From positions 1 to 64,000 of the forward strand of contig CAMCWK010000013.1 in NCBI GenBank assembly GCA_945882615.1: a stretch of DNA of 64,000 bases, given 5' to 3'. This document shows positions 1 through 64,000 of this stretch, one piece after another. Position numbers and translations under genes: made by a program. The stretch's first letter is position 1. Every line of letters starts with the position of its first letter. This stretch comes from Rhizobium sp. Q54 (GTDB lineage: Bacteria; Pseudomonadota; Alphaproteobacteria; Micropepsales; Micropepsaceae). The notes beneath the pieces are model-generated. The model did not search any database, was not told where the DNA came from, and saw nothing but the letters and a program-made list of their open reading frames with translations.

Positions 1-3377
<3,377 letters not shown>

Positions 3378-3530
3378 CTCAAACCCCAACCGGCAATCAG
3401 GCGCAGTTTTCCGGCCGTTGAAGCCGCGAAATTTGCCCGTTCTTCTTAGAATTACCCAGCATGTGACCATGCCGCCAGTTGCGGCGCAACATGCCAGCGT
3501 TGCGCTAAGTAAATGAGTGTCCATGCAATT

Positions 3531-3545
3531 TGAGAATGATTCCCA
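3531..3545. promoter_or_regulatory. Fur-box-like 7-1-7 inverted repeat
   Basis: The sequence TGAGAAT-G-ATTCCCA is a near-perfect 7-1-7 inverted repeat of the kind bound by Fur-family regulators. It lies in the 220-bp divergent region between gltB and imuA, 154 bp upstream of the gltB start. GltB carries an iron-sulphur cluster, so iron control would be plausible. The match is by eye and could be chance. Confidence 0.25.
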
Positions 3546-3559
3546 ACAAAGTGGCCGTC

Positions 3560-3588
3560 TTGACTCCCCCCGGCGCAGGAGCATGATA
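3560..3588 (+). promoter_or_regulatory. Putative imuA promoter
   Basis: TTGACT at 3560-3565 resembles a -35 box. A weak -10-like stretch (ATGATA, 3583-3588) follows after 17 bp and abuts the LexA box. Transcription would then begin at about 3595, very close to the imuA start codon. The -10 match is poor, so the exact elements are uncertain. Confidence 0.4.
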
Positions 3589-3603
3589 GAACATAACATG
3601 AAC
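3589..3603 (+). promoter_or_regulatory. LexA (SOS) box of the imuA-imuB-dnaE2 operon
   Basis: GAAC-ATAACAT-GAAC is an exact match to the alphaproteobacterial LexA operator, a direct repeat of GAAC (GTTC on the other strand) with 7-bp spacing. It sits where a repressor would block the promoter of a known SOS operon. It overlaps the preferred imuA start codon (ATG 3598-3600). Confidence 0.88.
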
Positions 3604-4344
3604 AATAGTGCAAAAATCGCGGAATTACGCCATTCCTTGGCGCGTTATGGCCTGCCACCGGACCGCCAGCCCATCCCCCTGGGTCATCCACAGGCCGATA
3701 GCGTGTTGGGCGGCGGATTGCGGCCCGGGGCGCTGCATGAGGTCTTCGCATCGGGGTGGAGCGCCAGCGGTTTTGCCGTCCTGCTGGGAATATTGGCGGC
3801 AGGGGCCAAGCCCTTCTTCTGGGTGCAGCCCGATTTCGAGGCACTGGAATATGGCGCGGTGTCGCCCCACGGCCTGGCCGAGCTGGGGGGAGATCCCCGC
3901 CAACTGATCCTGGTCCGCACCCGAAAGGGCGACGATGCCCTGTCGGCGGCCAGCGACATCCTGGGGTGCCCGCATGTCGGCGCCCTGCTGCTGGAAATAC
4001 GCGGCCAGCCCAAAGCCCTCGATCTTGTCACCAGCCGCCGCCTTTCGCTGGCGGCCGCAACCAGCGGCGTCAGCGTGATCCTGCTGCGCCAGAGCGCGGC
4101 CTGCGAACCCAGCGCCGCGCTCACCCGCTGGCAGGTCGCAAGCGCGCCGTCACGCGATGATGACGAAGACTGGGGCAATCCGCTTTTCGACGCCCGCCTT
4201 GTGCGTCATCGCGCCGGCGGGCTGGGACATTTTTTGATGCAATGGGACTCTGAAAATGCCGTCTTCTGCGAGGCGCATTCTGGCGCTGTGGCTGCCGCGC
4301 CTTTCCACCGACCGGCTGATCCGCAAATCGCCCGTGCCGTTTAA
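3598..4344 (+). CDS. imuA: ImuA, RecA-like accessory protein of the mutasome
   Basis: ImuA is the SulA/RecA-like partner of ImuB and DnaE2 in damage-induced mutagenesis. From ATG 3598 the protein has 248 residues ([19 protein letters not shown]...), with the family segment [20 protein letters not shown] near residue 30 and a degenerate RecA-like fold after it. In-frame starts at 3517 and 3583 exist, but they add a non-conserved tail and lie on or upstream of the predicted promoter. Starting at 3598 implies a leaderless or nearly leaderless message, because the LexA box covers the start codon. The 3' end overlaps imuB by 89 bp, suggesting coupled translation. Confidence 0.9.
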
Positions 4345-5809
4345 GGCGCCGCTGGTCATCAGCCGCAAGGCAAACAACGCGCTGATCGTCCATGCCCTGG
4401 ATGCGCGCAGCGCCAGACTCGGACTCTATCAAGGTCAGCCGCTGGCCAATGCCCGCGCCATGGTGCAGCCGCTGAGCATCATTCCTTCCGATGAAAAAGC
4501 CGATGCCGCGCTGCTGGAGAGTATCGCCGACTGGTGCGACCGCTTCACGCCGCTGGTGACACTGGATGCGCCTTACGGGCTTTATCTCGACATCACCGGC
4601 GCGGCGCATCTGTTCGGCGGCGAAGCGGCAATGCTGGCGCTGGTTCGCGAAAAGATCGCCGCGCAGGGCTTTGTGGTTCGCGCAGCAATTGCCGGCACGT
4701 CGCTGGCGGCCCATGCCTTGGCGCGGTTCGCGCACAACACAATTGTGCCGCCGCGCGGTGAAGCGGCCGCCGTCGCACCGCTGCCGCTTGCCGCGCTGGA
4801 CCCTGACGACAAAACCTTGCGCGCCCTGCGCCATGCCGGTTTGAAAACGGTGGGCGCGGTGGCGCAGCGCCAGCACAGCGAATTGTCGGAACGGCTGGGC
4901 GCAGGCTTTGTCACGCGGCTGCGAATCCTGCTGGGCGCGGAGGAAAAGCCGCTTGAACCACGCCGCCCCCTGCCCGACCTGATGGCCGAGCAGCGTTTCG
5001 CCGAACCGATTCTCACCGAAGACGCCATCGCCGCATCCTTGCTCAGCTTGGCACAACATTTGAGCGAAATACTGGAGCGTCAGGGGCGCGGCGCCCGGTT
5101 GCTGGAAGCGGTCTTCTTCCGCGCCGATGGCAAGGTGGAGCGCATCACCGTCAAAACCGGTGAACCACTGCGCGACGCATCCGTGATGCTGCGGCTGTTG
5201 CGACAGAAGCTGGACGCGCTGGCCGATCCGCTGGACCCCGGATTCGGCTTCGACCTGGTGCGGCTGGAAGCGGTGCTGGCGGAAGAAACCAACCCCGCCA
5301 CCATCAGTTTTGATTCGCATGAGAATGCCCGCCAGCAGATCGGTTTTTTGATCGACCGTCTCTCGGTGCGTTTCGGCGCGCATCGCGTGCAGCGTTTCGT
5401 GGCGCAGGACACTCACATTCCCGAGGCGGCGGGCGTGGCGGTGCCGGCCCAGGACCACGATACTTACGCAAATTGGGGGCCATCAAACTGGCCCTTGAAG
5501 CGTCTGCCCGGCGATCCGCCCCGCCGTCCCTTGCGGCTGCTGGAACGCGCGGAGGAGATCGAAGCCGGATTTCCCATCGCACCCGATGGCCCACCCAAGT
5601 TCTTTGTCTGGCGGCAATGCCGCCGCGATGTGGTGCGCGCCGAAGGCCCGGAACGCATCGCCATGGAGTGGTGGCGCAGCGCAGGCCTTACACGGGATTA
5701 TTTCCGGGTCGAGACCAGTGACGGCCAGCGGTTCTGGCTCTATCGCGACGGGCTTTTTCGACAGAACGGGTTGCACCCGCGCTGGTATCTTCAAGGCCTG
5801 TTCGCATGA
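4256..5809 (+). CDS. imuB: ImuB, catalytically inactive Y-family polymerase homologue
   Basis: ImuB (517 residues) is the Y-family-like protein that links DnaE2 to the sliding clamp during translesion synthesis. The N-terminus reads [16 protein letters not shown], where active DinB-type polymerases carry a catalytic aspartate, and the second acidic motif is replaced by GLYLDITGAAHLFGGE. This loss of catalytic carboxylates is typical of ImuB. The C-terminal part (EEIEAGFPIAPDGPPKFFVWRQ...) is the ImuB-specific region. The start lies inside imuA because the conserved N-terminal block requires it. The stop overlaps the dnaE2 start by 4 bp (ATGA). Confidence 0.93.
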   Translation: MPSSARRILALWLPRLSTDRLIRKSPVPFKAPLVISRKANNALIVHALDARSARLGLYQGQPLANARAMVQPLSIIPSDEKADAALLESIADWCDRFTPLVTLDAPYGLYLDITGAAHLFGGEAAMLALVREKIAAQGFVVRAAIAGTSLAAHALARFAHNTIVPPRGEAAAVAPLPLAALDPDDKTLRALRHAGLKTVGAVAQRQHSELSERLGAGFVTRLRILLGAEEKPLEPRRPLPDLMAEQRFAEPILTEDAIAASLLSLAQHLSEILERQGRGARLLEAVFFRADGKVERITVKTGEPLRDASVMLRLLRQKLDALADPLDPGFGFDLVRLEAVLAEETNPATISFDSHENARQQIGFLIDRLSVRFGAHRVQRFVAQDTHIPEAAGVAVPAQDHDTYANWGPSNWPLKRLPGDPPRRPLRLLERAEEIEAGFPIAPDGPPKFFVWRQCRRDVVRAEGPERIAMEWWRSAGLTRDYFRVETSDGQRFWLYRDGLFRQNGLHPRWYLQGLFA

Positions 5810-8800
5810 GCTACGCCGAACTCGCCGTCACCACCAACTATTCCTTCCTGCGCAGTGGCTCGCATCCCGGCCAGTTCATCGTCCAGGCGCAGAATTTGAA
5901 TTATGCCGCCATCGGCATTGCCGATCGCAACACCCTGGCGGGCGTGGTGCGCGCTTATGAAGAGCATACCAGGCTGAATCCCGGAACGCCGCCGCGCCTG
6001 CTGGTGGGCACGCGGCTGGTCTTTTGTGATCGGACCCCCGACATTCTGGCCTATCCCAGGGATCGCGATGCCTATGGCCGCCTCTGCCGGCTTTTAAGCT
6101 GCGGGAAATCACGCGCGCCCAAAGGCGAATGCTTTCTCAAGCTGGACGATCTGCTGGATTTGCGCGCCGGCTTGCTGGCCATCGTCATGCCGGATTCCGC
6201 CCCGCCGCCACAGATCGGTGAAACTCTGGCGGCATTGGGCCGCGATACCTGGCTGGCGGCCTCCATGCTTTATACCGGCGAAGACCGCCGCCGCCTGCAA
6301 AGCCTCAGGAAAATCGCGCGCACCGCCAAGGTGCCGCTGATCGCGGTCAACGACGTGCTCTATCATCATCAGGGTCAACGCCCCTTGCAGGATATCGTCA
6401 CCTGCATCCGCGAGCATGTGACCCTGGAACAGGCGGGCAAGCGTCTGCAAGCCAATGCCGAACGCCATCTCAAGCCAGCGGCGGAAATGCGCCGCCTGTT
6501 CCAGGGCGCGCCGGACGCCATGGACGAGACACTGCGTTTTGCGCAAGCGATCACCTTCACCCTCGACCAGCTTAAGCAGAATTACCCCCACGAGCCGGTG
6601 CCGCCCGGCAAAACCGCCGACGGCCATCTGCGCGATCTCACCAAGGCGGGACTGAAACGGCGCTACCCCAAGGGCACGCCGTTCAAGGTGGCGCGGCTGG
6701 CGCTCAAGGAATTGCACTTCATCGCCCGGCAGGGGATCGCCCATTACTTCCTGACCGTGCACGACATTGTGAAATTCGCGCAAAACAAGGGCATTCTGTG
6801 CCAGGGCCGCGGCAGCGCCGCCAATTCGGCGGTCTGTTATGTGCTGGGCGTTACCGCCGTGGATCCCAACAGCTTCGATGTTCTGTTCGAGCGTTTTCTC
6901 AGCGCCGAGCGGCGCGAACCGCCCGACATCGACGTGGATTTCGAGCATGAACGGCGCGAAGAAGTCATTCAATACATCTATCGGCGCTATGGCCGCCGCC
7001 GCGCCGCCCTCACCGCCACCGTGATCACCTACCGTTCCCGCAGCGCCATCCGGGAGGTCGGCAAGGTGTTCGGACTGACCGAAGACGTCACCGGCCGGCT
7101 GGCCGATACGGTCTGGGGCCATCATGGCGACGGGCTGGAAGAACATCAGGTGCGGCAGGGCAGTTTCGATCCCGCCAACGCGGCGGTGGAGCGCGCCGTG
7201 CATTTTGCCGGGGAACTGGTCGGCTTTCCGCGCCACCTCTCCCAGCATGTCGGCGGCTTTGTGCTGACGGAAGATTGCCTCGACACCATCGTGCCCATCG
7301 GTCCTGCCGCCATGGCGGATCGCAGTTTCATCGAATGGGACAAGGACGACCTCGACACCCTGCGCATCATGAAGGTGGATGTGCTGGCGCTTGGCATGCT
7401 GACCTGCATCCGCAAGGCTTTCGACCTGATCCACGCGCAAGACTCAGGCCGCAATCCCAAACTCACCCTCGCAAGCGTGCCCAAGGAGGAAGCGGCGGTT
7501 TACGACATGCTGTGCCGGGCCGACGCCATCGGCGTCTTTCAGGTGGAAAGCCGCGCCCAGATGAACATGCTGCCGCGCCTGCGCCCCCGCGAATTCTATG
7601 ACCTGGTGGTGGAGGTGGCCATTGTGCGCCCCGGCCCGATCCAGGGCGGCATGGTGCATCCCTATCTCAAGCGGCGGAAGGAAAAGCGCGAAAATCCGGG
7701 CAAGGTTTTCGATTATCCCAAACCGGGAAAGCCGCACAAACAGGACGAACTCAAAGACGTATTGGACAAAACCCTTGGCGTGCCGCTGTTCCAGGAACAG
7801 GCGATGAAGCTGGCCATCGTCGCCGCCAAATTCACCCCCGACGAAGCCAATGGCCTGCGCCGCGCCATGGCCACCTTCCGCCATGTCGGCACGATTCACA
7901 CCTTCCAGGAAAAATTCATCAGCCGCATGTGCGCGCGGGGCTATGACCGCGATTTCGTCGAATCCTGTTTTGAACAAATCAAGGGCTTCGGCTCCTACGG
8001 CTTTCCGGAAAGCCATGCCGCCAGTTTCGCGCTGCTGGTCTATCTTTCCGCCTGGCTCAAATGCCACCATCCGGCCGCCTTCGCCGCCGCGCTGCTGAAC
8101 TCCCAACCGATGGGTTTTTACGCCCCCGCCGAGATCGTGCGCTGCGCCCGCGACAACGGCAAAGTCACCGTGCTGGCGCCCGATGCCGCCTTCAGCGACT
8201 GGGATTGCACTTTGGAGCGCAATCAGAAGGGCGAACTTTGCCTTCGCCTGGGCCTGCGCCAGATTGACGGCCTGCGCGAGGAAGATGCCCATGCCATCAT
8301 GCACAATCGCGGCTATGGCTATCCCGGCTTCGCCGCCTTCGCCCGCCGCACCGGGCTTTCCCGGCGCGCCCTGGTGACATTGGCGGAAGCCGACGCCTTG
8401 CGCGGCTTTGGGTTGGACCGCCGCGAAGGCCTGTGGGCGGTACGACGTTTGCCCGACGACGATCCCCTGCCCTTGTTCGCACCCCGTACCACTCCTGAAA
8501 TGGGCGCGGAGAGCATCGCGCCCCTGCCGCTGATGCCGCTCAGCGAACATGTGCTGGCCGATTACCAGACCACGCGGCTGTCGCTGAAAGGCCATCCCAC
8601 CCAGTTCCTGCGCCCGGGCTTTGCCGCCGAGGGCATCACCAGCTGCGCCGGAGTGGGCGACCTGCCTGACGGGGCGGCCGTGCGCTGCGCCGGGGTGGTG
8701 CTGGTGCGCCAGTGTCCGGGCGAAGGCACCACCGTCTTCATCACGCTGAGCGACGAGACCGGGGTGTGCAATGTGGTGATCTGGGAACGCGTCTTCCAAC

Positions 8801-9015
8801 GCTTCCGCAAGGAGGTAATGGGCGCGCGCCTGATCCTGGCCGAGGGTCGGGTGCAGAAAAGCCCGGAAGGGGTGGTCCATCTGATGGCGGACACCCTGAT
8901 CGACCGCAGCGGCGACCTGCGCCTGCTGTCGGGCGAGGCACTGCCCGGCCAGGCGCCGGGCCATCGCCATCCGCGCAATGTGCGGGTGCTGCCCCCTTCA
9001 AGAGATTTTCACTGA
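5806..9015 (+). CDS. dnaE2: Error-prone DNA polymerase DnaE2
   Basis: DnaE2 is the C-family polymerase that carries out SOS mutagenic synthesis with ImuA and ImuB. The 1069-residue product matches the usual family length. It begins with a PHP domain (TTNYSFLRSGSHPGQF), carries the palm active-site motif PPDIDVDFEHERREEV at about residues 371-386, a helix-hairpin-helix region around 790-870 and an OB fold near 950-1010 (AGVVLVRQ...VFITLSDETG). It is translationally coupled to imuB and is the last gene of the LexA-controlled operon. No frameshift or internal stop is seen. Confidence 0.96.
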   Translation: MSYAELAVTTNYSFLRSGSHPGQFIVQAQNLNYAAIGIADRNTLAGVVRAYEEHTRLNPGTPPRLLVGTRLVFCDRTPDILAYPRDRDAYGRLCRLLSCGKSRAPKGECFLKLDDLLDLRAGLLAIVMPDSAPPPQIGETLAALGRDTWLAASMLYTGEDRRRLQSLRKIARTAKVPLIAVNDVLYHHQGQRPLQDIVTCIREHVTLEQAGKRLQANAERHLKPAAEMRRLFQGAPDAMDETLRFAQAITFTLDQLKQNYPHEPVPPGKTADGHLRDLTKAGLKRRYPKGTPFKVARLALKELHFIARQGIAHYFLTVHDIVKFAQNKGILCQGRGSAANSAVCYVLGVTAVDPNSFDVLFERFLSAERREPPDIDVDFEHERREEVIQYIYRRYGRRRAALTATVITYRSRSAIREVGKVFGLTEDVTGRLADTVWGHHGDGLEEHQVRQGSFDPANAAVERAVHFAGELVGFPRHLSQHVGGFVLTEDCLDTIVPIGPAAMADRSFIEWDKDDLDTLRIMKVDVLALGMLTCIRKAFDLIHAQDSGRNPKLTLASVPKEEAAVYDMLCRADAIGVFQVESRAQMNMLPRLRPREFYDLVVEVAIVRPGPIQGGMVHPYLKRRKEKRENPGKVFDYPKPGKPHKQDELKDVLDKTLGVPLFQEQAMKLAIVAAKFTPDEANGLRRAMATFRHVGTIHTFQEKFISRMCARGYDRDFVESCFEQIKGFGSYGFPESHAASFALLVYLSAWLKCHHPAAFAAALLNSQPMGFYAPAEIVRCARDNGKVTVLAPDAAFSDWDCTLERNQKGELCLRLGLRQIDGLREEDAHAIMHNRGYGYPGFAAFARRTGLSRRALVTLAEADALRGFGLDRREGLWAVRRLPDDDPLPLFAPRTTPEMGAESIAPLPLMPLSEHVLADYQTTRLSLKGHPTQFLRPGFAAEGITSCAGVGDLPDGAAVRCAGVVLVRQCPGEGTTVFITLSDETGVCNVVIWERVFQRFRKEVMGARLILAEGRVQKSPEGVVHLMADTLIDRSGDLRLLSGEALPGQAPGHRHPRNVRVLPPSRDFH

Positions 9016-9031
9016 GGCTTTACTGGGGCTC

Positions 9032-9385
9032 TTATTGAGACTGGCGCAAGGACGGCGCCGGCGGCGTGGTCACCCGCGTCACCGCGACCAGGGGCTGGCG
9101 CAGATAGCCCGCCGCCAGGCGCTGGCGCAGATTTTCCTGAAACACCGGCAGGGCGATGCCCGCGGCCGGCAGCGCGCCCAGCAGTTCCATCCAGACGGTG
9201 CCGTCGGCCTTGACCGGGTACAGGCCGCTCAGCGATTCCTCGCCCGCCACGGCGATCCAGACGTTATCCCCGGGGGCAAGCACATCGGTGCGCGGCGGCG
9301 GCGGGGGCAATTCCTCGCCCTGCCACAGGCTGCACCCGCCCAGCATGAGCAGAAGCAGCACAGCACAGGACCGCAGCTTGACCAT
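9032..9385 (-). CDS. Short polysaccharide-export-type (Wza-like) lipoprotein
   Basis: The 117-residue product starts MVKLRSCAVLLLLMLGGCSL, a lipoprotein signal with lipobox LGGC, so it is probably anchored to the outer membrane. The following DVLAPGDNVWIAVAGEESLSGLYPVKADGTVWMELLGALPAAG resembles the poly-export domain of Wza/KpsD-type capsule export proteins. The protein ends soon after that domain, lacking the SLBB repeats and C-terminal helix of full-length channels. An ATG 60 bp further upstream would put the signal peptide inside the protein and is less likely. No other export genes are nearby. It converges on dnaE2 with a 16-bp gap. Confidence 0.6.
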   Translation of the reverse strand: MVKLRSCAVLLLLMLGGCSLWQGEELPPPPPRTDVLAPGDNVWIAVAGEESLSGLYPVKADGTVWMELLGALPAAGIALPVFQENLRQRLAAGYLRQPLVAVTRVTTPPAPSLRQSQ

Positions 9386-9523
9386 GGCATTTGATACAAT
9401 GGCCCCAAGCGGCTTGAAAGAGCCGGCTTGAAAGAGGCGCGGCATCAGGTCACTTATGGAGCGTCTGACCTGGTAATGCGTTCATGCTAATCAGAGGTCT
9501 GATAGTGATTCAGGCGGTACCCC

Positions 9524-9886
9524 GTGGGCCTTTATAATTGTGCGAAGTGTCCGGGCTATTGCTGCTCCTATCCCCTGATCCCGCTCAACAAGCGTGACGT
9601 GGAACGGCTGGCCAAGCATTTCGGCCTCGACTTCGAAGCCGCCCGCAAGAAATTCACCAAGGTCGATCCCGAGGCCAAGTACGCCATGCGGCGTAAGCCC
9701 GACAAGCATTTCGGCAAGATCTGCCAGTTCTTCGATACCGAACAGCGCCGCTGCACCATCTATACCGCCCGTCCCACCATCTGCCGCGAATATCCCGGCG
9801 GCGGCTGCGGCTATTACGGCTTCCTGATGGCGGAGCGGAACAGCCAGGAAGACAAGGACCACGTCGCGTCCACCTGGAACGTATAG
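9524..9886 (+). CDS. YkgJ-family cysteine-cluster protein (putative metal-binding)
   Basis: A 120-residue cytoplasmic protein with no signal peptide, starting at GTG 9524. It holds the YkgJ (zinc/iron-chelating) pattern: a cysteine cluster at the N-terminus (CAKCPGYCC), then ICQFFD, RRCTIY, RPTICREYPGG and GCGY. Members bind metal through these cysteines; the substrate or role is unknown. Its stop codon lies within a 15-bp tandem duplication. Confidence 0.75.
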   Translation: MGLYNCAKCPGYCCSYPLIPLNKRDVERLAKHFGLDFEAARKKFTKVDPEAKYAMRRKPDKHFGKICQFFDTEQRRCTIYTARPTICREYPGGGCGYYGFLMAERNSQEDKDHVASTWNV

Positions 9887-9911
9887 CCCACGTCATTATA
9901 GCCCACGTCAT
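9882..9911. repeat. 15-bp perfect tandem duplication at a stop codon
   Basis: TATAGCCCACGTCAT occurs twice in direct succession (9882-9896 and 9897-9911). The first copy contains the TAG stop (9884-9886) of the YkgJ-family gene. Confidence 0.9.
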
Positions 9912-9959
9912 TTATGACCCGGCGCAGGGCGGCGATTGCTGCACTGCACCGTCTTAAAC

Positions 9960-9983
9960 GCCTTGGCCTAAAGGCTTTTTTTT
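9960..9983 (+). terminator. Rho-independent terminator after the YkgJ-family gene
   Basis: GCCTT-GGCCTA-AAGGC followed by eight T residues. The stem is short (5 bp) but the T run is strong. The rest of 9887-10163 holds no recognisable gene; the stretch after 9984 is presumably the lactate permease promoter region. Confidence 0.6.
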
Positions 9984-10163
9984 GCTCTAACGGTTTCAAC
10001 AAGAGCGGGGACCAGAAGGGGAAATCGGACGTTCGCAAGCCGAAATCATCGGTTTCCCGTCCGCATACAAATCCCGGCACCTCGAAGGACTGACAAGCGC
10101 CACGTTCGTCAAAGCGTGGCTGGTGGGAAGCGGCGCGTCAGCGTCACGATACGGAGACGAAAG

Positions 10164-11777
10164 ATGTTCAATCAGCTACTGACCCCGGTTGGCGACAGCC
10201 TGTTCCTGTCCTTCCTGGTCGCGACCATTCCGATTATCGTGGTGCTGGTGATGCTGGGCGTGCTTCGGCGACCCGCTTGGCAGGCCTCGCTGGCCGGCCT
10301 GGCCGTGGCGATGGTCATCGCCATCGGGGTCTGGCAGATGCCCGTCAATCTTGCCCTTTCCAGCACCGCCGCCGGCGTGGCCTTCGCGCTGTGGCCGATC
10401 ATGTGGATCGTGTTCTCCGCCCTCATTCTCTACAACACTGCGGTTTTGTCGGGGCGTTTTGACGCCTTCCGGCGCTGGGTCCTGATGCATCTGCCCCAGG
10501 ACAAGCGCATCGTCCTGATCGTCATCGGCTATGGCTTCGGCTCGCTGCTGGAAGGCGTTTCGGGCTTTGGCGCCCCGGTGGCCATCACCGCCTCGCTGCT
10601 GATCATGCTGGGCTTCAAACCCATCGATGCGGTGGTCTATGCCCTGATCTTCAACACCGCCCCAGTGGCCTTCGGCTCGCTGGGTATCCCGATCACCACC
10701 CTGGCCGGCGTCACCGACCTTCCCGCCCAGACCCTGGGCGCGATGGTGGGCCGTCAGTTGCCCTTCTTCGCCTTCCTGCTGCCCTTCTATGTCGTTGCGA
10801 TGTATGGCGGCATGCGCTCAATCAAGGCGCTGTGGCCCGTGCTGCTGGTGGCCGGCGGCGCCTTCGCCACAGGTCAGTTCGTCACGGCCAACTTTATGAG
10901 CTACGAGCTGACGGACGTGGTTTCGGCGGGTTCTTCGCTGATCGCCACCGTGCTGTTCCTGCGGGTATGGCAGCCCGCGCCCGATCCGGAATTCGCCCTG
11001 GTGGTTCCGGCGGAAGACCCCACCTCGGTCCATCGCAACATCCCGGCCTGGCAGGGCTGGCTGCCCTGGCTGATCATGATCGCCGTGGTCATGGTCTGGA
11101 CCCACTTCAAGGTTGCGAGTGTATTCGCCCAGGCGATCCAGTGGCCGGGCCTGCACAACCAGGTCTACATCACCTTGTATGAGCGGCCTTATGCGGCGAT
11201 CTGGAGCTTCCAGCCCTTCGCCACTGGCACCGCCATCCTGGTGACGGCGCTCCTGACCATGCTGGCGACTGGCATGGCCTTTTCCAAGTTCCTCGAAGCC
11301 GTGGCCACAGCCTGGAAGCAGATCCTGCTGCCGGCGCTGACGGTGATGTCCATCGTGGGCCTGGCCTATCTGATGAACTATTCCGGCCTCACCTACACGC
11401 TGGGCAAGACCGTCGCCATGACAGGCATCTTCTTCCCGCTCCTGTCGGCCTTCCTGGGCTGGGTCGCGGTGTTCCTGTCGGGCAGCGACTCCTCCGGCAA
11501 CGCCCTGTTCGGCAATCTGCAGGTCGTGGCGGCCAACCAGTCGGTACCGCCCCTCAGCCCGGTGCTGATGGCGGCCACCAACTCGTCGGGCGGCTGCTTC
11601 GCCAAGATGATCTCGCCGCAGAACATCGCGACGGGCGTGGCGATCAGCGGACTACAGGGCCAGGAATCCAGCATCTTCCGGCGCACCTTCATCCACTCCC
11701 TCGTCTTCACGGCGGCGCTGAGCGTCCTGGTCTGGCTGCAGCAGTTCGTATTCCCCTGGATGATCCCGCCACACTAG
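10164..11777 (+). CDS. lldP: L-lactate permease (LctP/LldP family)
   Basis: A 537-residue polytopic inner-membrane protein with about 12-14 hydrophobic segments. It carries the LctP-family signature [22 protein letters not shown] and the C-terminal [20 protein letters not shown] block. The family imports lactate (also glycolate) with protons. ATG 10164 follows GGAGACGAAAG; an upstream in-frame start at 10116 adds a basic, non-membrane tail and is rejected. The neighbouring malate synthase G would use glyoxylate derived from glycolate, so glycolate uptake is an attractive but unproven alternative role. Confidence 0.9.
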
Positions 11778-11800
11778 GCGCCCAAAGCGATTGCCTAAGT

Positions 11801-11829
11801 AAAGGCCGGACCGAAAGGTCCGGCCTTTT
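11801..11829 (+). terminator. Rho-independent terminator after lldP
   Basis: AAGGCCGGACC-GAAA-GGTCCGGCCTT is an 11-bp perfect stem with a GAAA tetraloop, then a short T run. It separates lldP from glcB, which must therefore have its own promoter or depend on read-through. Confidence 0.9.
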
Positions 11830-11890
11830 CATTTTGACCCCGCGGCAGCGCCGTCTTAGGCTGGGCCACCCCTCACAAAAGAAGAGCGTC

Positions 11891-14026
11891 ATGGTGGAGA
11901 GAATTTCGGTTCACGGCTTGCAGGTCGCGCGCGAATTGCACGATTTTGTCACCCAGCAGGCCTTACCCGGCAGCGGCGTCGACGCCGAAAAATTCTGGTC
12001 CGGCTTCGCCGCCTTGGCGGTCAAGCTGATGCCGACCAACCGCGCTTTGCTGGCCCATCGCGACCGGCTGCAGGCAGCGATCGATGCCTGGCACAAAGAA
12101 AATCCCGAACGCCCCATTGACCCGCTGGACTATACCGCCTTCCTGCGGGAGATCGGCTATCTGGTACCCGAAGGCGCCGACTTCCAGATCGGTACCCGGA
12201 ATGTCGATCCGGAAATCGCGATCCTGGCGGGGCCGCAGCTGGTGGTGCCGCTGACCAATGCCCGTTTTGCGCTCAACGCGGTGAACGCGCGCTGGGGCAG
12301 CCTGTATGACGCGCTGTACGGCACCGATGCAATTTCGCAGGACGGCGATCTGGCGCTGGCCGCGGCCTACAACCAGAAACGTGGCGACAAGGTCATCGCC
12401 TTCGCCCGTGACTTCCTCGATCAGGCCGTACCATTGGCCGTTGGCTCGTGGAAAGAAGTCGCCGATCTTGCGGTCCAGAACGGCAAGCTGGCGCCGTCGC
12501 TTAAAGATTCGTCGCAGTTCAAGGGTTATGTCGGTAATGCTGCCTCGCCCGGTCTTATCCTGCTGGAACAGAACGGCCTGCATATCGAAATCCACCTCGA
12601 TCGAACGACCCCCATCGGCAAGTCCGACAAGGCCGGCATCAGCGATGTGGTGCTGGAAGCGGCCATCACCACCATCATGGACTGTGAGGATTCCATCGCC
12701 GCGGTGGACGCGGCCGACAAGGTCGCCGCCTACAGCAACTGGCTGGGATTGATGAATGCCAGCCTGACCGCCAAGTTCGAAAAAAGCGGCAAGGTGATGG
12801 AGCGCGCCGCCAATCCCGACCGCAATTATACCGCCCCCGATGGTGGCAAGCTCAGCCTGCCGGGCCGCAGCCTGCTGTTTATCCGCAATGTCGGCCACCT
12901 GATGACCAGCGATGCCATTCTCTTGCCCGACGGTAGCGAGATCGGCGAAGGCCTGATGGACGGGGTGATCACCAGCCTCATCGCCTTGCACGACATCAGG
13001 GGCAAGCGCCGCAACAGCCGCAGCGGCTCGATCTATATCGTCAAGCCCAAGATGCACGGCCCCGAGGAAGTCGCCTTCACCAACACGTTATTTGATGGGA
13101 TCGAAGATATCTGTGGCTTGGCCCGCAACACCATCAAGATGGGGGTGATGGACGAGGAACGCCGCACATCCGTCAATCTCAAGGAGTGCATTCGCGCCGC
13201 GAAGGACCGTATTGTCTTCATCAATACCGGCTTCCTCGACCGCACGGGCGATGAGATGCACACCTCGATGTTCGCCGGTCCGATGGTCCGGAAGGGCGAG
13301 ATGAAGACCAGCAAATGGCTGGCCGCCTATGAAGATCAGAATGTCGACATTGGTCTTGCCTGCGGCTTCCAGGGCAAGGCGCAGATCGGCAAGGGCATGT
13401 GGGCCATGCCCGACAAGATGGCCGACATGCTGACGGCCAAGATCGGCCATCCCAAATCGGGGGCCTCCTGCGCCTGGGTGCCCTCGCCCACCGCCGCCAC
13501 GCTGCACGCGCTGCACTATCACCAGATCAGCGTAAAGGCGCGGCAGGATGAACTGAAGTCGCGCCCCCGCGCCAAACTGTCCGACATTCTCACCATTCCA
13601 CTGGCCGACCGTCCCAACTGGAGCAGCGACGAAGTTCAGCAGGAGCTGGACAACAACGCGCAGGGCATCCTGGGCTATGTCGTGCGCTGGGTGGATCAGG
13701 GGGTGGGCTGTTCCAAGGTGCCGGACATCCACAATGTCGGGTTGATGGAAGACCGCGCCACGTTACGCATCTCAAGCCAGCATATCGCCAACTGGCTGCA
13801 GCACGGCATCGCCACCGAGGCGCAGGTGATGGAAAGCCTGAGGCGCATGGCTGGCGTGGTGGACAAGCAGAATGCGGACGATCCGCTGTATCAGCCCATG
13901 GCCCCCGGCTATGACGGCATCGCCTTCAAAGCCGCCTGCGATCTGGTGTTCAAGGGCAAGGAACAGCCGTCGGGTTATACCGAACCACTGCTGCACCAGG
14001 CGCGGCGGGATTTGAAGGAGCAATAG
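11891..14026 (+). CDS. glcB: Malate synthase G
   Basis: Condenses glyoxylate with acetyl-CoA to malate, in the glyoxylate and glycolate pathways. The 711-residue length fits the monomeric G isoform (about 720). Key blocks are [43 protein letters not shown] and [18 protein letters not shown], which include the metal-binding acids and catalytic residues of the family. ATG 11891 is chosen over 11834 because the latter lies within and just after the terminator and adds 19 unrelated residues. Confidence 0.96.
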
Positions 14027-14038
14027 TCCTTCCTCGCC

Positions 14039-14111
14039 ATGGGCGGCCTTGAGCCGCCCATCCAGTACGCGCTAGCGCTAGAAAATGGATGGCCGGGTCA
14101 AGCCCGGCCAT
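14039..14111. repeat. Paired palindromic REP-like elements in inverted arrangement
   Basis: Two 9-bp hairpins: ATGGGCGGC-CTTGA-GCCGCCCAT (14039-14061) and ATGGCCGGG-TCAAG-CCCGGCCAT (14089-14111). Their loops are reverse complements, and flanking CCA/TGG extends the symmetry, so the pair is itself a large inverted repeat around GCGCTAGCGC. Hairpins of the second kind are common dispersed elements in alphaproteobacterial genomes. The element lies between the convergent glcB and leuB and may also end transcription. Confidence 0.75.
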
Positions 14112-14120
14112 GGAGGTGTC

Positions 14121-15224
14121 TTAAGCCGACTTGTCCAGCGCCTTGAGAATGGCGTCGGTCATCGCCGTGGTCCCGACCTTGGTCATGCCGGGCTGCATGA
14201 TGTCGCCGGTGCGGTAACCGTCGGCCAGCACCGTGTCGACCGCCTTTTCCAGCCGTGCCGCTTCATCCTTCATGGCGAAGGAATAGCGCAGGCACATGGC
14301 AAAGGAGAGGATGGAAGCGATGGGATTGGCCAGGCCCTGGCCGGCGATATCAGGCGCCGAACCATGGATAGGCTCATACAGTGCTGACGGCAGGCCGTTC
14401 TCTTTCTTGTCACCCAGCGAGGCCGACGGCAGCATGCCGATCGAGCCGGTCAGCTGGGCGGCTTCGTCCGAAAGCACATCGCCGAACAGATTGTCCGTCA
14501 CCAGAACGTCGAACTGCTTGGGATTGCGTACCAGCTGCATCGCGGCATTGTCGGCCAGGATGTGATGCAGCTCGACATCGCTGTAATCACGCTTGTGCAG
14601 AGCGGTGACGACTTCCTTCCAGAGCACGCCCGTGACCATCACGTTGGACTTTTCGGCGCTGTGCACCTTGTTGCCGCGCAGGCGGGCCATGTCGAAGGCG
14701 ACGCGGCAGACCCGTTCGATCTCGCTGGTGGTATAGACACCGGTATCGACGGCGCGCTTCTCGCCGTTGGCGAGCGTGGTGGTTTCCTTGGGTTCGCCGA
14801 AATACACGCCCCCCATCAGTTCGCGCACGATCAGGATGTCGAGGCCGGCGACGATTTCCGGCTTCAGGGTCGAGGCATCCTTCAGCGCATCAAAGCACAG
14901 GGCCGGGCGCAGGTTGGCGTACACGCCCATATCCTTGCGCACGCGCAACAGACCGCGTTCGGCGCGCTTTTCGAACGGCAGGCCATCCCATTTGGGGCCG
15001 CCCACCGAACCCATCAGCACCGCGTCGGCGGCAATCGCCTTCACGAAAGTCTCATCGGGATCGGGACGGCCGGTGGCGTCGATCGCCGCCCCGCCCAGCA
15101 GGGCTTCCTCGGTCTTGTAGGGAAGTCCCTTCTGGCCGTACCAGCCGACCACCCGCATGGTGGCGTCCAGAACTTCGGGGCCGATACCGTCACCCGGCAG
15201 CAGAAGCAGCTTGTACTCGTTCAT
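14121..15224 (-). CDS. leuB: 3-isopropylmalate dehydrogenase
   Basis: Oxidises and decarboxylates 3-isopropylmalate in leucine biosynthesis (NAD-dependent, cytoplasmic). The 367-residue protein begins [18 protein letters not shown] and contains the substrate-binding [15 protein letters not shown] arginines and the signature [29 protein letters not shown] with its metal-binding aspartates. It follows leuD by 28 bp on the same strand. leuC is not in the window. Confidence 0.97.
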
Positions 15225-15252
15225 GATGTCCTCGGAAAACTAAAAGAGACGG

Positions 15253-15858
15253 TCAGATCCAGGGGGTCTGGGTCTTCTGCTGCTTTTCAAAGGACGTGAC
15301 CTTGTCCTCGTTGCGCAGGGTGAGGCCGATATCGTCCCAGCCATTCAGCAGGCACTGCTTGCGGAATTCATCGACCTCGAACGTGATCATGCCGCCATCC
15401 GGCCCGCGGATTTCCTGCTTTTCCAGATCGATGGAGATGATGGCGTTGGCGCCGCGGCTGGCATCGTCCATCAGCTTGTCGACCTGCTCCTGCGGCAGCT
15501 TGATCGGCAGGATGCCGTTCTTGAAACAGTTGCCATAGAAGATGTCGGCAAAGCTGGGGGCGATGACGCAGCGGATGCCGAAATCCAGCAGGGCCCAGGG
15601 CGCGTGTTCGCGGCTCGAACCGCAGCCGAAATTGTCGCCGGTCACCAGGATTTTGGCGCCCCGATAGGCGGGCTTGTTCAGCACGAAGTCCGGCTTCTCG
15701 CTGCCGTCCTGGTTGTGGCGCATCTCGTCGAACAGCGCCTTGCCCAGCCCGGTGCGGTGGATGGTCTTGAGATACTGTTTTGGGATGATCATGTCGGTGT
15801 CGACATTGATCATGTTGAGGGGAGCTGCGACCCCTTCGAGCTTGTTGAATGGTTCCAT
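15253..15858 (-). CDS. leuD: 3-isopropylmalate dehydratase small subunit
   Basis: Small subunit of the LeuCD isomerase that converts 2- to 3-isopropylmalate. From ATG 15858 the protein has 201 residues, the usual length, beginning [20 protein letters not shown]. The hallmark motif [17 protein letters not shown] is near residues 72-88. The frame stays open for about 70 more codons upstream, but that segment is low-quality, overlaps the terminator behind the MFS gene and is rejected. It probably forms an operon with leuB. Confidence 0.96.
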
Positions 15859-15923
15859 GGCGGCGGGACCATACTCAATTCTGCGGAAAAGTGAACCTCC
15901 CTTGGACCAGCTTGGCCGGCAAC

Positions 15924-15950
15924 AAAAAACCCGCCTTTCGGCGGGTTTTT
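15924..15950 (-). terminator. Rho-independent terminator after the MFS gene
   Basis: AAAAACCCGCC-TTTC-GGCGGGTTTTT: an 8-bp GC-rich core flanked by A and T runs, so it can work on both strands. It lies 20 bp past the MFS stop on the minus strand and upstream of leuD. Confidence 0.88.
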
Positions 15951-15970
15951 CGTGTCTTTTTCGACGTCCG

Positions 15971-17257
15971 TCAGACCACCGGGGTGGTCGGCGGCTCGGT
16001 GTAGATTTGCCGGCTGGCATCCACGAACAGGAACAGGAACCCGCCGACCAGCGAGAGGCCGGCCACGACAAAGAAGGCCATGTCCCAGCTGTAGGACGTC
16101 ACAATATAGCCGGTCGCCACCGCCATGATGGTGCCGCCGATATTGCCCAGCGTGTTCATCACAGAGGAAACCGAACCGGCGAAATTGCCGCCCACATCCA
16201 GCGAAACCGCCCAGGCATTGCCCACAACCAGTTCCAGGCTGAACACCGCCACGCAGAACAGCGCGGCGCTGATGTACGGATCGGGTTCCATGACGGCAAG
16301 CGGGCAGACGATCCCGGCGATGAAGAAGCCGGTCACCGCCACCACCTTGCGGGCGAACTTGATGCGGCCGGTCTTCTTGATGATCTCGTCGGAGAACCAG
16401 CCGCCCGCCAGGTCGCCGATCACGCCGGCCGCCAGCGGCAGGCTGGCGAAGATGCCCATCTGGGTCAGGGTCATGCCGCGCGCGGCTTCCAGATATTTCG
16501 GAAACCAGGCCAGGAACATGTTGATGGCATAGCCGTAGCAAAAGTATGTCGCCGCCAGCACCCACATTTGCGGGCTGGACAGGATCGCACCCCACGGGAT
16601 CGTCCTGCGCTTGGGCGCGCTGCCCAGCGCGTTGTGAATCAGCTCCTGCTCCGCCTTGTTGGTGCTCTTATGCTCGGTGGGACTGTCGCGATAGTACCAG
16701 TACCAGACGCCGGCCCAGAGCAGGCCCACGCCGGTGAAGATGAAGAAGGGAAAGCGCCAGCCGAAATGATAGATCAGATACGCCACCACCACCGGGGTGA
16801 TGGCTGCGCCCAAGCGCGCCCCGGCGTGGGTGACACCCTGGGCCCAGCCGCGTTCGGCCGGCAGCATCCAGCGCGACAGCGACCGGGTAGCGTTGGGGAA
16901 GGCGCCCGCTTCACCCATGCCGAACAGAAAGCGCATGACGAGCATCGAATTCACTGACCAGGCCATGGCGGTAAAAGCGGTGAAGACCGACCACCAGGTC
17001 ACGATCAGGGTCAGCATACGGCGCGGGCCGATCAGGTCACCCATCCAGCCGCCGGGAATCTGGAACAGCGAATAGCTGATCTGGAAGGCGGCGATGATCC
17101 AGCCCACCGTCACGGTCGAGAAGCCAAACTCCTTCTGGATCTCCGGCATGGCGACGGAAATCAGCACCCGGTCGAAATAGGTGACCATATAAAGCAGCAC
17201 CGTCAGCCACAGGATGATGTGACGGACTTTGGTCGGCCGGGCGGCAATTGACGACAT
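15971..17257 (-). CDS. MFS transporter, anion:cation symporter (sugar-acid) type
   Basis: A 428-residue inner-membrane protein with about 12 membrane segments. The N-terminal [25 protein letters not shown] and [17 protein letters not shown] blocks match the ACS family, which includes galactonate, glucarate and hexuronate importers. ATG 17257 ([17 protein letters not shown]) is preferred over the 17311 start, which adds an unlikely N-terminus. It lies 66 bp behind the amidohydrolase gene, and galactonate catabolic genes are within 4 kb, supporting a sugar-acid substrate. The exact substrate is unproven. Confidence 0.85.
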
Positions 17258-17323
17258 CGAAGATTCCTTCAGGCAAACGGCGCGGATGGACATCCATCCG
17301 CGCCGGAACACAGTGCAGTCGAT

Positions 17324-18757
17324 TTAGTACGGCGTCGGCGAACGGTCTTTCCAGGTGCCGGTGCAGGCAGTGGAAGGACGGTCACGGCAAGTCTGCCAGA
17401 TGGTGGGGACGGAGCTGCCCGCGATATACACCGCCGAAATCGACTTGGTGTTGCGGATGTCGGCCAGGGGATCGTCATCCATCACCAGCAGGTCGGCCCA
17501 CTTGCCGGCCTCGATGCTGCCGATGGTCTTGTCGCCCAGCCAGGCGGCATTGTCGCTGGTCGCCGACTTGATGGCCTCCAGCGGCGTCCTGCCCGCCATC
17601 ACTTCCATCTGCAGTTCCTCATGGGCATTAAAGCCGGGGAAGCGGCCATTGGGGCCGCTGTCGGTGCCCATGCCGGTTTCCACGCCGGTCTTCACCATCG
17701 CGGTGTAATTGTCCATCGCCTGCACCACCGTGCGGCCCATGTCGGCGAACAGCCGCTTCTCATAGGGCAGGCCCGGGAAACGGATGGCGCCCAGCATCAC
17801 GGCCTTTTCACGTTCCGGGCTGCGCAGCGCGCTCATGGTGCCGGGCGTCACGCCGCGGGTGAAGAAGGGATCGTTGATCCACGGCATCACCGCCATGGAG
17901 TAGACGATCTCGCGAGAAAGGGTCGAGGACATCTGCCATGTGCCCTTGGCCTTCATCATGTCCATCAGTTCTTTGTCCACGTCCTGGTCGCGCACGATGT
18001 GGCCAAAACCGTCCACGCCCTGGCGCACCAGTTCCTTGGCATCGTCGAGATAATAGACGTGCGCCATGACCTTCAGTTTGCGCTTGTGGGCTTCGTCGAT
18101 GGCTGCCTTGCTCACTTCATATGTCATCTTGACCGGTATCATCCGGCGTTCATCATCCATCCAGATCTTGATGAAATCCACGCCCTTGGCGGCCTGTTCG
18201 GCCACCGCCTTGCGCGCTTCTTCCGGGGTGCCGACAGGCACGTTCAGACCATAAAGACCGCCATAACCGCCCTTGAACACCAGACCCTGGCCCGAGGTGT
18301 AAACCCGCGCCATGCTGGGACGGCCGGCGCGCAAATCCTTGCGGATGTCGAAGATCACATCCTTGTCGGTGCCCGCAACCTGCACCGTGGTCACACCGTA
18401 AGCAGCGTATGTCTTCAGATCGGCTTCGACATTGGCGCGGTCATAGAATTTAACGTCCTGGGTCACGTCCTTCATCATGCCGACATGGACATGGCCGTCG
18501 ATGATGCCCGGCATCACAAACTTGCCGCTGAGGTCGCGTGTGGTGGCGCCGGCGGGCGCCTTGAGCTGCGCCATCGGGCCGACCCATGCGATCTTGCCGT
18601 CGGTCATGACAATCGCGGAAGCCGGCGCGGCCGGCTTGCCGGTGCCATCGATCACCGTAACGTTGCTGAGGACCGTGGTTTCGGCGCCGGCGGGCAGCGC
18701 CGTCACAGCGACGGCGAACAGGGCCGCGGCGGTGGCGCCGAATTTCAGATTACGCAT
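17324..18757 (-). CDS. Exported amidohydrolase-family metalloenzyme
   Basis: The 477-residue protein starts with a Sec signal peptide (MRNLKFGATAAALFAVAVTALPAGA) and is likely periplasmic. The amidohydrolase fold is shown by VMPGIIDGHVHVG (metal-binding His89 and His91), VDFIKIWMDDE (candidate bridging lysine), VMAHVY, GFGHIV and the late GTDSG aspartate. The family cleaves amide, ester or cyclic bonds. The natural substrate is not evident. It is probably co-transcribed with the downstream MFS gene. The C-terminal tail is cysteine-containing and less conserved in appearance. Confidence 0.82.
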   Translation of the reverse strand: MRNLKFGATAAALFAVAVTALPAGAETTVLSNVTVIDGTGKPAAPASAIVMTDGKIAWVGPMAQLKAPAGATTRDLSGKFVMPGIIDGHVHVGMMKDVTQDVKFYDRANVEADLKTYAAYGVTTVQVAGTDKDVIFDIRKDLRAGRPSMARVYTSGQGLVFKGGYGGLYGLNVPVGTPEEARKAVAEQAAKGVDFIKIWMDDERRMIPVKMTYEVSKAAIDEAHKRKLKVMAHVYYLDDAKELVRQGVDGFGHIVRDQDVDKELMDMMKAKGTWQMSSTLSREIVYSMAVMPWINDPFFTRGVTPGTMSALRSPEREKAVMLGAIRFPGLPYEKRLFADMGRTVVQAMDNYTAMVKTGVETGMGTDSGPNGRFPGFNAHEELQMEVMAGRTPLEAIKSATSDNAAWLGDKTIGSIEAGKWADLLVMDDDPLADIRNTKSISAVYIAGSSVPTIWQTCRDRPSTACTGTWKDRSPTPY

Positions 18758-18845
18758 TTACAACTCCCATTTGTGTGTGCCGCGCATTGCTGCCCGGGGC
18801 CCTTGAAGCGATGGATCTGCTCGCTTCCCCGTCCGGTTTGATTCC

Positions 18846-18867
18846 TCAAGCAATTTCTGTTGCTTGA
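18846..18867. promoter_or_regulatory. Candidate operator: perfect 8-6-8 inverted repeat
   Basis: TCAAGCAA-TTTCTG-TTGCTTGA lies 89 bp upstream of the amidohydrolase start. Its size and symmetry fit a dimeric helix-turn-helix repressor site. No regulator gene is adjacent, and no T run follows on either strand. Confidence 0.45.
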
Positions 18868-18908
18868 ACCGGAAAATACCGGGGCGAACCTTAGGGCAGC
18901 GATGCGCG

Positions 18909-18943
18909 AAAAAAAAGCCGCAAGAATTACGCTGCACTGCGGC
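18909..18943 (-). terminator. Minus-strand Rho-independent terminator (second of a tandem pair)
   Basis: Read on the minus strand: GCCGCA, a 15-nt loop, TGCGGC, then eight T residues. It lies upstream of the amidohydrolase and behind no recognised gene. Confidence 0.6.
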
Positions 18944-18981
18944 ATTTCCCTGGAGCATTAAAGCGCGGCGCGCAGCTGGCG

Positions 18982-19017
18982 CGAAAAAAAATGCCGCCTT
19001 CCGATGAGAAGGCGGCA
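18982..19017 (-). terminator. Minus-strand Rho-independent terminator (first of a tandem pair)
   Basis: Read on the minus strand: TGCCGCCTT, an 8-nt loop, AAGGCGGCA, then an uninterrupted T run (A-rich on the plus strand at 18984-18991). This strong terminator must end a minus-strand transcript starting in 19018-19350, where no known gene is visible. Confidence 0.8.
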
Positions 19018-19048
19018 CCAATTTCGCGGGTTGATCCCGCATTATGTT

Positions 19049-19270
19049 TTATGTCCAGTCGGGTGGCAGGATCAGTTGATCAACCCACGCCCGTTCGGCG
19101 TCCGCCGATAACTCGTTGTTTTTTGTGTTCTTTCCTTCAACCCCAGCCGACGGTCTGCGCCGTCTTCGCTCATTTGCGGCATCTTCTTGCGGACACCTGC
19201 AAGAACGATACGACAAGATGTCACTGAAGACAAACTGACGGCGGCATTTTCGCACAGCATCGTCAATCAT
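19049..19270 (-). CDS. Possible 73-residue protein of unknown function, or a small RNA
   Basis: The 598-bp gap 18758-19355 holds no recognisable gene. The only open frame placed correctly for the 18982 terminator encodes 73 residues, ending ELSADAERAWVDQLILPPDW-T, 31 bp before the terminator stem. It is rich in Arg and Cys and matches no family I know. The start has no clear ribosome site. A non-coding RNA ending at the terminator is an equally good explanation. Confidence 0.2.
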   Translation of the reverse strand: MIDDAVRKCRRQFVFSDILSYRSCRCPQEDAANERRRRRPSAGVEGKNTKNNELSADAERAWVDQLILPPDWT

Positions 19271-19355
19271 CGTGTTGCAGTGCGGTGGTTTTGCCCTGAG
19301 CGGTAAACACGCCTATTTTGCCGCAAGGGCAAAAATATAAAAACAGGGGCACGTG

Positions 19356-20198
19356 ATGGAAATTTCTCGCCGCCGGCTTTTGACCAATAGTGGTCTTGCG
19401 ACATGCGGACTGCTGATCCCGGACATCGCCTTCGCCGCCAATCCCGTCATCCCCGAGGCCACCATCGCCGCGCGCGGCACCGCGCCCGTGATCGCAAAAA
19501 AAGTGAACCGGCTGTTCAACACCAAGCCGGTGATCGACCAGCCCAACGATCTGCAATTCGCCAATGGCGATCTGTGGATTCTGGACCAGAAGAATCCCAA
19601 CACGGTTTTCACCGTCAACCCGAAGACCGGCGCGGTGATTTCCAGCGTCGTGACCGAATCCCTGCATGGCAGTGGCATCACCTATGGCAATGGCGCTTGG
19701 TTCATCACTTCGACCAAGGTGACGGAAGGCTATCCCTCGACCCTGAAAGTCGATCCCAAGACCGGCAAGACGCTGGGCAAGTGGGAAACGCCGGGCTGGG
19801 GCATCTATGGCGCCTATCTCACCCGCACGCGCCAGCCGGGCGACCTGCCGCTGGAGTCGGGCGGCCATGGCGTCAAATGGGCCGGCAATGGCCAATACTG
19901 GCTGGCGACGCCCGCCGGCGGCAAACTCTATCTGGTCAATGCCGAGCAGGGCACGGTTGCGCGCAGCATCCAGGCGCCCACCATCCGCACCCACGGCATT
20001 GCGCTGGAAGGCGATTACATCTGGTGCGCCGGCAGCGATCAAGCCGAAATCTACAAGCTGCGCATGGCCGACGGCGGCATCGTCGGCAAGGTCATGCTGG
20101 ACAAGAAGACCGATCCGTCGCTGCATGGGCTGGACATCAAGGATGGCGTCCTGTGGTATTGCGACGCCGCCGAAGGCTGGGTCTGCAGCCTGACGTAA
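19356..20198 (+). CDS. Exported beta-propeller protein (SMP-30/quinoprotein-like repeats)
   Basis: A 280-residue protein with a twin-arginine signal (SRRRLLTNSGLATCG...AFA), so probably Tat-exported to the periplasm. The body is made of YVTN/SMP-30-like blades: NDLQFANGDLWILD, GSGITYGNGAWFITS, GHGVKWAGNGQYWLATP, THGIALEGDYIWCAG and LHGLDIKDGVLWYCDA. Such folds include lactonases and non-enzymatic propellers; metal ligands cannot be assigned with confidence. GTG 19353 and ATG 19356 are adjacent; ATG is chosen. A possible -10 (TATAAA) lies at about 19336. It sits 34 bp before the enolase gene, probably in one operon. Confidence 0.7.
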   Translation: MEISRRRLLTNSGLATCGLLIPDIAFAANPVIPEATIAARGTAPVIAKKVNRLFNTKPVIDQPNDLQFANGDLWILDQKNPNTVFTVNPKTGAVISSVVTESLHGSGITYGNGAWFITSTKVTEGYPSTLKVDPKTGKTLGKWETPGWGIYGAYLTRTRQPGDLPLESGGHGVKWAGNGQYWLATPAGGKLYLVNAEQGTVARSIQAPTIRTHGIALEGDYIWCAGSDQAEIYKLRMADGGIVGKVMLDKKTDPSLHGLDIKDGVLWYCDAAEGWVCSLT

Positions 20199-20232
20199 GA
20201 ATTACAAAACAAGAAAGTTTATGGAGGGAATT

Positions 20233-21477
20233 ATGGATCGCCGCGCATTGATGACGGGTATGCTTGGCACGGCTGCGGCTTCGCTGTGGACGCCGCCCGA
20301 CGCCTTCGCCCTGGGCCTGCCCAAGGACAAGATCAAGCGCGTGCGCTACTACAAGACGCCCACCGATGCGGCGGGCCGTCCCAACATCCATCAGCCGACC
20401 TTCAACCAGTCCACCAACGTCGTCACCATCGAGACCGAAAGCGGCCTGATCGGCATCGGCGAGGGCGGCGAGCCCTCCACCATGCAGCAATGCGCCGGGC
20501 TGATCATCGGCCAGGACCCTTTCCGCATCGAGCATCTGTGGCAGCGCATGTATCGCTCTTATTTCTATCCGGCGGGACGCGAGAAGACCCATTCGCTGGG
20601 AGGCCTCGACCTGGCGCTGTGGGATCTGAAAGGCAAGGCGCTGGGCGTGCCGGTGTGGCAACTGCTGGGCGGCAAGGCACGCGACCATATCGAAACCTAT
20701 GCCACCTCGTATCCGACGCCAAAGGGCGGCACCATTGAAGACGCAGCGCGCAACTGCATCGCCGAAGGTCATCGCGCCTATCGTCTCGGTCCTATCGCGG
20801 GCCGCGAGTTCGACCGCTTCCAGGCGGTGCAGGATTCGTTCAAGGCCTGCGAACTGGCGCGCAAGGGCGCAGGAAAAGACGGCGGCTGGGCGATCGATTT
20901 CCATGGCGTGTTCGACCAGGAAGACGCCATCAACCTGGCGCGGATGATCGAACCCTTGCGGCCCTATTTCGCCGAAGACCTGGTGCGCGGCGAGAATATC
21001 GAAATCTACAAGACCATCCGCCCGCGTCTGGGCGTGCCGATCGCGGTGGGGGAAATCTACGGCGCCAAGTGGGACACCAACATGCTGATCGAACAGCAGT
21101 TGATCGATTATGCCCGCTGCACCGTGCCCAATGTCGGCGGCATCACCGAATACATGAAGATCTGCGCCATCGCCGAGACCCATTATGTCGGCATGATCCC
21201 GCACTTTACCGGCCCGATCGGCGAAACCGCGCTGGTGCACTGCCTGACTGCCACCTCGGTCAAGGCGCTGATGGAAATGACCGCCTCGGGCCGCCAGCCC
21301 TGGCCGTATGCGCCCGAATGCTATGACTTCAGGAACGGCAAGCTGTGGCCGAACGAGCGAGTCGGCCTCGGCGTGACGCTCGATACCAGCAAGCTGCAAT
21401 TGATCGGCGACTGGAGCGAACCTTATGCCCCCATCCCGATCAACCATCGCCCGGATGGAAGTTTCACAAACTGGTGA
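20233..21477 (+). CDS. Tat-signal enolase-superfamily protein, galactonate-dehydratase-like
   Basis: A 414-residue protein of the mandelate racemase/muconate lactonising group. Visible active-site pieces match D-galactonate dehydratase: IDFHG (Asp222, His224), AEDL (Glu248), VGE (Glu274) and IPHFTGPIG with His324. Family members dehydrate acid sugars to 2-keto-3-deoxy acids. Unusually, the N-terminus (MDRRALMTGMLGTAAASLW...DAFA) looks like a Tat signal, implying periplasmic action. ATG 20233 is preferred because GGAGG (20223-20227) precedes it; ATG 20221 overlaps that site. DgoA and DgoK, next steps of the galactonate route, are encoded convergently just downstream. Confidence 0.82.
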   Translation: MDRRALMTGMLGTAAASLWTPPDAFALGLPKDKIKRVRYYKTPTDAAGRPNIHQPTFNQSTNVVTIETESGLIGIGEGGEPSTMQQCAGLIIGQDPFRIEHLWQRMYRSYFYPAGREKTHSLGGLDLALWDLKGKALGVPVWQLLGGKARDHIETYATSYPTPKGGTIEDAARNCIAEGHRAYRLGPIAGREFDRFQAVQDSFKACELARKGAGKDGGWAIDFHGVFDQEDAINLARMIEPLRPYFAEDLVRGENIEIYKTIRPRLGVPIAVGEIYGAKWDTNMLIEQQLIDYARCTVPNVGGITEYMKICAIAETHYVGMIPHFTGPIGETALVHCLTATSVKALMEMTASGRQPWPYAPECYDFRNGKLWPNERVGLGVTLDTSKLQLIGDWSEPYAPIPINHRPDGSFTNW

Positions 21478-21486
21478 GGCTCACCC

Positions 21487-21534
21487 TTCGACAAGCTCAG
21501 GGTGAGGAGTAGTCCTCATGCTGAGCCTGTCGAA
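21487..21534. repeat. Imperfect inverted repeat, dispersed-element type
   Basis: The arm TTCGACAAGCTCAGGGTGAG at 21487-21506 (extending to 21508) is mirrored by 21513-21534, whose complement begins TTCGACAGGCTCAGCATGAG, about 18 of 22 positions matching. It fills the gap between the convergent enolase and dgoA genes. Elements of this sequence type are widely scattered in sphingomonad and caulobacter-like genomes. Confidence 0.75.
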
Positions 21535-21546
21535 GCAGGAGGGCGT

Positions 21547-22164
21547 TTAAACCGCTGCCTTAAACGCTTCGACGCATTTGCGTGCGCGGCTGCCGATCTC
21601 TTCGTCGCTGAAATCGGGCTTGAACAGTTCCGATCCCAGGCCGAAGCCGGCCGCACCGCACTTGCGCCATTCCGTCATGTTGGCGGCGCCGACGCCGCCC
21701 ACGGCGTAAACCGGCACATCCTTGGGCAGCACCGCCAGCATCGCCTTCATGTGATCGGTGCCGCCGGTGGAGGCGGGAAACAGTTTCAGGGTGCGCGAAC
21801 CCGCGGCGATGGCGGCAAAGCCCTCGCTGGGGGTGAAGAAGCCCGGCATCACCGTCATGCCTTTTTTGACGCCGTGTGAAATCACCGCCGGATTGGTGTT
21901 GGGCGTCACCAGCAGCTTGCCGCCCACATCCGCCACGCGGTCCACATTCTCCACCGTCAGCACGGTGCCTGCACCGGTCAGGCAGCGGTCGCCAAACGCC
22001 TTGGCGAGAATCTCGATGCTCTTGAACGGTTCCGGCGAATTCAGCGGCACCTCGATGGCGCGGAAACCCGCCTCGAACAGCGCCCCCGCGACGCCTTCGA
22101 TACGCGCCGGCGTCACGCCGCGCAGGATGGCGACAAGAGGAAGCTCGGCCAGAAAATCGCTCAT
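21547..22164 (-). CDS. dgoA: 2-dehydro-3-deoxy-6-phosphogalactonate aldolase
   Basis: Splits 2-dehydro-3-deoxy-6-phosphogalactonate into pyruvate and glyceraldehyde 3-phosphate. The 205-residue KDPG/KDPGal aldolase barrel shows LVAILRGVTP, FRAIEVPLNSPEP, GAGTVL, LLVTPNTNP and LKLFPAST, the last holding the Schiff-base lysine. The N-terminal MSDFLAELPLVAILRG is typical of the DgoA branch rather than Eda. It overlaps the end of dgoK by 4 bp. Confidence 0.93.
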   Translation of the reverse strand: MSDFLAELPLVAILRGVTPARIEGVAGALFEAGFRAIEVPLNSPEPFKSIEILAKAFGDRCLTGAGTVLTVENVDRVADVGGKLLVTPNTNPAVISHGVKKGMTVMPGFFTPSEGFAAIAAGSRTLKLFPASTGGTDHMKAMLAVLPKDVPVYAVGGVGAANMTEWRKCGAAGFGLGSELFKPDFSDEEIGSRARKCVEAFKAAV

Positions 22165-23093
22165 GAAAAGACTTCCGTGTGAATCCGCACCAGTCCGGCC
22201 AGCGCACAGGCATCGCCGTCGAGCGTTTTTGTTTTCATACCATACTGCGCCAGCGACTTGTCATAAAGCGCGGCCAGCGCCGGGGTGCAGATCAGGTGCA
22301 CCGTATCGGACGGGGAAATATCCAGCAGCGATACCGCCGTATCGACATCCGCGCCCAGCACCAGTCCCGACAGATAGGACGCGCCATCGGCCTTGGGCAT
22401 TTCGCCCGTCACCACCCGGCTGCGGGTGCTGAACAACAGATGCAGCAGGTCGGCCTGGGCATTGCGGCGGAAGAAATCCAGTCCTTGCGTGAAGGCATGG
22501 CTGTCGGCCCGCACCTCGCCGCCGCCCGGCGCCAGCACGCTATGCTTGCGCAGTACTTCAAAAAGTTCGCCCGACAGCGCGGTCTGGAATTCCATCACCG
22601 CGCCCTCCTCCACCACCACCCATTTGGCATGGGTGCCGGGCATGCAGAAGATGCGGCGGCCCCTGGCCAGTTCGGGATGGAGACTGAGCGCGCCCAGGAT
22701 CTGCACCTCTTCGCCGCGCATCACATCGGGCGCGCCGGTGCGGTTGACGCATTTCAATCCGGGCACGATGGCGATGGCGCGGCCATCCTCTTCAAAGCGC
22801 AAGGCGGCGGCGGCAATCGCTTCGGGCCGGGCCGGGCAGCTGAGATAGGGCACTTCCTTCCAGCCGATGGTGGACCCCACCATGCCGCCCAACAGCGTGG
22901 GCAACTTGCCATGCGCCCCACTTCCATACCTTGAGTCCCACGGCGCCACGGCGGCGGCAAAGCGCCCGGCGCAATCGGGCGCCGCCGCGCCCTCGCCCTC
23001 GCCCCGCGCCAGCACATGGCCGGACCTGTCGCACAGATAAAGCCGCAGGCGGCTGGTGCCCCAGTCACCGGCAACGAAGGCAGGTTCACTCAT
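22161..23093 (-). CDS. dgoK: 2-dehydro-3-deoxygalactonokinase
   Basis: Phosphorylates 2-keto-3-deoxygalactonate, providing the substrate of DgoA. The 310-residue ASKHA-fold kinase starts with FVAGDWGTSRLRLY (ATP phosphate loop) and carries LLGGMVGSTIGW, DVMRGEEVQILGAL and FCMPGTHAKWV, all DgoK hallmarks. First gene of the dgoK-dgoA operon. A -10-like TATAAA (minus strand, 23102-23107) ends only 8 nt before the ATG, so the leader may be very short or absent. Confidence 0.94.
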   Translation of the reverse strand: MSEPAFVAGDWGTSRLRLYLCDRSGHVLARGEGEGAAAPDCAGRFAAAVAPWDSRYGSGAHGKLPTLLGGMVGSTIGWKEVPYLSCPARPEAIAAAALRFEEDGRAIAIVPGLKCVNRTGAPDVMRGEEVQILGALSLHPELARGRRIFCMPGTHAKWVVVEEGAVMEFQTALSGELFEVLRKHSVLAPGGGEVRADSHAFTQGLDFFRRNAQADLLHLLFSTRSRVVTGEMPKADGASYLSGLVLGADVDTAVSLLDISPSDTVHLICTPALAALYDKSLAQYGMKTKTLDGDACALAGLVRIHTEVFS

Positions 23094-23170
23094 GACGGCT
23101 TTTTATACGCGCGCGCGACCCTTGTCGAACCGCGCGGACCTTCGCACCCAATTGACGTCGCGCAAGAAAA

Positions 23171-23542
23171 CTAGGCGGTCATCTCCGTCGCCAACGTGCA
23201 AAGCCTCTCCAGGTTGAAGGGCTTGCGCAGGATCTGGATGTCCCGCAGTTTCACAAACTGGGGCGGCGGATCCTCGGCATAGCCCGTCATCAGCAGCACT
23301 TTGAGTTCGGGCCTGAACACCAGCCCCGCCGTCACCAGCGCATAACCGTCCATGCGCGGCATCTTGATGTCCGAAACCAGCAGCGTGATCTGCGGATTGG
23401 CTTTCAGCAGTTCCAGCGCCTCCACCCCATCGCCCGCCTCGAACACCTTGAAACCGGCATCTTCCAGCATCTCGACCGCGAGCACGCGCAGCATGGCTTC
23501 GTCTTCGGCGACCAGGATCGGCGGCAGGGCATCTGTCATCAT
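23171..23542 (-). CDS. Single-domain response regulator
   Basis: A 123-residue receiver domain with no output domain. The acidic pair AEDE is near residue 13, phospho-acceptor Asp58 is in LLVSDIKMPRMDGY, the switch threonine is Thr86 (LLMTGYA), and the conserved lysine is Lys107 (LRKPF). It overlaps the histidine kinase stop by 4 bp, so the two are translationally coupled and are surely partners. With no output domain, it must act through protein contacts or a phosphorelay. Confidence 0.9.
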   Translation of the reverse strand: MMTDALPPILVAEDEAMLRVLAVEMLEDAGFKVFEAGDGVEALELLKANPQITLLVSDIKMPRMDGYALVTAGLVFRPELKVLLMTGYAEDPPPQFVKLRDIQILRKPFNLERLCTLATEMTA

Positions 23543-24882
23543 GCGTCCTCCCCATCCCTGGGCATCAGGATGGTCACGGTGGTGCCCTTGCCGGGCGTGC
23601 TGTCGATGGTCAGATAGCCGCCCGACTGACGCACAAAACCGAAGGTCATGGAAAGACCCAGGCCCGTGCCCTTGCCCAGCGGCTTGGTGGTGAAGAACGG
23701 ATCGACGGCGCGGCGGCGCACCTCTTCGGGCATGCCGACGCCGGTATCGCTGACCGACAGCGCCACATAGGCGCCGGGAATGAAGCTCTCCCCTTCCACC
23801 TCCGGCGGCGGCGCATCCAGCGTTACATCGCGGGTCCGGACCATCACCTTGCCGCCATCGGGCATGGCGTCGCGCGCATTGATCGCCAGATTGAGAATCA
23901 CATTCTCCATCTGGTTAACGTCGCACAGGATGAAGCCCCGCGCCGTTAGCTGCATCTCGATCTGCACTTTTTCCCCCACCGAATGACGGATCAGTTCCGA
24001 CAGGCCCTGGGCCAGGGTGGAAAGATTGACCCGCTGGGGGGTCAGGGGCTGACGGCGCGAAAAAGCCAGGATGCGCTGGGTAAGATGGGCGGCGCGGTCC
24101 AGCGCCTCGTCCGCCGAAGCTATATAGGTGCCGGCCTGGCCGGCGTCCGGGCCCAGCCGTCGTTTCAGCAGGCGAAGATTGCCCTTCACGATCATGATCA
24201 GGTTGTTGAAGTCATGGGCGATGCCCCCCGAAAGCTGGCCCACCGCTTCCATCTTGTGACTCTGGCGCAGCGCCTCCTCGGTCTTGCGCCGCTCCTCCAT
24301 CTCTTCCTGAAGCCGGGTATTGACGATGGAGAGCTGCTGGGCGCGGCGCGCCAACGCGTTCTGCGAAAAACTCAGAACCGCGATCACCAGAGCGCCCATG
24401 GTCACCAGCAGGATGAGCCCGCCATAACGGGCATAGCGCCGCTCGATCGGCTCGGTGACGGCGCGCAGCATCACGGTGCCGACCGCGGTACCGTTCTGGC
24501 TGGCACGCACGGTGATGTCCATGAAGGCGTCGCCGAAGGTGGCGCCCTCAGGGGGGGCGGCGGGGGGAAGCCGCGCGCCACCGCGCGAGAAACCCGCCAG
24601 CAGATGGGCTTCGCCGTCATAAACGCCCGCCGCCTGCAGTTCGGGATTGGCGGCCAGCGCCTCGACATACTCCTGCGCGGCGCGGCGGTCATCGAACACG
24701 ATGGCGGCGGTGACGCTGGCGGCCAGAATCTGCGCCTGCTCGCGGATGTTCTTGACCTGCTGGGCGGTATAAAGCCGCTCCTCATAAATCGCCATCAGCA
24801 CGCCCGCCGCCAGCAGCATGGCGGCGGCGGCCAGCGCCATGACCACCGACGGGTTCCAGATCTGCCGGCCCTGCGCGCTCAT
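23539..24882 (-). CDS. Membrane sensor histidine kinase with CHASE8-like periplasmic domain
   Basis: The 447-residue protein has a first membrane helix at about residues 12-32, a periplasmic segment to about 150, and a second helix at 154-172. The periplasmic part ([42 protein letters not shown]) resembles the CHASE8 sensor of YfiN-type diguanylate cyclases. A coiled linker leads to HisKA ([10 protein letters not shown], His223) and HATPase ([29 protein letters not shown]). It overlaps yfiR and the response regulator by 4 bp each. Confidence 0.88.
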
Positions 24883-25415
24883 GGCTGGCCCCGCTGTTTG
24901 ACGGTGCGGGCCAGGCCCAGCAGCTTGGAGCTGATGATCAGACCACCTTGAGACGCCAGCGCATCGTCAATGTCGAAGCGTACGTTGTTGTTGACGACGA
25001 CAAAGGCGATAACGCCCCGCGCTCTGACATTCGAATCCGTCACCGTCACCACCGGACGGCCCCGCATGGCGTCCAGCGTTCCGTCGATCAGGGTCTGGTC
25101 GCCCGCACCGATGAACAGAATCTGGCAGGAGGCCGTGGGATCGGGACCCGCCAGATAGCGCACAGCGATGGCGCGGTCGGCCAGCCTGGAGCTTGCGGCG
25201 GCCTTTTCCAGATTGCCCCCGAAGACATCCACGCCCAGCACGCAGATGGTCACTGGCGCGCCCGCGCCGGCAAAGGCCGCGTCCGGCCAGCTGATGAAGG
25301 GAATGAATTTGGTGAGATAGGCGGCCTTCACCGCATATTCCAGCGAGCCCTGGGCCGTGGCGGGGCCGGCCAGCAGGAACATGCATCCCAGGACGGTGAG
25401 AAGGCGCCGGCGCAT
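24879..25415 (-). CDS. yfiR: YfiR-family periplasmic regulator
   Basis: A 178-residue protein with a Sec signal (MRRRLLTVLGCMFLLAGPATAQ). The mature part reads EYAVKAAYLTKFIPFISWPD, VTICVLG, ILFIGA, VVTVTDS and GVIAFVVVNNNVRFDID, the YfiR (DUF4154) fold. Cys58 and Cys97 are 39 residues apart, the same spacing as the Cys71-Cys110 pair of Pseudomonas YfiR; the second cysteine pair of that protein is missing. In Pseudomonas, YfiR represses the CHASE8 protein YfiN. Here it is coupled to a CHASE8-like histidine kinase, so it probably gates that kinase. Confidence 0.85.
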   Translation of the reverse strand: MRRRLLTVLGCMFLLAGPATAQGSLEYAVKAAYLTKFIPFISWPDAAFAGAGAPVTICVLGVDVFGGNLEKAAASSRLADRAIAVRYLAGPDPTASCQILFIGAGDQTLIDGTLDAMRGRPVVTVTDSNVRARGVIAFVVVNNNVRFDIDDALASQGGLIISSKLLGLARTVKQRGQP

Positions 25416-25593
25416 CTAAAGGCTCTTACGCTGGGCGCCAACCGGCGCGGCCGGCATCACACCAGCCAGCACACACAGTCGGACAAGCCAAAACGCCACC
25501 CCCCAGCCTTTCCCGGCCCCGCAGGACCGACGCGCTCCCCCTCAGGAGGCAGATTCGTCCAAAAACGCGGGTCCGGAAAAAAGGTTCCCTGAC

Positions 25594-27711
25594 CTAAGGC
25601 TTGCCCAGCTTGGGCGGCACCAGCCCGCGATGCTCCAGCATCGGGCCGATCTCCGGGTCCTTGCCATAAAAGGCGCGGAACATGGGGCCGTAATCCATGG
25701 TGTGGCCCTTGGACAGGATCAGGTCGCGGAAGCGCTGGCCATTGGCCCGGGTCATGCCGCCATTGCGGTTGAACCAGGCAAAGGCGTTGGTATCGAGCAT
25801 CACCGTCCACTGATAGGCGTAATAGCTGCTGGCATAGCCATTGGCCCAGATGTGCAGGAAATAGCTGGAGCGGTAGCGCGTCGGCACATTGGGAAAATCG
25901 GTGCCGGTGACTTTCAGCGCCCGGGTCTCAAAAGCGTTCACATCCTGTCTGGGCGAACCGGGCGGCAGGGCATGCCATTGCAGGTCCAGCTGCGAGGCCG
26001 CCAGCAACTCCCCCAGCGCATAGCCCTGGCCCCAGGTCTGGGACTTCTTGATGCGGTCCACCAGCGACTGCGGCATCGCCACGCCGGTTTTGTAATGCAC
26101 CGCATAGCGTTTGAGGATTTCCGGATTGAGCGCCCAATGTTCGTTGAACTGGGAGGGGAATTCGACAAAGTCGCGCGCCACATTCGTACCCGAGACCAGA
26201 GGATACGTCTGATTGGAAAAGAGCCCGTGCAGCGCATGTCCGAATTCATGGAACATGGTGTTCACATCGTCGAAGCTGATCAGCGCCGGCTGTCCCGCCG
26301 CCGGCTTGGTGAAGTTGGCGACATTGTAGATTACCGGCTTGGTGCCGAAGAGTTTGGCCTGGCCGACATAGCTGCTCATCCAGGCACCGCCGCGCTTGTT
26401 GTCGCGCTTCCAGAAATCGAAATACATCAGCCCCAGCGGCTGACCATTCTCCTCGAACGCTTCAAAGACCATCACATCGGGGTGATAGACCGGGATGTCG
26501 GTGCGGCGCTTGAAGGTGATGCCGTAGAGCCGGGTGGCCGAATGCAGCACGCCTTCGCGCAGCACACGGTTGATCTCGAAATAGGGCTTGAGGGCGGCTT
26601 CATCCAGATCGTAGCGTTCCTTGCGCACGCGCTCGGCATAACGCTGCCAGTCCCAGGGGCGCAGCTGGAATTTGCCGCCCTCCTTGTCGATCGCGGCCTG
26701 GATCAGCCTGGCTTCCTCTGCCGCCTTGGCGCGGGTCGGCGGCACCAGCTGGGCGATGAACTTCTCCACCGCCTCAGCCGAGCCGGCCATCTGGTCGTAC
26801 AGCACATAGGCGGAGTAGTTGGCATAGCCCAGCAGCTTTGCCTTTTCAGTGCGCAACAGCGCCAGCTGCGAAATGATGGCGCGGGTGTCGTTGGCGTCGC
26901 CCTTCTCGCTGCGCGTCCAGCTGGCGTTGAACAGCCTTTCGCGAACGCTGCGATTGGAAAGCGAGGTCAGCGCCGGCTGCTGGGTGGTGTTCTGCAAGGG
27001 CAGGACATATTTGCCTTTCAGCCCGCGCGCCTTGGCGGCATCGGCGGCGGCGGCGATCTCCGCGTCCGTCAGCCCCGCCAGGTCGGATTTGTTGTCCAGT
27101 ACCAGCCCGCCGGCCTTGGTGCCCGCCAGAAGCTTTTGCTGAAACGATGTTTCCAGCGACGCGGCCTGTTTGTTGATGGCCATCAGCCGCGTCTTGCCCG
27201 CCTGGTTCAGGTTGGCGCCGGCATGGACGAACTGCTTGTAATAGATGGTGAGCGTCTGCAACGCTTCGGCGTCCAGCTTCAGCGCGCTGCGCTTGTCGTA
27301 CAGCGCCTTCACCCGGGCAAACAGCTTGGCGTTGAGATAGATGGCATCGGTATGCGCGGCCAGCCGGGGCGCCATCGCCGTTTCCACCTTTTCCAGCGCG
27401 GGATTGGAGTTGGCCTGCGCCACGCTGAAGAAGATGCTGGCGACCCGGTCCAGCATCCGGCCCGAGCGCTCCATCGCCGTGATCGTATTGTCGAAGGTCG
27501 GCGCGGCCGCGCTGCCCGCAATGGCCTCGATCTCGGCGAGATGCTGCTTCATTCCCGCATCGAAGGCCGGCTGATAGTCCCGGTCCTTGATGATGTCGAA
27601 GCGCGGCGCCTGATAGGGCAGCGTGCTGGGCTTGGCGAAAGGGTTTTCCTGCGCCAGGGCCGGGCCCGCCAGCAGCAAGGCAATCGCACTTATATATAGG
27701 GTGTGTTTCAT
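25594..27711 (-). CDS. dcp: Exported M3-family metallopeptidase (peptidyl-dipeptidase Dcp type)
   Basis: A 705-residue zinc peptidase. It starts with a signal peptide (MKHTLYISAIALLLAGPALAQ), so it is likely periplasmic. The zinc motif MFHEFGHALHGLFSN, with its distal glutamate region VEFPSQFNEHW, and the RSSYFLHIWANGYASSYYAYQW C-terminal block place it in the Dcp/oligopeptidase group, which removes dipeptides from peptide C-termini. ATG 27711 is chosen over 27753, which would bury the signal peptide. The 178-bp gap behind it (25416-25593) shows nothing clear. Confidence 0.92.
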   Translation of the reverse strand: MKHTLYISAIALLLAGPALAQENPFAKPSTLPYQAPRFDIIKDRDYQPAFDAGMKQHLAEIEAIAGSAAAPTFDNTITAMERSGRMLDRVASIFFSVAQANSNPALEKVETAMAPRLAAHTDAIYLNAKLFARVKALYDKRSALKLDAEALQTLTIYYKQFVHAGANLNQAGKTRLMAINKQAASLETSFQQKLLAGTKAGGLVLDNKSDLAGLTDAEIAAAADAAKARGLKGKYVLPLQNTTQQPALTSLSNRSVRERLFNASWTRSEKGDANDTRAIISQLALLRTEKAKLLGYANYSAYVLYDQMAGSAEAVEKFIAQLVPPTRAKAAEEARLIQAAIDKEGGKFQLRPWDWQRYAERVRKERYDLDEAALKPYFEINRVLREGVLHSATRLYGITFKRRTDIPVYHPDVMVFEAFEENGQPLGLMYFDFWKRDNKRGGAWMSSYVGQAKLFGTKPVIYNVANFTKPAAGQPALISFDDVNTMFHEFGHALHGLFSNQTYPLVSGTNVARDFVEFPSQFNEHWALNPEILKRYAVHYKTGVAMPQSLVDRIKKSQTWGQGYALGELLAASQLDLQWHALPPGSPRQDVNAFETRALKVTGTDFPNVPTRYRSSYFLHIWANGYASSYYAYQWTVMLDTNAFAWFNRNGGMTRANGQRFRDLILSKGHTMDYGPMFRAFYGKDPEIGPMLEHRGLVPPKLGKP

Positions 27712-27764
27712 GGCCGGTCCCGAAAAGATCACAGGACCAATCTTACCCGCCAAAGCTGCGGACG

Positions 27765-28598
27765 CTAGAGCAGCCCGCCCGTCGCCCGGATGGCATTGAT
27801 CGCCACCGCGACATTCTCGCGTACGGCCTGGGGTTTGCCGGCGATGGTGACCACCGCCTTGACACTTTTGGGATATTCGCCCGGCAGCGCGGCGCGGATG
27901 CCGGTCACCTTATTGACGTCGATCTTCACCGCCACGCCATTGGGCCGGGTCAGCTTGACCAGATCCACCCGGGCCATGCGCAAAGTCTTGGTGATGTTCC
28001 CGACATAGGCGCGGGTTTCGGCCGGCAAGCGGCCCCCCCGCTCGACGCGTCCCGGTCCGGCATTATAGGCGGCGAACATCTTGGGATAGCCGTAGCGCTT
28101 GTGCAGCCAGCGCAGATAGGCGGTGCCGGCCAGAATATTGTCGCGGGCATTGAATGGATCGGTGCCCAGCCTGTGCTGCTGCGCCAGCTCGCCATAGGTG
28201 GCGGGCATCACCTGCATCAGGCCCATGGCGCCGGCACGGCTGACGATGGGACGGTCATGGCCCAGCATGGTGCGCCCGCCGCTTTCCTGTCGCATCACCG
28301 CGCGGATCCAGGGCTTGGGAACATCGAAACGCTGCGAGGCTTCGGCGATCTGCGTGTCCCAGCGATTGAGCAGCTGGTTGGCCGTCAGGCTTCTTTCATA
28401 CTGGTAAGCGGAAACATTCTGCCGCACCGGCTCATTCATCAATTGCAGCAGGATGGGCCGACTGGCGGCATTGCGGGCATGATTGAGGGTCTGCATCGTC
28501 ATGGCCGCCACCACAAAGAGTCCGCCCAGCAGCAGGGCGTGCGCGAAGCCGCGCGGGCAGGGCGTTTTTACCAGGGCAAAAGGTTCAGCGTTGGACAC
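27765..28598 (-). CDS. Membrane-anchored lytic transglycosylase (SLT domain)
   Basis: Cleaves the peptidoglycan glycan strand. After a membrane segment (FAHALLLGGLFVVAAMTM, about residues 16-33) and a linker, the SLT domain has RAVMRQESGG (catalytic Glu), AGAMGLMQVMPATYGELA, NILAGTAYLRWLHKRYG and FAAYNAGPGRV. The start is uncertain: GTG 28598 (SNAEPFALVKTP...) has GGAG in front and gives 277 residues; the frame extends to an upstream GTG at 28700. The C-terminal about 90 residues after the SLT domain are of unknown role. Confidence 0.85.
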   Translation of the reverse strand: MSNAEPFALVKTPCPRGFAHALLLGGLFVVAAMTMQTLNHARNAASRPILLQLMNEPVRQNVSAYQYERSLTANQLLNRWDTQIAEASQRFDVPKPWIRAVMRQESGGRTMLGHDRPIVSRAGAMGLMQVMPATYGELAQQHRLGTDPFNARDNILAGTAYLRWLHKRYGYPKMFAAYNAGPGRVERGGRLPAETRAYVGNITKTLRMARVDLVKLTRPNGVAVKIDVNKVTGIRAALPGEYPKSVKAVVTIAGKPQAVRENVAVAINAIRATGGLL

Positions 28599-28778
28599 AG
28601 TGGCTCCATGATTGGGGTCGCTTGTGGAACTGATGGAACGAAAGGAACTTGCGGGCGCGTCAAACTTTTTCAGTTGATGCGCGGAACCAAAAGGCTCCAC
28701 GCGAATTGCACCCCAGCCACGCCGACATAAACGGCGCGCTTTGAAAACTCAAGATGAAACTCGTTGGAACAAAAGTTC

Positions 28779-29399
28779 CTAGCGATAGAGCTTTGTTCTG
28801 TCGCGCAAATGCGCGCTGAGCGCTTTCACATCGCCATTGCTCTGTGCCAGCACCGCAAGGAACTGGTCGCGTTGCGCCAGCGCCAGCCAGATTCCCGCGA
28901 CCGCCATATCCACCAGCACCGGCCGCGCCCCATCGGTGCGCACGCGGAAATCGACTTGCAACTCCGCGGCATTTCCGCTGATGACATTGGTGCGCACGAC
29001 GAAATCATTGGGCGCGCGTTCGCGCGAGTCGATCACGCGCAGGCTTTGCCCGTTATAGAGCGCGAAGTAGGACTGATAGACGGACTGCACATACTCCTGG
29101 TACGCCGCGACATAGGCTTCGATGTCGGCGGGCGTGGCGGTCGCCGCATAGCGGCCCAGAAGAAACAGCGCGACGCGTTTGACATCGGTCAGCCCGATGA
29201 GGAAATCGGCGAAGCGGGTTTTGCGATCGGCGACGCTGGCGGCGCGATCATTGATGATGTCGAAGCCGCGCTGGATATTGTCGGAGACAAAACTCTCGGC
29301 CGGGTTTGCCGCCCAAGCTGAAACCGTGAAGCCCGGCAGCACGGGCGAAAAGGCGAACGCCCCCGCCGCCCCGGCGAGCAGGATATTTCTGCGGTTCAT
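28779..29399 (-). CDS. MlaC/Ttg2D-family phospholipid-binding protein
   Basis: A 206-residue periplasmic protein. The N-terminus MNRRNILLAGAAGAFAFSP...SAWA is a signal peptide that may use Tat. The mature sequence fits MlaC: FVSDNIQRGFDIINDRAAS, FADFLIGLTDVKRVALFLLGRY, YVAAYQEYVQSVYQSYF, VIDSRERAPNDFVVRTNVIS and GIWLALAQRDQFLAVLAQSNGD. MlaC carries phospholipids between outer and inner membranes. No mlaDEF genes are nearby, so this is an orphan copy. The start was chosen at the signal peptide; a longer frame reaches 29564. Confidence 0.82.
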   Translation of the reverse strand: MNRRNILLAGAAGAFAFSPVLPGFTVSAWAANPAESFVSDNIQRGFDIINDRAASVADRKTRFADFLIGLTDVKRVALFLLGRYAATATPADIEAYVAAYQEYVQSVYQSYFALYNGQSLRVIDSRERAPNDFVVRTNVISGNAAELQVDFRVRTDGARPVLVDMAVAGIWLALAQRDQFLAVLAQSNGDVKALSAHLRDRTKLYR

Positions 29400-29691
29400 G
29401 AAAGTTGGTCCTTGGACGGTAAGACCGCGCCGCGGTCCTTGGTGAGCCCCACCGCACTCATGCCGCAGGAAAGGGCCGTAAATAAGGCCGTGCCGGCCGG
29501 CGCGGTTTTCGCGCATTTTTGCGACAATTTCGGCCCTCCTGGCGCCTTGGCAGCGCTGGTCCACGCCTGCACGCGCTGCTACTGTGCCCCCACAAAAACG
29601 CCTCGGTCAACGAGGCTCGGGAGGAATAGGGCAGCCGTATCCGGACCCATCGGCCGGGATGGCGAGCAATCATACTTAAGGAGTTCTGATC

Positions 29692-30222
29692 GTGGTTTTC
29701 AAACCTTTTGCGCCGGCGTTGCTGGCGGCGCTGGCCGCTTCCTTGTTTTTTGGCGCGCCCGCCTTGGCGGCGGATTACCAGACCAATCTGGGTCCCATGC
29801 CGCTGGATGACGAGACCAAGTTCGTCATTGCCGGACGCGGTGACGCGACCGCCAGCTATGACGGCAAGACCTTTGTCGTGAAGGGCGACTTCCGCGACAT
29901 GCCGTCCAACGCCATCAGCGCGCATGTCTTCTCGTCCCACCTGCCGGGCATGCCCGGCCCGAAAGTGTTCGACCTGGAAGTGACAAAATCCACCAGCGGC
30001 ACCCTCTCGGGCAGCTTCAGCCTGACCGCCGACCAGGCGCGGATGCTGCGCACCGGCAAGCTCTATATCCAGATCAACTCGGAGAAGGCGCCGGCCGAAT
30101 ATCCCTGGGGGCCCAAGGGCACGCTGTGGGGCTGGCTGTTCCCGGCCCATGAAGTGGTGGGCCCCAATGTGCCCCAGCAGGATCACTGGTTCCTTCCCCA
30201 GTACGATGTACCTTCGCGCTAA
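29692..30222 (+). CDS. Exported CHRD-domain protein
   Basis: A 176-residue protein with a Sec signal (residues 1-27, ending APALAA) and a single CHRD domain: ASYDGKTFVVKGDFRDMPSN, AHVFSSHLPGMPGP, MLRTGKLYIQINSE and GTLWGWLFPAHEV. CHRD domains occur in exported proteins of unclear biochemical role. It starts with GTG behind AAGGAG. It lies 36 bp before the PQQ dehydrogenase gene, so they are probably co-transcribed and may act together in the periplasm. The 292-bp gap before it holds nothing recognisable except short hairpins. Confidence 0.8.
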   Translation: MVFKPFAPALLAALAASLFFGAPALAADYQTNLGPMPLDDETKFVIAGRGDATASYDGKTFVVKGDFRDMPSNAISAHVFSSHLPGMPGPKVFDLEVTKSTSGTLSGSFSLTADQARMLRTGKLYIQINSEKAPAEYPWGPKGTLWGWLFPAHEVVGPNVPQQDHWFLPQYDVPSR

Positions 30223-30258
30223 AAAGCCGCGCGCCAACGAAATTTGAGGACGTTTAAA

Positions 30259-32586
30259 ATGTTCAAGACGGGCAAGATGCGTAAGAAAAACGGACTTTTC
30301 ATGGGTGCGGCCGCCACCATCGCGCTGGGCGCCGTTGCGGCTTTTGGCCCCGCCGCCATGGGTCAGAACGCCGCCGGCCCCTTCACCACGGCACAGGTCA
30401 ATGACGGACGCGAGGCCTATGCCGCGGCTTGCGCCTATTGCCATCTGCCCGATCTCACCGGCACCAATGACGCGCCGGCCCTCGGCGGCACCGCCTTTGT
30501 CGGCGCCTGGGGCAACCGCACCACCGCCCAGCTCTTCAGCAAGATTCATCTGACCATGCCGCTGGGCGGAGCGGGCAGCCTGAGCGAAAAGCAGACCGCG
30601 GACATCGTCGCTTACATCCTGGAGCGCAATGGCGCCAAGGCCGGCGGCACGCCGCTGACCGCCAAGACCGCGGTTGCGATCGGCAGCATCGCCAGCGGCA
30701 AGCCGCCGGCTGCCGCGCCGCGCACCGCCCAAGCCACACCCAAGCCCACACCGAAGCCGGTCGCGCCGGCCGCCACCAAGCCGCAATCGGGCGGCGGCAC
30801 CCGAGCCCAGACCAGCGGCGCGCAGGAATCCGCGCCAGCCTCCGGCGCCGGCAACGCGCCCGCGCAGAGCCTTTTCCAGCGCGCCATGGCCGGCGTGCGC
30901 GTGCCCGATCCGGGCGGCTTTGGCCTGCCCACCCGCTTCGGCCTGATCCACGAAGGCAACATCCAGAACTATCAGCCCGTGACCGACGAGATGCTGCGCA
31001 ATCCGCCGGACAGTTCCTGGCTGATGTATCGCCGCAATTATCAGGGCTGGAGCTACAGCCCCCTCAACCAAATCAATACCGAAAACGTCAAGTCGCTGAC
31101 CCTGAAATGGATGTGGTCGCTGCCGGAGAACGGCACGCTGGAAATCACGCCGCTGATCCATAACGGCATCCTGTTCATCTGGGGCACCAGCAACACCATC
31201 CAGGCGCTGGATGCCAAGAGCGGCGAACTGTTGTGGGAAAACCGCCTGGGTCCGGCGCCGCGCCGCCCCGGCCCCGGCCCCTCGACCGAGGAAACCCGCT
31301 CCATGGGCCTGTGGGGCAACAACATCTATGTGAACACGCCCCAGGGCTATCTCTATGCTCTCGACGCGCGCACCGGCAAGGAAGTGTGGAAGACCCACAT
31401 CACCGACGAGAAGATGTTCGCCAACAATAGCGGCATGGTCGGCGGCTCCACCGGTGGCGTGATCATCATCAAGGGCCGCGTGTTGGTCGGCATGACCAAT
31501 TGCGGCCGCAAGGGCGACGACAATCACTGCTATATCAGCGCCTATGACGCGCGCACCGGCAAGCGTGACTGGAAATTCGTCACCGTCGCGCTGAAGGGCC
31601 AGAAGGGCGGCGACACCTGGAACAACCTGCCCGACAATGAACGCAAGGGCGGCGAGACCTGGATCGCGGGCACTTACGATCCCGAAAGCAACACGACCTA
31701 TTGGGGCACGGCGCAAGCCAAGCCCTGGCGGCGCGACCTGCGCGGCTCGGGCGATGGCGCCACCGAATATGCCAACTCGACCGTCGCGCTGGATGCCGAC
31801 ACCGGCAAGCTGAAATGGACCTATAACCACGCGCCGGGCGAATCCCTCGATCTCGACGAGGTGTTCGAGCGCGTGGTGGTGACGCACGGAAACCAGAAGT
31901 CGCTGCTCACGATCGGCAAGCCGGGCATCCTGTGGAAGATCGACGCCAACACCGGCAAGTTCCTGGCCGCAAAGCAGACAGTGTTCCAGAATGTCTATGA
32001 GAACTTCGACGAGAAGACCGGCAAGGTCGTCTATCGCAAGGACATTCAGAACCAGAAGGTGAGCGACTGGCTCTCCTCCTGTCCCGGACCGCAGGGCGGC
32101 CATGACTGGCAGGCGACCAGCTATCATCAGCCCAGCGATGCGCTGATCATTCCCTTGCAGCAGTCCTGCGTCTTCATGCTGGGCAACGGCTCTCAGACCT
32201 ACTTTGAGATGCCCGGCACCAACGGCAACAATGGCCGCCTGTCCGCCTATCGGGCGCGCGACCTCAAGCCGCTCTGGTCGTTCCAGCAGCGTTCGCCCTT
32301 CCTGACCGGCGTGGTCTCGACCGCGGGCAACCTGGCCTTTGTCGGCGACTTTGACCGTGTCTTTCGCGCGGTAGACGCCCGAAACGGCAACACGCTGTGG
32401 AAGACCCGGCTCGGCACCACGGTCCAGGGCTATCCGGTCAGCTTCAGCGTGGACGGCAAGCAGTATATCGCCGTCACCACGGGTCTGGGGGGCGGCAGCC
32501 CGCAGAACAAGCCGGCCACCTTGCTGCGCGAAGTGAAGCGCCCGGCCAACGGCTACAACCTGTTTGTGTTCGGTCTGCCAGACTGA
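30259..32586 (+). CDS. PQQ-dependent dehydrogenase with N-terminal cytochrome c domain
   Basis: A 775-residue periplasmic quinohaemoprotein. After a signal segment, a cytochrome c domain carries the haem motif CAYCH (Cys58, Cys61, His62) and a likely axial methionine in [10 protein letters not shown] Pro/Ala-rich linker (about residues 135-195) leads to the PQQ propeller: [47 protein letters not shown] and [11 protein letters not shown] (candidate catalytic aspartate). It probably oxidises an alcohol or sugar and passes electrons to the respiratory chain. ATG 30259 follows GAGG. Most quinohaemoproteins carry the haem domain at the C-terminus, so this order is unusual. No pqq genes are in the window. 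Confidence 0.88.
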
Positions 32587-32612
32587 CGCGAATAGACATA
32601 AGCGAATGTCAC

Positions 32613-32638
32613 AGGGGCGCGGCGCAAGCCGCGCCCCT
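32613..32638 (+). terminator. Terminator after the PQQ dehydrogenase gene
   Basis: AGGGGCGCGGC-GCAA-GCCGCGCCCCT is an 11-bp perfect stem closed by a GCAA tetraloop, followed by ATCCTTTT. The T run is weak but the stem is very stable. Confidence 0.75.
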
Positions 32639-32726
32639 ATCCTTTTGGTATTGCTGGCGTTTTAGGTCCCGTTGACGCCAAGGGGCCCGCCATTGCAAGC
32701 AGTGGCCACCAAATAGGGGGGCCTTC

Positions 32727-33371
32727 TTGCTGCGCTTTTTCCAAGCCATGATGCCGCGCGAGGAAAAATTCTTCGGCCTTTTCAACGCCCATGCCCGCAC
32801 CCTGGTGGACGGCGCCGTCGCCCTGCGCGACCTGCTGGAAGGCGGCCCCGGCGTGGCCGAGGCCTGTGCCCGCATCGTGGCGCATGAGAATGAAGCCGAC
32901 GCCATCGCCCGCGACGTGTTGCTCAGCGTCCGGCGGTCCTTCATCACGCCTTTCGACCGCGGCGACATCAAGGACCTGATCGGCCAGCTCGATGATTCCA
33001 TCGACCAGATGCAGAAGACCGCCAAGGCCATCACCCTGTTCGAAGTGACCAGCTTCGATATCCACATGCGCCAGATGGCCGACATCATCCTGCGCTGCGC
33101 CGAACTGACGGTGGAAGCGGTGGGCCTGCTGGGTTCGATGCGCGAGGATTCCGGGCGCATCAACGCCATCACCGAGGAAATCACCCGGCTGGAGGAACAG
33201 GCCGACGAGCTGCACGACCAGGGGATCAAGGCGCTGTTCCTGAAGAGCCGGGATGGCGACGCCATGGCCTTCATCGTCGGCAACGAAATCTACGATCATC
33301 TCGAAAAAGTGGTGGACCGCTTCGAGGATGTCGCCAATCGCATCAGCGGCATTGTGATCGAGCAGGTGTAG
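32727..33371 (+). CDS. DUF47 (PhoU-like) accessory protein of Pit
   Basis: A 214-residue all-helical cytoplasmic protein of the DUF47/PhoU-like family, with MMPREEKFFGLFNAHARTL, HENEADAIARDVLLSVRRSFITPFDRGDI and NEIYDHLEKVVDRFEDVANRI. Such proteins sit next to Pit transporters and regulate phosphate entry. The start is TTG 32727 behind a G-rich ribosome site; ATG 32748 is the alternative. Six bases separate its stop from the pit start codon. Confidence 0.92.
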   Translation: MLRFFQAMMPREEKFFGLFNAHARTLVDGAVALRDLLEGGPGVAEACARIVAHENEADAIARDVLLSVRRSFITPFDRGDIKDLIGQLDDSIDQMQKTAKAITLFEVTSFDIHMRQMADIILRCAELTVEAVGLLGSMREDSGRINAITEEITRLEEQADELHDQGIKALFLKSRDGDAMAFIVGNEIYDHLEKVVDRFEDVANRISGIVIEQV

Positions 33372-33376
33372 GGCTT

Positions 33377-34369
33377 ATGACCCTGCTCATCATCCTGATT
33401 TGCGTCGCGCTGCTGTTTGATTTTCTCAACGGGCTGCACGACGCCGCCAACTCCATCGCCACCATCGTCTCCACCCGCGTGCTCTCGCCCAAGTATGCGG
33501 TCGCCTGGGCCGCCTTCTTCAACTTCATCGCCTTTCTGGTGTTCGGCCTGCATGTCGCCAACACCGTCGGCACCGGCATCGTTTCGCCCAGCGTGATTTC
33601 CGACCAGGTGATTTTCGGGGCGCTGATGGGCGCCATCATCTGGAACGTGGTGACCTGGCTGGCCGGCATCCCCTCCTCCTCCTCCCATGCCCTGATCGGC
33701 GGACTGGTTGGCGCGGGCATCTGCAAGGCCGGCTTTGACGCCGTGGTGGTCCAGGGCCTGGCCAAGACCGTCGGCGCCATCGCGCTGTCACCCGCCACCG
33801 GTTTCTTCCTGGCGCTGCTGATGGTGCTGTTCATCTCCTGGACCTTCTTCAAGACCTCGCCCTACAAGTCCGACAAGCTGTTCCGCTATGGCCAGTTCGT
33901 TTCGGCTTCCGCCTACAGCCTGGGCCATGGCGGCAATGATGCGCAAAAGACCATGGGCATCATTGCGGCGCTGCTGTTCGCCCATGGCATGAGCGGCGGC
34001 ACGTTCCATGTGCCCTTCTGGGTGGTGATCACCTGCCAGGCGGCGATGGGCCTGGGCACGCTGTTCGGCGGCTGGCGCATCGTGCGCACCATGGGTTCGC
34101 GCATCACTCATCTCACCCCGATGCAGGGCGTCTGCGCCGAGACCGCCGGCTCCATCACCCTTTTTGGCGCGACCTGGCTGGGCATTCCGGTGTCCACCAC
34201 CCACACCATCACCGGCGCCATCATCGGCGTGGGCGCGGCGCGGCGGGTGTCGGCGGTGCGCTGGAGCGTGGCCAAGGACATTGTCACCGCCTGGATCGTC
34301 ACCATGCCGGCCTCGGGCCTGATCGCCGCGGTCTTCTATTATCTGGGCGGCGCCTTCGGGATGACTTAG
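33377..34369 (+). CDS. pit: Low-affinity inorganic phosphate transporter, Pit family
   Basis: A 330-residue inner-membrane protein with about 10 membrane segments. It shows the duplicated PiT signature: DFLNGLHDAANSIATIVSTRVLSP in the first half and GHGGNDAQKTMGIIAALL in the second, plus IPSSSSHALIGGLVGAG and IPVSTTHTITGAIIGVG. It imports metal-phosphate with protons. It is in one operon with the DUF47 gene. Confidence 0.94.
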   Translation: MTLLIILICVALLFDFLNGLHDAANSIATIVSTRVLSPKYAVAWAAFFNFIAFLVFGLHVANTVGTGIVSPSVISDQVIFGALMGAIIWNVVTWLAGIPSSSSHALIGGLVGAGICKAGFDAVVVQGLAKTVGAIALSPATGFFLALLMVLFISWTFFKTSPYKSDKLFRYGQFVSASAYSLGHGGNDAQKTMGIIAALLFAHGMSGGTFHVPFWVVITCQAAMGLGTLFGGWRIVRTMGSRITHLTPMQGVCAETAGSITLFGATWLGIPVSTTHTITGAIIGVGAARRVSAVRWSVAKDIVTAWIVTMPASGLIAAVFYYLGGAFGMT

Positions 34370-34439
34370 TCCGTTCGGCCCGTTTTGGGCCGTAGACGGA
34401 TAATCGTATTATGGCCCAGCGAATCACGCGGGGCCGGGC

Positions 34440-34905
34440 TTGGGCGATCCTCTTTTTCGTGAACATGGCAAGCAGGTCGCGGCACTGTGCTGGCGCGCTG
34501 GCGCCAAGGGCGTGCTGGAAGTTCTGCTGATCACCTCCCTCAACGCCAGACGCTGGATTTTGCCCAAGGGCTGGTTGATGCCGGACATGACGTTGGCCGA
34601 ATCCGCCGCCCGCGAGGCGTTCGAGGAAGGCCGGCGTCGCCGGCAAGATCGCGGCCGCGCCAATCGGCAGCTATCACTATCTGAAAGAAAAGAAAGACGG
34701 CGGCGGTGTACCCTGCAGCGTTGATGTCTTCGCGCTGGAAGTCATCCAACAGCTTGACGACTGGCCGGAAAAAGGCGCCCGTGAAATTTCCTGGCTGCCG
34801 CTGGATCAGGCGGCAGTGCGGGTATCGGAGCCGGGCCTGCGCGATTTGCTGCGGAATTTCCGCATACAGCACAAGCCGCAAGCCGCCGCGAAACGCGCTG
34901 GCTAG
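34440..34905 (+). pseudogene. NUDIX hydrolase gene broken by a +1 frameshift
   Basis: The first frame (TTG 34440) gives KQVAALCWRAG, VLLITSLNARRWILPKGW and the Nudix box start ESAAREAFEE, then degrades to Arg-rich sequence. The second frame resumes exactly in the box with AGVAGKIAAAPIGSYHYLKEK, then PCSVDVFALEVIQQLDDWPEKGAREISWLPLDQAA to the TAG at 34903. One extra G near 34629-34630 explains it. The rest of the gene looks intact, so this is either a recent mutation or a sequence error. The product would be a small (about 155-residue) NUDIX hydrolase. Its end overlaps the convergent M81 gene by 4 bp. Confidence 0.85.
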
Positions 34906-36374
34906 TCGTTCACCAGATCCAGGGGATAGAAGGGCCGCGTCACCTTGGTGAAAGGGATTCGCCGCATGTTCACGCAAGTCGGTCCCGGCGTGTCGGCCAG
35001 GAAGATGCGCGCCGCGATGGGCGTGTAAGAGACGCGAAAATGCGAAGGCGAGCGCACGAACACCAGCGCCGCGCGCGCAGGGTCCAGCCCCACCGATTTG
35101 TGAATCCCCAGGTCCCATTCGAAATGCGGGATGGAGCGCAGGTTGAGGCGGATGGAACCGATTTCCAGCACGACCGTGAGCCCCATCTCGCCCACCATGC
35201 CGTTGCCGCCCGGACCTTCCAGCACATACTGGCCATCGCTGATGGTCTTGACCTTGGCCGTGACGGTGAGCGGATCGCCCAGCCCGGAACGCTTGTGACC
35301 CACCGCCAGCGTGATGGTCTTGCCCACGCCCGCCTTCGCGGCCTCCGCCGCGGCCTCGGCATCGCAGATGGTGCAGATGGAAATGCGCATCGCTTTGTCA
35401 GCGCCCGCGTGCAGCAGCGCCGCCAGCACGGCGGTGGAATCCGCCGCCGCCCCGCCCGACGGCGTGTCGCCGGAATCACTGGCAACCGTCAGTCCGGGCG
35501 AGGACAGGCCGATGCGGATGATCTCGTCCAGCGGCGTCACCTCGGGCTCGAATTCGGTGCGCCGGTCCCATGCCATTTTCGCAAGCTTGTCGGCGCAGGC
35601 CTGCGCCTTTTGCTTGTCCTCGCCGCAGACCAAAGCGGCGAAACCCAGGTCCGGGGTATCGATCCAGGGCTGCACCGGAAACAGCGAGACATGCAGCACC
35701 TCACCGCGTTCTTCCATGGCGCGCCCCTCGGCGACAATGTCGCTGAGCGGCGGGGCGGTGGTGCGCGCCGAATCCGGGCTGAACACCATGTGCCGTTTGC
35801 TCAGCGCCATCACCGGCTTCACCTTGCCCAGGATCCAGTCGATCAGCAGCCGCGCCGCGCGATAACCCGTCTCATACATGTCGATATGGGGAAATTCGCG
35901 ATAGCCGATATAGGCGACATCGGGCTGCAGCATGGCGGCCGTGATATGGCCATGCAGATCGAGCGAGACGGTGATGGGCGTGCCGGGCGGCAGCTCGGCG
36001 CGGACCCGGCGCACGATCTCGGCCTCGGCATCGGGCTCATCTTCCAGGATCATGGCGCCATGCAGCGCCAGGAACACGCCATCCACCGGAAGCGCAGCGC
36101 GCAGCCGCTCGATGATCTCGTTCATCAGGATGTCGAAGCTCTTGCGCTCCACCGTGCCCGAGGCCATCGCCATGGTGGCCAGCAGCGGCAGCGGCGTGGC
36201 CCCGGCTTCCCGGCAGGCATCCAGCGCGCCGGGCACTTCCAGCCGGGCATTGCCAAAGGCGGTGAGAATATCATCACCGCGATAGAGATACTGATCCTCG
36301 AAGGTCTTCACCGTGGTGGTGAAGGGCACGAAGCTGTTGGTCTCCTGCTTGAATTCCGCAATCGCGATGCGCAT
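34902..36374 (-). CDS. M81-family metallopeptidase (MlrC-like), operon-distal copy
   Basis: A 490-residue cytoplasmic protein (no signal peptide) of the M81/MlrC family, known for hydrolysing linearised microcystin. N-terminal blocks MRIAIAEFKQETNSF, GVFLALHGAMI, SLDLHGHIT and EFPHIDMYETG hold the expected zinc ligands Asp139, His141 and His163. The C-terminal MlrC domain contains SDSGDTPSGGAAADST, NMVGEMG-like GMVGEMGLTVVL and the end block FTKVTRPFYPLDL. It is the last gene of the ABC-transporter operon, 26 bp behind the ATPase gene. Its substrate is probably the imported peptide-like compound; this is inferred from context. Confidence 0.87.
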   Translation of the reverse strand: MRIAIAEFKQETNSFVPFTTTVKTFEDQYLYRGDDILTAFGNARLEVPGALDACREAGATPLPLLATMAMASGTVERKSFDILMNEIIERLRAALPVDGVFLALHGAMILEDEPDAEAEIVRRVRAELPPGTPITVSLDLHGHITAAMLQPDVAYIGYREFPHIDMYETGYRAARLLIDWILGKVKPVMALSKRHMVFSPDSARTTAPPLSDIVAEGRAMEERGEVLHVSLFPVQPWIDTPDLGFAALVCGEDKQKAQACADKLAKMAWDRRTEFEPEVTPLDEIIRIGLSSPGLTVASDSGDTPSGGAAADSTAVLAALLHAGADKAMRISICTICDAEAAAEAAKAGVGKTITLAVGHKRSGLGDPLTVTAKVKTISDGQYVLEGPGGNGMVGEMGLTVVLEIGSIRLNLRSIPHFEWDLGIHKSVGLDPARAALVFVRSPSHFRVSYTPIAARIFLADTPGPTCVNMRRIPFTKVTRPFYPLDLVND

Positions 36375-36400
36375 GGCGTTCTCCTTCAGACCTTCTCGCC

Positions 36401-38008
36401 TTAGACCGGGGCCAGCTTGCCGCGCCCGGGAATGGCGGCGAGGAGCGCGCGGGTGTAATCGCTGGACGGAGCGGCGAAGACGGTGCCAGTGGGGCCGGAT
36501 TCCACCACCTGCCCGTGGCGCATCACCATCACCCGGTGGCAGACTTGGGCGGCCACCCGCATGTCATGGGTGATGAACAGCATGGCGAGATTCATCTGCT
36601 GGCGCACATCGTCCAGCAGTTTCAGCACCTGGGCCTGCACCGTGACATCCAGTGCCGAAACCGGCTCATCGGCAATGAGGATGTCGGGCTTCAGCATCAG
36701 AGCGCGGGCCAGGCCGATACGCTGGCGCTGGCCACCGGAAAATTCATGCGGGAAGCGGTTCATGGTTTCCGGGTTCAATCCCACCAGCCGCAATATGTCG
36801 GCGGCGCGTTCGCGCGCTTCCTTCATGTCTTCGCCATAGGCCCGTGGCCCCGCAATCACGATCTCACCCACTGTCTGGCGCGGATTGAGCGAGGAAAACG
36901 GGTCCTGGAACACCATCTGGATGCGCCGCCGCAAGGGCCGCAGCGCGCCCGGCGTCATCCGGGCAATGTCGGCGCCGTCGAACAGAATCTCGCCGGCATC
37001 GGGGTCCAGCAGCCGGATGACGCAGCGTGCCAGGGTGGACTTGCCCGAACCGGATTCCCCCACAATGCCCAGCGTCTCGCCGCGGCTGAGGGTCAGCGAC
37101 ACCCTATCCACCGCCGTGACCGCGGCGCTACCCGAGAAAAACCCGCCGCGGCGGAAATGTTTGCTCAGCTCGGTCACCGTCAGCAGCGGCTTGTCCTGCG
37201 CCACCGGCTGCAAGGCGCTTTCGCCGCGCGGCACCGCGGCAATCAAGGCGCGGGTATAGGAGTGTTTGGGATTACCCAGCACCTCGGCCGCCGCCCCCTC
37301 CTCCACCACCCGGCCATGGCGCATCACCGCCACCCGGTCGGCCATGTCCGCCACCACGCCGAAATCATGGGTGATGAACAGCACGCTCATCGCGCGTTCC
37401 GTCTGGATGCGCTTGATCAGCTTCAGAATCTGCGCCTGGGTGGTGACGTCCAGCGCCGTGGTCGGCTCGTCGGCGATCAACAATTTGGGCGACAACGACA
37501 GGGCCATGGCGATCATCACCCGCTGGCGCTGGCCGCCCGACAGTTGGTGCGGAAAGGATTTGAGCAGGGCCTTGGGGTCTGCGAGCCCCATCTCGGCCAG
37601 CAAGCCGCCCGCCAGTTCCAGGGCCTCTTTTTCAGGAATGGCGCGATGGGCGCGGATCTGTTCGGTGATCTGCCTGCCGATGGTCACCACCGGGTTGAGC
37701 GCCGCCATCGGGTCCTGGAAAATCATGGCGATATCACGGCCGCGCAATTTGCGGATGCCAGAGGGCGGGAGGCGCAGCAGGTCCGCGCCGCCAAACAGGA
37801 TCTGCCCACCGCTAGCCGTCACCCCGCGCGGCAAGAGACCCATCACCGCATGGGCGGTCAGCGATTTGCCCGAACCGGATTCCCCCACGATGCACAAGAT
37901 TTCGTTGGGATTGATCGTCAGGCTCACGCCATCCACCGCATGGGCACGGTCGGCGCCCGGCGGCAGGGCCACGATAAGATCGCGGATATCAATCAGCGGT
38001 TCGCCCAT
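36401..38008 (-). CDS. Oligopeptide-type ABC transporter, fused double ATPase
   Basis: A 535-residue protein with two complete ATPase halves, equivalent to DppD and DppF fused (GsiA-like layout). The first half has GESGSGKSLTAHAVMG, LSGGQRQRVMIAMAL and LLIADEPTTALDV; the second has GESGSGKSTLARCVI, FSGGQRQRIGLARAL and ILIADEPVSALDV. All Walker and signature motifs are intact. It powers the two permeases encoded immediately upstream; its start overlaps the end of the second permease gene. Confidence 0.94.
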   Translation of the reverse strand: MGEPLIDIRDLIVALPPGADRAHAVDGVSLTINPNEILCIVGESGSGKSLTAHAVMGLLPRGVTASGGQILFGGADLLRLPPSGIRKLRGRDIAMIFQDPMAALNPVVTIGRQITEQIRAHRAIPEKEALELAGGLLAEMGLADPKALLKSFPHQLSGGQRQRVMIAMALSLSPKLLIADEPTTALDVTTQAQILKLIKRIQTERAMSVLFITHDFGVVADMADRVAVMRHGRVVEEGAAAEVLGNPKHSYTRALIAAVPRGESALQPVAQDKPLLTVTELSKHFRRGGFFSGSAAVTAVDRVSLTLSRGETLGIVGESGSGKSTLARCVIRLLDPDAGEILFDGADIARMTPGALRPLRRRIQMVFQDPFSSLNPRQTVGEIVIAGPRAYGEDMKEARERAADILRLVGLNPETMNRFPHEFSGGQRQRIGLARALMLKPDILIADEPVSALDVTVQAQVLKLLDDVRQQMNLAMLFITHDMRVAAQVCHRVMVMRHGQVVESGPTGTVFAAPSSDYTRALLAAIPGRGKLAPV

Positions 38009-38835
38009 CAGCGCCTCCGCCGTGGATTAAGGGCATCGTTCAGCCCGTCGCCGATGAAGTTCAGCGCCAGCACCGTGATCATGATGGCGAGGCCCGGCAG
38101 CACCGTGGTCCACCAGGCTACCCACATGGCCGAGCGCGAGCCGCCGATCATGCTGCCCCAGCTCAGAAGATTGGGGTCGCCCAGCCCCAGAAAGCTCAGC
38201 GCCGATTCGGTCAGGATGGCGCTGCCCACCATCATGGAGCCGACGACAATGATCGGCGGCAGGGCATTGGGCAGAACCTGGGTGAAGATGATGCGGGCAT
38301 CGCCCATGCCAAGCGTTCGCGCTGCCTGGACGAATTCGCGCCCTCGCAGGCTCAGGAATTCGCCCCGTACCACCCGCGCCACCTGCGGCCAGGTGATCAG
38401 GGCAATGCCGATCACGGTCGAGCTCAAGGATGGCTGCATAAACGCCACCAGCACCATCAGCAGCACGAAACTTGGAATGATCTGGAAGAATTCGGTGACC
38501 CGCATCAGCAGATCATCCAGCCAGCCGCCATAATAGCCCGCCACCGCGCCCAGCAGCACGCCGATGCCCACCGCGCCCAGGGTAGAGGTGATACCAACCA
38601 GCAGCGAAATGCGCGCGCCATAGGCCAGGCCCACCGCCATGTCGCGGCCCAGAACATCGCTTCCCACCAGCAGACCCGGAGCCCCCGGCGGCAGCAGCGG
38701 CATGCCGACAATGGTGAAGGGCCCGCGCGCGAACAGAAGCGGCGCCAGCAGCGCCAGCGCCACGACCACCGCGAAAATCACCAGCCCCACCAGCGGGATC
38801 GGTCTTGAGAGAAACACCCGCAGGAAATTTCTCAT
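38008..38835 (-). CDS. Oligopeptide-type ABC transporter permease (DppC-like)
   Basis: A 275-residue inner-membrane protein with about 6 membrane segments. The N-terminal PLVGLVIFAVVVALALLAPL and the LVGSDVLGRDMAVGLAYGARISLLVG block are typical of DppC/OppC. The EAA-type loop is EFVQAARTLGMGDARIIFTQVLPN. It pairs with the DppB-like permease, whose stop overlaps its start by 4 bp. Confidence 0.93.
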   Translation of the reverse strand: MRNFLRVFLSRPIPLVGLVIFAVVVALALLAPLLFARGPFTIVGMPLLPPGAPGLLVGSDVLGRDMAVGLAYGARISLLVGITSTLGAVGIGVLLGAVAGYYGGWLDDLLMRVTEFFQIIPSFVLLMVLVAFMQPSLSSTVIGIALITWPQVARVVRGEFLSLRGREFVQAARTLGMGDARIIFTQVLPNALPPIIVVGSMMVGSAILTESALSFLGLGDPNLLSWGSMIGGSRSAMWVAWWTTVLPGLAIMITVLALNFIGDGLNDALNPRRRR

Positions 38836-39809
38836 CGGCCCAGCTCCACCCGGGGATCGGCGATGGAATAGGCAATGTCGGTTGCCAGATTGAACAGGCT
38901 GACCAGCACTGCCGTGACGATGAAGATGCCCAGCAACAGCGGATTGTCGCGCGTGGTCACCGCCTCATAGGCCAGCGTGCCGACGCCCGGCCAGCTGAAG
39001 ACATTTTCCACCAGCACGCTGCCGCCCACCAGAATGGCGGATTGCAGGCCGGCGAAGGTGATCAGCGGCACCAGGGCATTGCGCAGGATATGGCGGCGGG
39101 CAACCTGGCCTTCGCTGATGCCCTTGGCCCGCGCGGTTTTCACGAAATCCTGATCGGCAACCTCGATCATGGCGGTGCGGGTCAGCCGCGCATAACTCGC
39201 CATGAAATACAGTGCCAGGGTCACGCCCGGCAGGATCATGTGAACCGCGATATCACCGATGCGCGTCAGGCCGGTATAATCGGCGCCCATGGTTTCCAGT
39301 CCGAATGGCGGCAGCCAGCCCAGCCACACCGAAAAAACCAGCATCGCCATCATGCCCAGCCAGAATTGCGGCATGGCGTAGAACAGCATGGAAAGCACCG
39401 TCATTGCGGCATCGGTCGCCGATCCGGGCCGCCGCGCCGCCATCATGCCCATCGCCACCCCGCCCGCGATCGCCACCAGCAGGGCGAAGGCATTGAGCAG
39501 CAAGGTGTTGGGGAGCCGCTCCAGGATCACATCCACCACCGGCTGGCGGCGTACAAAGCTGCTGCCCAGATCGCCCTGCGCCACCGCGCTGAGATATTTC
39601 CACAATTGCACCGGCAGCGGCTGGTCCAGCCCATATTCGGCGCGCAGGCTTTTCATGAAGGCTTCGTCGGCAAAGCCGGCCTGCCCCGCCATCACCGTGG
39701 CGGTATCGCCCGGCGCCAGCCGCACCAGGAAAAAGCTCAGCAGCACCACCGCGATGGTGATCAACACCGTCTTGATCAGGCGCGCGCCAATGTAAGTGAG
39801 ACGGTTCAT
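38832..39809 (-). CDS. Oligopeptide-type ABC transporter permease (DppB-like)
   Basis: A 325-residue inner-membrane protein with about 6 membrane segments. It starts with IGARLIKTVLITIAVVLLSFFLVRLAPGD, the usual DppB/OppB N-terminus, and has LPNTLLLNAFALLVAIAGGVAMG and the EAA-type loop DFVKTARAKGISEGQVARRHILRNAL. It forms the membrane channel with the DppC-like protein. Confidence 0.93.
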   Translation of the reverse strand: MNRLTYIGARLIKTVLITIAVVLLSFFLVRLAPGDTATVMAGQAGFADEAFMKSLRAEYGLDQPLPVQLWKYLSAVAQGDLGSSFVRRQPVVDVILERLPNTLLLNAFALLVAIAGGVAMGMMAARRPGSATDAAMTVLSMLFYAMPQFWLGMMAMLVFSVWLGWLPPFGLETMGADYTGLTRIGDIAVHMILPGVTLALYFMASYARLTRTAMIEVADQDFVKTARAKGISEGQVARRHILRNALVPLITFAGLQSAILVGGSVLVENVFSWPGVGTLAYEAVTTRDNPLLLGIFIVTAVLVSLFNLATDIAYSIADPRVELGR

Positions 39810-39827
39810 GCGCCCCTCATGCCCCCC

Positions 39828-41417
39828 TCATGACAAAGTAACCGAGCCAAAACCGTCGGCCGGTCCATTGGGACCTGTGATCACATTCTTGAGCCGCTTG
39901 TTGTAGAAGAACATGGGCTGGCGCTCGAACAGCCAGACCATCGCGACGTCGCGCGTCAACACATGCTGCAGCCGGCTGTAAAGATGTTGCGCTTCGGCCT
40001 TGTCCACCGCCACCGCCGCCTTGTGGAACAGCGCGTCCACTTCCGGATTGCTGTAGCCCTGGATATTGGTTTGCGGCACGCCCTTGCGGATGTTGGAGGA
40101 CAGAAAGAATCGCGCCGTACCGATGGCCGGATCGCCATACTGGCCATAGGAATTGCAATCGACGTCGAAGTCCCAGTTGCCACTGCGGCGGCTGAAGGTT
40201 GGCCAGTCGGTGGATTGCAGCTCGACGTCCAGCCCCACTTCCGACAGCGCCTGCTTGACGTAATGGCACCCGCGCGTCCAGTGCCCGCCACCATCGGGAA
40301 TCATCATCAGGCCGAAGCGATGGCGCACGCCGCCGCGTCCCGGCTTCAATCCCATTTCGTCCAGCAGGGCGCGGGCGCGCGCCTGATCGAAGGGATATTT
40401 CACCACCGCCTTGTCGTCATGATAGGGCAGGTTGGACGGGATCGGGCTGGTGGCCACTTTCCCCAGGCCGAAATTGATCGCCTTGACCAGGAAATCGCGG
40501 TCGATGGCATGGACAAAGGCGGCGCGGAAGCGGCGGTCGCTGAACGGCCAGCGGCGCTGGTTCATTTCCATCACCGTGATCTCGCCGGTGCCGTTAAAGG
40601 CATCGTCGCGCGCCACCACATTGGGATTGGCCATCATCCGCGAATTGACCACCGTGTCGATGTCATCGGCCATGGCCAAATCCACCGCGCCCGATTCCAT
40701 CGCCACCAGCCGCTGCTCCGGCGTGGGACAGACGCGGTAGTAGATGCCGTCCATGCCCGGCTGGCCGGGCCGCCAGTAATGATCGTTGCGGGTCAGGTGG
40801 ATGAACTGGCCGCGCACCCAGCGGTTGAACTTGAACGGCCCGGTGCCGACCGGTTTGAAGTTGTAGGGATTGGTGCGGAAATTCGTGCCTTCGAAGATAT
40901 GCGCCGGCATCATCGGCGCGCTCGACGCCATCAGCGACAGCAAAAAGGCATTGAAGGGCTGCTTCATCTCGAAGCGCAATGTGTACCGGTCTATCACCTT
41001 GATGGCGCGCACATGGCTGAAGGCGTTGCGGCTGCGCGGATTGAGCTGGGGCAGCATCACGCCGCAACTGAACGCCACGTCGCGGGCGGTGAAGGGTACG
41101 CCGTCATGCCAGCGCACATCGGGGCGCAGGTAAAAAGTGTAGGTCATGCCGTCCGGCGACATTTCAAAGGCGCGCGCCAGATTGGGATGCGGCCTGAACT
41201 GCCAGTCGAACAGCAGCAGCGACTCGTTAATGTTGCCGCAGATCTCCTGCATGATGCGGGTATTGAACAGCGGATAATTCAAGTGCGCCGGTTCATCCGT
41301 CATCATGGCGTTGATGGTGCGCTGGCGCGCCGTGGTGCCGGGGGCTTGCGCCCATGAAGGCACGGCGAAGACACCCGCCGCCGCGGCGCCCAGCATCGCG
41401 CGGCGGTCCCAACCCAT
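39828..41417 (-). CDS. Periplasmic solute-binding protein of the ABC importer (SBP family 5)
   Basis: A 529-residue family 5 extracellular binding protein. The N-terminus GWDRRAMLGAAAAGVFAVPSWAQ is a signal peptide with a twin arginine. The mature part has the family pattern: DEPAHLNYPLFNTRIMQEI, LARAFEMSPDGMTYTFYLRPDVRWHDGVPFTARDV, PVGTGPFKFNRWVRGQFIHL and HAIDRDFLVKAINFGLG. Family members bind peptides, nickel, opines and other compounds. The M81 partners suggest a peptide-like ligand. It starts at the stop of the first M81 gene. Confidence 0.93.
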   Translation of the reverse strand: MGWDRRAMLGAAAAGVFAVPSWAQAPGTTARQRTINAMMTDEPAHLNYPLFNTRIMQEICGNINESLLLFDWQFRPHPNLARAFEMSPDGMTYTFYLRPDVRWHDGVPFTARDVAFSCGVMLPQLNPRSRNAFSHVRAIKVIDRYTLRFEMKQPFNAFLLSLMASSAPMMPAHIFEGTNFRTNPYNFKPVGTGPFKFNRWVRGQFIHLTRNDHYWRPGQPGMDGIYYRVCPTPEQRLVAMESGAVDLAMADDIDTVVNSRMMANPNVVARDDAFNGTGEITVMEMNQRRWPFSDRRFRAAFVHAIDRDFLVKAINFGLGKVATSPIPSNLPYHDDKAVVKYPFDQARARALLDEMGLKPGRGGVRHRFGLMMIPDGGGHWTRGCHYVKQALSEVGLDVELQSTDWPTFSRRSGNWDFDVDCNSYGQYGDPAIGTARFFLSSNIRKGVPQTNIQGYSNPEVDALFHKAAVAVDKAEAQHLYSRLQHVLTRDVAMVWLFERQPMFFYNKRLKNVITGPNGPADGFGSVTLS

Positions 41418-42901
41418 TATGCCTCCAGGCGGTCCAGCGGATAAACCGGCCGCCGCAGCCTGGTATAGGGCAACCGCGTGATGTCGGAAGTGCAGGGCCC
41501 GCTGGTGCTGACGGTGAATTCGCCAGCCGCGATCTTGCCGTAAGCGACGCGGTGACCCACCGCCGCCTTGACGCCGATCATGGTGAGGTCCTCAGGATTG
41601 ACGCCCTGGCTGCGCCATTGCCCCAGATCAAAGGGCGGCAGGGCCTTGCTGGTGAGCAGGATGGTGAGGCCCTTGTGCTTCACCACCGCGCACGGTCCCA
41701 TGCGGATGATCTTGCCCAGCGATCCCACCAGATGGGAATTCTTGTCTTCCAGCTCGAACACGCCATCGCTTTTGGACACCAGCTCGACTTCCAGCGTCAC
41801 CGGACCCGGATCGAGCGGCGACGTGCCGCCGATGGGCAAGGTGATCTTGCCGCCGACGGGCACATCCTTCAGCGCCGCCACATTCTTCGCATTGGCCAAC
41901 GCCACGCCCGCGCCCTGCACATTGTATTTCAAAAGCGCCCGCAGCACATCGGTGCCATCGCCGGGTGCGCCGCCGCCGATATTGTCGGCTGGCTCCACCA
42001 GCAGTACGGGGCCGCGGCCCGCCGGCTTGAAGTCGCGCACCACCGTATCGAGATCATGCTCGGGCGGAATGCCGCCTTCGCGCATGTCCCAGGCGATCTG
42101 CGCCAGTTCGCGCAAGCCCTCCTGCGCCGCCGCCGCGCTGCCTTCGGTGATGATGCTGAAGGCCACACCGGCATTGGGCACGTCGGAAAAGGCATAGCCG
42201 CCGACAATATTCACCGCCAGCACGCCGGGAATGTCTTTCTCCATGCGCCGCGCCGCATCTTCCAGCGCCCGCATCGGCCCATCCTTGGTGCCGGTGCCCG
42301 TGGGCGGCCAGACGATCGGCGTCACCAGCACCAGATGCTTGGGCCGCACACCGGTCTTGAGGCAGCGCGCCAGCAGCTTTGTTGTCAGCACGGCACTGTC
42401 ATAGGCGTCGGTGTGCGGGCATTCGCGGTAGAAGATCATGCAGTCCGACAGCGCGCCCATGCGCGGCGTCAGCGTGGCGTGCAGATCGCCCACACAATAC
42501 ATCGGCAGGCTTTCCGCGCCCGGCGTGCCCCGAATGCGCGCCATCAGCTCGCCTTCGGGATCGTCGCACTGGCTAGTCACCATCGCGCCATGAAGCGACA
42601 GGTGGATGGCGTCCAGCCCGTCGGCCAGCGCCTGTTCCAGCGCCGGCTTCACCTCGCCCCAGAAGGTCTCGAATACTTCATGGTCGACGGTGCCCGAGGC
42701 GCCGCCGGTATAGATCACGCTGGGCACCACCTCCCAGCCTTCCTTGGCAGCGACACTGAGGAAGCCGTCGATCTGCGAGGCATCCCCAAGCCGGTCGGTA
42801 ATCTGCTGGCCGCGATGGACCTCGAAGCCTTCAAATCCGGTGGTTTCGCCCGAGAAGGAATGGGTCTCGTGGAATATCCCGGCGATGAAAACCCTGGTCA
42901 T
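41417..42901 (-). CDS. M81-family metallopeptidase (MlrC-like), operon-proximal copy
   Basis: A 494-residue cytoplasmic M81 protein, first gene of the operon. Blocks RVFIAGIFHETHSFSG, AIHLSLHGAMV, VGDLHATLT and ECPHTDAYDSA carry Asp139, His141 and His163 at the same residue numbers as the distal copy. The C-terminal domain has EPADNIGGGAPGDGTDVLRALL and ends RLPYTRLRRPVYPLDRLEA. Overall similarity to the other copy is limited to such motifs, so the two probably cleave different bonds or substrates. Its stop overlaps the start of the binding-protein gene. Confidence 0.87.
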   Translation of the reverse strand: MTRVFIAGIFHETHSFSGETTGFEGFEVHRGQQITDRLGDASQIDGFLSVAAKEGWEVVPSVIYTGGASGTVDHEVFETFWGEVKPALEQALADGLDAIHLSLHGAMVTSQCDDPEGELMARIRGTPGAESLPMYCVGDLHATLTPRMGALSDCMIFYRECPHTDAYDSAVLTTKLLARCLKTGVRPKHLVLVTPIVWPPTGTGTKDGPMRALEDAARRMEKDIPGVLAVNIVGGYAFSDVPNAGVAFSIITEGSAAAAQEGLRELAQIAWDMREGGIPPEHDLDTVVRDFKPAGRGPVLLVEPADNIGGGAPGDGTDVLRALLKYNVQGAGVALANAKNVAALKDVPVGGKITLPIGGTSPLDPGPVTLEVELVSKSDGVFELEDKNSHLVGSLGKIIRMGPCAVVKHKGLTILLTSKALPPFDLGQWRSQGVNPEDLTMIGVKAAVGHRVAYGKIAAGEFTVSTSGPCTSDITRLPYTRLRRPVYPLDRLEA

Positions 42902-43028
42902 TGACGGCCCCTTTTTTCAAAGCTTCCCGGTTTTTCGGGAGGGTTGCAAGCATGGCACCTATGGCATTGCAGCAATGGCGCGCGTTGCGTTTCAGGCCTA
43001 GAAATGAGGCGTCGAACGGACCCACCCA

Positions 43029-43802
43029 GTGCTGCTCCTCAAACTCACCATCATCCCGCTGGCGGTTCTGGCGCTGGGCATCATGGAGCGCCTGCACGGG
43101 CCGCGGGTGGCGGGCTGGCTGTCGGGATTCCCGGTGGTGGCGCTGCCGCTGCAGCTGTTCATCACCCTGGACCATGACACGGCCTTCGGCAGTGCCAGTG
43201 CGCTGGGCGCCTGGTACGGGCTGGTGGCCTGGCTGAGCTTTGCCATGACCTATTCCTGGTGCTCGCGCTTCCTGAACTGGTTCTGGTGCATCGTCATTGG
43301 CATTGCCGTCTGGGCCGTCATGGCGGTGGTGATGCTGGAGGCCCAGCAACTGTCGCCCTGGACCAAACTGCTGCCGGTATTGGGCTTTGTCCTGGCCCTC
43401 TTCGCCTATCCCCGCGGCGAAGCCTCGGACGAACAGCGCGAACATGTCTGGTGGGGCCTGCCGGCACGTATGCTGGCCGGCGCGGTGCTGACGGTGGTGA
43501 TCACCCAGTTCTCCGAAGCGCTGGGCACCAGCTGGTCGGGCCTGTTCTCCACCTTCCCGGTGATCGCCTCGGTGATCGCTGTCTCCAACCACATCCAGTA
43601 TGGCAGCCGCGCGGTGCGCGAAGCGGTGGCCGGCATGTCGATGGGCATCGCCTCGGTCGGCGCCTTCTGCTTTTCGCTTTATCTCCTGCTGGCGATCACC
43701 GGCGTGTGGACGGCGTTCGGCCTGGCGCTGCTGGCGTCCTCCACCGCCCACGCCCTCACCTACCTGCTGTTCAAGCACAAGGGCGCCAAGGCAAAAGCCT
43801 AG
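43029..43802 (+). CDS. Polytopic inner-membrane protein of unknown function
   Basis: A 257-residue protein with about 8 hydrophobic segments and almost no loops, starting at GTG 43029. It has no signal peptide. Recognisable stretches are RLHGPRVAGWLSGFPVVALPLQLFITLDHD and SEALGTSWSGLFSTFPVIASVIAVSNH, two related halves with a (S/T)GFPV or STFPV core, which suggests an internal duplication. I do not recognise the family with confidence. It converges on the aminotransferase gene. Confidence 0.7.
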   Translation: MLLLKLTIIPLAVLALGIMERLHGPRVAGWLSGFPVVALPLQLFITLDHDTAFGSASALGAWYGLVAWLSFAMTYSWCSRFLNWFWCIVIGIAVWAVMAVVMLEAQQLSPWTKLLPVLGFVLALFAYPRGEASDEQREHVWWGLPARMLAGAVLTVVITQFSEALGTSWSGLFSTFPVIASVIAVSNHIQYGSRAVREAVAGMSMGIASVGAFCFSLYLLLAITGVWTAFGLALLASSTAHALTYLLFKHKGAKAKA

Positions 43803-43811
43803 GCGATCTCT

Positions 43812-45104
43812 TTATCGGATTTCTGGCGCCGCGCCGCGCACCGCTTCCAGCGTGGCATCGATCACAGCATCGTCATGCTCCGACGATACGAACCAGGCGC
43901 CGCGCTCCAGTACCCGCACCCCGCGCTTCAGCAGCGCATGGGCGAACTTCACATACATCGACTTGTCGCTTTTCAGCAGGTCACGGTAGCTCTTCGCCGG
44001 GGCGTCCAGCCCGAAGCCGACATGGAACACCAGCTCAAAGCCGGTGACCTGCGCCTTGATGCCGTTTTCTTTCAGGATCGCCGCGATGCCGTCGCGCAAG
44101 CGAATACCGCGCTTGGAGCTTTGCTCGTAATGCTCGGCTGTCAGCCCCTTCTGCGTCGCCACCATCGCCGCCATCGTGACGGGCTGGGCATTGAAGGTGC
44201 CGCCATGCAGCACGCCGCCGGTGACGAACAGGTCCAAAAGATCGGCGCGTCCCACAAGCGCGGCCACCGGGAAGCCATTGGCGATGGCCTTGGCGAAAAT
44301 CGAAAGATCGGGCGTCACGCCGAACCGGCCCTGGGCGCTGTTTCGTCCCAAGCGGAAGCCGGTGATCACTTCGTCGAAAATCAGGATGGCGCCATGCTTG
44401 CGGCAGGCGGCTTGCGCGCCTTCCAGATAGCCGGGCCCCGGCGGGATGGCGCCCTGGTTGCACATGGCGGGCTCCATGATCACGCCCGCAATGTCGCCCC
44501 TGGCCAGCCGCGCTTCCAGCTTGGCCAGATCGTTCCAGCCGATCACGTCCAGCCCGGCGGCGTCGGCCGGGTCCTGGCCCTTGCTGCCCGCCACCAGCAC
44601 CGGCGCGTCTTGCGGTCCCGCAGCATTCTCAGCCGGCGCGGTGGACCACAGGATATTGTCGAACCAGCCGTGATAATGGCCTTCGAATTTCAGGATGATG
44701 CGCTTGCCCGTGGCGGCCCGCGCCAGGCGGAAGGCGGCCTGCGCCACTTCCGAGCCTGACGAGCCGAACCGAATGCGCTCAGCCGAAGGAATTCGTTCGC
44801 ACAAGATTTTGGCGGCTTCGAATTCGATCTCGGACTGGCCGGCATAGAGAATGCCCTTATCGACCTGCGCCTTCACGGCCTCCTGCACGCCTTTGGGGCT
44901 ATGGCCCAGAACCATCGCGCCCATGCCGCAGTAATAATCGATCAGCCGGTTGCCATCGACATCGATCAGATACGCGCCCTCGCCGCGCTGGAACACCAGC
45001 GGCCCGCCCGCCATGCCGATGCGGAAATTGCTGTTGACCCCCCCCGCAATGTGGCTGGCGCCTTGCGCAATCAACTGCGCCGAACGGTCGAATGACAGTG
45101 ACAT
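43812..45104 (-). CDS. Class III aminotransferase, glutamate-1-semialdehyde-aminomutase-like
   Basis: A 430-residue PLP enzyme. It shows GSSGSEVAQAAFRLARAATG (cofactor phosphate region), FEGHYHGWFDN, EPAMCNQGAIPPGPGYLEG, ILIFDEVITGFRLG (Asp244) and SIFAKAIANGFPVAALVGR with Lys272 as the Schiff-base lysine. The fold is that of HemL, but the context (divergent Lrp regulator, amino-acid and peptide genes nearby) suggests an amino-acid or amine transaminase or mutase. ATG 45104 (MSLSFDRSAQ) is preferred; the frame extends to 45209 but that would overlap the Lrp gene start. Confidence 0.85.
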   Translation of the reverse strand: MSLSFDRSAQLIAQGASHIAGGVNSNFRIGMAGGPLVFQRGEGAYLIDVDGNRLIDYYCGMGAMVLGHSPKGVQEAVKAQVDKGILYAGQSEIEFEAAKILCERIPSAERIRFGSSGSEVAQAAFRLARAATGKRIILKFEGHYHGWFDNILWSTAPAENAAGPQDAPVLVAGSKGQDPADAAGLDVIGWNDLAKLEARLARGDIAGVIMEPAMCNQGAIPPGPGYLEGAQAACRKHGAILIFDEVITGFRLGRNSAQGRFGVTPDLSIFAKAIANGFPVAALVGRADLLDLFVTGGVLHGGTFNAQPVTMAAMVATQKGLTAEHYEQSSKRGIRLRDGIAAILKENGIKAQVTGFELVFHVGFGLDAPAKSYRDLLKSDKSMYVKFAHALLKRGVRVLERGAWFVSSEHDDAVIDATLEAVRGAAPEIR

Positions 45105-45202
45105 GCGGGTTTCCGGCTCTTGATCCGCCAGCCAGATTATCCCTTGAGCAGTGGGTTTTTTCACCGCAGAATGGAGAAAATTGGCCAAGGATCGGAGAAA
45201 CA

Positions 45203-45697
45203 ATGGCAAAAGGTATCAAAAACCGAAATAATTCTCCAGTCGCACTTGAGCCAAGCGATCGTGCAATTCTTCGCGAGTTGCTGCGCAATGGGCGGGCAAC
45301 CAATGCCCAATTGGCAGCCGTGGCGGACATGTCGGAATCCGCCTGCTTTCGCCGCCTGAAGAAGCTGGAGGAAAGCGGCGTCATAGAAAACTACACGGTG
45401 CGCATCAAGCCGGCAGCGGTCGGACTGAATCTGACTGCCATCATCTCGATAGGCCTGGCAAACCAGTCTGACGATGAAGTGGTGAAATTTGAAAAAGCCG
45501 TCGCCAAAATTCCGGAAGTCCTGGAATGTCACTTGCTGACGGGAACGCCGGACTATCTGCTTCGCGTGGCAGTCGCGGATCTCGAAGGGCTGGAAAGGCT
45601 TTACGCAACCGCATTGCGCCGACTGCCCGGCGTATCGCGCTTTTCCTCCAGCCTGGTCCTGAGATCGGTCGTGAACAGGAACAGCTTGCCCATTTAG
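45203..45697 (+). CDS. Lrp/AsnC-family transcriptional regulator
   Basis: A 164-residue regulator. A basic N-terminal tail is followed by the helix-turn-helix LEPSDRAILRELLRNGRATNAQLAAVADMSESACFRRLKKLEESGVIENY and by a RAM effector domain (TAIISIGLANQ, VLECHLLTGTPDYLLRVAVADLEGLERL). ATG 45203 has GGAG 9 bp in front. It is transcribed divergently from the aminotransferase gene across about 98 bp, the usual layout for an Lrp-type protein and its amino-acid-responsive target. Confidence 0.92.
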   Translation: MAKGIKNRNNSPVALEPSDRAILRELLRNGRATNAQLAAVADMSESACFRRLKKLEESGVIENYTVRIKPAAVGLNLTAIISIGLANQSDDEVVKFEKAVAKIPEVLECHLLTGTPDYLLRVAVADLEGLERLYATALRRLPGVSRFSSSLVLRSVVNRNSLPI

Positions 45698-45767
45698 CCT
45701 GGGCCATTTTCGGTCCGCTTGTATTCCATCTGCCCCGCCCATAGGATTTTTGAAAAAGGGTGGGGAC

Positions 45768-46982
45768 ATGAAGACCAGATGGATCGGCGCCCTGTTGGGC
45801 GCGGCATTGCTCACAACGCCAGCCTTTGCCGTCGACTATTTTCCGCCGGCTGATTCCGCAAAGGGGGGCGATGGCTGGGCCACCCGCACGCCGGCACAGG
45901 CAGGGTTTGATCCCGCCAAGCTGAAGGCCGCGATCGATTTCGCGATTTCCGCCGAGCAGAAATATCCGCCCGAACTGGCCGACAAGGTGGACATCCGCGA
46001 CCTGCGCCTTTCCATCCCGCTGAAATATGCCGGCAACAACGAACCCTACAGTTCGCCCATCGGCCCGTTAAAAGCGCATGCGCCTGCCAACGGCATCATC
46101 ATCAAGGGCGGTTACATCGTCGCCGAATGGGGCAAGACCCGCGAAGTCGACATGACCTTCTCGGTGACCAAGACTTTTTTGTCGTCGGTGGCAGGCGTCG
46201 CCTTCGATAAAGGCATGATCAAGAACGTCAACGACCGCGTGATCGATTATGTGCGTCCCACATCCGACTACATGCTGGCGCACAACCAGCCGGTCACCTG
46301 GAACGACATGCTGCGTCAGCAGTCGGGCTGGATCGGCACCCTGTGGGGCAAGCCCTGGTGGGCGGATCGCCCCGAAGCCGGCAAGCCCTGGAGCGAGCTG
46401 GCCAAGGGCCCGCCGCCGGTGGGCAAGGAATGGAAATACAACGATGTGCGGGTGAACGCGCTGGCGCTGGCCCTGACCCATTTGTGGAAGCGCCCGCTGC
46501 CCGAGGTGATGAAGGAAACCATCGCCGACCCCATCGGCATGTCCGACACCTGGCATTGGGAGGGCTATGACAACAGCTTCACCACCATCGACGGCAAGCG
46601 CGTCAAGGTGGTGAGCGGCGGCGGCCATTGGGGCGGCGGCATGTTCCTGTCGGCGCGCGACCAGGCGCGGCTGGGATTGCTGGGCCTGGCCAACGGCAAG
46701 TGGAATGGCCGGACCGTGCTGTCGGATGCCTGGGTGAAGATGGCGCGCACGCCCACCGGACCCAATCCCGGTTACGGCTTCTGCAACTGGTATCTCAACA
46801 CCGGCAAGAAGCTCTATCCGGCGGCGCGCGAAGACAGCCTGTCCTTCAACGGCGACGGCGCCAACATCATCTTCGTCGACTATCAGCACGACATCGTCGC
46901 GGTGGTGCGCTGGATCGACGGCCCGAAGATGAAGGAGTTCGTGCGCCTCTTGATCGAGGCCACCGGCGAACCGGCGCCGTAA
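45768..46982 (+). CDS. Exported serine hydrolase of the class C beta-lactamase family
   Basis: A 404-residue protein with a Sec signal (MKTRWIGALLGAALLTTPAFA). The catalytic S-x-x-K motif is SVTK (Ser132, Lys135), followed by the Tyr-containing KYNDVRVNALALAL and a GGGHWGGGMFLSARDQARLGLL block. Family members are D-aminopeptidases, esterases, carboxypeptidases or lactamases; the substrate is unknown. ATG 45768 follows GTGGGG. Its stop codon is directly next to that of the convergent dienelactone hydrolase gene, with no gap. Confidence 0.86.
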   Translation: MKTRWIGALLGAALLTTPAFAVDYFPPADSAKGGDGWATRTPAQAGFDPAKLKAAIDFAISAEQKYPPELADKVDIRDLRLSIPLKYAGNNEPYSSPIGPLKAHAPANGIIIKGGYIVAEWGKTREVDMTFSVTKTFLSSVAGVAFDKGMIKNVNDRVIDYVRPTSDYMLAHNQPVTWNDMLRQQSGWIGTLWGKPWWADRPEAGKPWSELAKGPPPVGKEWKYNDVRVNALALALTHLWKRPLPEVMKETIADPIGMSDTWHWEGYDNSFTTIDGKRVKVVSGGGHWGGGMFLSARDQARLGLLGLANGKWNGRTVLSDAWVKMARTPTGPNPGYGFCNWYLNTGKKLYPAAREDSLSFNGDGANIIFVDYQHDIVAVVRWIDGPKMKEFVRLLIEATGEPAP

Positions 46983-47846
46983 TCAGGCCAGCGCCGTCCT
47001 GTACATCGCGCTGAGCGCCGCCCAGGCGCGCTCAGCTTGCGCTTCGTTGTAGACGGCGCTGCCCTTGACGCACCAGCCATGGTCGGCGGGGTAGACCTCG
47101 ACCGTCGCGGGGCGGCCGGCGGCGGCGAAGGCTGCTTTCAGGTCATCCTTCACCGTCGGCTCCTTCGCATCGTCATTGCGCGCCTTGGCGATCAGATAGG
47201 CGGCATTGGTCTTGGGGATCAGCAAATGCGGGCTGTTGGGGTTTTTCGTCACCAGCCCGCCGCCATGGAAGCTTCCCACCGCCGCGATCCGGCTGGGCAC
47301 TGCGGCGGCGGTCCGGAACGACAGCGGGCCGCCCATGCAATAGCCCTGCACGCCGGTTTTGCGGGTCTTGCTGGTCTGGGCTTGCGCGTCCAGGAACGCC
47401 AGATAGGCGACCGCATCGCGGTCCACGCCGTCATCGGTCATGGCGCCGCGATAGCCCATCAGCCGGGCGCGCTGTTCGGGGTTGGAAAAATCGAACTTGT
47501 CGTCGATCACCGGCGCCTTGGCCGAGCGATAGAAGGGATTGACCACCAGCACCACATAGCCTTCGCCCGCCAGGCGGCGGCCCATGTCGCGGAATGCGGG
47601 GCGCAAGCCCATGATGTCGGGCCAGATCAGCACGGCGGGCCATGTGCCGGTGCCGACGGGATGGAACAAGGCCGAGTCCGAGGTGCCGTCGGGCGTTTTC
47701 ACCGCCACGTCTTTTTCAACGACGTTGGATTGGGCCAGCGCAGGCGCGGCCGCCATGCCGGCGGTCGCCACGGTCAGAAGACCGAAGCCGCGCCGCGAAA
47801 GCCGGGAATCTTCAACAAGGCCGGGGTGAATGTCTTCATCGCACAT
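46983..47846 (-). CDS. Exported dienelactone hydrolase family protein
   Basis: A 287-residue alpha/beta hydrolase. A Tat signal is visible (LSRRGFGLLTVATAGMAAAPALA), so it probably acts in the periplasm. The nucleophile is Cys170 in GVQGYCMGGPLSF, characteristic of the dienelactone hydrolase family, with a likely catalytic histidine in YPADHGWC. Usual members open dienelactones from chloroaromatic catabolism; exported forms have less defined substrates. Confidence 0.88.
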   Translation of the reverse strand: MCDEDIHPGLVEDSRLSRRGFGLLTVATAGMAAAPALAQSNVVEKDVAVKTPDGTSDSALFHPVGTGTWPAVLIWPDIMGLRPAFRDMGRRLAGEGYVVLVVNPFYRSAKAPVIDDKFDFSNPEQRARLMGYRGAMTDDGVDRDAVAYLAFLDAQAQTSKTRKTGVQGYCMGGPLSFRTAAAVPSRIAAVGSFHGGGLVTKNPNSPHLLIPKTNAAYLIAKARNDDAKEPTVKDDLKAAFAAAGRPATVEVYPADHGWCVKGSAVYNEAQAERAWAALSAMYRTALA

Positions 47847-47940
47847 GGCGTCTCTCCCTCACGCTTGGACGCGTAGCAAAGGAGCCGATGGCGGCAGTGT
47901 CAAGTCCGCCCGGCAGGCAAAGCCTGCCGGGCGGCGACAA

Positions 47941-48843
47941 TTACTTCACGTTGATAAACGGCACCGTGTTGCCCGGCATCATGGTGGTCGGCAGCACGCC
48001 GTTCCACTTTTCCGAAGCCACCAGGGTCGGCAGGGCCGGATTGTTGCGCAAGGCTTCGCCGCGCGCCTGGATGGCGCCGGCTTCGGCCTTGCCCTGCACT
48101 TCGATCTGGTGCGCCTTGGCGTCCGAGGCGGACTTCACTTCATAGGCCAGGGCGTCGGCATCGATGATGCGCTTCTGCTTGTCGGCTTCGGCCTGCTGCT
48201 GCTTGACGATCGCCTGCATGCGAAGTTCGACCGCGCTCTCATATTGCTGCGAGAAGGTGATGTCCTCGATCTGCACGCTGTCGATCACCACCGGCCCGCT
48301 GACGGACTTGCGAATGGCCTCGAACACCTCGGCATTCAGCACGGTACGCTTCTGGATCGCATCGGCGGCGTCGAACTGACCGAACACGGTCTTGAGCTGG
48401 TCATAGGCGCGCGAAATGATCACGCGCTGCTTCATGTTTTCCAGCGAGCCGTATTGGGCATAGACCGCCGAGGCGTCGGTGACGTGATAGTTGATCGCCA
48501 TGGCGATGGTCGCCGGCTGCTGGTCGCGCGAATAGGTCTGCAGCCTGGTATCGGCCACATCCGTCTTCTCGAAGGATTCCTTCTGGATCTGGACGGAAAT
48601 CTTTTCGACGCTGTTGATGAAGGGAATCTTGAAATGCAGGCCTGGTCCGGCTTCGCCGACCACGCGGCCCAGCCGCAGGATCACGCCGCGCTCGCCTTCA
48701 TCAATGGTGTAGGCGGTGGAGAACAGCAGCACCAACCCTACCACGACGGCGGCACCGGCAGCGATGGCGCGCTTGGGCAGCTGGTTGAAGTTGAAATCCA
48801 TGCTTGGCAGCTTGGGTGGCTGCGCACCCCAGGGACTACTCAT
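47941..48843 (-). CDS. SPFH/Band 7 (prohibitin-type) membrane protein
   Basis: A 300-residue protein with one N-terminal membrane helix (AIAAGAAVVVGLVLLFSTAYTI, about residues 26-47) followed by the SPFH domain: IDEGERGVILRLGRVVGEAGPGLHFKIPFI, QTYSRDQQPATIAMAINYHVTD, VVIDSVQIEDITFSQQYESAVE. The C-terminal half is a coiled coil (MQAIVKQQQAEADKQKRIIDADA). Such proteins scaffold membrane microdomains and regulate proteases such as FtsH. It is monocistronic here. Confidence 0.9.
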   Translation of the reverse strand: MSSPWGAQPPKLPSMDFNFNQLPKRAIAAGAAVVVGLVLLFSTAYTIDEGERGVILRLGRVVGEAGPGLHFKIPFINSVEKISVQIQKESFEKTDVADTRLQTYSRDQQPATIAMAINYHVTDASAVYAQYGSLENMKQRVIISRAYDQLKTVFGQFDAADAIQKRTVLNAEVFEAIRKSVSGPVVIDSVQIEDITFSQQYESAVELRMQAIVKQQQAEADKQKRIIDADALAYEVKSASDAKAHQIEVQGKAEAGAIQARGEALRNNPALPTLVASEKWNGVLPTTMMPGNTVPFINVK

Positions 48844-48989
48844 GACGGCTTGGTATCTCCTTTAGCGTTGGAATGGCGCGGATAATCCGCGGCCCGTTTC
48901 CCAATTATATCGCGGCAAAAGCGCGTTGTTTTGTGAATTGTTCAATACCGCGCGCCAGGTGTCAAAACTAAGGCACGTCGCCCCCCGGC

Positions 48990-49718
48990 TCAGATTTTGA
49001 GAAGTTTGGGAAGGATTTGCGCCAAATCCTCAGGGTGCCGGTATTCGGCCTGCTCCTGGGGATGGAAATGATAGTTTCCGACCACCAGGGGAAGCCGCGA
49101 CAGCTTTGCCCCCAGATGCCCCAGAATCGACCAGAAAGCGCCATCGGCGACGGTCCGGATCAGGGTGCCGTCGTTCAGCCGCCAGGGATAACGCGGCACC
49201 TTGATATGGGCCGCCATTTTCCACATCACCGCCGGGCCGAAGGTCAGTCGCTCGCCCGTGCCGCTGCCCAGTCGCCGGTCAGGCTCGACGCCCGGCGGAC
49301 AAGTGCCGGAAAACCCCAGTTCCGCGGCCGGATGGCAGGGCCGCACCGCATCCGTCTCATCCTGGGAATAGCAAATCCGCCAGTCGCCGCCCGCCAGCAC
49401 GGCATCCTCCTGGGTGATGTGCCGCGCCAGCTGGTCCACCGCATCCGGCGCCAGCCGGTCGTCCAGGTTGAGGTTCATCACCAGCGGCGTGGTGACTCGC
49501 GCCAGGGCCAGATTCCAGGCCTGATAGATGGTGAGGTCCTGACTGGAAACGATGGTCTCGGCATCCAGCCCATCGGGCGGGGTATCGCCGCCGTCAAAGA
49601 CATAAATGGCGTGGACGGGGCGCGACTGGCGCAGCAGGTTTTCGCGATGGCTGCGCACCAGGGCGCGCCGCCGCGCATCCTTGCTCCACACCGCGCAAAT
49701 CACCGTGACGTCCGTCAT
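48990..49718 (-). CDS. Family 2-like glycosyltransferase
   Basis: A 242-residue cytoplasmic protein with a GT-A fold pattern: TDVTVICAVWSKDARR at the N-terminus, SSQDLTIYQAWNLALARVTTPLVMNLNLDDRLAPDA holding a DD nucleotide-sugar/metal motif, then AVLAGGDW. No membrane segments are seen. The sugar donor and acceptor are unknown and no other polysaccharide genes are adjacent. Confidence 0.75.
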   Translation of the reverse strand: MTDVTVICAVWSKDARRRALVRSHRENLLRQSRPVHAIYVFDGGDTPPDGLDAETIVSSQDLTIYQAWNLALARVTTPLVMNLNLDDRLAPDAVDQLARHITQEDAVLAGGDWRICYSQDETDAVRPCHPAAELGFSGTCPPGVEPDRRLGSGTGERLTFGPAVMWKMAAHIKVPRYPWRLNDGTLIRTVADGAFWSILGHLGAKLSRLPLVVGNYHFHPQEQAEYRHPEDLAQILPKLLKI

Positions 49719-49788
49719 CCAAGGAACTTATGTTTGCCCACTTTCATACGCAAGAATGCGCCTGCCAATCGAGGACTGGAGTAAGACC

Positions 49789-51075
49789 ATGCGCCTGTTC
49801 GTTGTTCTCGCCGCCGCGCTTATCGCCGGCACCGGCTCCGCCTTGGTTGCCGGCCCAGCCGGCGCGCAGCCGCGGCCCGGCCCCGCCTTCGCTGACGCAA
49901 CCGCGACGCATGTCCCCACCGCCTCCGAGCTGCACGCGCTTGACGCGGTGTTCGGAGACTTCGACAAGGATGGCGACCTCGATGTCGCGCTGGCAGTCGA
50001 ATATGGCGCCAACCGGCTCTATCTCAACGACGGCAAGGGCAAGCTGCGCTGGGTCGAGGGCGCGCTGGGCCGCACCGTCCATGACAGCGAGCATGTCCGC
50101 ACCGCTGACCTCGATCGCGACGGCCTGCTCGACCTAGTCTTCGTCGCCGAGGATGGCGCCAACCATCAGCTGTTCCTGGGGCGCCCAGGCGGCCGCTTCG
50201 AGGAAGTCAGCGAGCGGCTCCCCGCAAAGAGTGAAGGCAACGGGCTGGCGGTCGGCGACGTGAACGGCGACAAGCTGCCCGATATCGTTATCGGCAATTC
50301 GGCCGAGAAGGGCGGCGTGGCGCGCAACTTCCTGTGGCTGAACGACCCGCGCAAACCGGGCCACTTCATCGATGCGAGCAAGAACCTGCCGACGCCCGCC
50401 GGCGACGAGGCGCAAGGGGTCGCGCTGGTCGATATCGACAGGGACGGCGATCTGGACATGGTGATCGCCAACCAGACGCCCACCAACCGCCTGTTGCTGA
50501 ATGACGGCAAGGGCCGCTTCACCGATGCCACCGCCAGGCTGGGAAGCAGCGTTCCGACCCAGACCCGCGAAGTCCATATCCTGGATGCCGACCGCGACGG
50601 CCGGCCCGATATCCTGTTCCTCAACATCACCAGCAATGCCGGGGCTTACGAACGCGATCCGCAAGCCCGCCTTCTGATCCAGCAGGAGGACGGCCGCTTC
50701 AACGACGAGACAAAGTCGCGGCTGCCGACGCACACATTCTCCGCCTGGGGCGGCCAGATCATCGACTTCGACCATGACGGCGCACCCGACATCGTGGTCG
50801 GCGCCATTCAGGTGCCCGGCTTCGTGCCCATGCAGCTGCGCGCCTGGCGCAATAACGGCAAGGGGCACTTCACCGATGTGACGCTGACCGCAATGCCCAA
50901 TTCGGTGGTCGGGCGCCACTGGAGCATGGCGGTGGGCGATCTGGACGGAGACAAGCGCGACGACCTGCTGGTCGGCGCCTGGGGCACGCAGGCGCGGCTG
51001 CTGCTGACCGACCGGGCGGCGGTTCAGGCCGCGCAGCCCAGACGCAAGCTGGGGCAGCAGGAGCCTGCACGGTAA
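49789..51075 (+). CDS. Exported FG-GAP/VCBS-repeat protein
   Basis: A 428-residue protein with a Sec signal (MRLFVVLAAALIAGTGSALVAGPAGA). The mature part is a series of repeats with calcium-binding D-x-D-x-D-G loops: FGDFDKDGDLDVAL, TADLDRDGLLDLVF, VGDVNGDKLPDIVI, LVDIDRDGDLDMVI, ILDADRDGRPDILF, IIDFDHDGAPDIVV and VGDLDGDKRDDLLV, which would form a seven-bladed integrin-like propeller. It is likely periplasmic or surface located, possibly a binding protein. ATG 49789 follows GGAG. It precedes two exported ceramidase-like genes on the same strand. Confidence 0.85.
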   Translation: MRLFVVLAAALIAGTGSALVAGPAGAQPRPGPAFADATATHVPTASELHALDAVFGDFDKDGDLDVALAVEYGANRLYLNDGKGKLRWVEGALGRTVHDSEHVRTADLDRDGLLDLVFVAEDGANHQLFLGRPGGRFEEVSERLPAKSEGNGLAVGDVNGDKLPDIVIGNSAEKGGVARNFLWLNDPRKPGHFIDASKNLPTPAGDEAQGVALVDIDRDGDLDMVIANQTPTNRLLLNDGKGRFTDATARLGSSVPTQTREVHILDADRDGRPDILFLNITSNAGAYERDPQARLLIQQEDGRFNDETKSRLPTHTFSAWGGQIIDFDHDGAPDIVVGAIQVPGFVPMQLRAWRNNGKGHFTDVTLTAMPNSVVGRHWSMAVGDLDGDKRDDLLVGAWGTQARLLLTDRAAVQAAQPRRKLGQQEPAR

Positions 51076-51214
51076 CAGCCTCCTCTCGCTCAAAGTGAGG
51101 CAAGGCAGAGCGGAATTTTTTCTTCGCTTTTCCCGCCCCTGCGCCGGTTTTATTCCGCCTGATGGATCATTATTCCCAATTTGTGGTAAAAAAAACCGCT
51201 TGCCCGCAGGCACT

Positions 51215-51275
51215 ATTGCCGTGCGGGATGTCAGCGGGCGAGCCCGCCGCTCTGATGGTGTATATGGGGGGAATT
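51215..51275 (+). repeat. Leader of the first ceramidase-like gene, duplicated at 52803-52862
   Basis: The stretch starts ATTGCCGTGCGGGAT, has a GCGGGCGAGCCCGC hairpin (51232-51245) and ends in a G-rich ribosome site. It is nearly identical to 52803-52862. The duplication that made the two genes therefore included this untranslated region, or its sequence is under selection. Confidence 0.75.
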
Positions 51276-52793
51276 ATGGATTTCCTGTTGAAGAACCAGC
51301 TCAAGCAGCGCAATGCCGACACCGCATCCATTGCCATCGTTACCGCCGGCCACAGATACATGCTGATGATCGGGCTGTTGCTGCTGTGCGCGGCCCTCGT
51401 CCAGCCCGCCCTTGCCGCTGAGGGCTTGCGGATCGCCACCTTCCAGACCGATGCGACGCCGCCGATCGGCTACGATATGGGCTATTCGGTGGTCAAGAGA
51501 ATCCGCGAGCCGCTGCTGGCCAAAGGCGTGGTGATCACCGGCGCGGGCAAGCCGATCGTCATGGTGGCGGTCGACTGGGTCACCGTCGATGGGACAGCGC
51601 GCGACGAATGGCATGCGTTGCTGGCGCAGGCAGCGGGCACCACGCCGGACCGGGTCACGGTGCACCATCTGCATCAGCATGACGCGCCGCGCGGCGATCT
51701 TGCCATCTTCGACGAACGGGCCAGGCTTGGCCTGCCGGAAGCGACCCCGGCCGGCGTGCCGGACAAGCGCACCTGGGTGCGCTCGGTGATGGAAAATTCC
51801 GCTGCCGCGCTGACCAAGGCGCTGCGCCAGTCCCAGCCGGTCACCCATGTCGGCCTGGGCAAGGCGGATGCGGAACGGCTCGGCGCCAACCGGCGCATCA
51901 TGGGCGCCAATGGGCGCGTGGCGATGCACCGCCAATCGACCTATACCAATGAGTATCCGGCGGACGTCGCCGCCCGTATCAAGGTGGACGCCGATGCGGA
52001 CGGGCATGTTCTGAGCATCTACCACCCGGAGGAAGCGAAAGCCGCCCCCGAAGGGCTGATTGATCCGGCCGTGCGCGTCATCAGCTTCTGGAACGGCAAT
52101 CGGGCGCTGGCCGCACTCAACTATTATGCGTCCCATCCCCAAGTGTCGTTCGGCAAGGGCATTCCCACGACCGATTTCCCGGGGCTGGCACGCGAACGGC
52201 GCCAGAAGGAGACCGGCGTGTTCCAGGTCTATTTCACCGGCGCGGGCGGCAACATCACGCTGGGCAAATACAATGACGGCTCCGACCGCGCCCGCGAAGA
52301 GTTTGCCGGACGGATGGCGGACGCCATGCGCCGCGCCTGGACCGCGACGACGCGTTCCGCGCTGACACCGGCGGATGTGGAGTGGCGCACCACCGACATT
52401 TCGCTTCCCGCCAAATACGGCGCCTTCAAGGACGAGGCGCGCACGGTCGCCGCCGACACCAAGCGCCCGAACAATGAGCGCATCGCGGCGATCGGGAAAT
52501 ATGTCCGGGCGCAAGCGCTGGAAGAGGGCACCACGCTTGCGGTGCTGCGGGTGAAAGACGCCTATTCGGTACACATACCGGGCGAAAGCTTCATCCAGTA
52601 CCAGCTCGGCGCCCAGGCGATCCGCCCCAACGATTTCGTCGCCATGGCGGCCTATGCCGAAGGCCTTGGCTATATCGGCAACGAGAAAGCCTATGGCGAA
52701 GGAGGCTATGAGATCACGGTCTCTCAGACCACGCTGGCAGCGGAAAAGGTGATCATGGACGGCGTTCGCAAATTGCTCGAACAGACGCCCTAA
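51276..52793 (+). CDS. Exported neutral/alkaline-ceramidase-like protein, copy 1
   Basis: A 505-residue exported protein. Sequence features such as IATFQTDATPPIGYDMGYS, MVAVDWVTVDG, TVHHLHQHDAP (residues 128-138, possible metal-binding His/Asp cluster), NRRIMGANGRVAMHR and VFQVYFTGAGGNITLGKYNDGS resemble the neutral ceramidase N-terminal domain found in many exported bacterial proteins. The classical ceramidase would release fatty acid from ceramide; the true substrate is unknown. The signal is preceded by an extra stretch of about 20 residues (LKQRNADTASIAIVTAGHRY) absent from copy 2. ATG 51276 has a strong G-rich ribosome site and matches the copy 2 start. Confidence 0.65.
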   Translation: MDFLLKNQLKQRNADTASIAIVTAGHRYMLMIGLLLLCAALVQPALAAEGLRIATFQTDATPPIGYDMGYSVVKRIREPLLAKGVVITGAGKPIVMVAVDWVTVDGTARDEWHALLAQAAGTTPDRVTVHHLHQHDAPRGDLAIFDERARLGLPEATPAGVPDKRTWVRSVMENSAAALTKALRQSQPVTHVGLGKADAERLGANRRIMGANGRVAMHRQSTYTNEYPADVAARIKVDADADGHVLSIYHPEEAKAAPEGLIDPAVRVISFWNGNRALAALNYYASHPQVSFGKGIPTTDFPGLARERRQKETGVFQVYFTGAGGNITLGKYNDGSDRAREEFAGRMADAMRRAWTATTRSALTPADVEWRTTDISLPAKYGAFKDEARTVAADTKRPNNERIAAIGKYVRAQALEEGTTLAVLRVKDAYSVHIPGESFIQYQLGAQAIRPNDFVAMAAYAEGLGYIGNEKAYGEGGYEITVSQTTLAAEKVIMDGVRKLLEQTP

Positions 52794-52802
52794 CGCCGCA
52801 CG

Positions 52803-52862
52803 ATTGCCGTGCGGGATTCAGGGGCGAACCCGCCGCTCTGACGGTGACCTATGGGGGAAATC
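52803..52862 (+). repeat. Leader of the second ceramidase-like gene, copy of 51215-51275
   Basis: Starts ATTGCCGTGCGGGAT, as in copy 1, then CCCGCCGCTCTGA and an ATGGGGG ribosome site. The hairpin is weaker here because of changes in its 5' arm, while the GCGGG and CCCGCCGC parts persist. Confidence 0.75.
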
Positions 52863-54326
52863 ATGAATTCTCTGTCGAAGAACCAGTTCGCGCTGATGAC
52901 CGGATTGTGGCTGCTCTGCGCGGCCCTCGTCCCGCCCGCCCTTGCCGCTGACAAAAACCAGAGCCTGCGCATCGCCACCTTCGAAACCGATGCGACGCCG
53001 CCGATCGGCTATGAGATGGGCTATTCGGTGGTCAAAAGCATCGCCGCGCCGCTGCAGGCCAAGGGCGTGGTGATCACCGGGGCCGGCAAACCGATCGTCA
53101 TGCTGGCGGTCGACTGGGGCGGGGTCGATGGGAAGGCGCGCGACGAATGGCATGCGCTGCTGGCAAAGGCGGCAGGCACCACGCCGGACCGGGTCACGGT
53201 GCACCATCTGCACCAGCATGACGCCCCCGGCGCCGGCTTTCACATCTACGACGAACGGGCCAGGCATGGGTTGCGCGAACGCGTCCCGGCCGGCCTGCCC
53301 GACAAGCGCCAATGGGCGCGCTCGGTGATGGAAAATTCGGCCACCGCGCTGACCAGGGCGCTGCGCCAGGCCAGGCCCGTCACCCATGTCGGACTGGGCA
53401 AGGCGAACGCGGAACGGATCGCCTCGAACCGGCGCATCATGGGCGCCAACGGACGCGTGGCGATGCACCGCCAATCGACCTATACCAGCGCCTATCCGGC
53501 GGAAGTCGCCGCCATGCTCAAGGTGGACGCCGATGCGGACGGGCATCGCCTGAGCATCCTGCACCCGCAGGAAGCCCAGGACGCCCCTGAAGGGCTGATC
53601 GATCCGGCCGTGCGCGTGATTAGCTTCTGGAACGGCAATCGCGCGCTGGCCGCGCTGACTTATTATGCGACCCATCCCCAGGTCTCCTTCGGCAAGGGCA
53701 TCGTCACGCCTGATTTCGTGGGACTGGCGCGCGAGCGGCACCAGAAAGAGACCGGCGTGTTCCAGGTCCATTTCAACGGCGCGGGCGGCAACATCACGCT
53801 GGGCAAATACAATGACGGCTCCGACCGCGCCCGCGAAGAATTTACCGGGCGGATGCAGGACGCCATGCGCCGCGCATGGACCGCGACGATGCGTTCGGCC
53901 CTGACGCCGGCGGACGTGGAATGGCGCGCCACCGACATCTCGCTTCCCGCCAAGTATGGCGCGTTCAAGGACGAAGCGCGCGCCGTCGCCGCCGACACGA
54001 AGCGCACGAACAACGAGCGCAGCGCGGCGATCACCAAATACGCCCGGGCGCAGGCGCTCGAAGACGGCACCACGCTTTCGGTCCTGCGCGTGAAAGACGC
54101 CTATTCGGTGCACATCCCGGGCGAGGCCTTCATCGAATATCAGCTCGGCGCCCAGGCGATCCGCCCGGGCAGTTTCGTCGCCACGGCGGCCTATGCCGAA
54201 GGCTTCGGCTATATCGGCACCGAAAAATCCTATGGCGAGGGCGGTTACGAGATCACAATCTCTCCGACCACGCTGGCGGCGGAAAAGGTGATCATGGACG
54301 GCGTTCGCAAATTGCTCAGTGATTGA
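52863..54326 (+). CDS. Exported neutral/alkaline-ceramidase-like protein, copy 2
   Basis: A 487-residue paralogue, roughly four-fifths identical to copy 1 by eye and encoded 69 bp downstream. The signal peptide is conventional (NSLSKNQFALMTGLWLLCAALVPPALAA). The His/Asp cluster HHLHQHDAP lies at residues 114-122, and all other motifs of copy 1 are kept. The largest difference is after the cluster: GAGFHIYDERARHGLRER here, RGDLAIFDERARLGLPEA in copy 1. This region could tune substrate choice. Confidence 0.65.
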   Translation: MNSLSKNQFALMTGLWLLCAALVPPALAADKNQSLRIATFETDATPPIGYEMGYSVVKSIAAPLQAKGVVITGAGKPIVMLAVDWGGVDGKARDEWHALLAKAAGTTPDRVTVHHLHQHDAPGAGFHIYDERARHGLRERVPAGLPDKRQWARSVMENSATALTRALRQARPVTHVGLGKANAERIASNRRIMGANGRVAMHRQSTYTSAYPAEVAAMLKVDADADGHRLSILHPQEAQDAPEGLIDPAVRVISFWNGNRALAALTYYATHPQVSFGKGIVTPDFVGLARERHQKETGVFQVHFNGAGGNITLGKYNDGSDRAREEFTGRMQDAMRRAWTATMRSALTPADVEWRATDISLPAKYGAFKDEARAVAADTKRTNNERSAAITKYARAQALEDGTTLSVLRVKDAYSVHIPGEAFIEYQLGAQAIRPGSFVATAAYAEGFGYIGTEKSYGEGGYEITISPTTLAAEKVIMDGVRKLLSD

Positions 54327-54433
54327 AGCACCTTCCGATCAACGGGGCCGCCCGCAAACGCGCTTTGGCTTCCAGAAGGGACCAAAGTCTCTGAGTCCGG
54401 GTTAAATTTGGACTCTCGGTGCGGACCTTCATG

Positions 54434-54472
54434 TCATAATCTTCGAGAAGCCCCACGGCTGTCCGATTATGA
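54434..54472 (+). promoter_or_regulatory. Hairpin leader in front of the TIM-barrel isomerase gene
   Basis: TCATAATC (54434-54441) pairs with GATTATGA (54465-54472), and AGCC-CCAC-GGCT forms an inner stem. The structure ends 1 nt before the AAAGGGA ribosome site, so it may control translation or mRNA stability. Confidence 0.4.
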
Positions 54473-54485
54473 AAAAGGGAGAGAC

Positions 54486-55454
54486 ATGTTAAGCCGCAGA
54501 AACCTGATGGGCACCGGCTTGGCTGCCGCCGCTGTCGCCGCCTCCGCGCCGCACGCCTTTGCGCTGCCGGGCGACAAGATCAAATACGCGACCAGCGGCA
54601 ATCAGTTCAGCCCGATGCAGCCGCATCCCGAAGAGGGCATCAAGATGACGGCCTATTACGGCTATCACGGCATCGAACCCTTTGATAACCAGACGCGGAA
54701 ATTCCGGGACAGGGGCCAGAGCTTCGAGGTGTTCAAGGACAGGCTGGACGAAGTCGGGCTGGAGCTTTGCACCATCGGCAGCGGCGGCCAGTATCTGGAC
54801 ACCACCAAGTTCCAGGACACGCTGAAGAACAACCTGGACAATGCCAGATACGTGAAGCAGTTCGGCTGCAATCACCTCAAGGTCAATCTCAACAGCCGTC
54901 CCAGCGATGAGCGCGACATGACGGTGGCTGAGCTGAAGGTCATCGCCGGCCATATCAATGAGGTCGGCAAGCAGATGGCCGATGTCGGCGTCCGGTTCGC
55001 CTTCCATCCCCATGCCTGGACGGTGTGCGAGCGCACGCACGAGCTGGATTACCTGATGGAGAACACCGATCCGCGCTATGTCTGGCTGACCTTCGATCCG
55101 GGCCATGCCACGCTGGGCGGCATCGATCCGATGCGCGTGATGGACATCTATTATTCGCGCCTCGCCGCCCTGCACCTGAAGGACGCCGAAGCCAAGTACA
55201 ATGTCCGGCGGGCCGGCTGGAAGGGCCCTGCCCCCAGCCAGGAAGAGCATCGCCGCGTGCATCTCTACAAGCGCATGGGCGCGGGCGGCGTCGACTTTCC
55301 GGGCATCTTCAAGATCCTGCGCGCCAACAAGTGGACCGGCTGGGCGACGCTCGACTTCAATGCACAAGGGCGTGACGGCACCATTCAGGACGATATGAAC
55401 CGCCACAAGGAGTATCTGGTGAACGTCCTGAAGGCCGACCTCAAGCACATCTGA
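54486..55454 (+). CDS. Exported sugar phosphate isomerase/epimerase-like TIM-barrel protein
   Basis: A 322-residue protein with a Tat signal (MLSRRNLMGTGLAAAAVAASAPHAFA). The barrel (AP endonuclease 2/xylose isomerase-like) shows YYGYHGIEPF, VGLELCTIGSGGQY, CNHLKVNLN, VRFAFHPHAWTVCE, VWLTFDPGHA, LAALHLKDAEAKYN and VDFPGIFKILRANKWTGWATLDF. Family members include sugar epimerases and inosose dehydratase; here the location would be periplasmic, which is uncommon. ATG 54486 follows GGGAGAG. The frame is open to 54408, but that would bury the signal. Confidence 0.8.
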   Translation: MLSRRNLMGTGLAAAAVAASAPHAFALPGDKIKYATSGNQFSPMQPHPEEGIKMTAYYGYHGIEPFDNQTRKFRDRGQSFEVFKDRLDEVGLELCTIGSGGQYLDTTKFQDTLKNNLDNARYVKQFGCNHLKVNLNSRPSDERDMTVAELKVIAGHINEVGKQMADVGVRFAFHPHAWTVCERTHELDYLMENTDPRYVWLTFDPGHATLGGIDPMRVMDIYYSRLAALHLKDAEAKYNVRRAGWKGPAPSQEEHRRVHLYKRMGAGGVDFPGIFKILRANKWTGWATLDFNAQGRDGTIQDDMNRHKEYLVNVLKADLKHI

Positions 55455-55558
55455 TGTGCCGCTAATCGCCTAGGCCATTTCTTATCGTGGTGCTGAAGGT
55501 CCTCGCCGCATAGCGGCTCGGCTGGCGGCCGCCCTCGCTTCGCTCGGTGCGGCGCTCA

Positions 55559-55593
55559 TTTTTTGTAAGTTCGCGAAGCGAACTAACAAAAAA
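55559..55593 (-). terminator. Terminator directly behind tRNA-Arg
   Basis: AGTTCGC-GAA-GCGAACT stem, extended by GT/AC and a T6/A6 pair, so it works on either strand. On the minus strand it begins immediately after the CCA end of the tRNA. Confidence 0.85.
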
Positions 55594-55670
55594 TGGCGCA
55601 CCCGAAAGGATTCGAACCTCTGACCCCCAGATTCGTAGTCTGGTGCTCTATCCAGCTGAGCTACGGGTGC
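55594..55670 (-). tRNA. tRNA-Arg (anticodon ACG)
   Basis: A 77-nt cloverleaf read on the minus strand. The acceptor stem GCACCCG pairs with CGGGTGC, then discriminator G and an encoded CCA. The D arm is GCTCAGCTGGATAGAGC, the anticodon arm CCAGA-CTACGAA-TCTGG and the T loop TTCGAAT. Anticodon ACG (inosine after modification) reads CGU, CGC and CGA. Confidence 0.97.
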
Positions 55671-55942
55671 GTTTTGGAGGCGCGAACCTATTCATCAGCC
55701 CTGCCAAAGGCAAGGACAACCCGGCCCTGGCTGAGACATAGGCGGCACACCCCCCCCATTTCCCCCCAAGTCCCGGTGGAAACGCGAAGATTTCGGCCAA
55801 AGCGGCGTCCTGCTCCCTTGTCCCCTTGCCCCCTGCTGGTTAAGACTTGGACCCAAGGGTCCGCCCGCGCCATCCGCGCGGGATGGGGTTGGGTTTGGGC
55901 GCCGGCTTCTTCGGGCAGGGGCGCCGGGCAGCGGAGAGCATA

Positions 55943-57082
55943 ATGAGGGGAATTCCAGCACAGCACGGGCTCAAGAAGTGCCTGTTTCTGGCTTTTGCGG
56001 TGGCGGGCGGGCTTAGCCTGGCGGCCTGTTCTGACATCGACAGCATGTTCAGCGACGAAAGCGACATGACGTATGATGCCCCGGTCACCGATATGGCCAG
56101 CGCCCCGCCGCCTTCGGCTGCGGCCTTCAACACGGTTCCCGGCGCCGCACCGGTCGCCACCATCACCCCCATCACCATCGACGCGGGCGCCGATACCGGC
56201 ACCCAGGTCAACCGGACCATCCAGTCCCTGCGCGCCCAGGTTTCGGGCCTGCAGCAGAAGATTTCGGTCAATTCCGCCCGTCTGGCGGAACTGCGCAATG
56301 CCGGCGCCGGCGCCGCCAGCGCCTATCAGGACGCCAAGGCCCGCATCACCACCCGCCTGCAGATCGGCACCACCCGGGGCAATCCCGAGCTGGTGGCCCA
56401 GTGGAATGTGGCGCAGGGCCAGCTCGACGCGCTGTCGGCCAATATCAACGCCATGAACGCCTTGGGCACCGACGCCACCAACGACTCCTCCACCGCCCAT
56501 TTCGCGCAGAACCAGATCAGCGCCACCTACAATGTCTCGGGCGCCGTGGACGAAGATCATCGCCAGCTGCGCCTGCTGGAAGACCAGACCGCCCAGACCA
56601 TCGTGATGCTGGATCGCCTGCTGAAGGAAATCTCCGACAACGTCCAGCGCTCCACCGCCTATGCGGCCACCGAGCGCGCCAACCTCACCGTGCTGTCCGC
56701 CTCGATCAAGAGCGGCGAACTGTATGGCGGCGGCATGGGCGCTTCGATGGGCCCCCTCGGCAACGTGCAGATGGCCGGCGGCGGCACCCCGCTGGTGGTG
56801 ATCAAGTTCGACCGCCCCGGCGTCGACTATCAGCAGATTCTCTATGCCGCGCTGAACCAGGCGCTGCAGAACCGTCCCAGCGCCGGCTTCCAGGTGGTGG
56901 CGGTTTCCCCCACCCGCGGCACCGCCGCCTCGGTGCAGATCGCCCAGTCCGCCTCGCGCCGTAATGCCCAGGATGTCATGCGCTCCATGACCGACATGGG
57001 CGTGCCCGCCACGCGTCTGGCCGTGACCTCCACCACCGATCCGGGCGCCACCGGCAACGAAGTGCGCGTCTTCGTGCGCTAG
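55943..57082 (+). CDS. Orphan lipoprotein of unknown function with coiled coil
   Basis: A 379-residue protein with a lipoprotein signal (KKCLFLAFAVAGGLSLAACS, lipobox LAAC, Cys29). An Ala/Pro-rich stretch leads to a coiled coil (about residues 95-120: IQSLRAQVSGLQQKISVNSAR), a Gln/Asn-rich middle and a C-terminal domain (VVIKFDRPGVDYQQILYAAL, VVAVSPTRGTAAS, GNEVRVFVR) that resembles the end of OmpA-like or similar periplasmic domains only loosely. I do not recognise the family. ATG 55943 follows GGAGAG. The 272-bp gap before it holds only the tRNA promoter region. Confidence 0.7.
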   Translation: MRGIPAQHGLKKCLFLAFAVAGGLSLAACSDIDSMFSDESDMTYDAPVTDMASAPPPSAAAFNTVPGAAPVATITPITIDAGADTGTQVNRTIQSLRAQVSGLQQKISVNSARLAELRNAGAGAASAYQDAKARITTRLQIGTTRGNPELVAQWNVAQGQLDALSANINAMNALGTDATNDSSTAHFAQNQISATYNVSGAVDEDHRQLRLLEDQTAQTIVMLDRLLKEISDNVQRSTAYAATERANLTVLSASIKSGELYGGGMGASMGPLGNVQMAGGGTPLVVIKFDRPGVDYQQILYAALNQALQNRPSAGFQVVAVSPTRGTAASVQIAQSASRRNAQDVMRSMTDMGVPATRLAVTSTTDPGATGNEVRVFVR

Positions 57083-57100
57083 GCAAAAGGCCCAAGAAAC

Positions 57101-57136
57101 AACAAAACCCCGCCTTCGCAGGCGGGGTTTTTTGTT
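57101..57136 (+). terminator. Rho-independent terminator after the orphan lipoprotein gene
   Basis: AAAACCCCGCCT-TCGC-AGGCGGGG followed by TTTTTT; a strong symmetrical terminator. Confidence 0.92.
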
Positions 57137-57168
57137 GCCCTGACGGCTGACACTTCTACGATGCCGGG

Positions 57169-58884
57169 ATGCGTAATTTCCGCCTTCTGCTTTCCCTGTT
57201 CCTCGCACTCTCACTGCCGCTGGGCGCCTTCGCGCAAACCGCGCCGGGCTTCGTCAAACCGTTTGCAAAAGAGCAGATGGTGGCCGCCGCCAATCCGCTG
57301 GCCGCCGATGCGGGTCTGGAAATGCTGCGCGCCGGCGGCAGCGCGGTCGACGCCGCCATTGCGGTGCAGCTGGTATTGGGTTTGGTGGAACCGGAATCGT
57401 CGGGCATCGGCGGCGGCGCTTTCATGCTGTTGTTCGATCCCAAGACCAAAAAAACCACCAGCTTTGACGGCCGCGAAGTCGCGCCGGCCAGCGCGCGGCC
57501 CGACATGTTCCTGGACCCTGACGGCAAGGTGCGCACCAAGCCCCAGGCCATTCCCGGCGGATTGTCGGTGGGCATTCCCGGCGTCATCGCCATGCTGGAG
57601 CTGGCGCACAGCAAGCACGGCAAGCTGCCCTGGGCGCGGCTGTTCGCGCCCGCGATCAAACTGGCGGATGAGGGTTTTCCGGTCGGCCCCAAACTGGCGC
57701 GCACTATTCGCAACTTCAAACGCGGCGCCAATATGCCCGACATCAAGGCGCGCTTTTATCACGCCGACGGCACACCGCTGGAACAGGGTGAGATTTACAA
57801 GAACCCCGACTATGCCGACTCGCTGCGCAAGATCGCGAGCGGCGGCAGCAAGGCATTTTATACGGGCGAGATCGCCCAGGCGATCGTCGACAAGGTGCGC
57901 ACCGCGCCGGTCAATCAGGGCGGCATGACGCTGGCCGACCTGGCGAGCTTCAAGCCGCTGGAACGCGCGCCTGTGTGCGGGCCTTATCGAATCTGGCGCG
58001 TCTGTTCGATGGGCCCGCCCAGTTCGGGCGGCATCGCCATCGTGCAGATCCTGGGCATGCTGCAGCGTTTTCCTTCCAGCGAGCTTCAGCCCGGTACGCT
58101 GAGCGAAGTGCATCTGCGCGCCCAGGCCAGCCGGCTGGCCTATGCCGACCGCGCCCGGTTCATCGCCGATCCGGCCTTTGTGAAAGTCCCGGTGAAGGGG
58201 CTGATCGACAAGGACTATATCGCCAGCCGCGCCGCACTGATTGATCCGGCCAAGGACATGGGCACCGCCTCGGCCGGCAATCCGCCCGAAAAGCACGCGG
58301 CTTTCTCGCCGCAGCGTTCGCCCGCCAATCACGGCACCAGCCACATGACCCTGGTGGACAAGACCGGCCAGGTGGTCGCCATGACCACCTCGGTGGAGTC
58401 GGTGTTCGGCGCCAACATCATGGTCCGGGGCTTCTTCCTCAACAACACGCTGACCGATTTCTCGCTCAATCCGGTGCTGGACGGCTTGCCGGTGGCCAAT
58501 GCGCCCGCGCCGGGCAAGCGGCCTCTCAGCGCCATGTCGCCCACCATCGTGTTCGATCAGAATGGCGACTTCCTCTTGTCGGTGGGGTCCCCGGGCGGGC
58601 CGGCCATCATCGGCTATGTCACCCAGACCGTGGTGGCCATGCTGGATGGGGGCAAGACCCCGTCCGAGGCCATAACCCTGCCCCGCCAGCTCAACCTGAA
58701 CAGCCCCACAAGGCTGGAAAAATCCGCCGTCAATGACGCCCTGGAGCCCCAGCTGAAGGCCATGGGCCATAGCGTGACCGTGGTGATGGGCGAGGGCAGC
58801 GGCCTGCATGGTATCCGCAAGGTCAAAGGCGGCTATATCGGGGGGGCGGACCCCCGCCGGGATGGGGTGGTTATTGGGGACTGA
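57169..58884 (+). CDS. ggt: Gamma-glutamyltransferase
   Basis: A 571-residue periplasmic N-terminal-nucleophile hydrolase that cleaves glutathione and other gamma-glutamyl compounds. Signal peptide: MRNFRLLLSLFLALSLPLGAFA. The large subunit has NPLAADAGLEMLRAGGSAVDAA and ESSGIGGGAF; the autoprocessing threonine is in NHGTSHMTLVD (near residue 391) and the small subunit has GANIMVRGFFLNNTLTDFS and GKRPLSAMSPTIV. Length is normal for the family. Confidence 0.95.
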   Translation: MRNFRLLLSLFLALSLPLGAFAQTAPGFVKPFAKEQMVAAANPLAADAGLEMLRAGGSAVDAAIAVQLVLGLVEPESSGIGGGAFMLLFDPKTKKTTSFDGREVAPASARPDMFLDPDGKVRTKPQAIPGGLSVGIPGVIAMLELAHSKHGKLPWARLFAPAIKLADEGFPVGPKLARTIRNFKRGANMPDIKARFYHADGTPLEQGEIYKNPDYADSLRKIASGGSKAFYTGEIAQAIVDKVRTAPVNQGGMTLADLASFKPLERAPVCGPYRIWRVCSMGPPSSGGIAIVQILGMLQRFPSSELQPGTLSEVHLRAQASRLAYADRARFIADPAFVKVPVKGLIDKDYIASRAALIDPAKDMGTASAGNPPEKHAAFSPQRSPANHGTSHMTLVDKTGQVVAMTTSVESVFGANIMVRGFFLNNTLTDFSLNPVLDGLPVANAPAPGKRPLSAMSPTIVFDQNGDFLLSVGSPGGPAIIGYVTQTVVAMLDGGKTPSEAITLPRQLNLNSPTRLEKSAVNDALEPQLKAMGHSVTVVMGEGSGLHGIRKVKGGYIGGADPRRDGVVIGD

Positions 58885-58901
58885 GCCCGAAAACAGGCCC
58901 C

Positions 58902-58956
58902 GCTAGCGCGGCGGCGCACCGCTGTCGCTAGCCGGATTGAAATATTATTTCAATCC
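58902..58956. repeat. Two adjoining palindromes upstream of rpmH
   Basis: GCTAGCG (58902-58908) pairs with CGCTAGC (58926-58932). It is followed at once by GGATTGAAAT-ATT-ATTTCAATCC (58934-58956), a perfect 10-3-10 palindrome. The pair lies between ggt and the rpmH promoter. No T run follows, so an operator or dispersed element is more likely than a terminator. Confidence 0.6.
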
Positions 58957-58973
58957 AAGGGCTTAGGCCCGCG

Positions 58974-59002
58974 TTGACAGCACCGGCCCTGCCGCCTAAA
59001 AA
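58974..59002 (+). promoter_or_regulatory. Promoter of the rpmH-rnpA operon
   Basis: TTGACA at 58974-58979, 17-bp spacer, TAAAAA at 58997-59002. This is the best sigma-70-type match in the window and lies 47 bp upstream of rpmH. Confidence 0.7.
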
Positions 59003-59049
59003 CCCCGCTCTTTGCCAGCCCAACTGGGTCTTTTCGGAGCCTGACGACC

Positions 59050-59184
59050 ATGAAGCGCACCTATCAGCCGAGCAAACTCGTGCGCAAGCGCCGCCATGGC
59101 TTTCGTTCGCGCATGGCGACCGCCGGTGGCCGCAAGATCCTGAACCGCCGCCGCTCCAGCGGCCGCAAGAAGCTCTCGGCCTGA
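59050..59184 (+). CDS. rpmH: Ribosomal protein L34
   Basis: A 44-residue basic protein, [20 protein letters not shown]..., ending GRKKLSA: a full-length, typical L34 of the large ribosomal subunit. It is the first gene of the conserved rpmH-rnpA-yidD-yidC block, driven by the promoter at 58974. Confidence 0.97.
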
Positions 59185-59213
59185 GCATAGGCGCCCCAGG
59201 GACGCCTCTCTTC

Positions 59214-59576
59214 GTGGACAGACTTAAGAAGCGTGCTGACTTTCTAAGAGCAGCGCGGGGAATCCGCCGCGTCGAAGGCGCCATCACCCTGGAAACCTGC
59301 GCCACGCCACCGGACGAAACCGCACCGCAAAAGCTGCGCATCGGCTTCACCGCCAGCAAGAAGATCGGCAATGCCGTGGCGCGCAACCGCGCCAAGCGCC
59401 GTCTTCGCGCCGCCGCGCACGAACTGCTGCCCCTTTTGGGACGGCAGGGGCATGACTATGTTTTGGTCGCGCGCGGCACCACGGTGGCGCGCCCTTTTGC
59501 GGCCCTTTTGTCCGATATCACTTCGGCCCTGAGATCGGCGCATCGCAAGCTGGACGCCAAAGCGGGAGAGGGTTGA
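59214..59576 (+). CDS. rnpA: Ribonuclease P protein component
   Basis: A 120-residue basic protein that helps the RNase P RNA mature tRNA 5' ends. The signature is [26 protein letters not shown], preceded by [13 protein letters not shown]. The start is GTG 59214 ([10 protein letters not shown]); no ATG is available and the frame upstream overlaps rpmH. Confidence 0.94.
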
Positions 59577-59580
59577 AGCC

Positions 59581-59823
59581 ATGCGCAAGATCATGATCGC
59601 GCTTTTGTCGGCGCCCATCCGCTTCTATCGCGCCTTCCTCTCGCCGCTGCTGCCCCGGTCCTGCCGTTTCACCCCCAGCTGCTCGGCCTATGCCCTGGAA
59701 GCGCTTCAGATTCACGGTCCCGTCAAAGGACTGTGGCTGACTGTCCGGCGGCTGTTGCGCTGCCATCCGATTTCCTGGCTCGGCGGTTCGTCGGGCTTTG
59801 ATCCTGTTCCCCACAAACACTAG
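59581..59823 (+). CDS. yidD: Membrane protein insertion efficiency factor YidD
   Basis: An 80-residue membrane-associated protein assisting YidC. The diagnostic block is [22 protein letters not shown] followed by [14 protein letters not shown] and [10 protein letters not shown]. It lies 4 bp after rnpA and 17 bp before yidC. Confidence 0.95.
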
Positions 59824-59840
59824 GCGTTTCGAAGGTCGTC

Positions 59841-61625
59841 ATGAACAACAACAAGAATGTCCTTCTCGCCATCGCGCTTTCGGCCGCCGTGCTGTTCCTG
59901 TGGCAGTATTTCGTCGCCACGCCGTCGATGCAGGCCGAACAGGCGCGCCAGACCGAGCTGGCCAAGCAGGTCAAGCCCAAGCCCGCGCCCGCTGGTACGA
60001 CGACCAACGCGGCGGCGCCGGGATTGCCCGGCGTCTCGACCGGAGCAACCCGCATGGCCTTGCCGGCCGCGCTGAAAGTCGGCGGCGCGCGCGTCGACAT
60101 CGACACCCCGATGGTGGACGGCTCGATCCTCTTGAAGGGCGCGCGCATCGATCATCTGCGCCTGAAAAAATACCACGACACGGTCGATCCCAAGAGCCCG
60201 GAGATCGTGCTCTTGGCGCCCAAGAGCACGGACTATCCCTATTACGCAGAGTTCGGCTGGGTCGGCGGAAATGACATGCCCGGCGAGAACAGCAACTGGG
60301 TCCAGACCGGCGGCAAGGTTCTGAGCCCCGGAAATCCGGTCACCCTGAGCTGGGACAATGGCAAGGGCCTCACCTTCACCCGCGTCATTTCCATCGACGA
60401 CAAGTACATGTTCTCGATAGCCGACAGCGTTGCCAACAAGACCGGCGCGGCGGTGAACCTTTATCCTTACGGCTATGTCGCGCGCCAGAACCGTCCGGCG
60501 GGGGTGGACTTCTTCATCCTGCATGAAGGCTTTGTCGGCGTCGCCAACGGCGCCCAGCAGAATGCGAAATACACCGCCCCTGCGCAGACCTTTTCCTCGA
60601 CCGGCGGCTGGGTCGGCATCACCGACAAATACTGGATGGCCGCGGTCATCCCGCCCCAGGGCGAGAATTTCAACGGCCAATATCTGGGCACCAAGACCGC
60701 CAGCGGCGCCGACGCCTATCAGGCCAATTACCGGCTGAACCAGCGCGTCATCGCGCCGGGCTCCTCCGTCACCGTCACCCATCGCATGTTCGCCGGCGCC
60801 AAGGTGGTCGATATCCTGCAGCATTATCAGGACACCCAGAACATCCCGAAGTTCGACTATGCGGTGGACTGGGGCTGGTTCTGGTTCCTCACCCGGCCCT
60901 TCTTCATGATGCTGGATTTCTTCAACAAGCTGCTGGGCAATTTCGGCCTCGCCATCCTGGCGCTGACCGTGGTGGTCAAGATTCTCTTCTTCCCGCTGGC
61001 CAGCGCCTCCTACCGCGCCATGGGCAAGATGAAGAAGCTCCAGCCGCAGATGGAGGAGATCAAGAAGTCCCACAAGGACGACCCACAGAAGATGCAGCAG
61101 GCGATGATGGACCTTTACCGCAAGGAAAAGGCCAATCCGATTTCAGGCTGCCTGCCGATCCTTCTGACCATTCCGGTGTTCTTCGCGCTCTACAAGGTTC
61201 TGTTCGTCACCATCGAAATGCGCCACGCGCCTTTCTATGGCTGGGTTCGCGACCTGTCGGCCCAGGACCCGACTTCGATCCTCAACCTGTTCGGCCTGTT
61301 GCCGTACAATCCCCATGCCTACATCCCCGCGGTGATCAGCTTTGTCTCCATCGGCGCCTGGCCGATCATCTATGGCGTCACCCAGTGGATGCAGACCAAG
61401 CTCAATCCGCCGCCGCCCGATCCCATCCAGGCGCGGATGTTCGCGCTGATGCCGGTCATCTTCACCTTCATGTTCGCCACCTTCCCGGTGGGCCTGGTGA
61501 TCTATTACGCTTGGAACAACCTGCTGTCGGTGGCGCAGCAATGGTACATCATGAAGCGCGAAGGCGCCGATGTGAGCTTCTTCGACAAGAAGAAGACACC
61601 CAAGATCAAAGCGGCGAATGACTGA
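59841..61625 (+). CDS. yidC: Membrane protein insertase YidC
   Basis: A 594-residue inner-membrane insertase. An N-terminal helix (NVLLAIALSAAVLFLWQYFVA) is followed by a large periplasmic domain to about residue 345, then five membrane segments. The conserved cytoplasmic loop MKKLQPQMEEIKKSHKDDPQKMQQAMMDLYRKEKANP and the GCLPILLTIPVFFALYKVLF segment confirm the family. It overlaps engB by 8 bp. Confidence 0.97.
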   Translation: MNNNKNVLLAIALSAAVLFLWQYFVATPSMQAEQARQTELAKQVKPKPAPAGTTTNAAAPGLPGVSTGATRMALPAALKVGGARVDIDTPMVDGSILLKGARIDHLRLKKYHDTVDPKSPEIVLLAPKSTDYPYYAEFGWVGGNDMPGENSNWVQTGGKVLSPGNPVTLSWDNGKGLTFTRVISIDDKYMFSIADSVANKTGAAVNLYPYGYVARQNRPAGVDFFILHEGFVGVANGAQQNAKYTAPAQTFSSTGGWVGITDKYWMAAVIPPQGENFNGQYLGTKTASGADAYQANYRLNQRVIAPGSSVTVTHRMFAGAKVVDILQHYQDTQNIPKFDYAVDWGWFWFLTRPFFMMLDFFNKLLGNFGLAILALTVVVKILFFPLASASYRAMGKMKKLQPQMEEIKKSHKDDPQKMQQAMMDLYRKEKANPISGCLPILLTIPVFFALYKVLFVTIEMRHAPFYGWVRDLSAQDPTSILNLFGLLPYNPHAYIPAVISFVSIGAWPIIYGVTQWMQTKLNPPPPDPIQARMFALMPVIFTFMFATFPVGLVIYYAWNNLLSVAQQWYIMKREGADVSFFDKKKTPKIKAAND

Positions 61626-62247
61626 GGCAGACAGCCCGGAAGAAGCCGCCCGCAAGCTGTTCGCGGGACCGTGCGATTTCATCTGGGGCTCGACCAGCGC
61701 CGAGCAGTTGCCGCCGGAAAAGCTCAATGAAGTGGCTTTCGTCGGCCGCTCCAATGCCGGCAAGTCCAGCCTGGTCAACGCCCTGACCGGGCGCAAGGCC
61801 CTGGCGCGGGTGTCGCAGACGCCGGGCGCCACCCGCCAGATCAACTTCTTCAACCTGGCCGACCGGCTGATGCTGGTGGACCTGCCCGGTTATGGCTTTG
61901 CCAAGCGCTCCAAGACCGAATCCGACGCCTGGCAGGAGATGATCTTTTCCTACCTGCGCCGCCGCTCCCGGCTTCGCCGTGTCCTGCTGCTGATCGACGC
62001 GCGGCGCGGGGTGATGGACAGCGACGAGATGGTGATGAACCTCTTGGACCAGACCGCCGTCTCCTATGGACTGGTGCTGACCAAGGGCGACGAGCTCAAG
62101 CCTTCCGAACAGGCACCGGCGCTGGAAGCGGCGCGCGCCGCGGCCGCCAAGCACACCGCCGCGCTGGCCGAGGTTCAGTTAACCTCTTCCTTCAAGGGTG
62201 AGGGCATAGCCGCCCTGCGCACCCATCTCGCGTCATTTGCCCAATAA
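61618..62247 (+). CDS. engB: Ribosome biogenesis GTPase EngB/YihA
   Basis: A 209-residue GTPase needed for assembly of the large ribosomal subunit. G1 is GRSNAGKSSLVNAL, G3 is DLPGYGFA, G4 is TKGDEL and G5 is TSSFKGEG; the GATRQINFF switch I region is present. Translationally coupled to yidC. Confidence 0.95.
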   Translation: MTEADSPEEAARKLFAGPCDFIWGSTSAEQLPPEKLNEVAFVGRSNAGKSSLVNALTGRKALARVSQTPGATRQINFFNLADRLMLVDLPGYGFAKRSKTESDAWQEMIFSYLRRRSRLRRVLLLIDARRGVMDSDEMVMNLLDQTAVSYGLVLTKGDELKPSEQAPALEAARAAAAKHTAALAEVQLTSSFKGEGIAALRTHLASFAQ

Positions 62248-62305
62248 GCCGTAGAAACGCCGGATTTCCCGCGCTATAACGCGCCGCTTTCAAGCGGGCG
62301 ACGCC

Positions 62306-63235
62306 ATGGCCGGTTCCTCCGACGACACGCCTGAAGACCGCACCCTCAGGACCCTGGCGCGCTGGCGCCAGACGGGCCGGGTGCTGGTCGAGGCGTTGCC
62401 CTACATTCTCAAATACGACCAGAAGACCATCGTGGTGAAGTATGGCGGCAACGCCATGACCGGCAGCGGCACCGACGACTTCGCCCAGGACATCGTGCTG
62501 ATGAAACAGACCGGCATCGATCCGGTGGTGGTGCATGGCGGCGGCCCCCAGATCGGGGCGATGCTCAAGCGGCTGAACATCAACTCGACCTTCATCGACG
62601 GGTTGCGCGTCACCGACCAGGCGGCGGTGGAAATCGTCGAGATGGTGCTGACCGGCTCGATCAACAAGCAGATCGTCACCGGCATCAATGCCGCGGGCGG
62701 CCGCGCCGTCGGCCTGTCGGGCAAGGACGGCAATCTGGTGATCGCGCGCAAGGTGGCGATGACCCAGACCGATCCCAAGACCGGCGAGAAGGTGGCGGTG
62801 GACATGGGCTTTGTCGGCGAGCCCGACACGGTCAATCCCGAAGTGCTGCACTCCATCATGAAGTCCGAAACCATTCCCGTGATCGCGCCCATCGGCGTGG
62901 GCCGCAAGGGTGAGACCTTCAACATCAATGCCGACACGGTGGCGGGCGCGGTCTCCTGCGCGCTGAAAGCCGAGCGCCTGATCCTGCTCACCGATGTCGA
63001 AGGCGTGCTCGACCAGGACAAGAAGCTGATCTCCAAGCTCAGCGTCCGCGAGGCGCGCGCCCTGATCGCCAATGGCACGATTTCCGGCGGCATGATCCCC
63101 AAGATCCAGACCGCGATCGACGCGGTGGAAGGCGGCGTCAACGCCGCCGTCATCCTGGACGGGCGTATTCCCCATGTGCTGCTGCTCGAACTTTTCACCG
63201 AGCATGGCGCGGGCACGCTGATCACCCAGGAATGA
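62306..63235 (+). CDS. argB: Acetylglutamate kinase
   Basis: Phosphorylates N-acetylglutamate, the second step of arginine synthesis. The 309-residue protein has [35 protein letters not shown] and [21 protein letters not shown], typical of the arginine-sensitive long form. ATG 62306 is placed 58 bp after engB. Confidence 0.96.
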
Positions 63236-64000
63236 TGCGCGCACTGGCGTTGGCGCTGCTGGCGCTGGCGGGCCTGACCGCGCCTGCCCTCTGGTCGCCG
63301 GCGCAAGCGGCGCTCACCTTGTGCAACCGCACCAGCTATATCCTCTATGCCGCGACCACCGCGATCCAGAGTCCGCGCAGCGAGACCCAGGGCTGGAGCC
63401 GCATCGCGCCCGGCGACTGTCACCTGGCCCGCAAGGAACCGCTGACCGCCGAAACCTATCTGGTGCATGCCCGCACATCGCTTGCCCATTCGGGACCGGC
63501 GCGCGCCTGGGGCGGCAATTATCCGGTCTGCGTCAAGGACGGTAATTTCTCCATCCGCCAGGGCGTCACCCAGCCCTATTGCACCGCCGACGATACCTTC
63601 GCCCTGCCTTTCGCCCCGCTGGACAATCGCGGACGCTCGGTCTGGACCATGCACTTCGACGAAACGCCGGTCATGACCATGGCCCAGGCGCAGCTGGCCG
63701 GGGTCAAGCGCCTGCTCAAGGACAATGGCTACAAGATCGCGCGTATCGACGGCGCGCCCGACAAGACCACCGGCGTGGCGCTGGCCGACTTCCGCAAGAA
63801 GATGCGGTTCAAGGAAAGCGACGGCAATGTCGAGCTGTTCAACGCCCTGGAAAATGCGGCGCGCAAGTCCATCGCACCCGCGGGCTATACCGTCTGCAAC
63901 GATGGCAAGGAGGCGCTGCTGGTGGCGCTGGCGCAGCGTGATGGCGGCAAGGCGGTGTCGCGCGGCTGGTGGACAGTGCATCCCGGGGCCTGCGCCAAGG
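63232..64000 (+). CDS. Exported DUF1036 protein, 3' end outside the window
   Basis: At least 256 residues with a Sec signal (ATG 63232 or 63235; [18 protein letters not shown]). It contains two copies of the DUF1036 pattern: [16 protein letters not shown]...RIAPGDC near residue 30 and [16 protein letters not shown]...WWTVHPGAC near the window edge. The start overlaps the argB stop. The function of DUF1036 proteins is unknown; cysteine pairs suggest disulphides. The gene continues beyond the window. Confidence 0.85.

Follow-up and report, generated by a model that had tools for sequence, protein, structure and literature searches.

The stretch of DNA analysed here (64,000 nucleotides; the window) carries two adjacent forward-strand genes for proteins with Tat-type N-termini. 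The first encodes a propeller protein of 280 amino acids (19356..20198, +; DUF6923, 34.3 bits) with a predicted Tat signal peptide at 19356..19436 (+), read from the sequence and presumably cleaved after AFA. It ends 34 nt upstream of the gene for an enolase-superfamily (MR/MLE) protein of 414 amino acids (20233..21477, +), our proposed exported sugar-acid dehydratase, and a ribosome-binding-like stretch, GGAGGG, lies directly 5' of the start at 20233. This protein also begins with a predicted Tat signal peptide, MDRRALMTGMLGTAAASLWTPPDAFA (20233..20310, +), with probable cleavage after AFA. The reverse strand encodes 2-dehydro-3-deoxy-6-phosphogalactonate aldolase (dgoA, 21547..22164, -; NF006600, 280.7 bits, cut-off 207) and 2-keto-3-deoxygalactonokinase (dgoK, 22161..23093, -; PF05035, 273.5 bits, cut-off 25), the latter being the sole PF05035 gene of the genome in a profile search. 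DgoA and DgoK are both without a signal in their sequences, in line with the cytoplasmic location assigned to them in an earlier note on this DNA; the gene set given there (Tat-type propeller, Tat-type enolase-superfamily protein, dgoA and dgoK) was also recovered. At 30244..32586 (+; PF01011, 182.8 bits; PF13442, 34 bits) lies the gene for a PQQ-type dehydrogenase that has a Sec-like N-terminus and also contains a cytochrome c domain. An RNA search of positions 18700-23700 returned only two sub-threshold, chance-level matches.

Membership of the 414-residue protein in the MR/MLE group was evident from PF02746 (60.5 bits) and PF13378 (134.7 bits), both above their cut-offs. Its best NCBIfam model was DgoD (NF010624), at 199.3 bits against a cut-off of 311, and filing it as DgoD was dropped on this score. 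Alignment to E. coli DgoD (31% identity) and RspA placed the catalytic positions at D222, H224, E248, E274, T297, H324 and E348 (20896..21276, +), which correspond in DgoD to D183, H185, E209, E235, D258, H285 and E310. The metal-binding acids D222, E248 and E274 were invariant in 26 sequences, as were H224, H324 and E348. Of the H285-D258 His-Asp dyad of DgoD, the His is kept (H324) and the Asp is replaced by T297. The galactonate-dehydratase active site that had been claimed for this protein was therefore confirmed at six of the seven DgoD positions and not at the dyad Asp; it also departed from DgoD in the beta-2 motif, which reads FKLN in the E. coli enzyme and YRLG here. D-Galactonate as the substrate fared less well, since the predicted active site differs from the DgoD one and at a single position resembles ManD. 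Because the dyad Asp is Thr and the score falls under the DgoD cut-off, the substrate may be an acid other than galactonate.

The AlphaFold model of the protein (pLDDT 81.8) matched PDB entries 2gl5 (Z 42.9) and 3rr1 (Z 39.5). Similarity to the ManD/RspA D-mannonate dehydratases extended to the fold (Z about 41) and to a D-H-E-E-T-H-E pattern shared with E. coli RspA; in contrast, the protein scored 187.7 bits with the ManD model NF043051 (cut-off 550), carries a Tat-type signal and has a short loop, YRLGPIAGREFDRF, at the site of a longer loop in ManD proteins. The inserted ManD loop, which follows beta strand 2 and contains the catalytic Tyr, is missing from the window protein. Given the diverse chemistry of the superfamily and the replacement of D258 by Thr, we considered whether the protein might be a racemase, an epimerase, a cycloisomerase or a catalytically altered member. 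We regard this as quite unlikely, as the D-x-H common to E. coli DgoD and RspA is kept in the 26 sequences together with H324 and E348, and dehydratase is the name given to many of the closest PDB entries.

The Tat-like signal that had been noticed on this protein occupies a segment foreign to DgoD: 31 residues absent from the E. coli enzyme precede the catalytic domain, and residues 1-25 of the AlphaFold model have pLDDT values below 50. The segment combines a twin arginine, an uncharged h-region and an A-x-A motif, all features of Tat substrates, with conservation in relatives. The arginine pair was retained in 22/22 proteins of the clade (the window protein, 17 orthologs from other genomes, three sister-clade members and one from an Acidobacteria MAG), with an h-region that varied in length and sequence. 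A TatC gene is present in the genome, adjoined by a TatB-like gene (by-eye reading). Our Tat calls came from a self-made, approximate sequence rule that also flagged some doubtful proteins; its background was 24 of 166 other genes, a biased sample drawn from the surroundings of paralogs with a home-made gene caller. From these features we infer export of the enolase-superfamily protein.

The genome encodes 14 MR/MLE proteins, 10 of which have Tat-like N-termini, and on a phylogenetic tree the Tat label requires at least four changes; only this minimum was used, the tree having no outgroup root and long branches for L032b, L033, L030b and L035. These observations bear on a different reading, in which the Tat-like N-terminus is unused or inefficient and the enzyme is a cytoplasmic dehydratase of an ordinary DeLey-Doudoroff route. 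The signal-less DgoD of E. coli keeps the same gene company, and the evidence for export is all drawn from sequence. However, a conserved arginine pair beside a freely varying h-region, a partner propeller that is also Tat-type, the predominance of Tat-type paralogs and the repeated changes on the tree make this reading very improbable.

The check for a second, signal-less dgoD proposed in the earlier note found none: none of the four signal-less MR/MLE proteins passed the DgoD model. Two of the 14 proteins did so (318 and 362 bits), both with Tat-like signals. The higher-scoring one, L031a (42% identity to E. coli DgoD), resembles DgoD better than the window protein does and could be the real galactonate dehydratase. 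Signal-less L030a scored below both the DgoD and AraD cut-offs (219 and 228 bits, respectively) and was considered as a possible cytosolic galactonate dehydratase; in G057 (L104), an L030a-like gene (by eye) adjoins one for an aldehyde dehydrogenase near dgoK, an arrangement reminiscent of the 3,6-anhydrogalactonate route. L030b was dropped by the gene caller and was scored from its own sequence. Only two IlvD/Edd-family proteins were found in the genome; one is IlvD-like (by eye), and the other, read as xylonate-type (NF009560, 1059 bits), could serve in the cytoplasm.

We then compared the locus across 61 genomes. Within the genus, dgoK was present in 12/12 genomes with the enolase gene and in 6/25 without it (Fisher P = 1e-5, uncorrected for kinship). 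The dgoAK pair directly adjoined the enolase gene in 10 of the 12; in the other two the distance was 3.7 kb (G006, a sister-clade copy) and about 39 kb (G014). The association recurred in different surroundings: in L064 and L066 the neighbours are thymidylate-synthase-like and SspB-like genes (by-eye reading). Much of the synteny represents one inherited block that also carries leuB, leuD and pepF, so the synteny tests are not independent. Same-genus dgoA-dgoK loci lacking the enolase gene encoded a cytosolic IlvD-type dehydratase and an SMP-30 lactonase in 3/3 cases (L095, L097, L100; the L095 genes were overlooked by the gene caller and recovered by tblastn), compared with 0/17 loci that have the enolase gene, several of which are short contigs where absence is weak evidence. 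Loci on the same contigs were counted once (L071-L074, L076 and L077 with G001, G036, G018, G012, G016 and G015). The 3/3 count does not include L096, L098 and L099 (DGOK-family genes of G022, G028 and G029, with no dgoA match within 19 kb) or the G014 dgoAK locus (L105), which has a xylonate-type IlvD (42%), an SMP-30 protein (36%) and an SSS transporter, and lies about 39 kb from the enolase gene. The same dgoA and dgoK act downstream in these IlvD-type galactonate/arabinonate routes, where a signal-less dehydratase and an SMP-30 lactonase fill the slots. The co-occurrence with dgoK, the exchange for the IlvD-type dehydratase and the Tat-like paralogs lend support to the idea of an exported dehydratase.

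The protein could instead be an exported dehydratase for another acid (a pentonate, a 6-deoxy-hexonate, gluconate or a plant-polysaccharide acid), with the dgoAK adjacency partly inherited and an L031a-like paralog as the true galactonate dehydratase. The beta-2 motif and dyad position point this way, as does the score of L031a. The sister clade adjoins arabinofuranosidase-like genes (L028, L065; by-eye reading), and in L063 the enolase gene abuts an SDR gene. This SDR lacks a signal, and among solved structures it is matched best (256 bits) by L-2-keto-3-deoxyfuconate 4-dehydrogenases, which points to an enzyme consuming a 2-keto-3-deoxy acid in the cytosol. Against this alternative, the enolase gene co-occurs with dgoK and takes the place of the IlvD-type dehydratase beside dgoAK; we consider the alternative possible and rather unlikely.

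The propeller had been taken in the earlier note for a lactonase-like enzyme, a role that we rejected. DUF6923 was its only Pfam match at E <= 0.001, with neither PF10282 nor SMP-30 represented, and the closest fold of its AlphaFold model (pLDDT 77.3) was the five-bladed glutaminyl cyclase 3mbr (Z 24.1, rmsd 2.2, 209 aligned residues); neither a PF10282 nor an SMP-30 fold occurred among the fold matches listed, which excludes nothing. Despite this fold match, no glutaminyl cyclase family model appeared among the Pfam matches, and in the PDB no sequence match had an E-value under 0.08. The propeller gene occurred in 9/12 genomes with the enolase gene and in 0/49 without it. R5 and R6 were invariant in 11 aligned sequences, as were H104, H171, H213 and H257, each of which precedes a Gly.

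Import through the nearby ACS-type transporter and an upstream step by the amidohydrolase had also been proposed, and neither proposal held up. The MFS gene scored 273.8 bits with TIGR00893 (D-galactonate transporter family; cut-off 395). The amidohydrolase-MFS pair is separately conserved in G047, a genome of another family that has no enolase gene, beside a GntR-like gene (by eye) and about 44 kb from dgoK. Among the 37 genomes of the MFS comparison, G006, G008 and G014, all of which have the enolase gene, gave no match at E <= 1e-90; in G018 the MFS gene is partial at a contig end (L056), and G031, which lies outside this comparison, shows the gene at L059. On these grounds we rejected a dedicated role of the MFS protein in KDGal import, and likewise an earlier step for the amidohydrolase. 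No DgoT-type gene directly adjoins the enolase gene of the window.

The PQQ-type dehydrogenase at 30244..32586 is a candidate upstream enzyme; it scored 330.7 bits with TIGR03075 (cut-off 480), and L054, L061 and L070 retain its gene within the block. Exported PF10282 lactonases are encoded elsewhere in the genome. In relatives, such enolase-type genes cluster with genes for a PQQ dehydrogenase and an exported lactonase; in L062 a PQQ glucose-type dehydrogenase gene comes first, followed by that of an exported PF10282 lactonase and then by the enolase gene. The L028 cluster encodes a Tat-type KDG-aldolase-like protein, suggesting that there even cleavage may be extracytoplasmic.

Taken together, these data are best explained by a Tat-exported periplasmic aldonate dehydratase that feeds cytoplasmic DgoK and DgoA, a reading to which, as a whole, we give an even chance. 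The Tat system would export the enzyme folded, and in the periplasm it would dehydrate an aldonic acid, with D-galactonate or a similar compound as the likeliest substrate. PQQ-type dehydrogenases, together with exported lactonases, would form this acid outside. Since the dehydratase is predicted to be exported and DgoK and DgoA to be cytoplasmic, the 2-keto-3-deoxy acid would have to enter through some importer, as the earlier note had reasoned; DgoK would then phosphorylate it and DgoA cleave it to pyruvate and glyceraldehyde-3-phosphate. More tentatively, and with somewhat less confidence than an even chance, the genus as a whole may run several sugar-acid pathways that are extracytoplasmic in all but their final steps. 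These would combine PQQ-type dehydrogenases and exported lactonases with Tat-exported dehydratases, the latter drawn from at least four predicted subfamilies (DgoD-like, ManD-like, RhmD-like and the window clade).

Aldonate dehydration is usually regarded as cytoplasmic. In E. coli dgoKADT, the DeLey-Doudoroff system of D-galactonate catabolism (L119), DgoK, DgoA and an enolase-superfamily dehydratase are likewise encoded together; the window differs in the Tat-type signal and Thr substitution of its dehydratase, in the convergent gene order and in the lack of an adjoining dgoT. Pseudomonads and acetic acid bacteria oxidize glucose to gluconate in the periplasm with PQQ enzymes, which similarly places a quinoprotein dehydrogenase and a lactonase outside the cytoplasm, whereas here dehydration is also predicted to occur outside. 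If so, the cell would import 2-keto-3-deoxy acids rather than sugars or aldonates and would need a matching importer, quinoproteins would first draw electrons from the sugar, and a shared sugar would be turned into a product usable by few neighbours. This would also offer a simple explanation for the retention of ten Tat-type enolase-superfamily paralogs in the lineage, and the label 'galactonate dehydratase' on such genes would mask their site of action.

An expansion of enolase-superfamily genes, with many divergent MR-family paralogs, is described for SAR202 (PMC10444878, PMC6946804), with a proposed role in non-phosphorylative sugar and sugar-acid breakdown (PMC10444878). A search of both texts found neither 'periplasm' nor Tat/twin-arginine; the genome studied here has 14 paralogs, 10 of them Tat-type. 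Among the open-access papers listed by literature searches, no title or abstract opening reported a Tat-exported enolase-superfamily dehydratase. Matches to the enolase gene at E <= 1e-80 were confined to 2/385 genomes of the class, both of the same genus (at most four candidates scored per genome). This result and a scan of 84,980 species, which depends on short patterns, suggest that the gene has a narrow spread.

The interval 19356-23093 holds two convergent gene pairs, one per strand. On the plus strand, gene reading gave a 280-aa propeller protein (19356-20198) followed 34 nt later by a 414-aa enolase-superfamily (MR/MLE) protein (20233-21477), whose ATG has a GGAGGG stretch upstream. On the minus strand, dgoA (21547-22164; NF006600, 280.7 bits, cut-off 207) and dgoK (22161-23093; PF05035, 273.5 bits) overlap at their ends, and both identities are clear from these family scores. 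A search of the window's genome (2.85 Mb in 56 contigs; its named relatives are alphaproteobacterial MAGs) revealed no further DGOK-family gene. Between the enolase and dgoA genes, which converge, lies a palindrome-like repeat (21485-21506) that is present once within the window. Upstream of the amidohydrolase gene, 600 nt of conserved intergenic sequence (18758-19355) include a strong stem that, with its T run, resembles a terminator (18990-19019, minus strand) and could terminate a small RNA or belong to a leader; neither stem nor region matched an Rfam family.

Both plus-strand proteins have a twin-arginine (Tat) type N-terminus, and the genome encodes TatC. The enolase protein, with the signal sequence MDRRALMTGMLGTAAASLWTPPDAFA, extends 31 residues ahead of the alignment column where E. 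coli DgoD begins; residues 1-25 of its AlphaFold model have pLDDT <50. Sequence comparison identified the arginine pair in all 22 clade proteins (the window protein, 17 orthologs from other genomes, 3 from the sister clade and 1 from Acidobacteria), followed by a stretch varying in length and letters. The Tat-like signal on the enolase protein beside DgoK and DgoA, described in an earlier note, is real, and its putative exported dehydratase now has more support than sequence alone had given it.

Alignment placed E. coli DgoD D183, H185, E209, E235, D258, H285 and E310 at D222, H224, E248, E274, T297, H324 and E348 of the enolase protein. The galactonate-dehydratase active site originally proposed stood at the D/H/E/E/H/E positions but not at T297, where E. 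coli RspA likewise has Thr, nor in the DgoD score; the protein fell under the cut-off for all NCBIfam models among the matches listed. The metal-binding acids, the two histidines and the final Glu were invariant across 26 sequences from several phyla, and the predicted fold matched many dehydratases (Z about 40 to 43). Taken together, these data make it a dehydratase-type member of the enolase superfamily, assigned by test to neither DgoD nor ManD.

We searched 37 same-genus genomes, including the window's own, calling the enolase gene at E <= 1e-100. dgoK was present in 12/12 genomes with the enolase gene, compared with a DGOK-family gene in 6/25 without (Fisher P = 1e-5, uncorrected for kinship), and the enolase gene and dgoAK were directly adjacent in 10 of the 12. 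Most genomes with the enolase gene have co-inherited the leuB-to-pepF neighbourhood, and inheritance of this block as a unit weakens the argument from dgoK; in G008 and G006, a clade member sits beside dgoAK in different surroundings. The strongest comparison was what replaces the enolase gene: each of the three same-genus dgoA-dgoK loci without it encodes a cytosolic IlvD-type dehydratase accompanied by an SMP-30 lactonase, and none of 17 loci with it has an IlvD-type dehydratase. The window's genome encodes only two IlvD-family proteins, one IlvD-like and one xylonate-type. Its L128 locus, on contig C6, is a cytosolic xylonate-type cluster with an IlvD-type dehydratase and, assigned by eye, SDR, MFS, FAH-like and gluconokinase-like genes.

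Not counting enolase itself, the genome encodes 14 MR/MLE proteins. Tat-like N-termini occurred in 10/14, compared with 24/166 other genes of the same stretches, a biased background. Only three passed an NCBIfam cut-off: L029 (DgoD, 318 bits) and L031a (DgoD, 362 bits), both Tat-type, and the signal-less L036b (rhamnonate dehydratase, 767 bits). The search for a second, signal-less dgoD thus yielded only Tat-type proteins above the DgoD cut-off. Mapped onto a tree that included DgoD and RspA of E. coli, the Tat label required 7 changes, at least 4 of them forced by well supported branches; the signal has therefore been gained or lost repeatedly, across DgoD-like, ManD-like and RhmD-like lines and the window clade.

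The propeller gene was restricted to genomes with the enolase gene (9/12 with, 0/49 without). The lactonase-like reading of its product was rejected: among the structures listed, its predicted fold came nearest to YjiK and the five-bladed glutaminyl cyclases (Z 22 to 24; NHL propellers about 17). The ACS-type MFS and amidohydrolase genes, first suggested as a possible importer and an upstream step, are retained as a pair in another family where the enolase gene is absent, and so probably form their own unit.

Other neighbourhoods offered candidate upstream steps. Near the window cluster, 30244-32586 encodes a PQQ-type dehydrogenase that also has a cytochrome c domain. Elsewhere in the genome (L122-L123, L126; contig C2, 46-50 kb), two PF10282 lactonases encoded in tandem, both starting with a Sec-like N-terminus, adjoin a Tat-type Amidohydro_2 protein. 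In G014 (L062), three consecutive genes encode a PQQ dehydrogenase, a PF10282 lactonase whose N-terminus is Sec-like, and the enolase ortholog; the G015 cluster (L118) combines a Tat-type MR protein, Tat-type Amidohydro_2, PQQ-cytochrome dehydrogenase, Tat-type propeller and PF10282 lactonase. In G006, the enolase gene adjoins the gene for an SDR that lacks a signal and for which the best relatives of known structure are L-2-keto-3-deoxyfuconate 4-dehydrogenase. These neighbourhoods suggest a single common scheme: oxidation, hydrolysis and then dehydration would occur outside the cytoplasm, and the 2-keto-3-deoxy acid would be consumed inside the cell. We consider the chances even that the protein is exported, is an aldonate dehydratase and feeds DgoK; export alone is likelier. 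None of the open-access literature that we examined described an enolase-superfamily dehydratase exported by Tat.

Further exported candidates were identified in the same genome. L028 encodes a Tat-type DHDPS-family protein (5695-6753, contig C1; PF00701, 148.5 bits) near the 62% paralog; its PDB relatives include the KDGal-aldolase-like YagE, and it would be unusual for such cleavage to be catalysed outside the cytoplasm. One strand of L036 (9006-17442, contig C10) encodes Tat-type rhamnonate-dehydratase-like, PQQ-like, Rid and DgaE/SelA-like PLP proteins, as well as an amidohydrolase whose N-terminus is Sec-like, possibly an exported route for an amino-sugar acid. Tat-type xylose-isomerase-like TIM barrels occur in the window (54408-55454; PF01261; IolE model 110 bits, under cut-off) and in L028 (4457-5515), and the window also encodes a Tat-type solute-binding protein (39828-41417; PF00496) and a Tat-type dienelactone hydrolase (46983-47846; PF01738).
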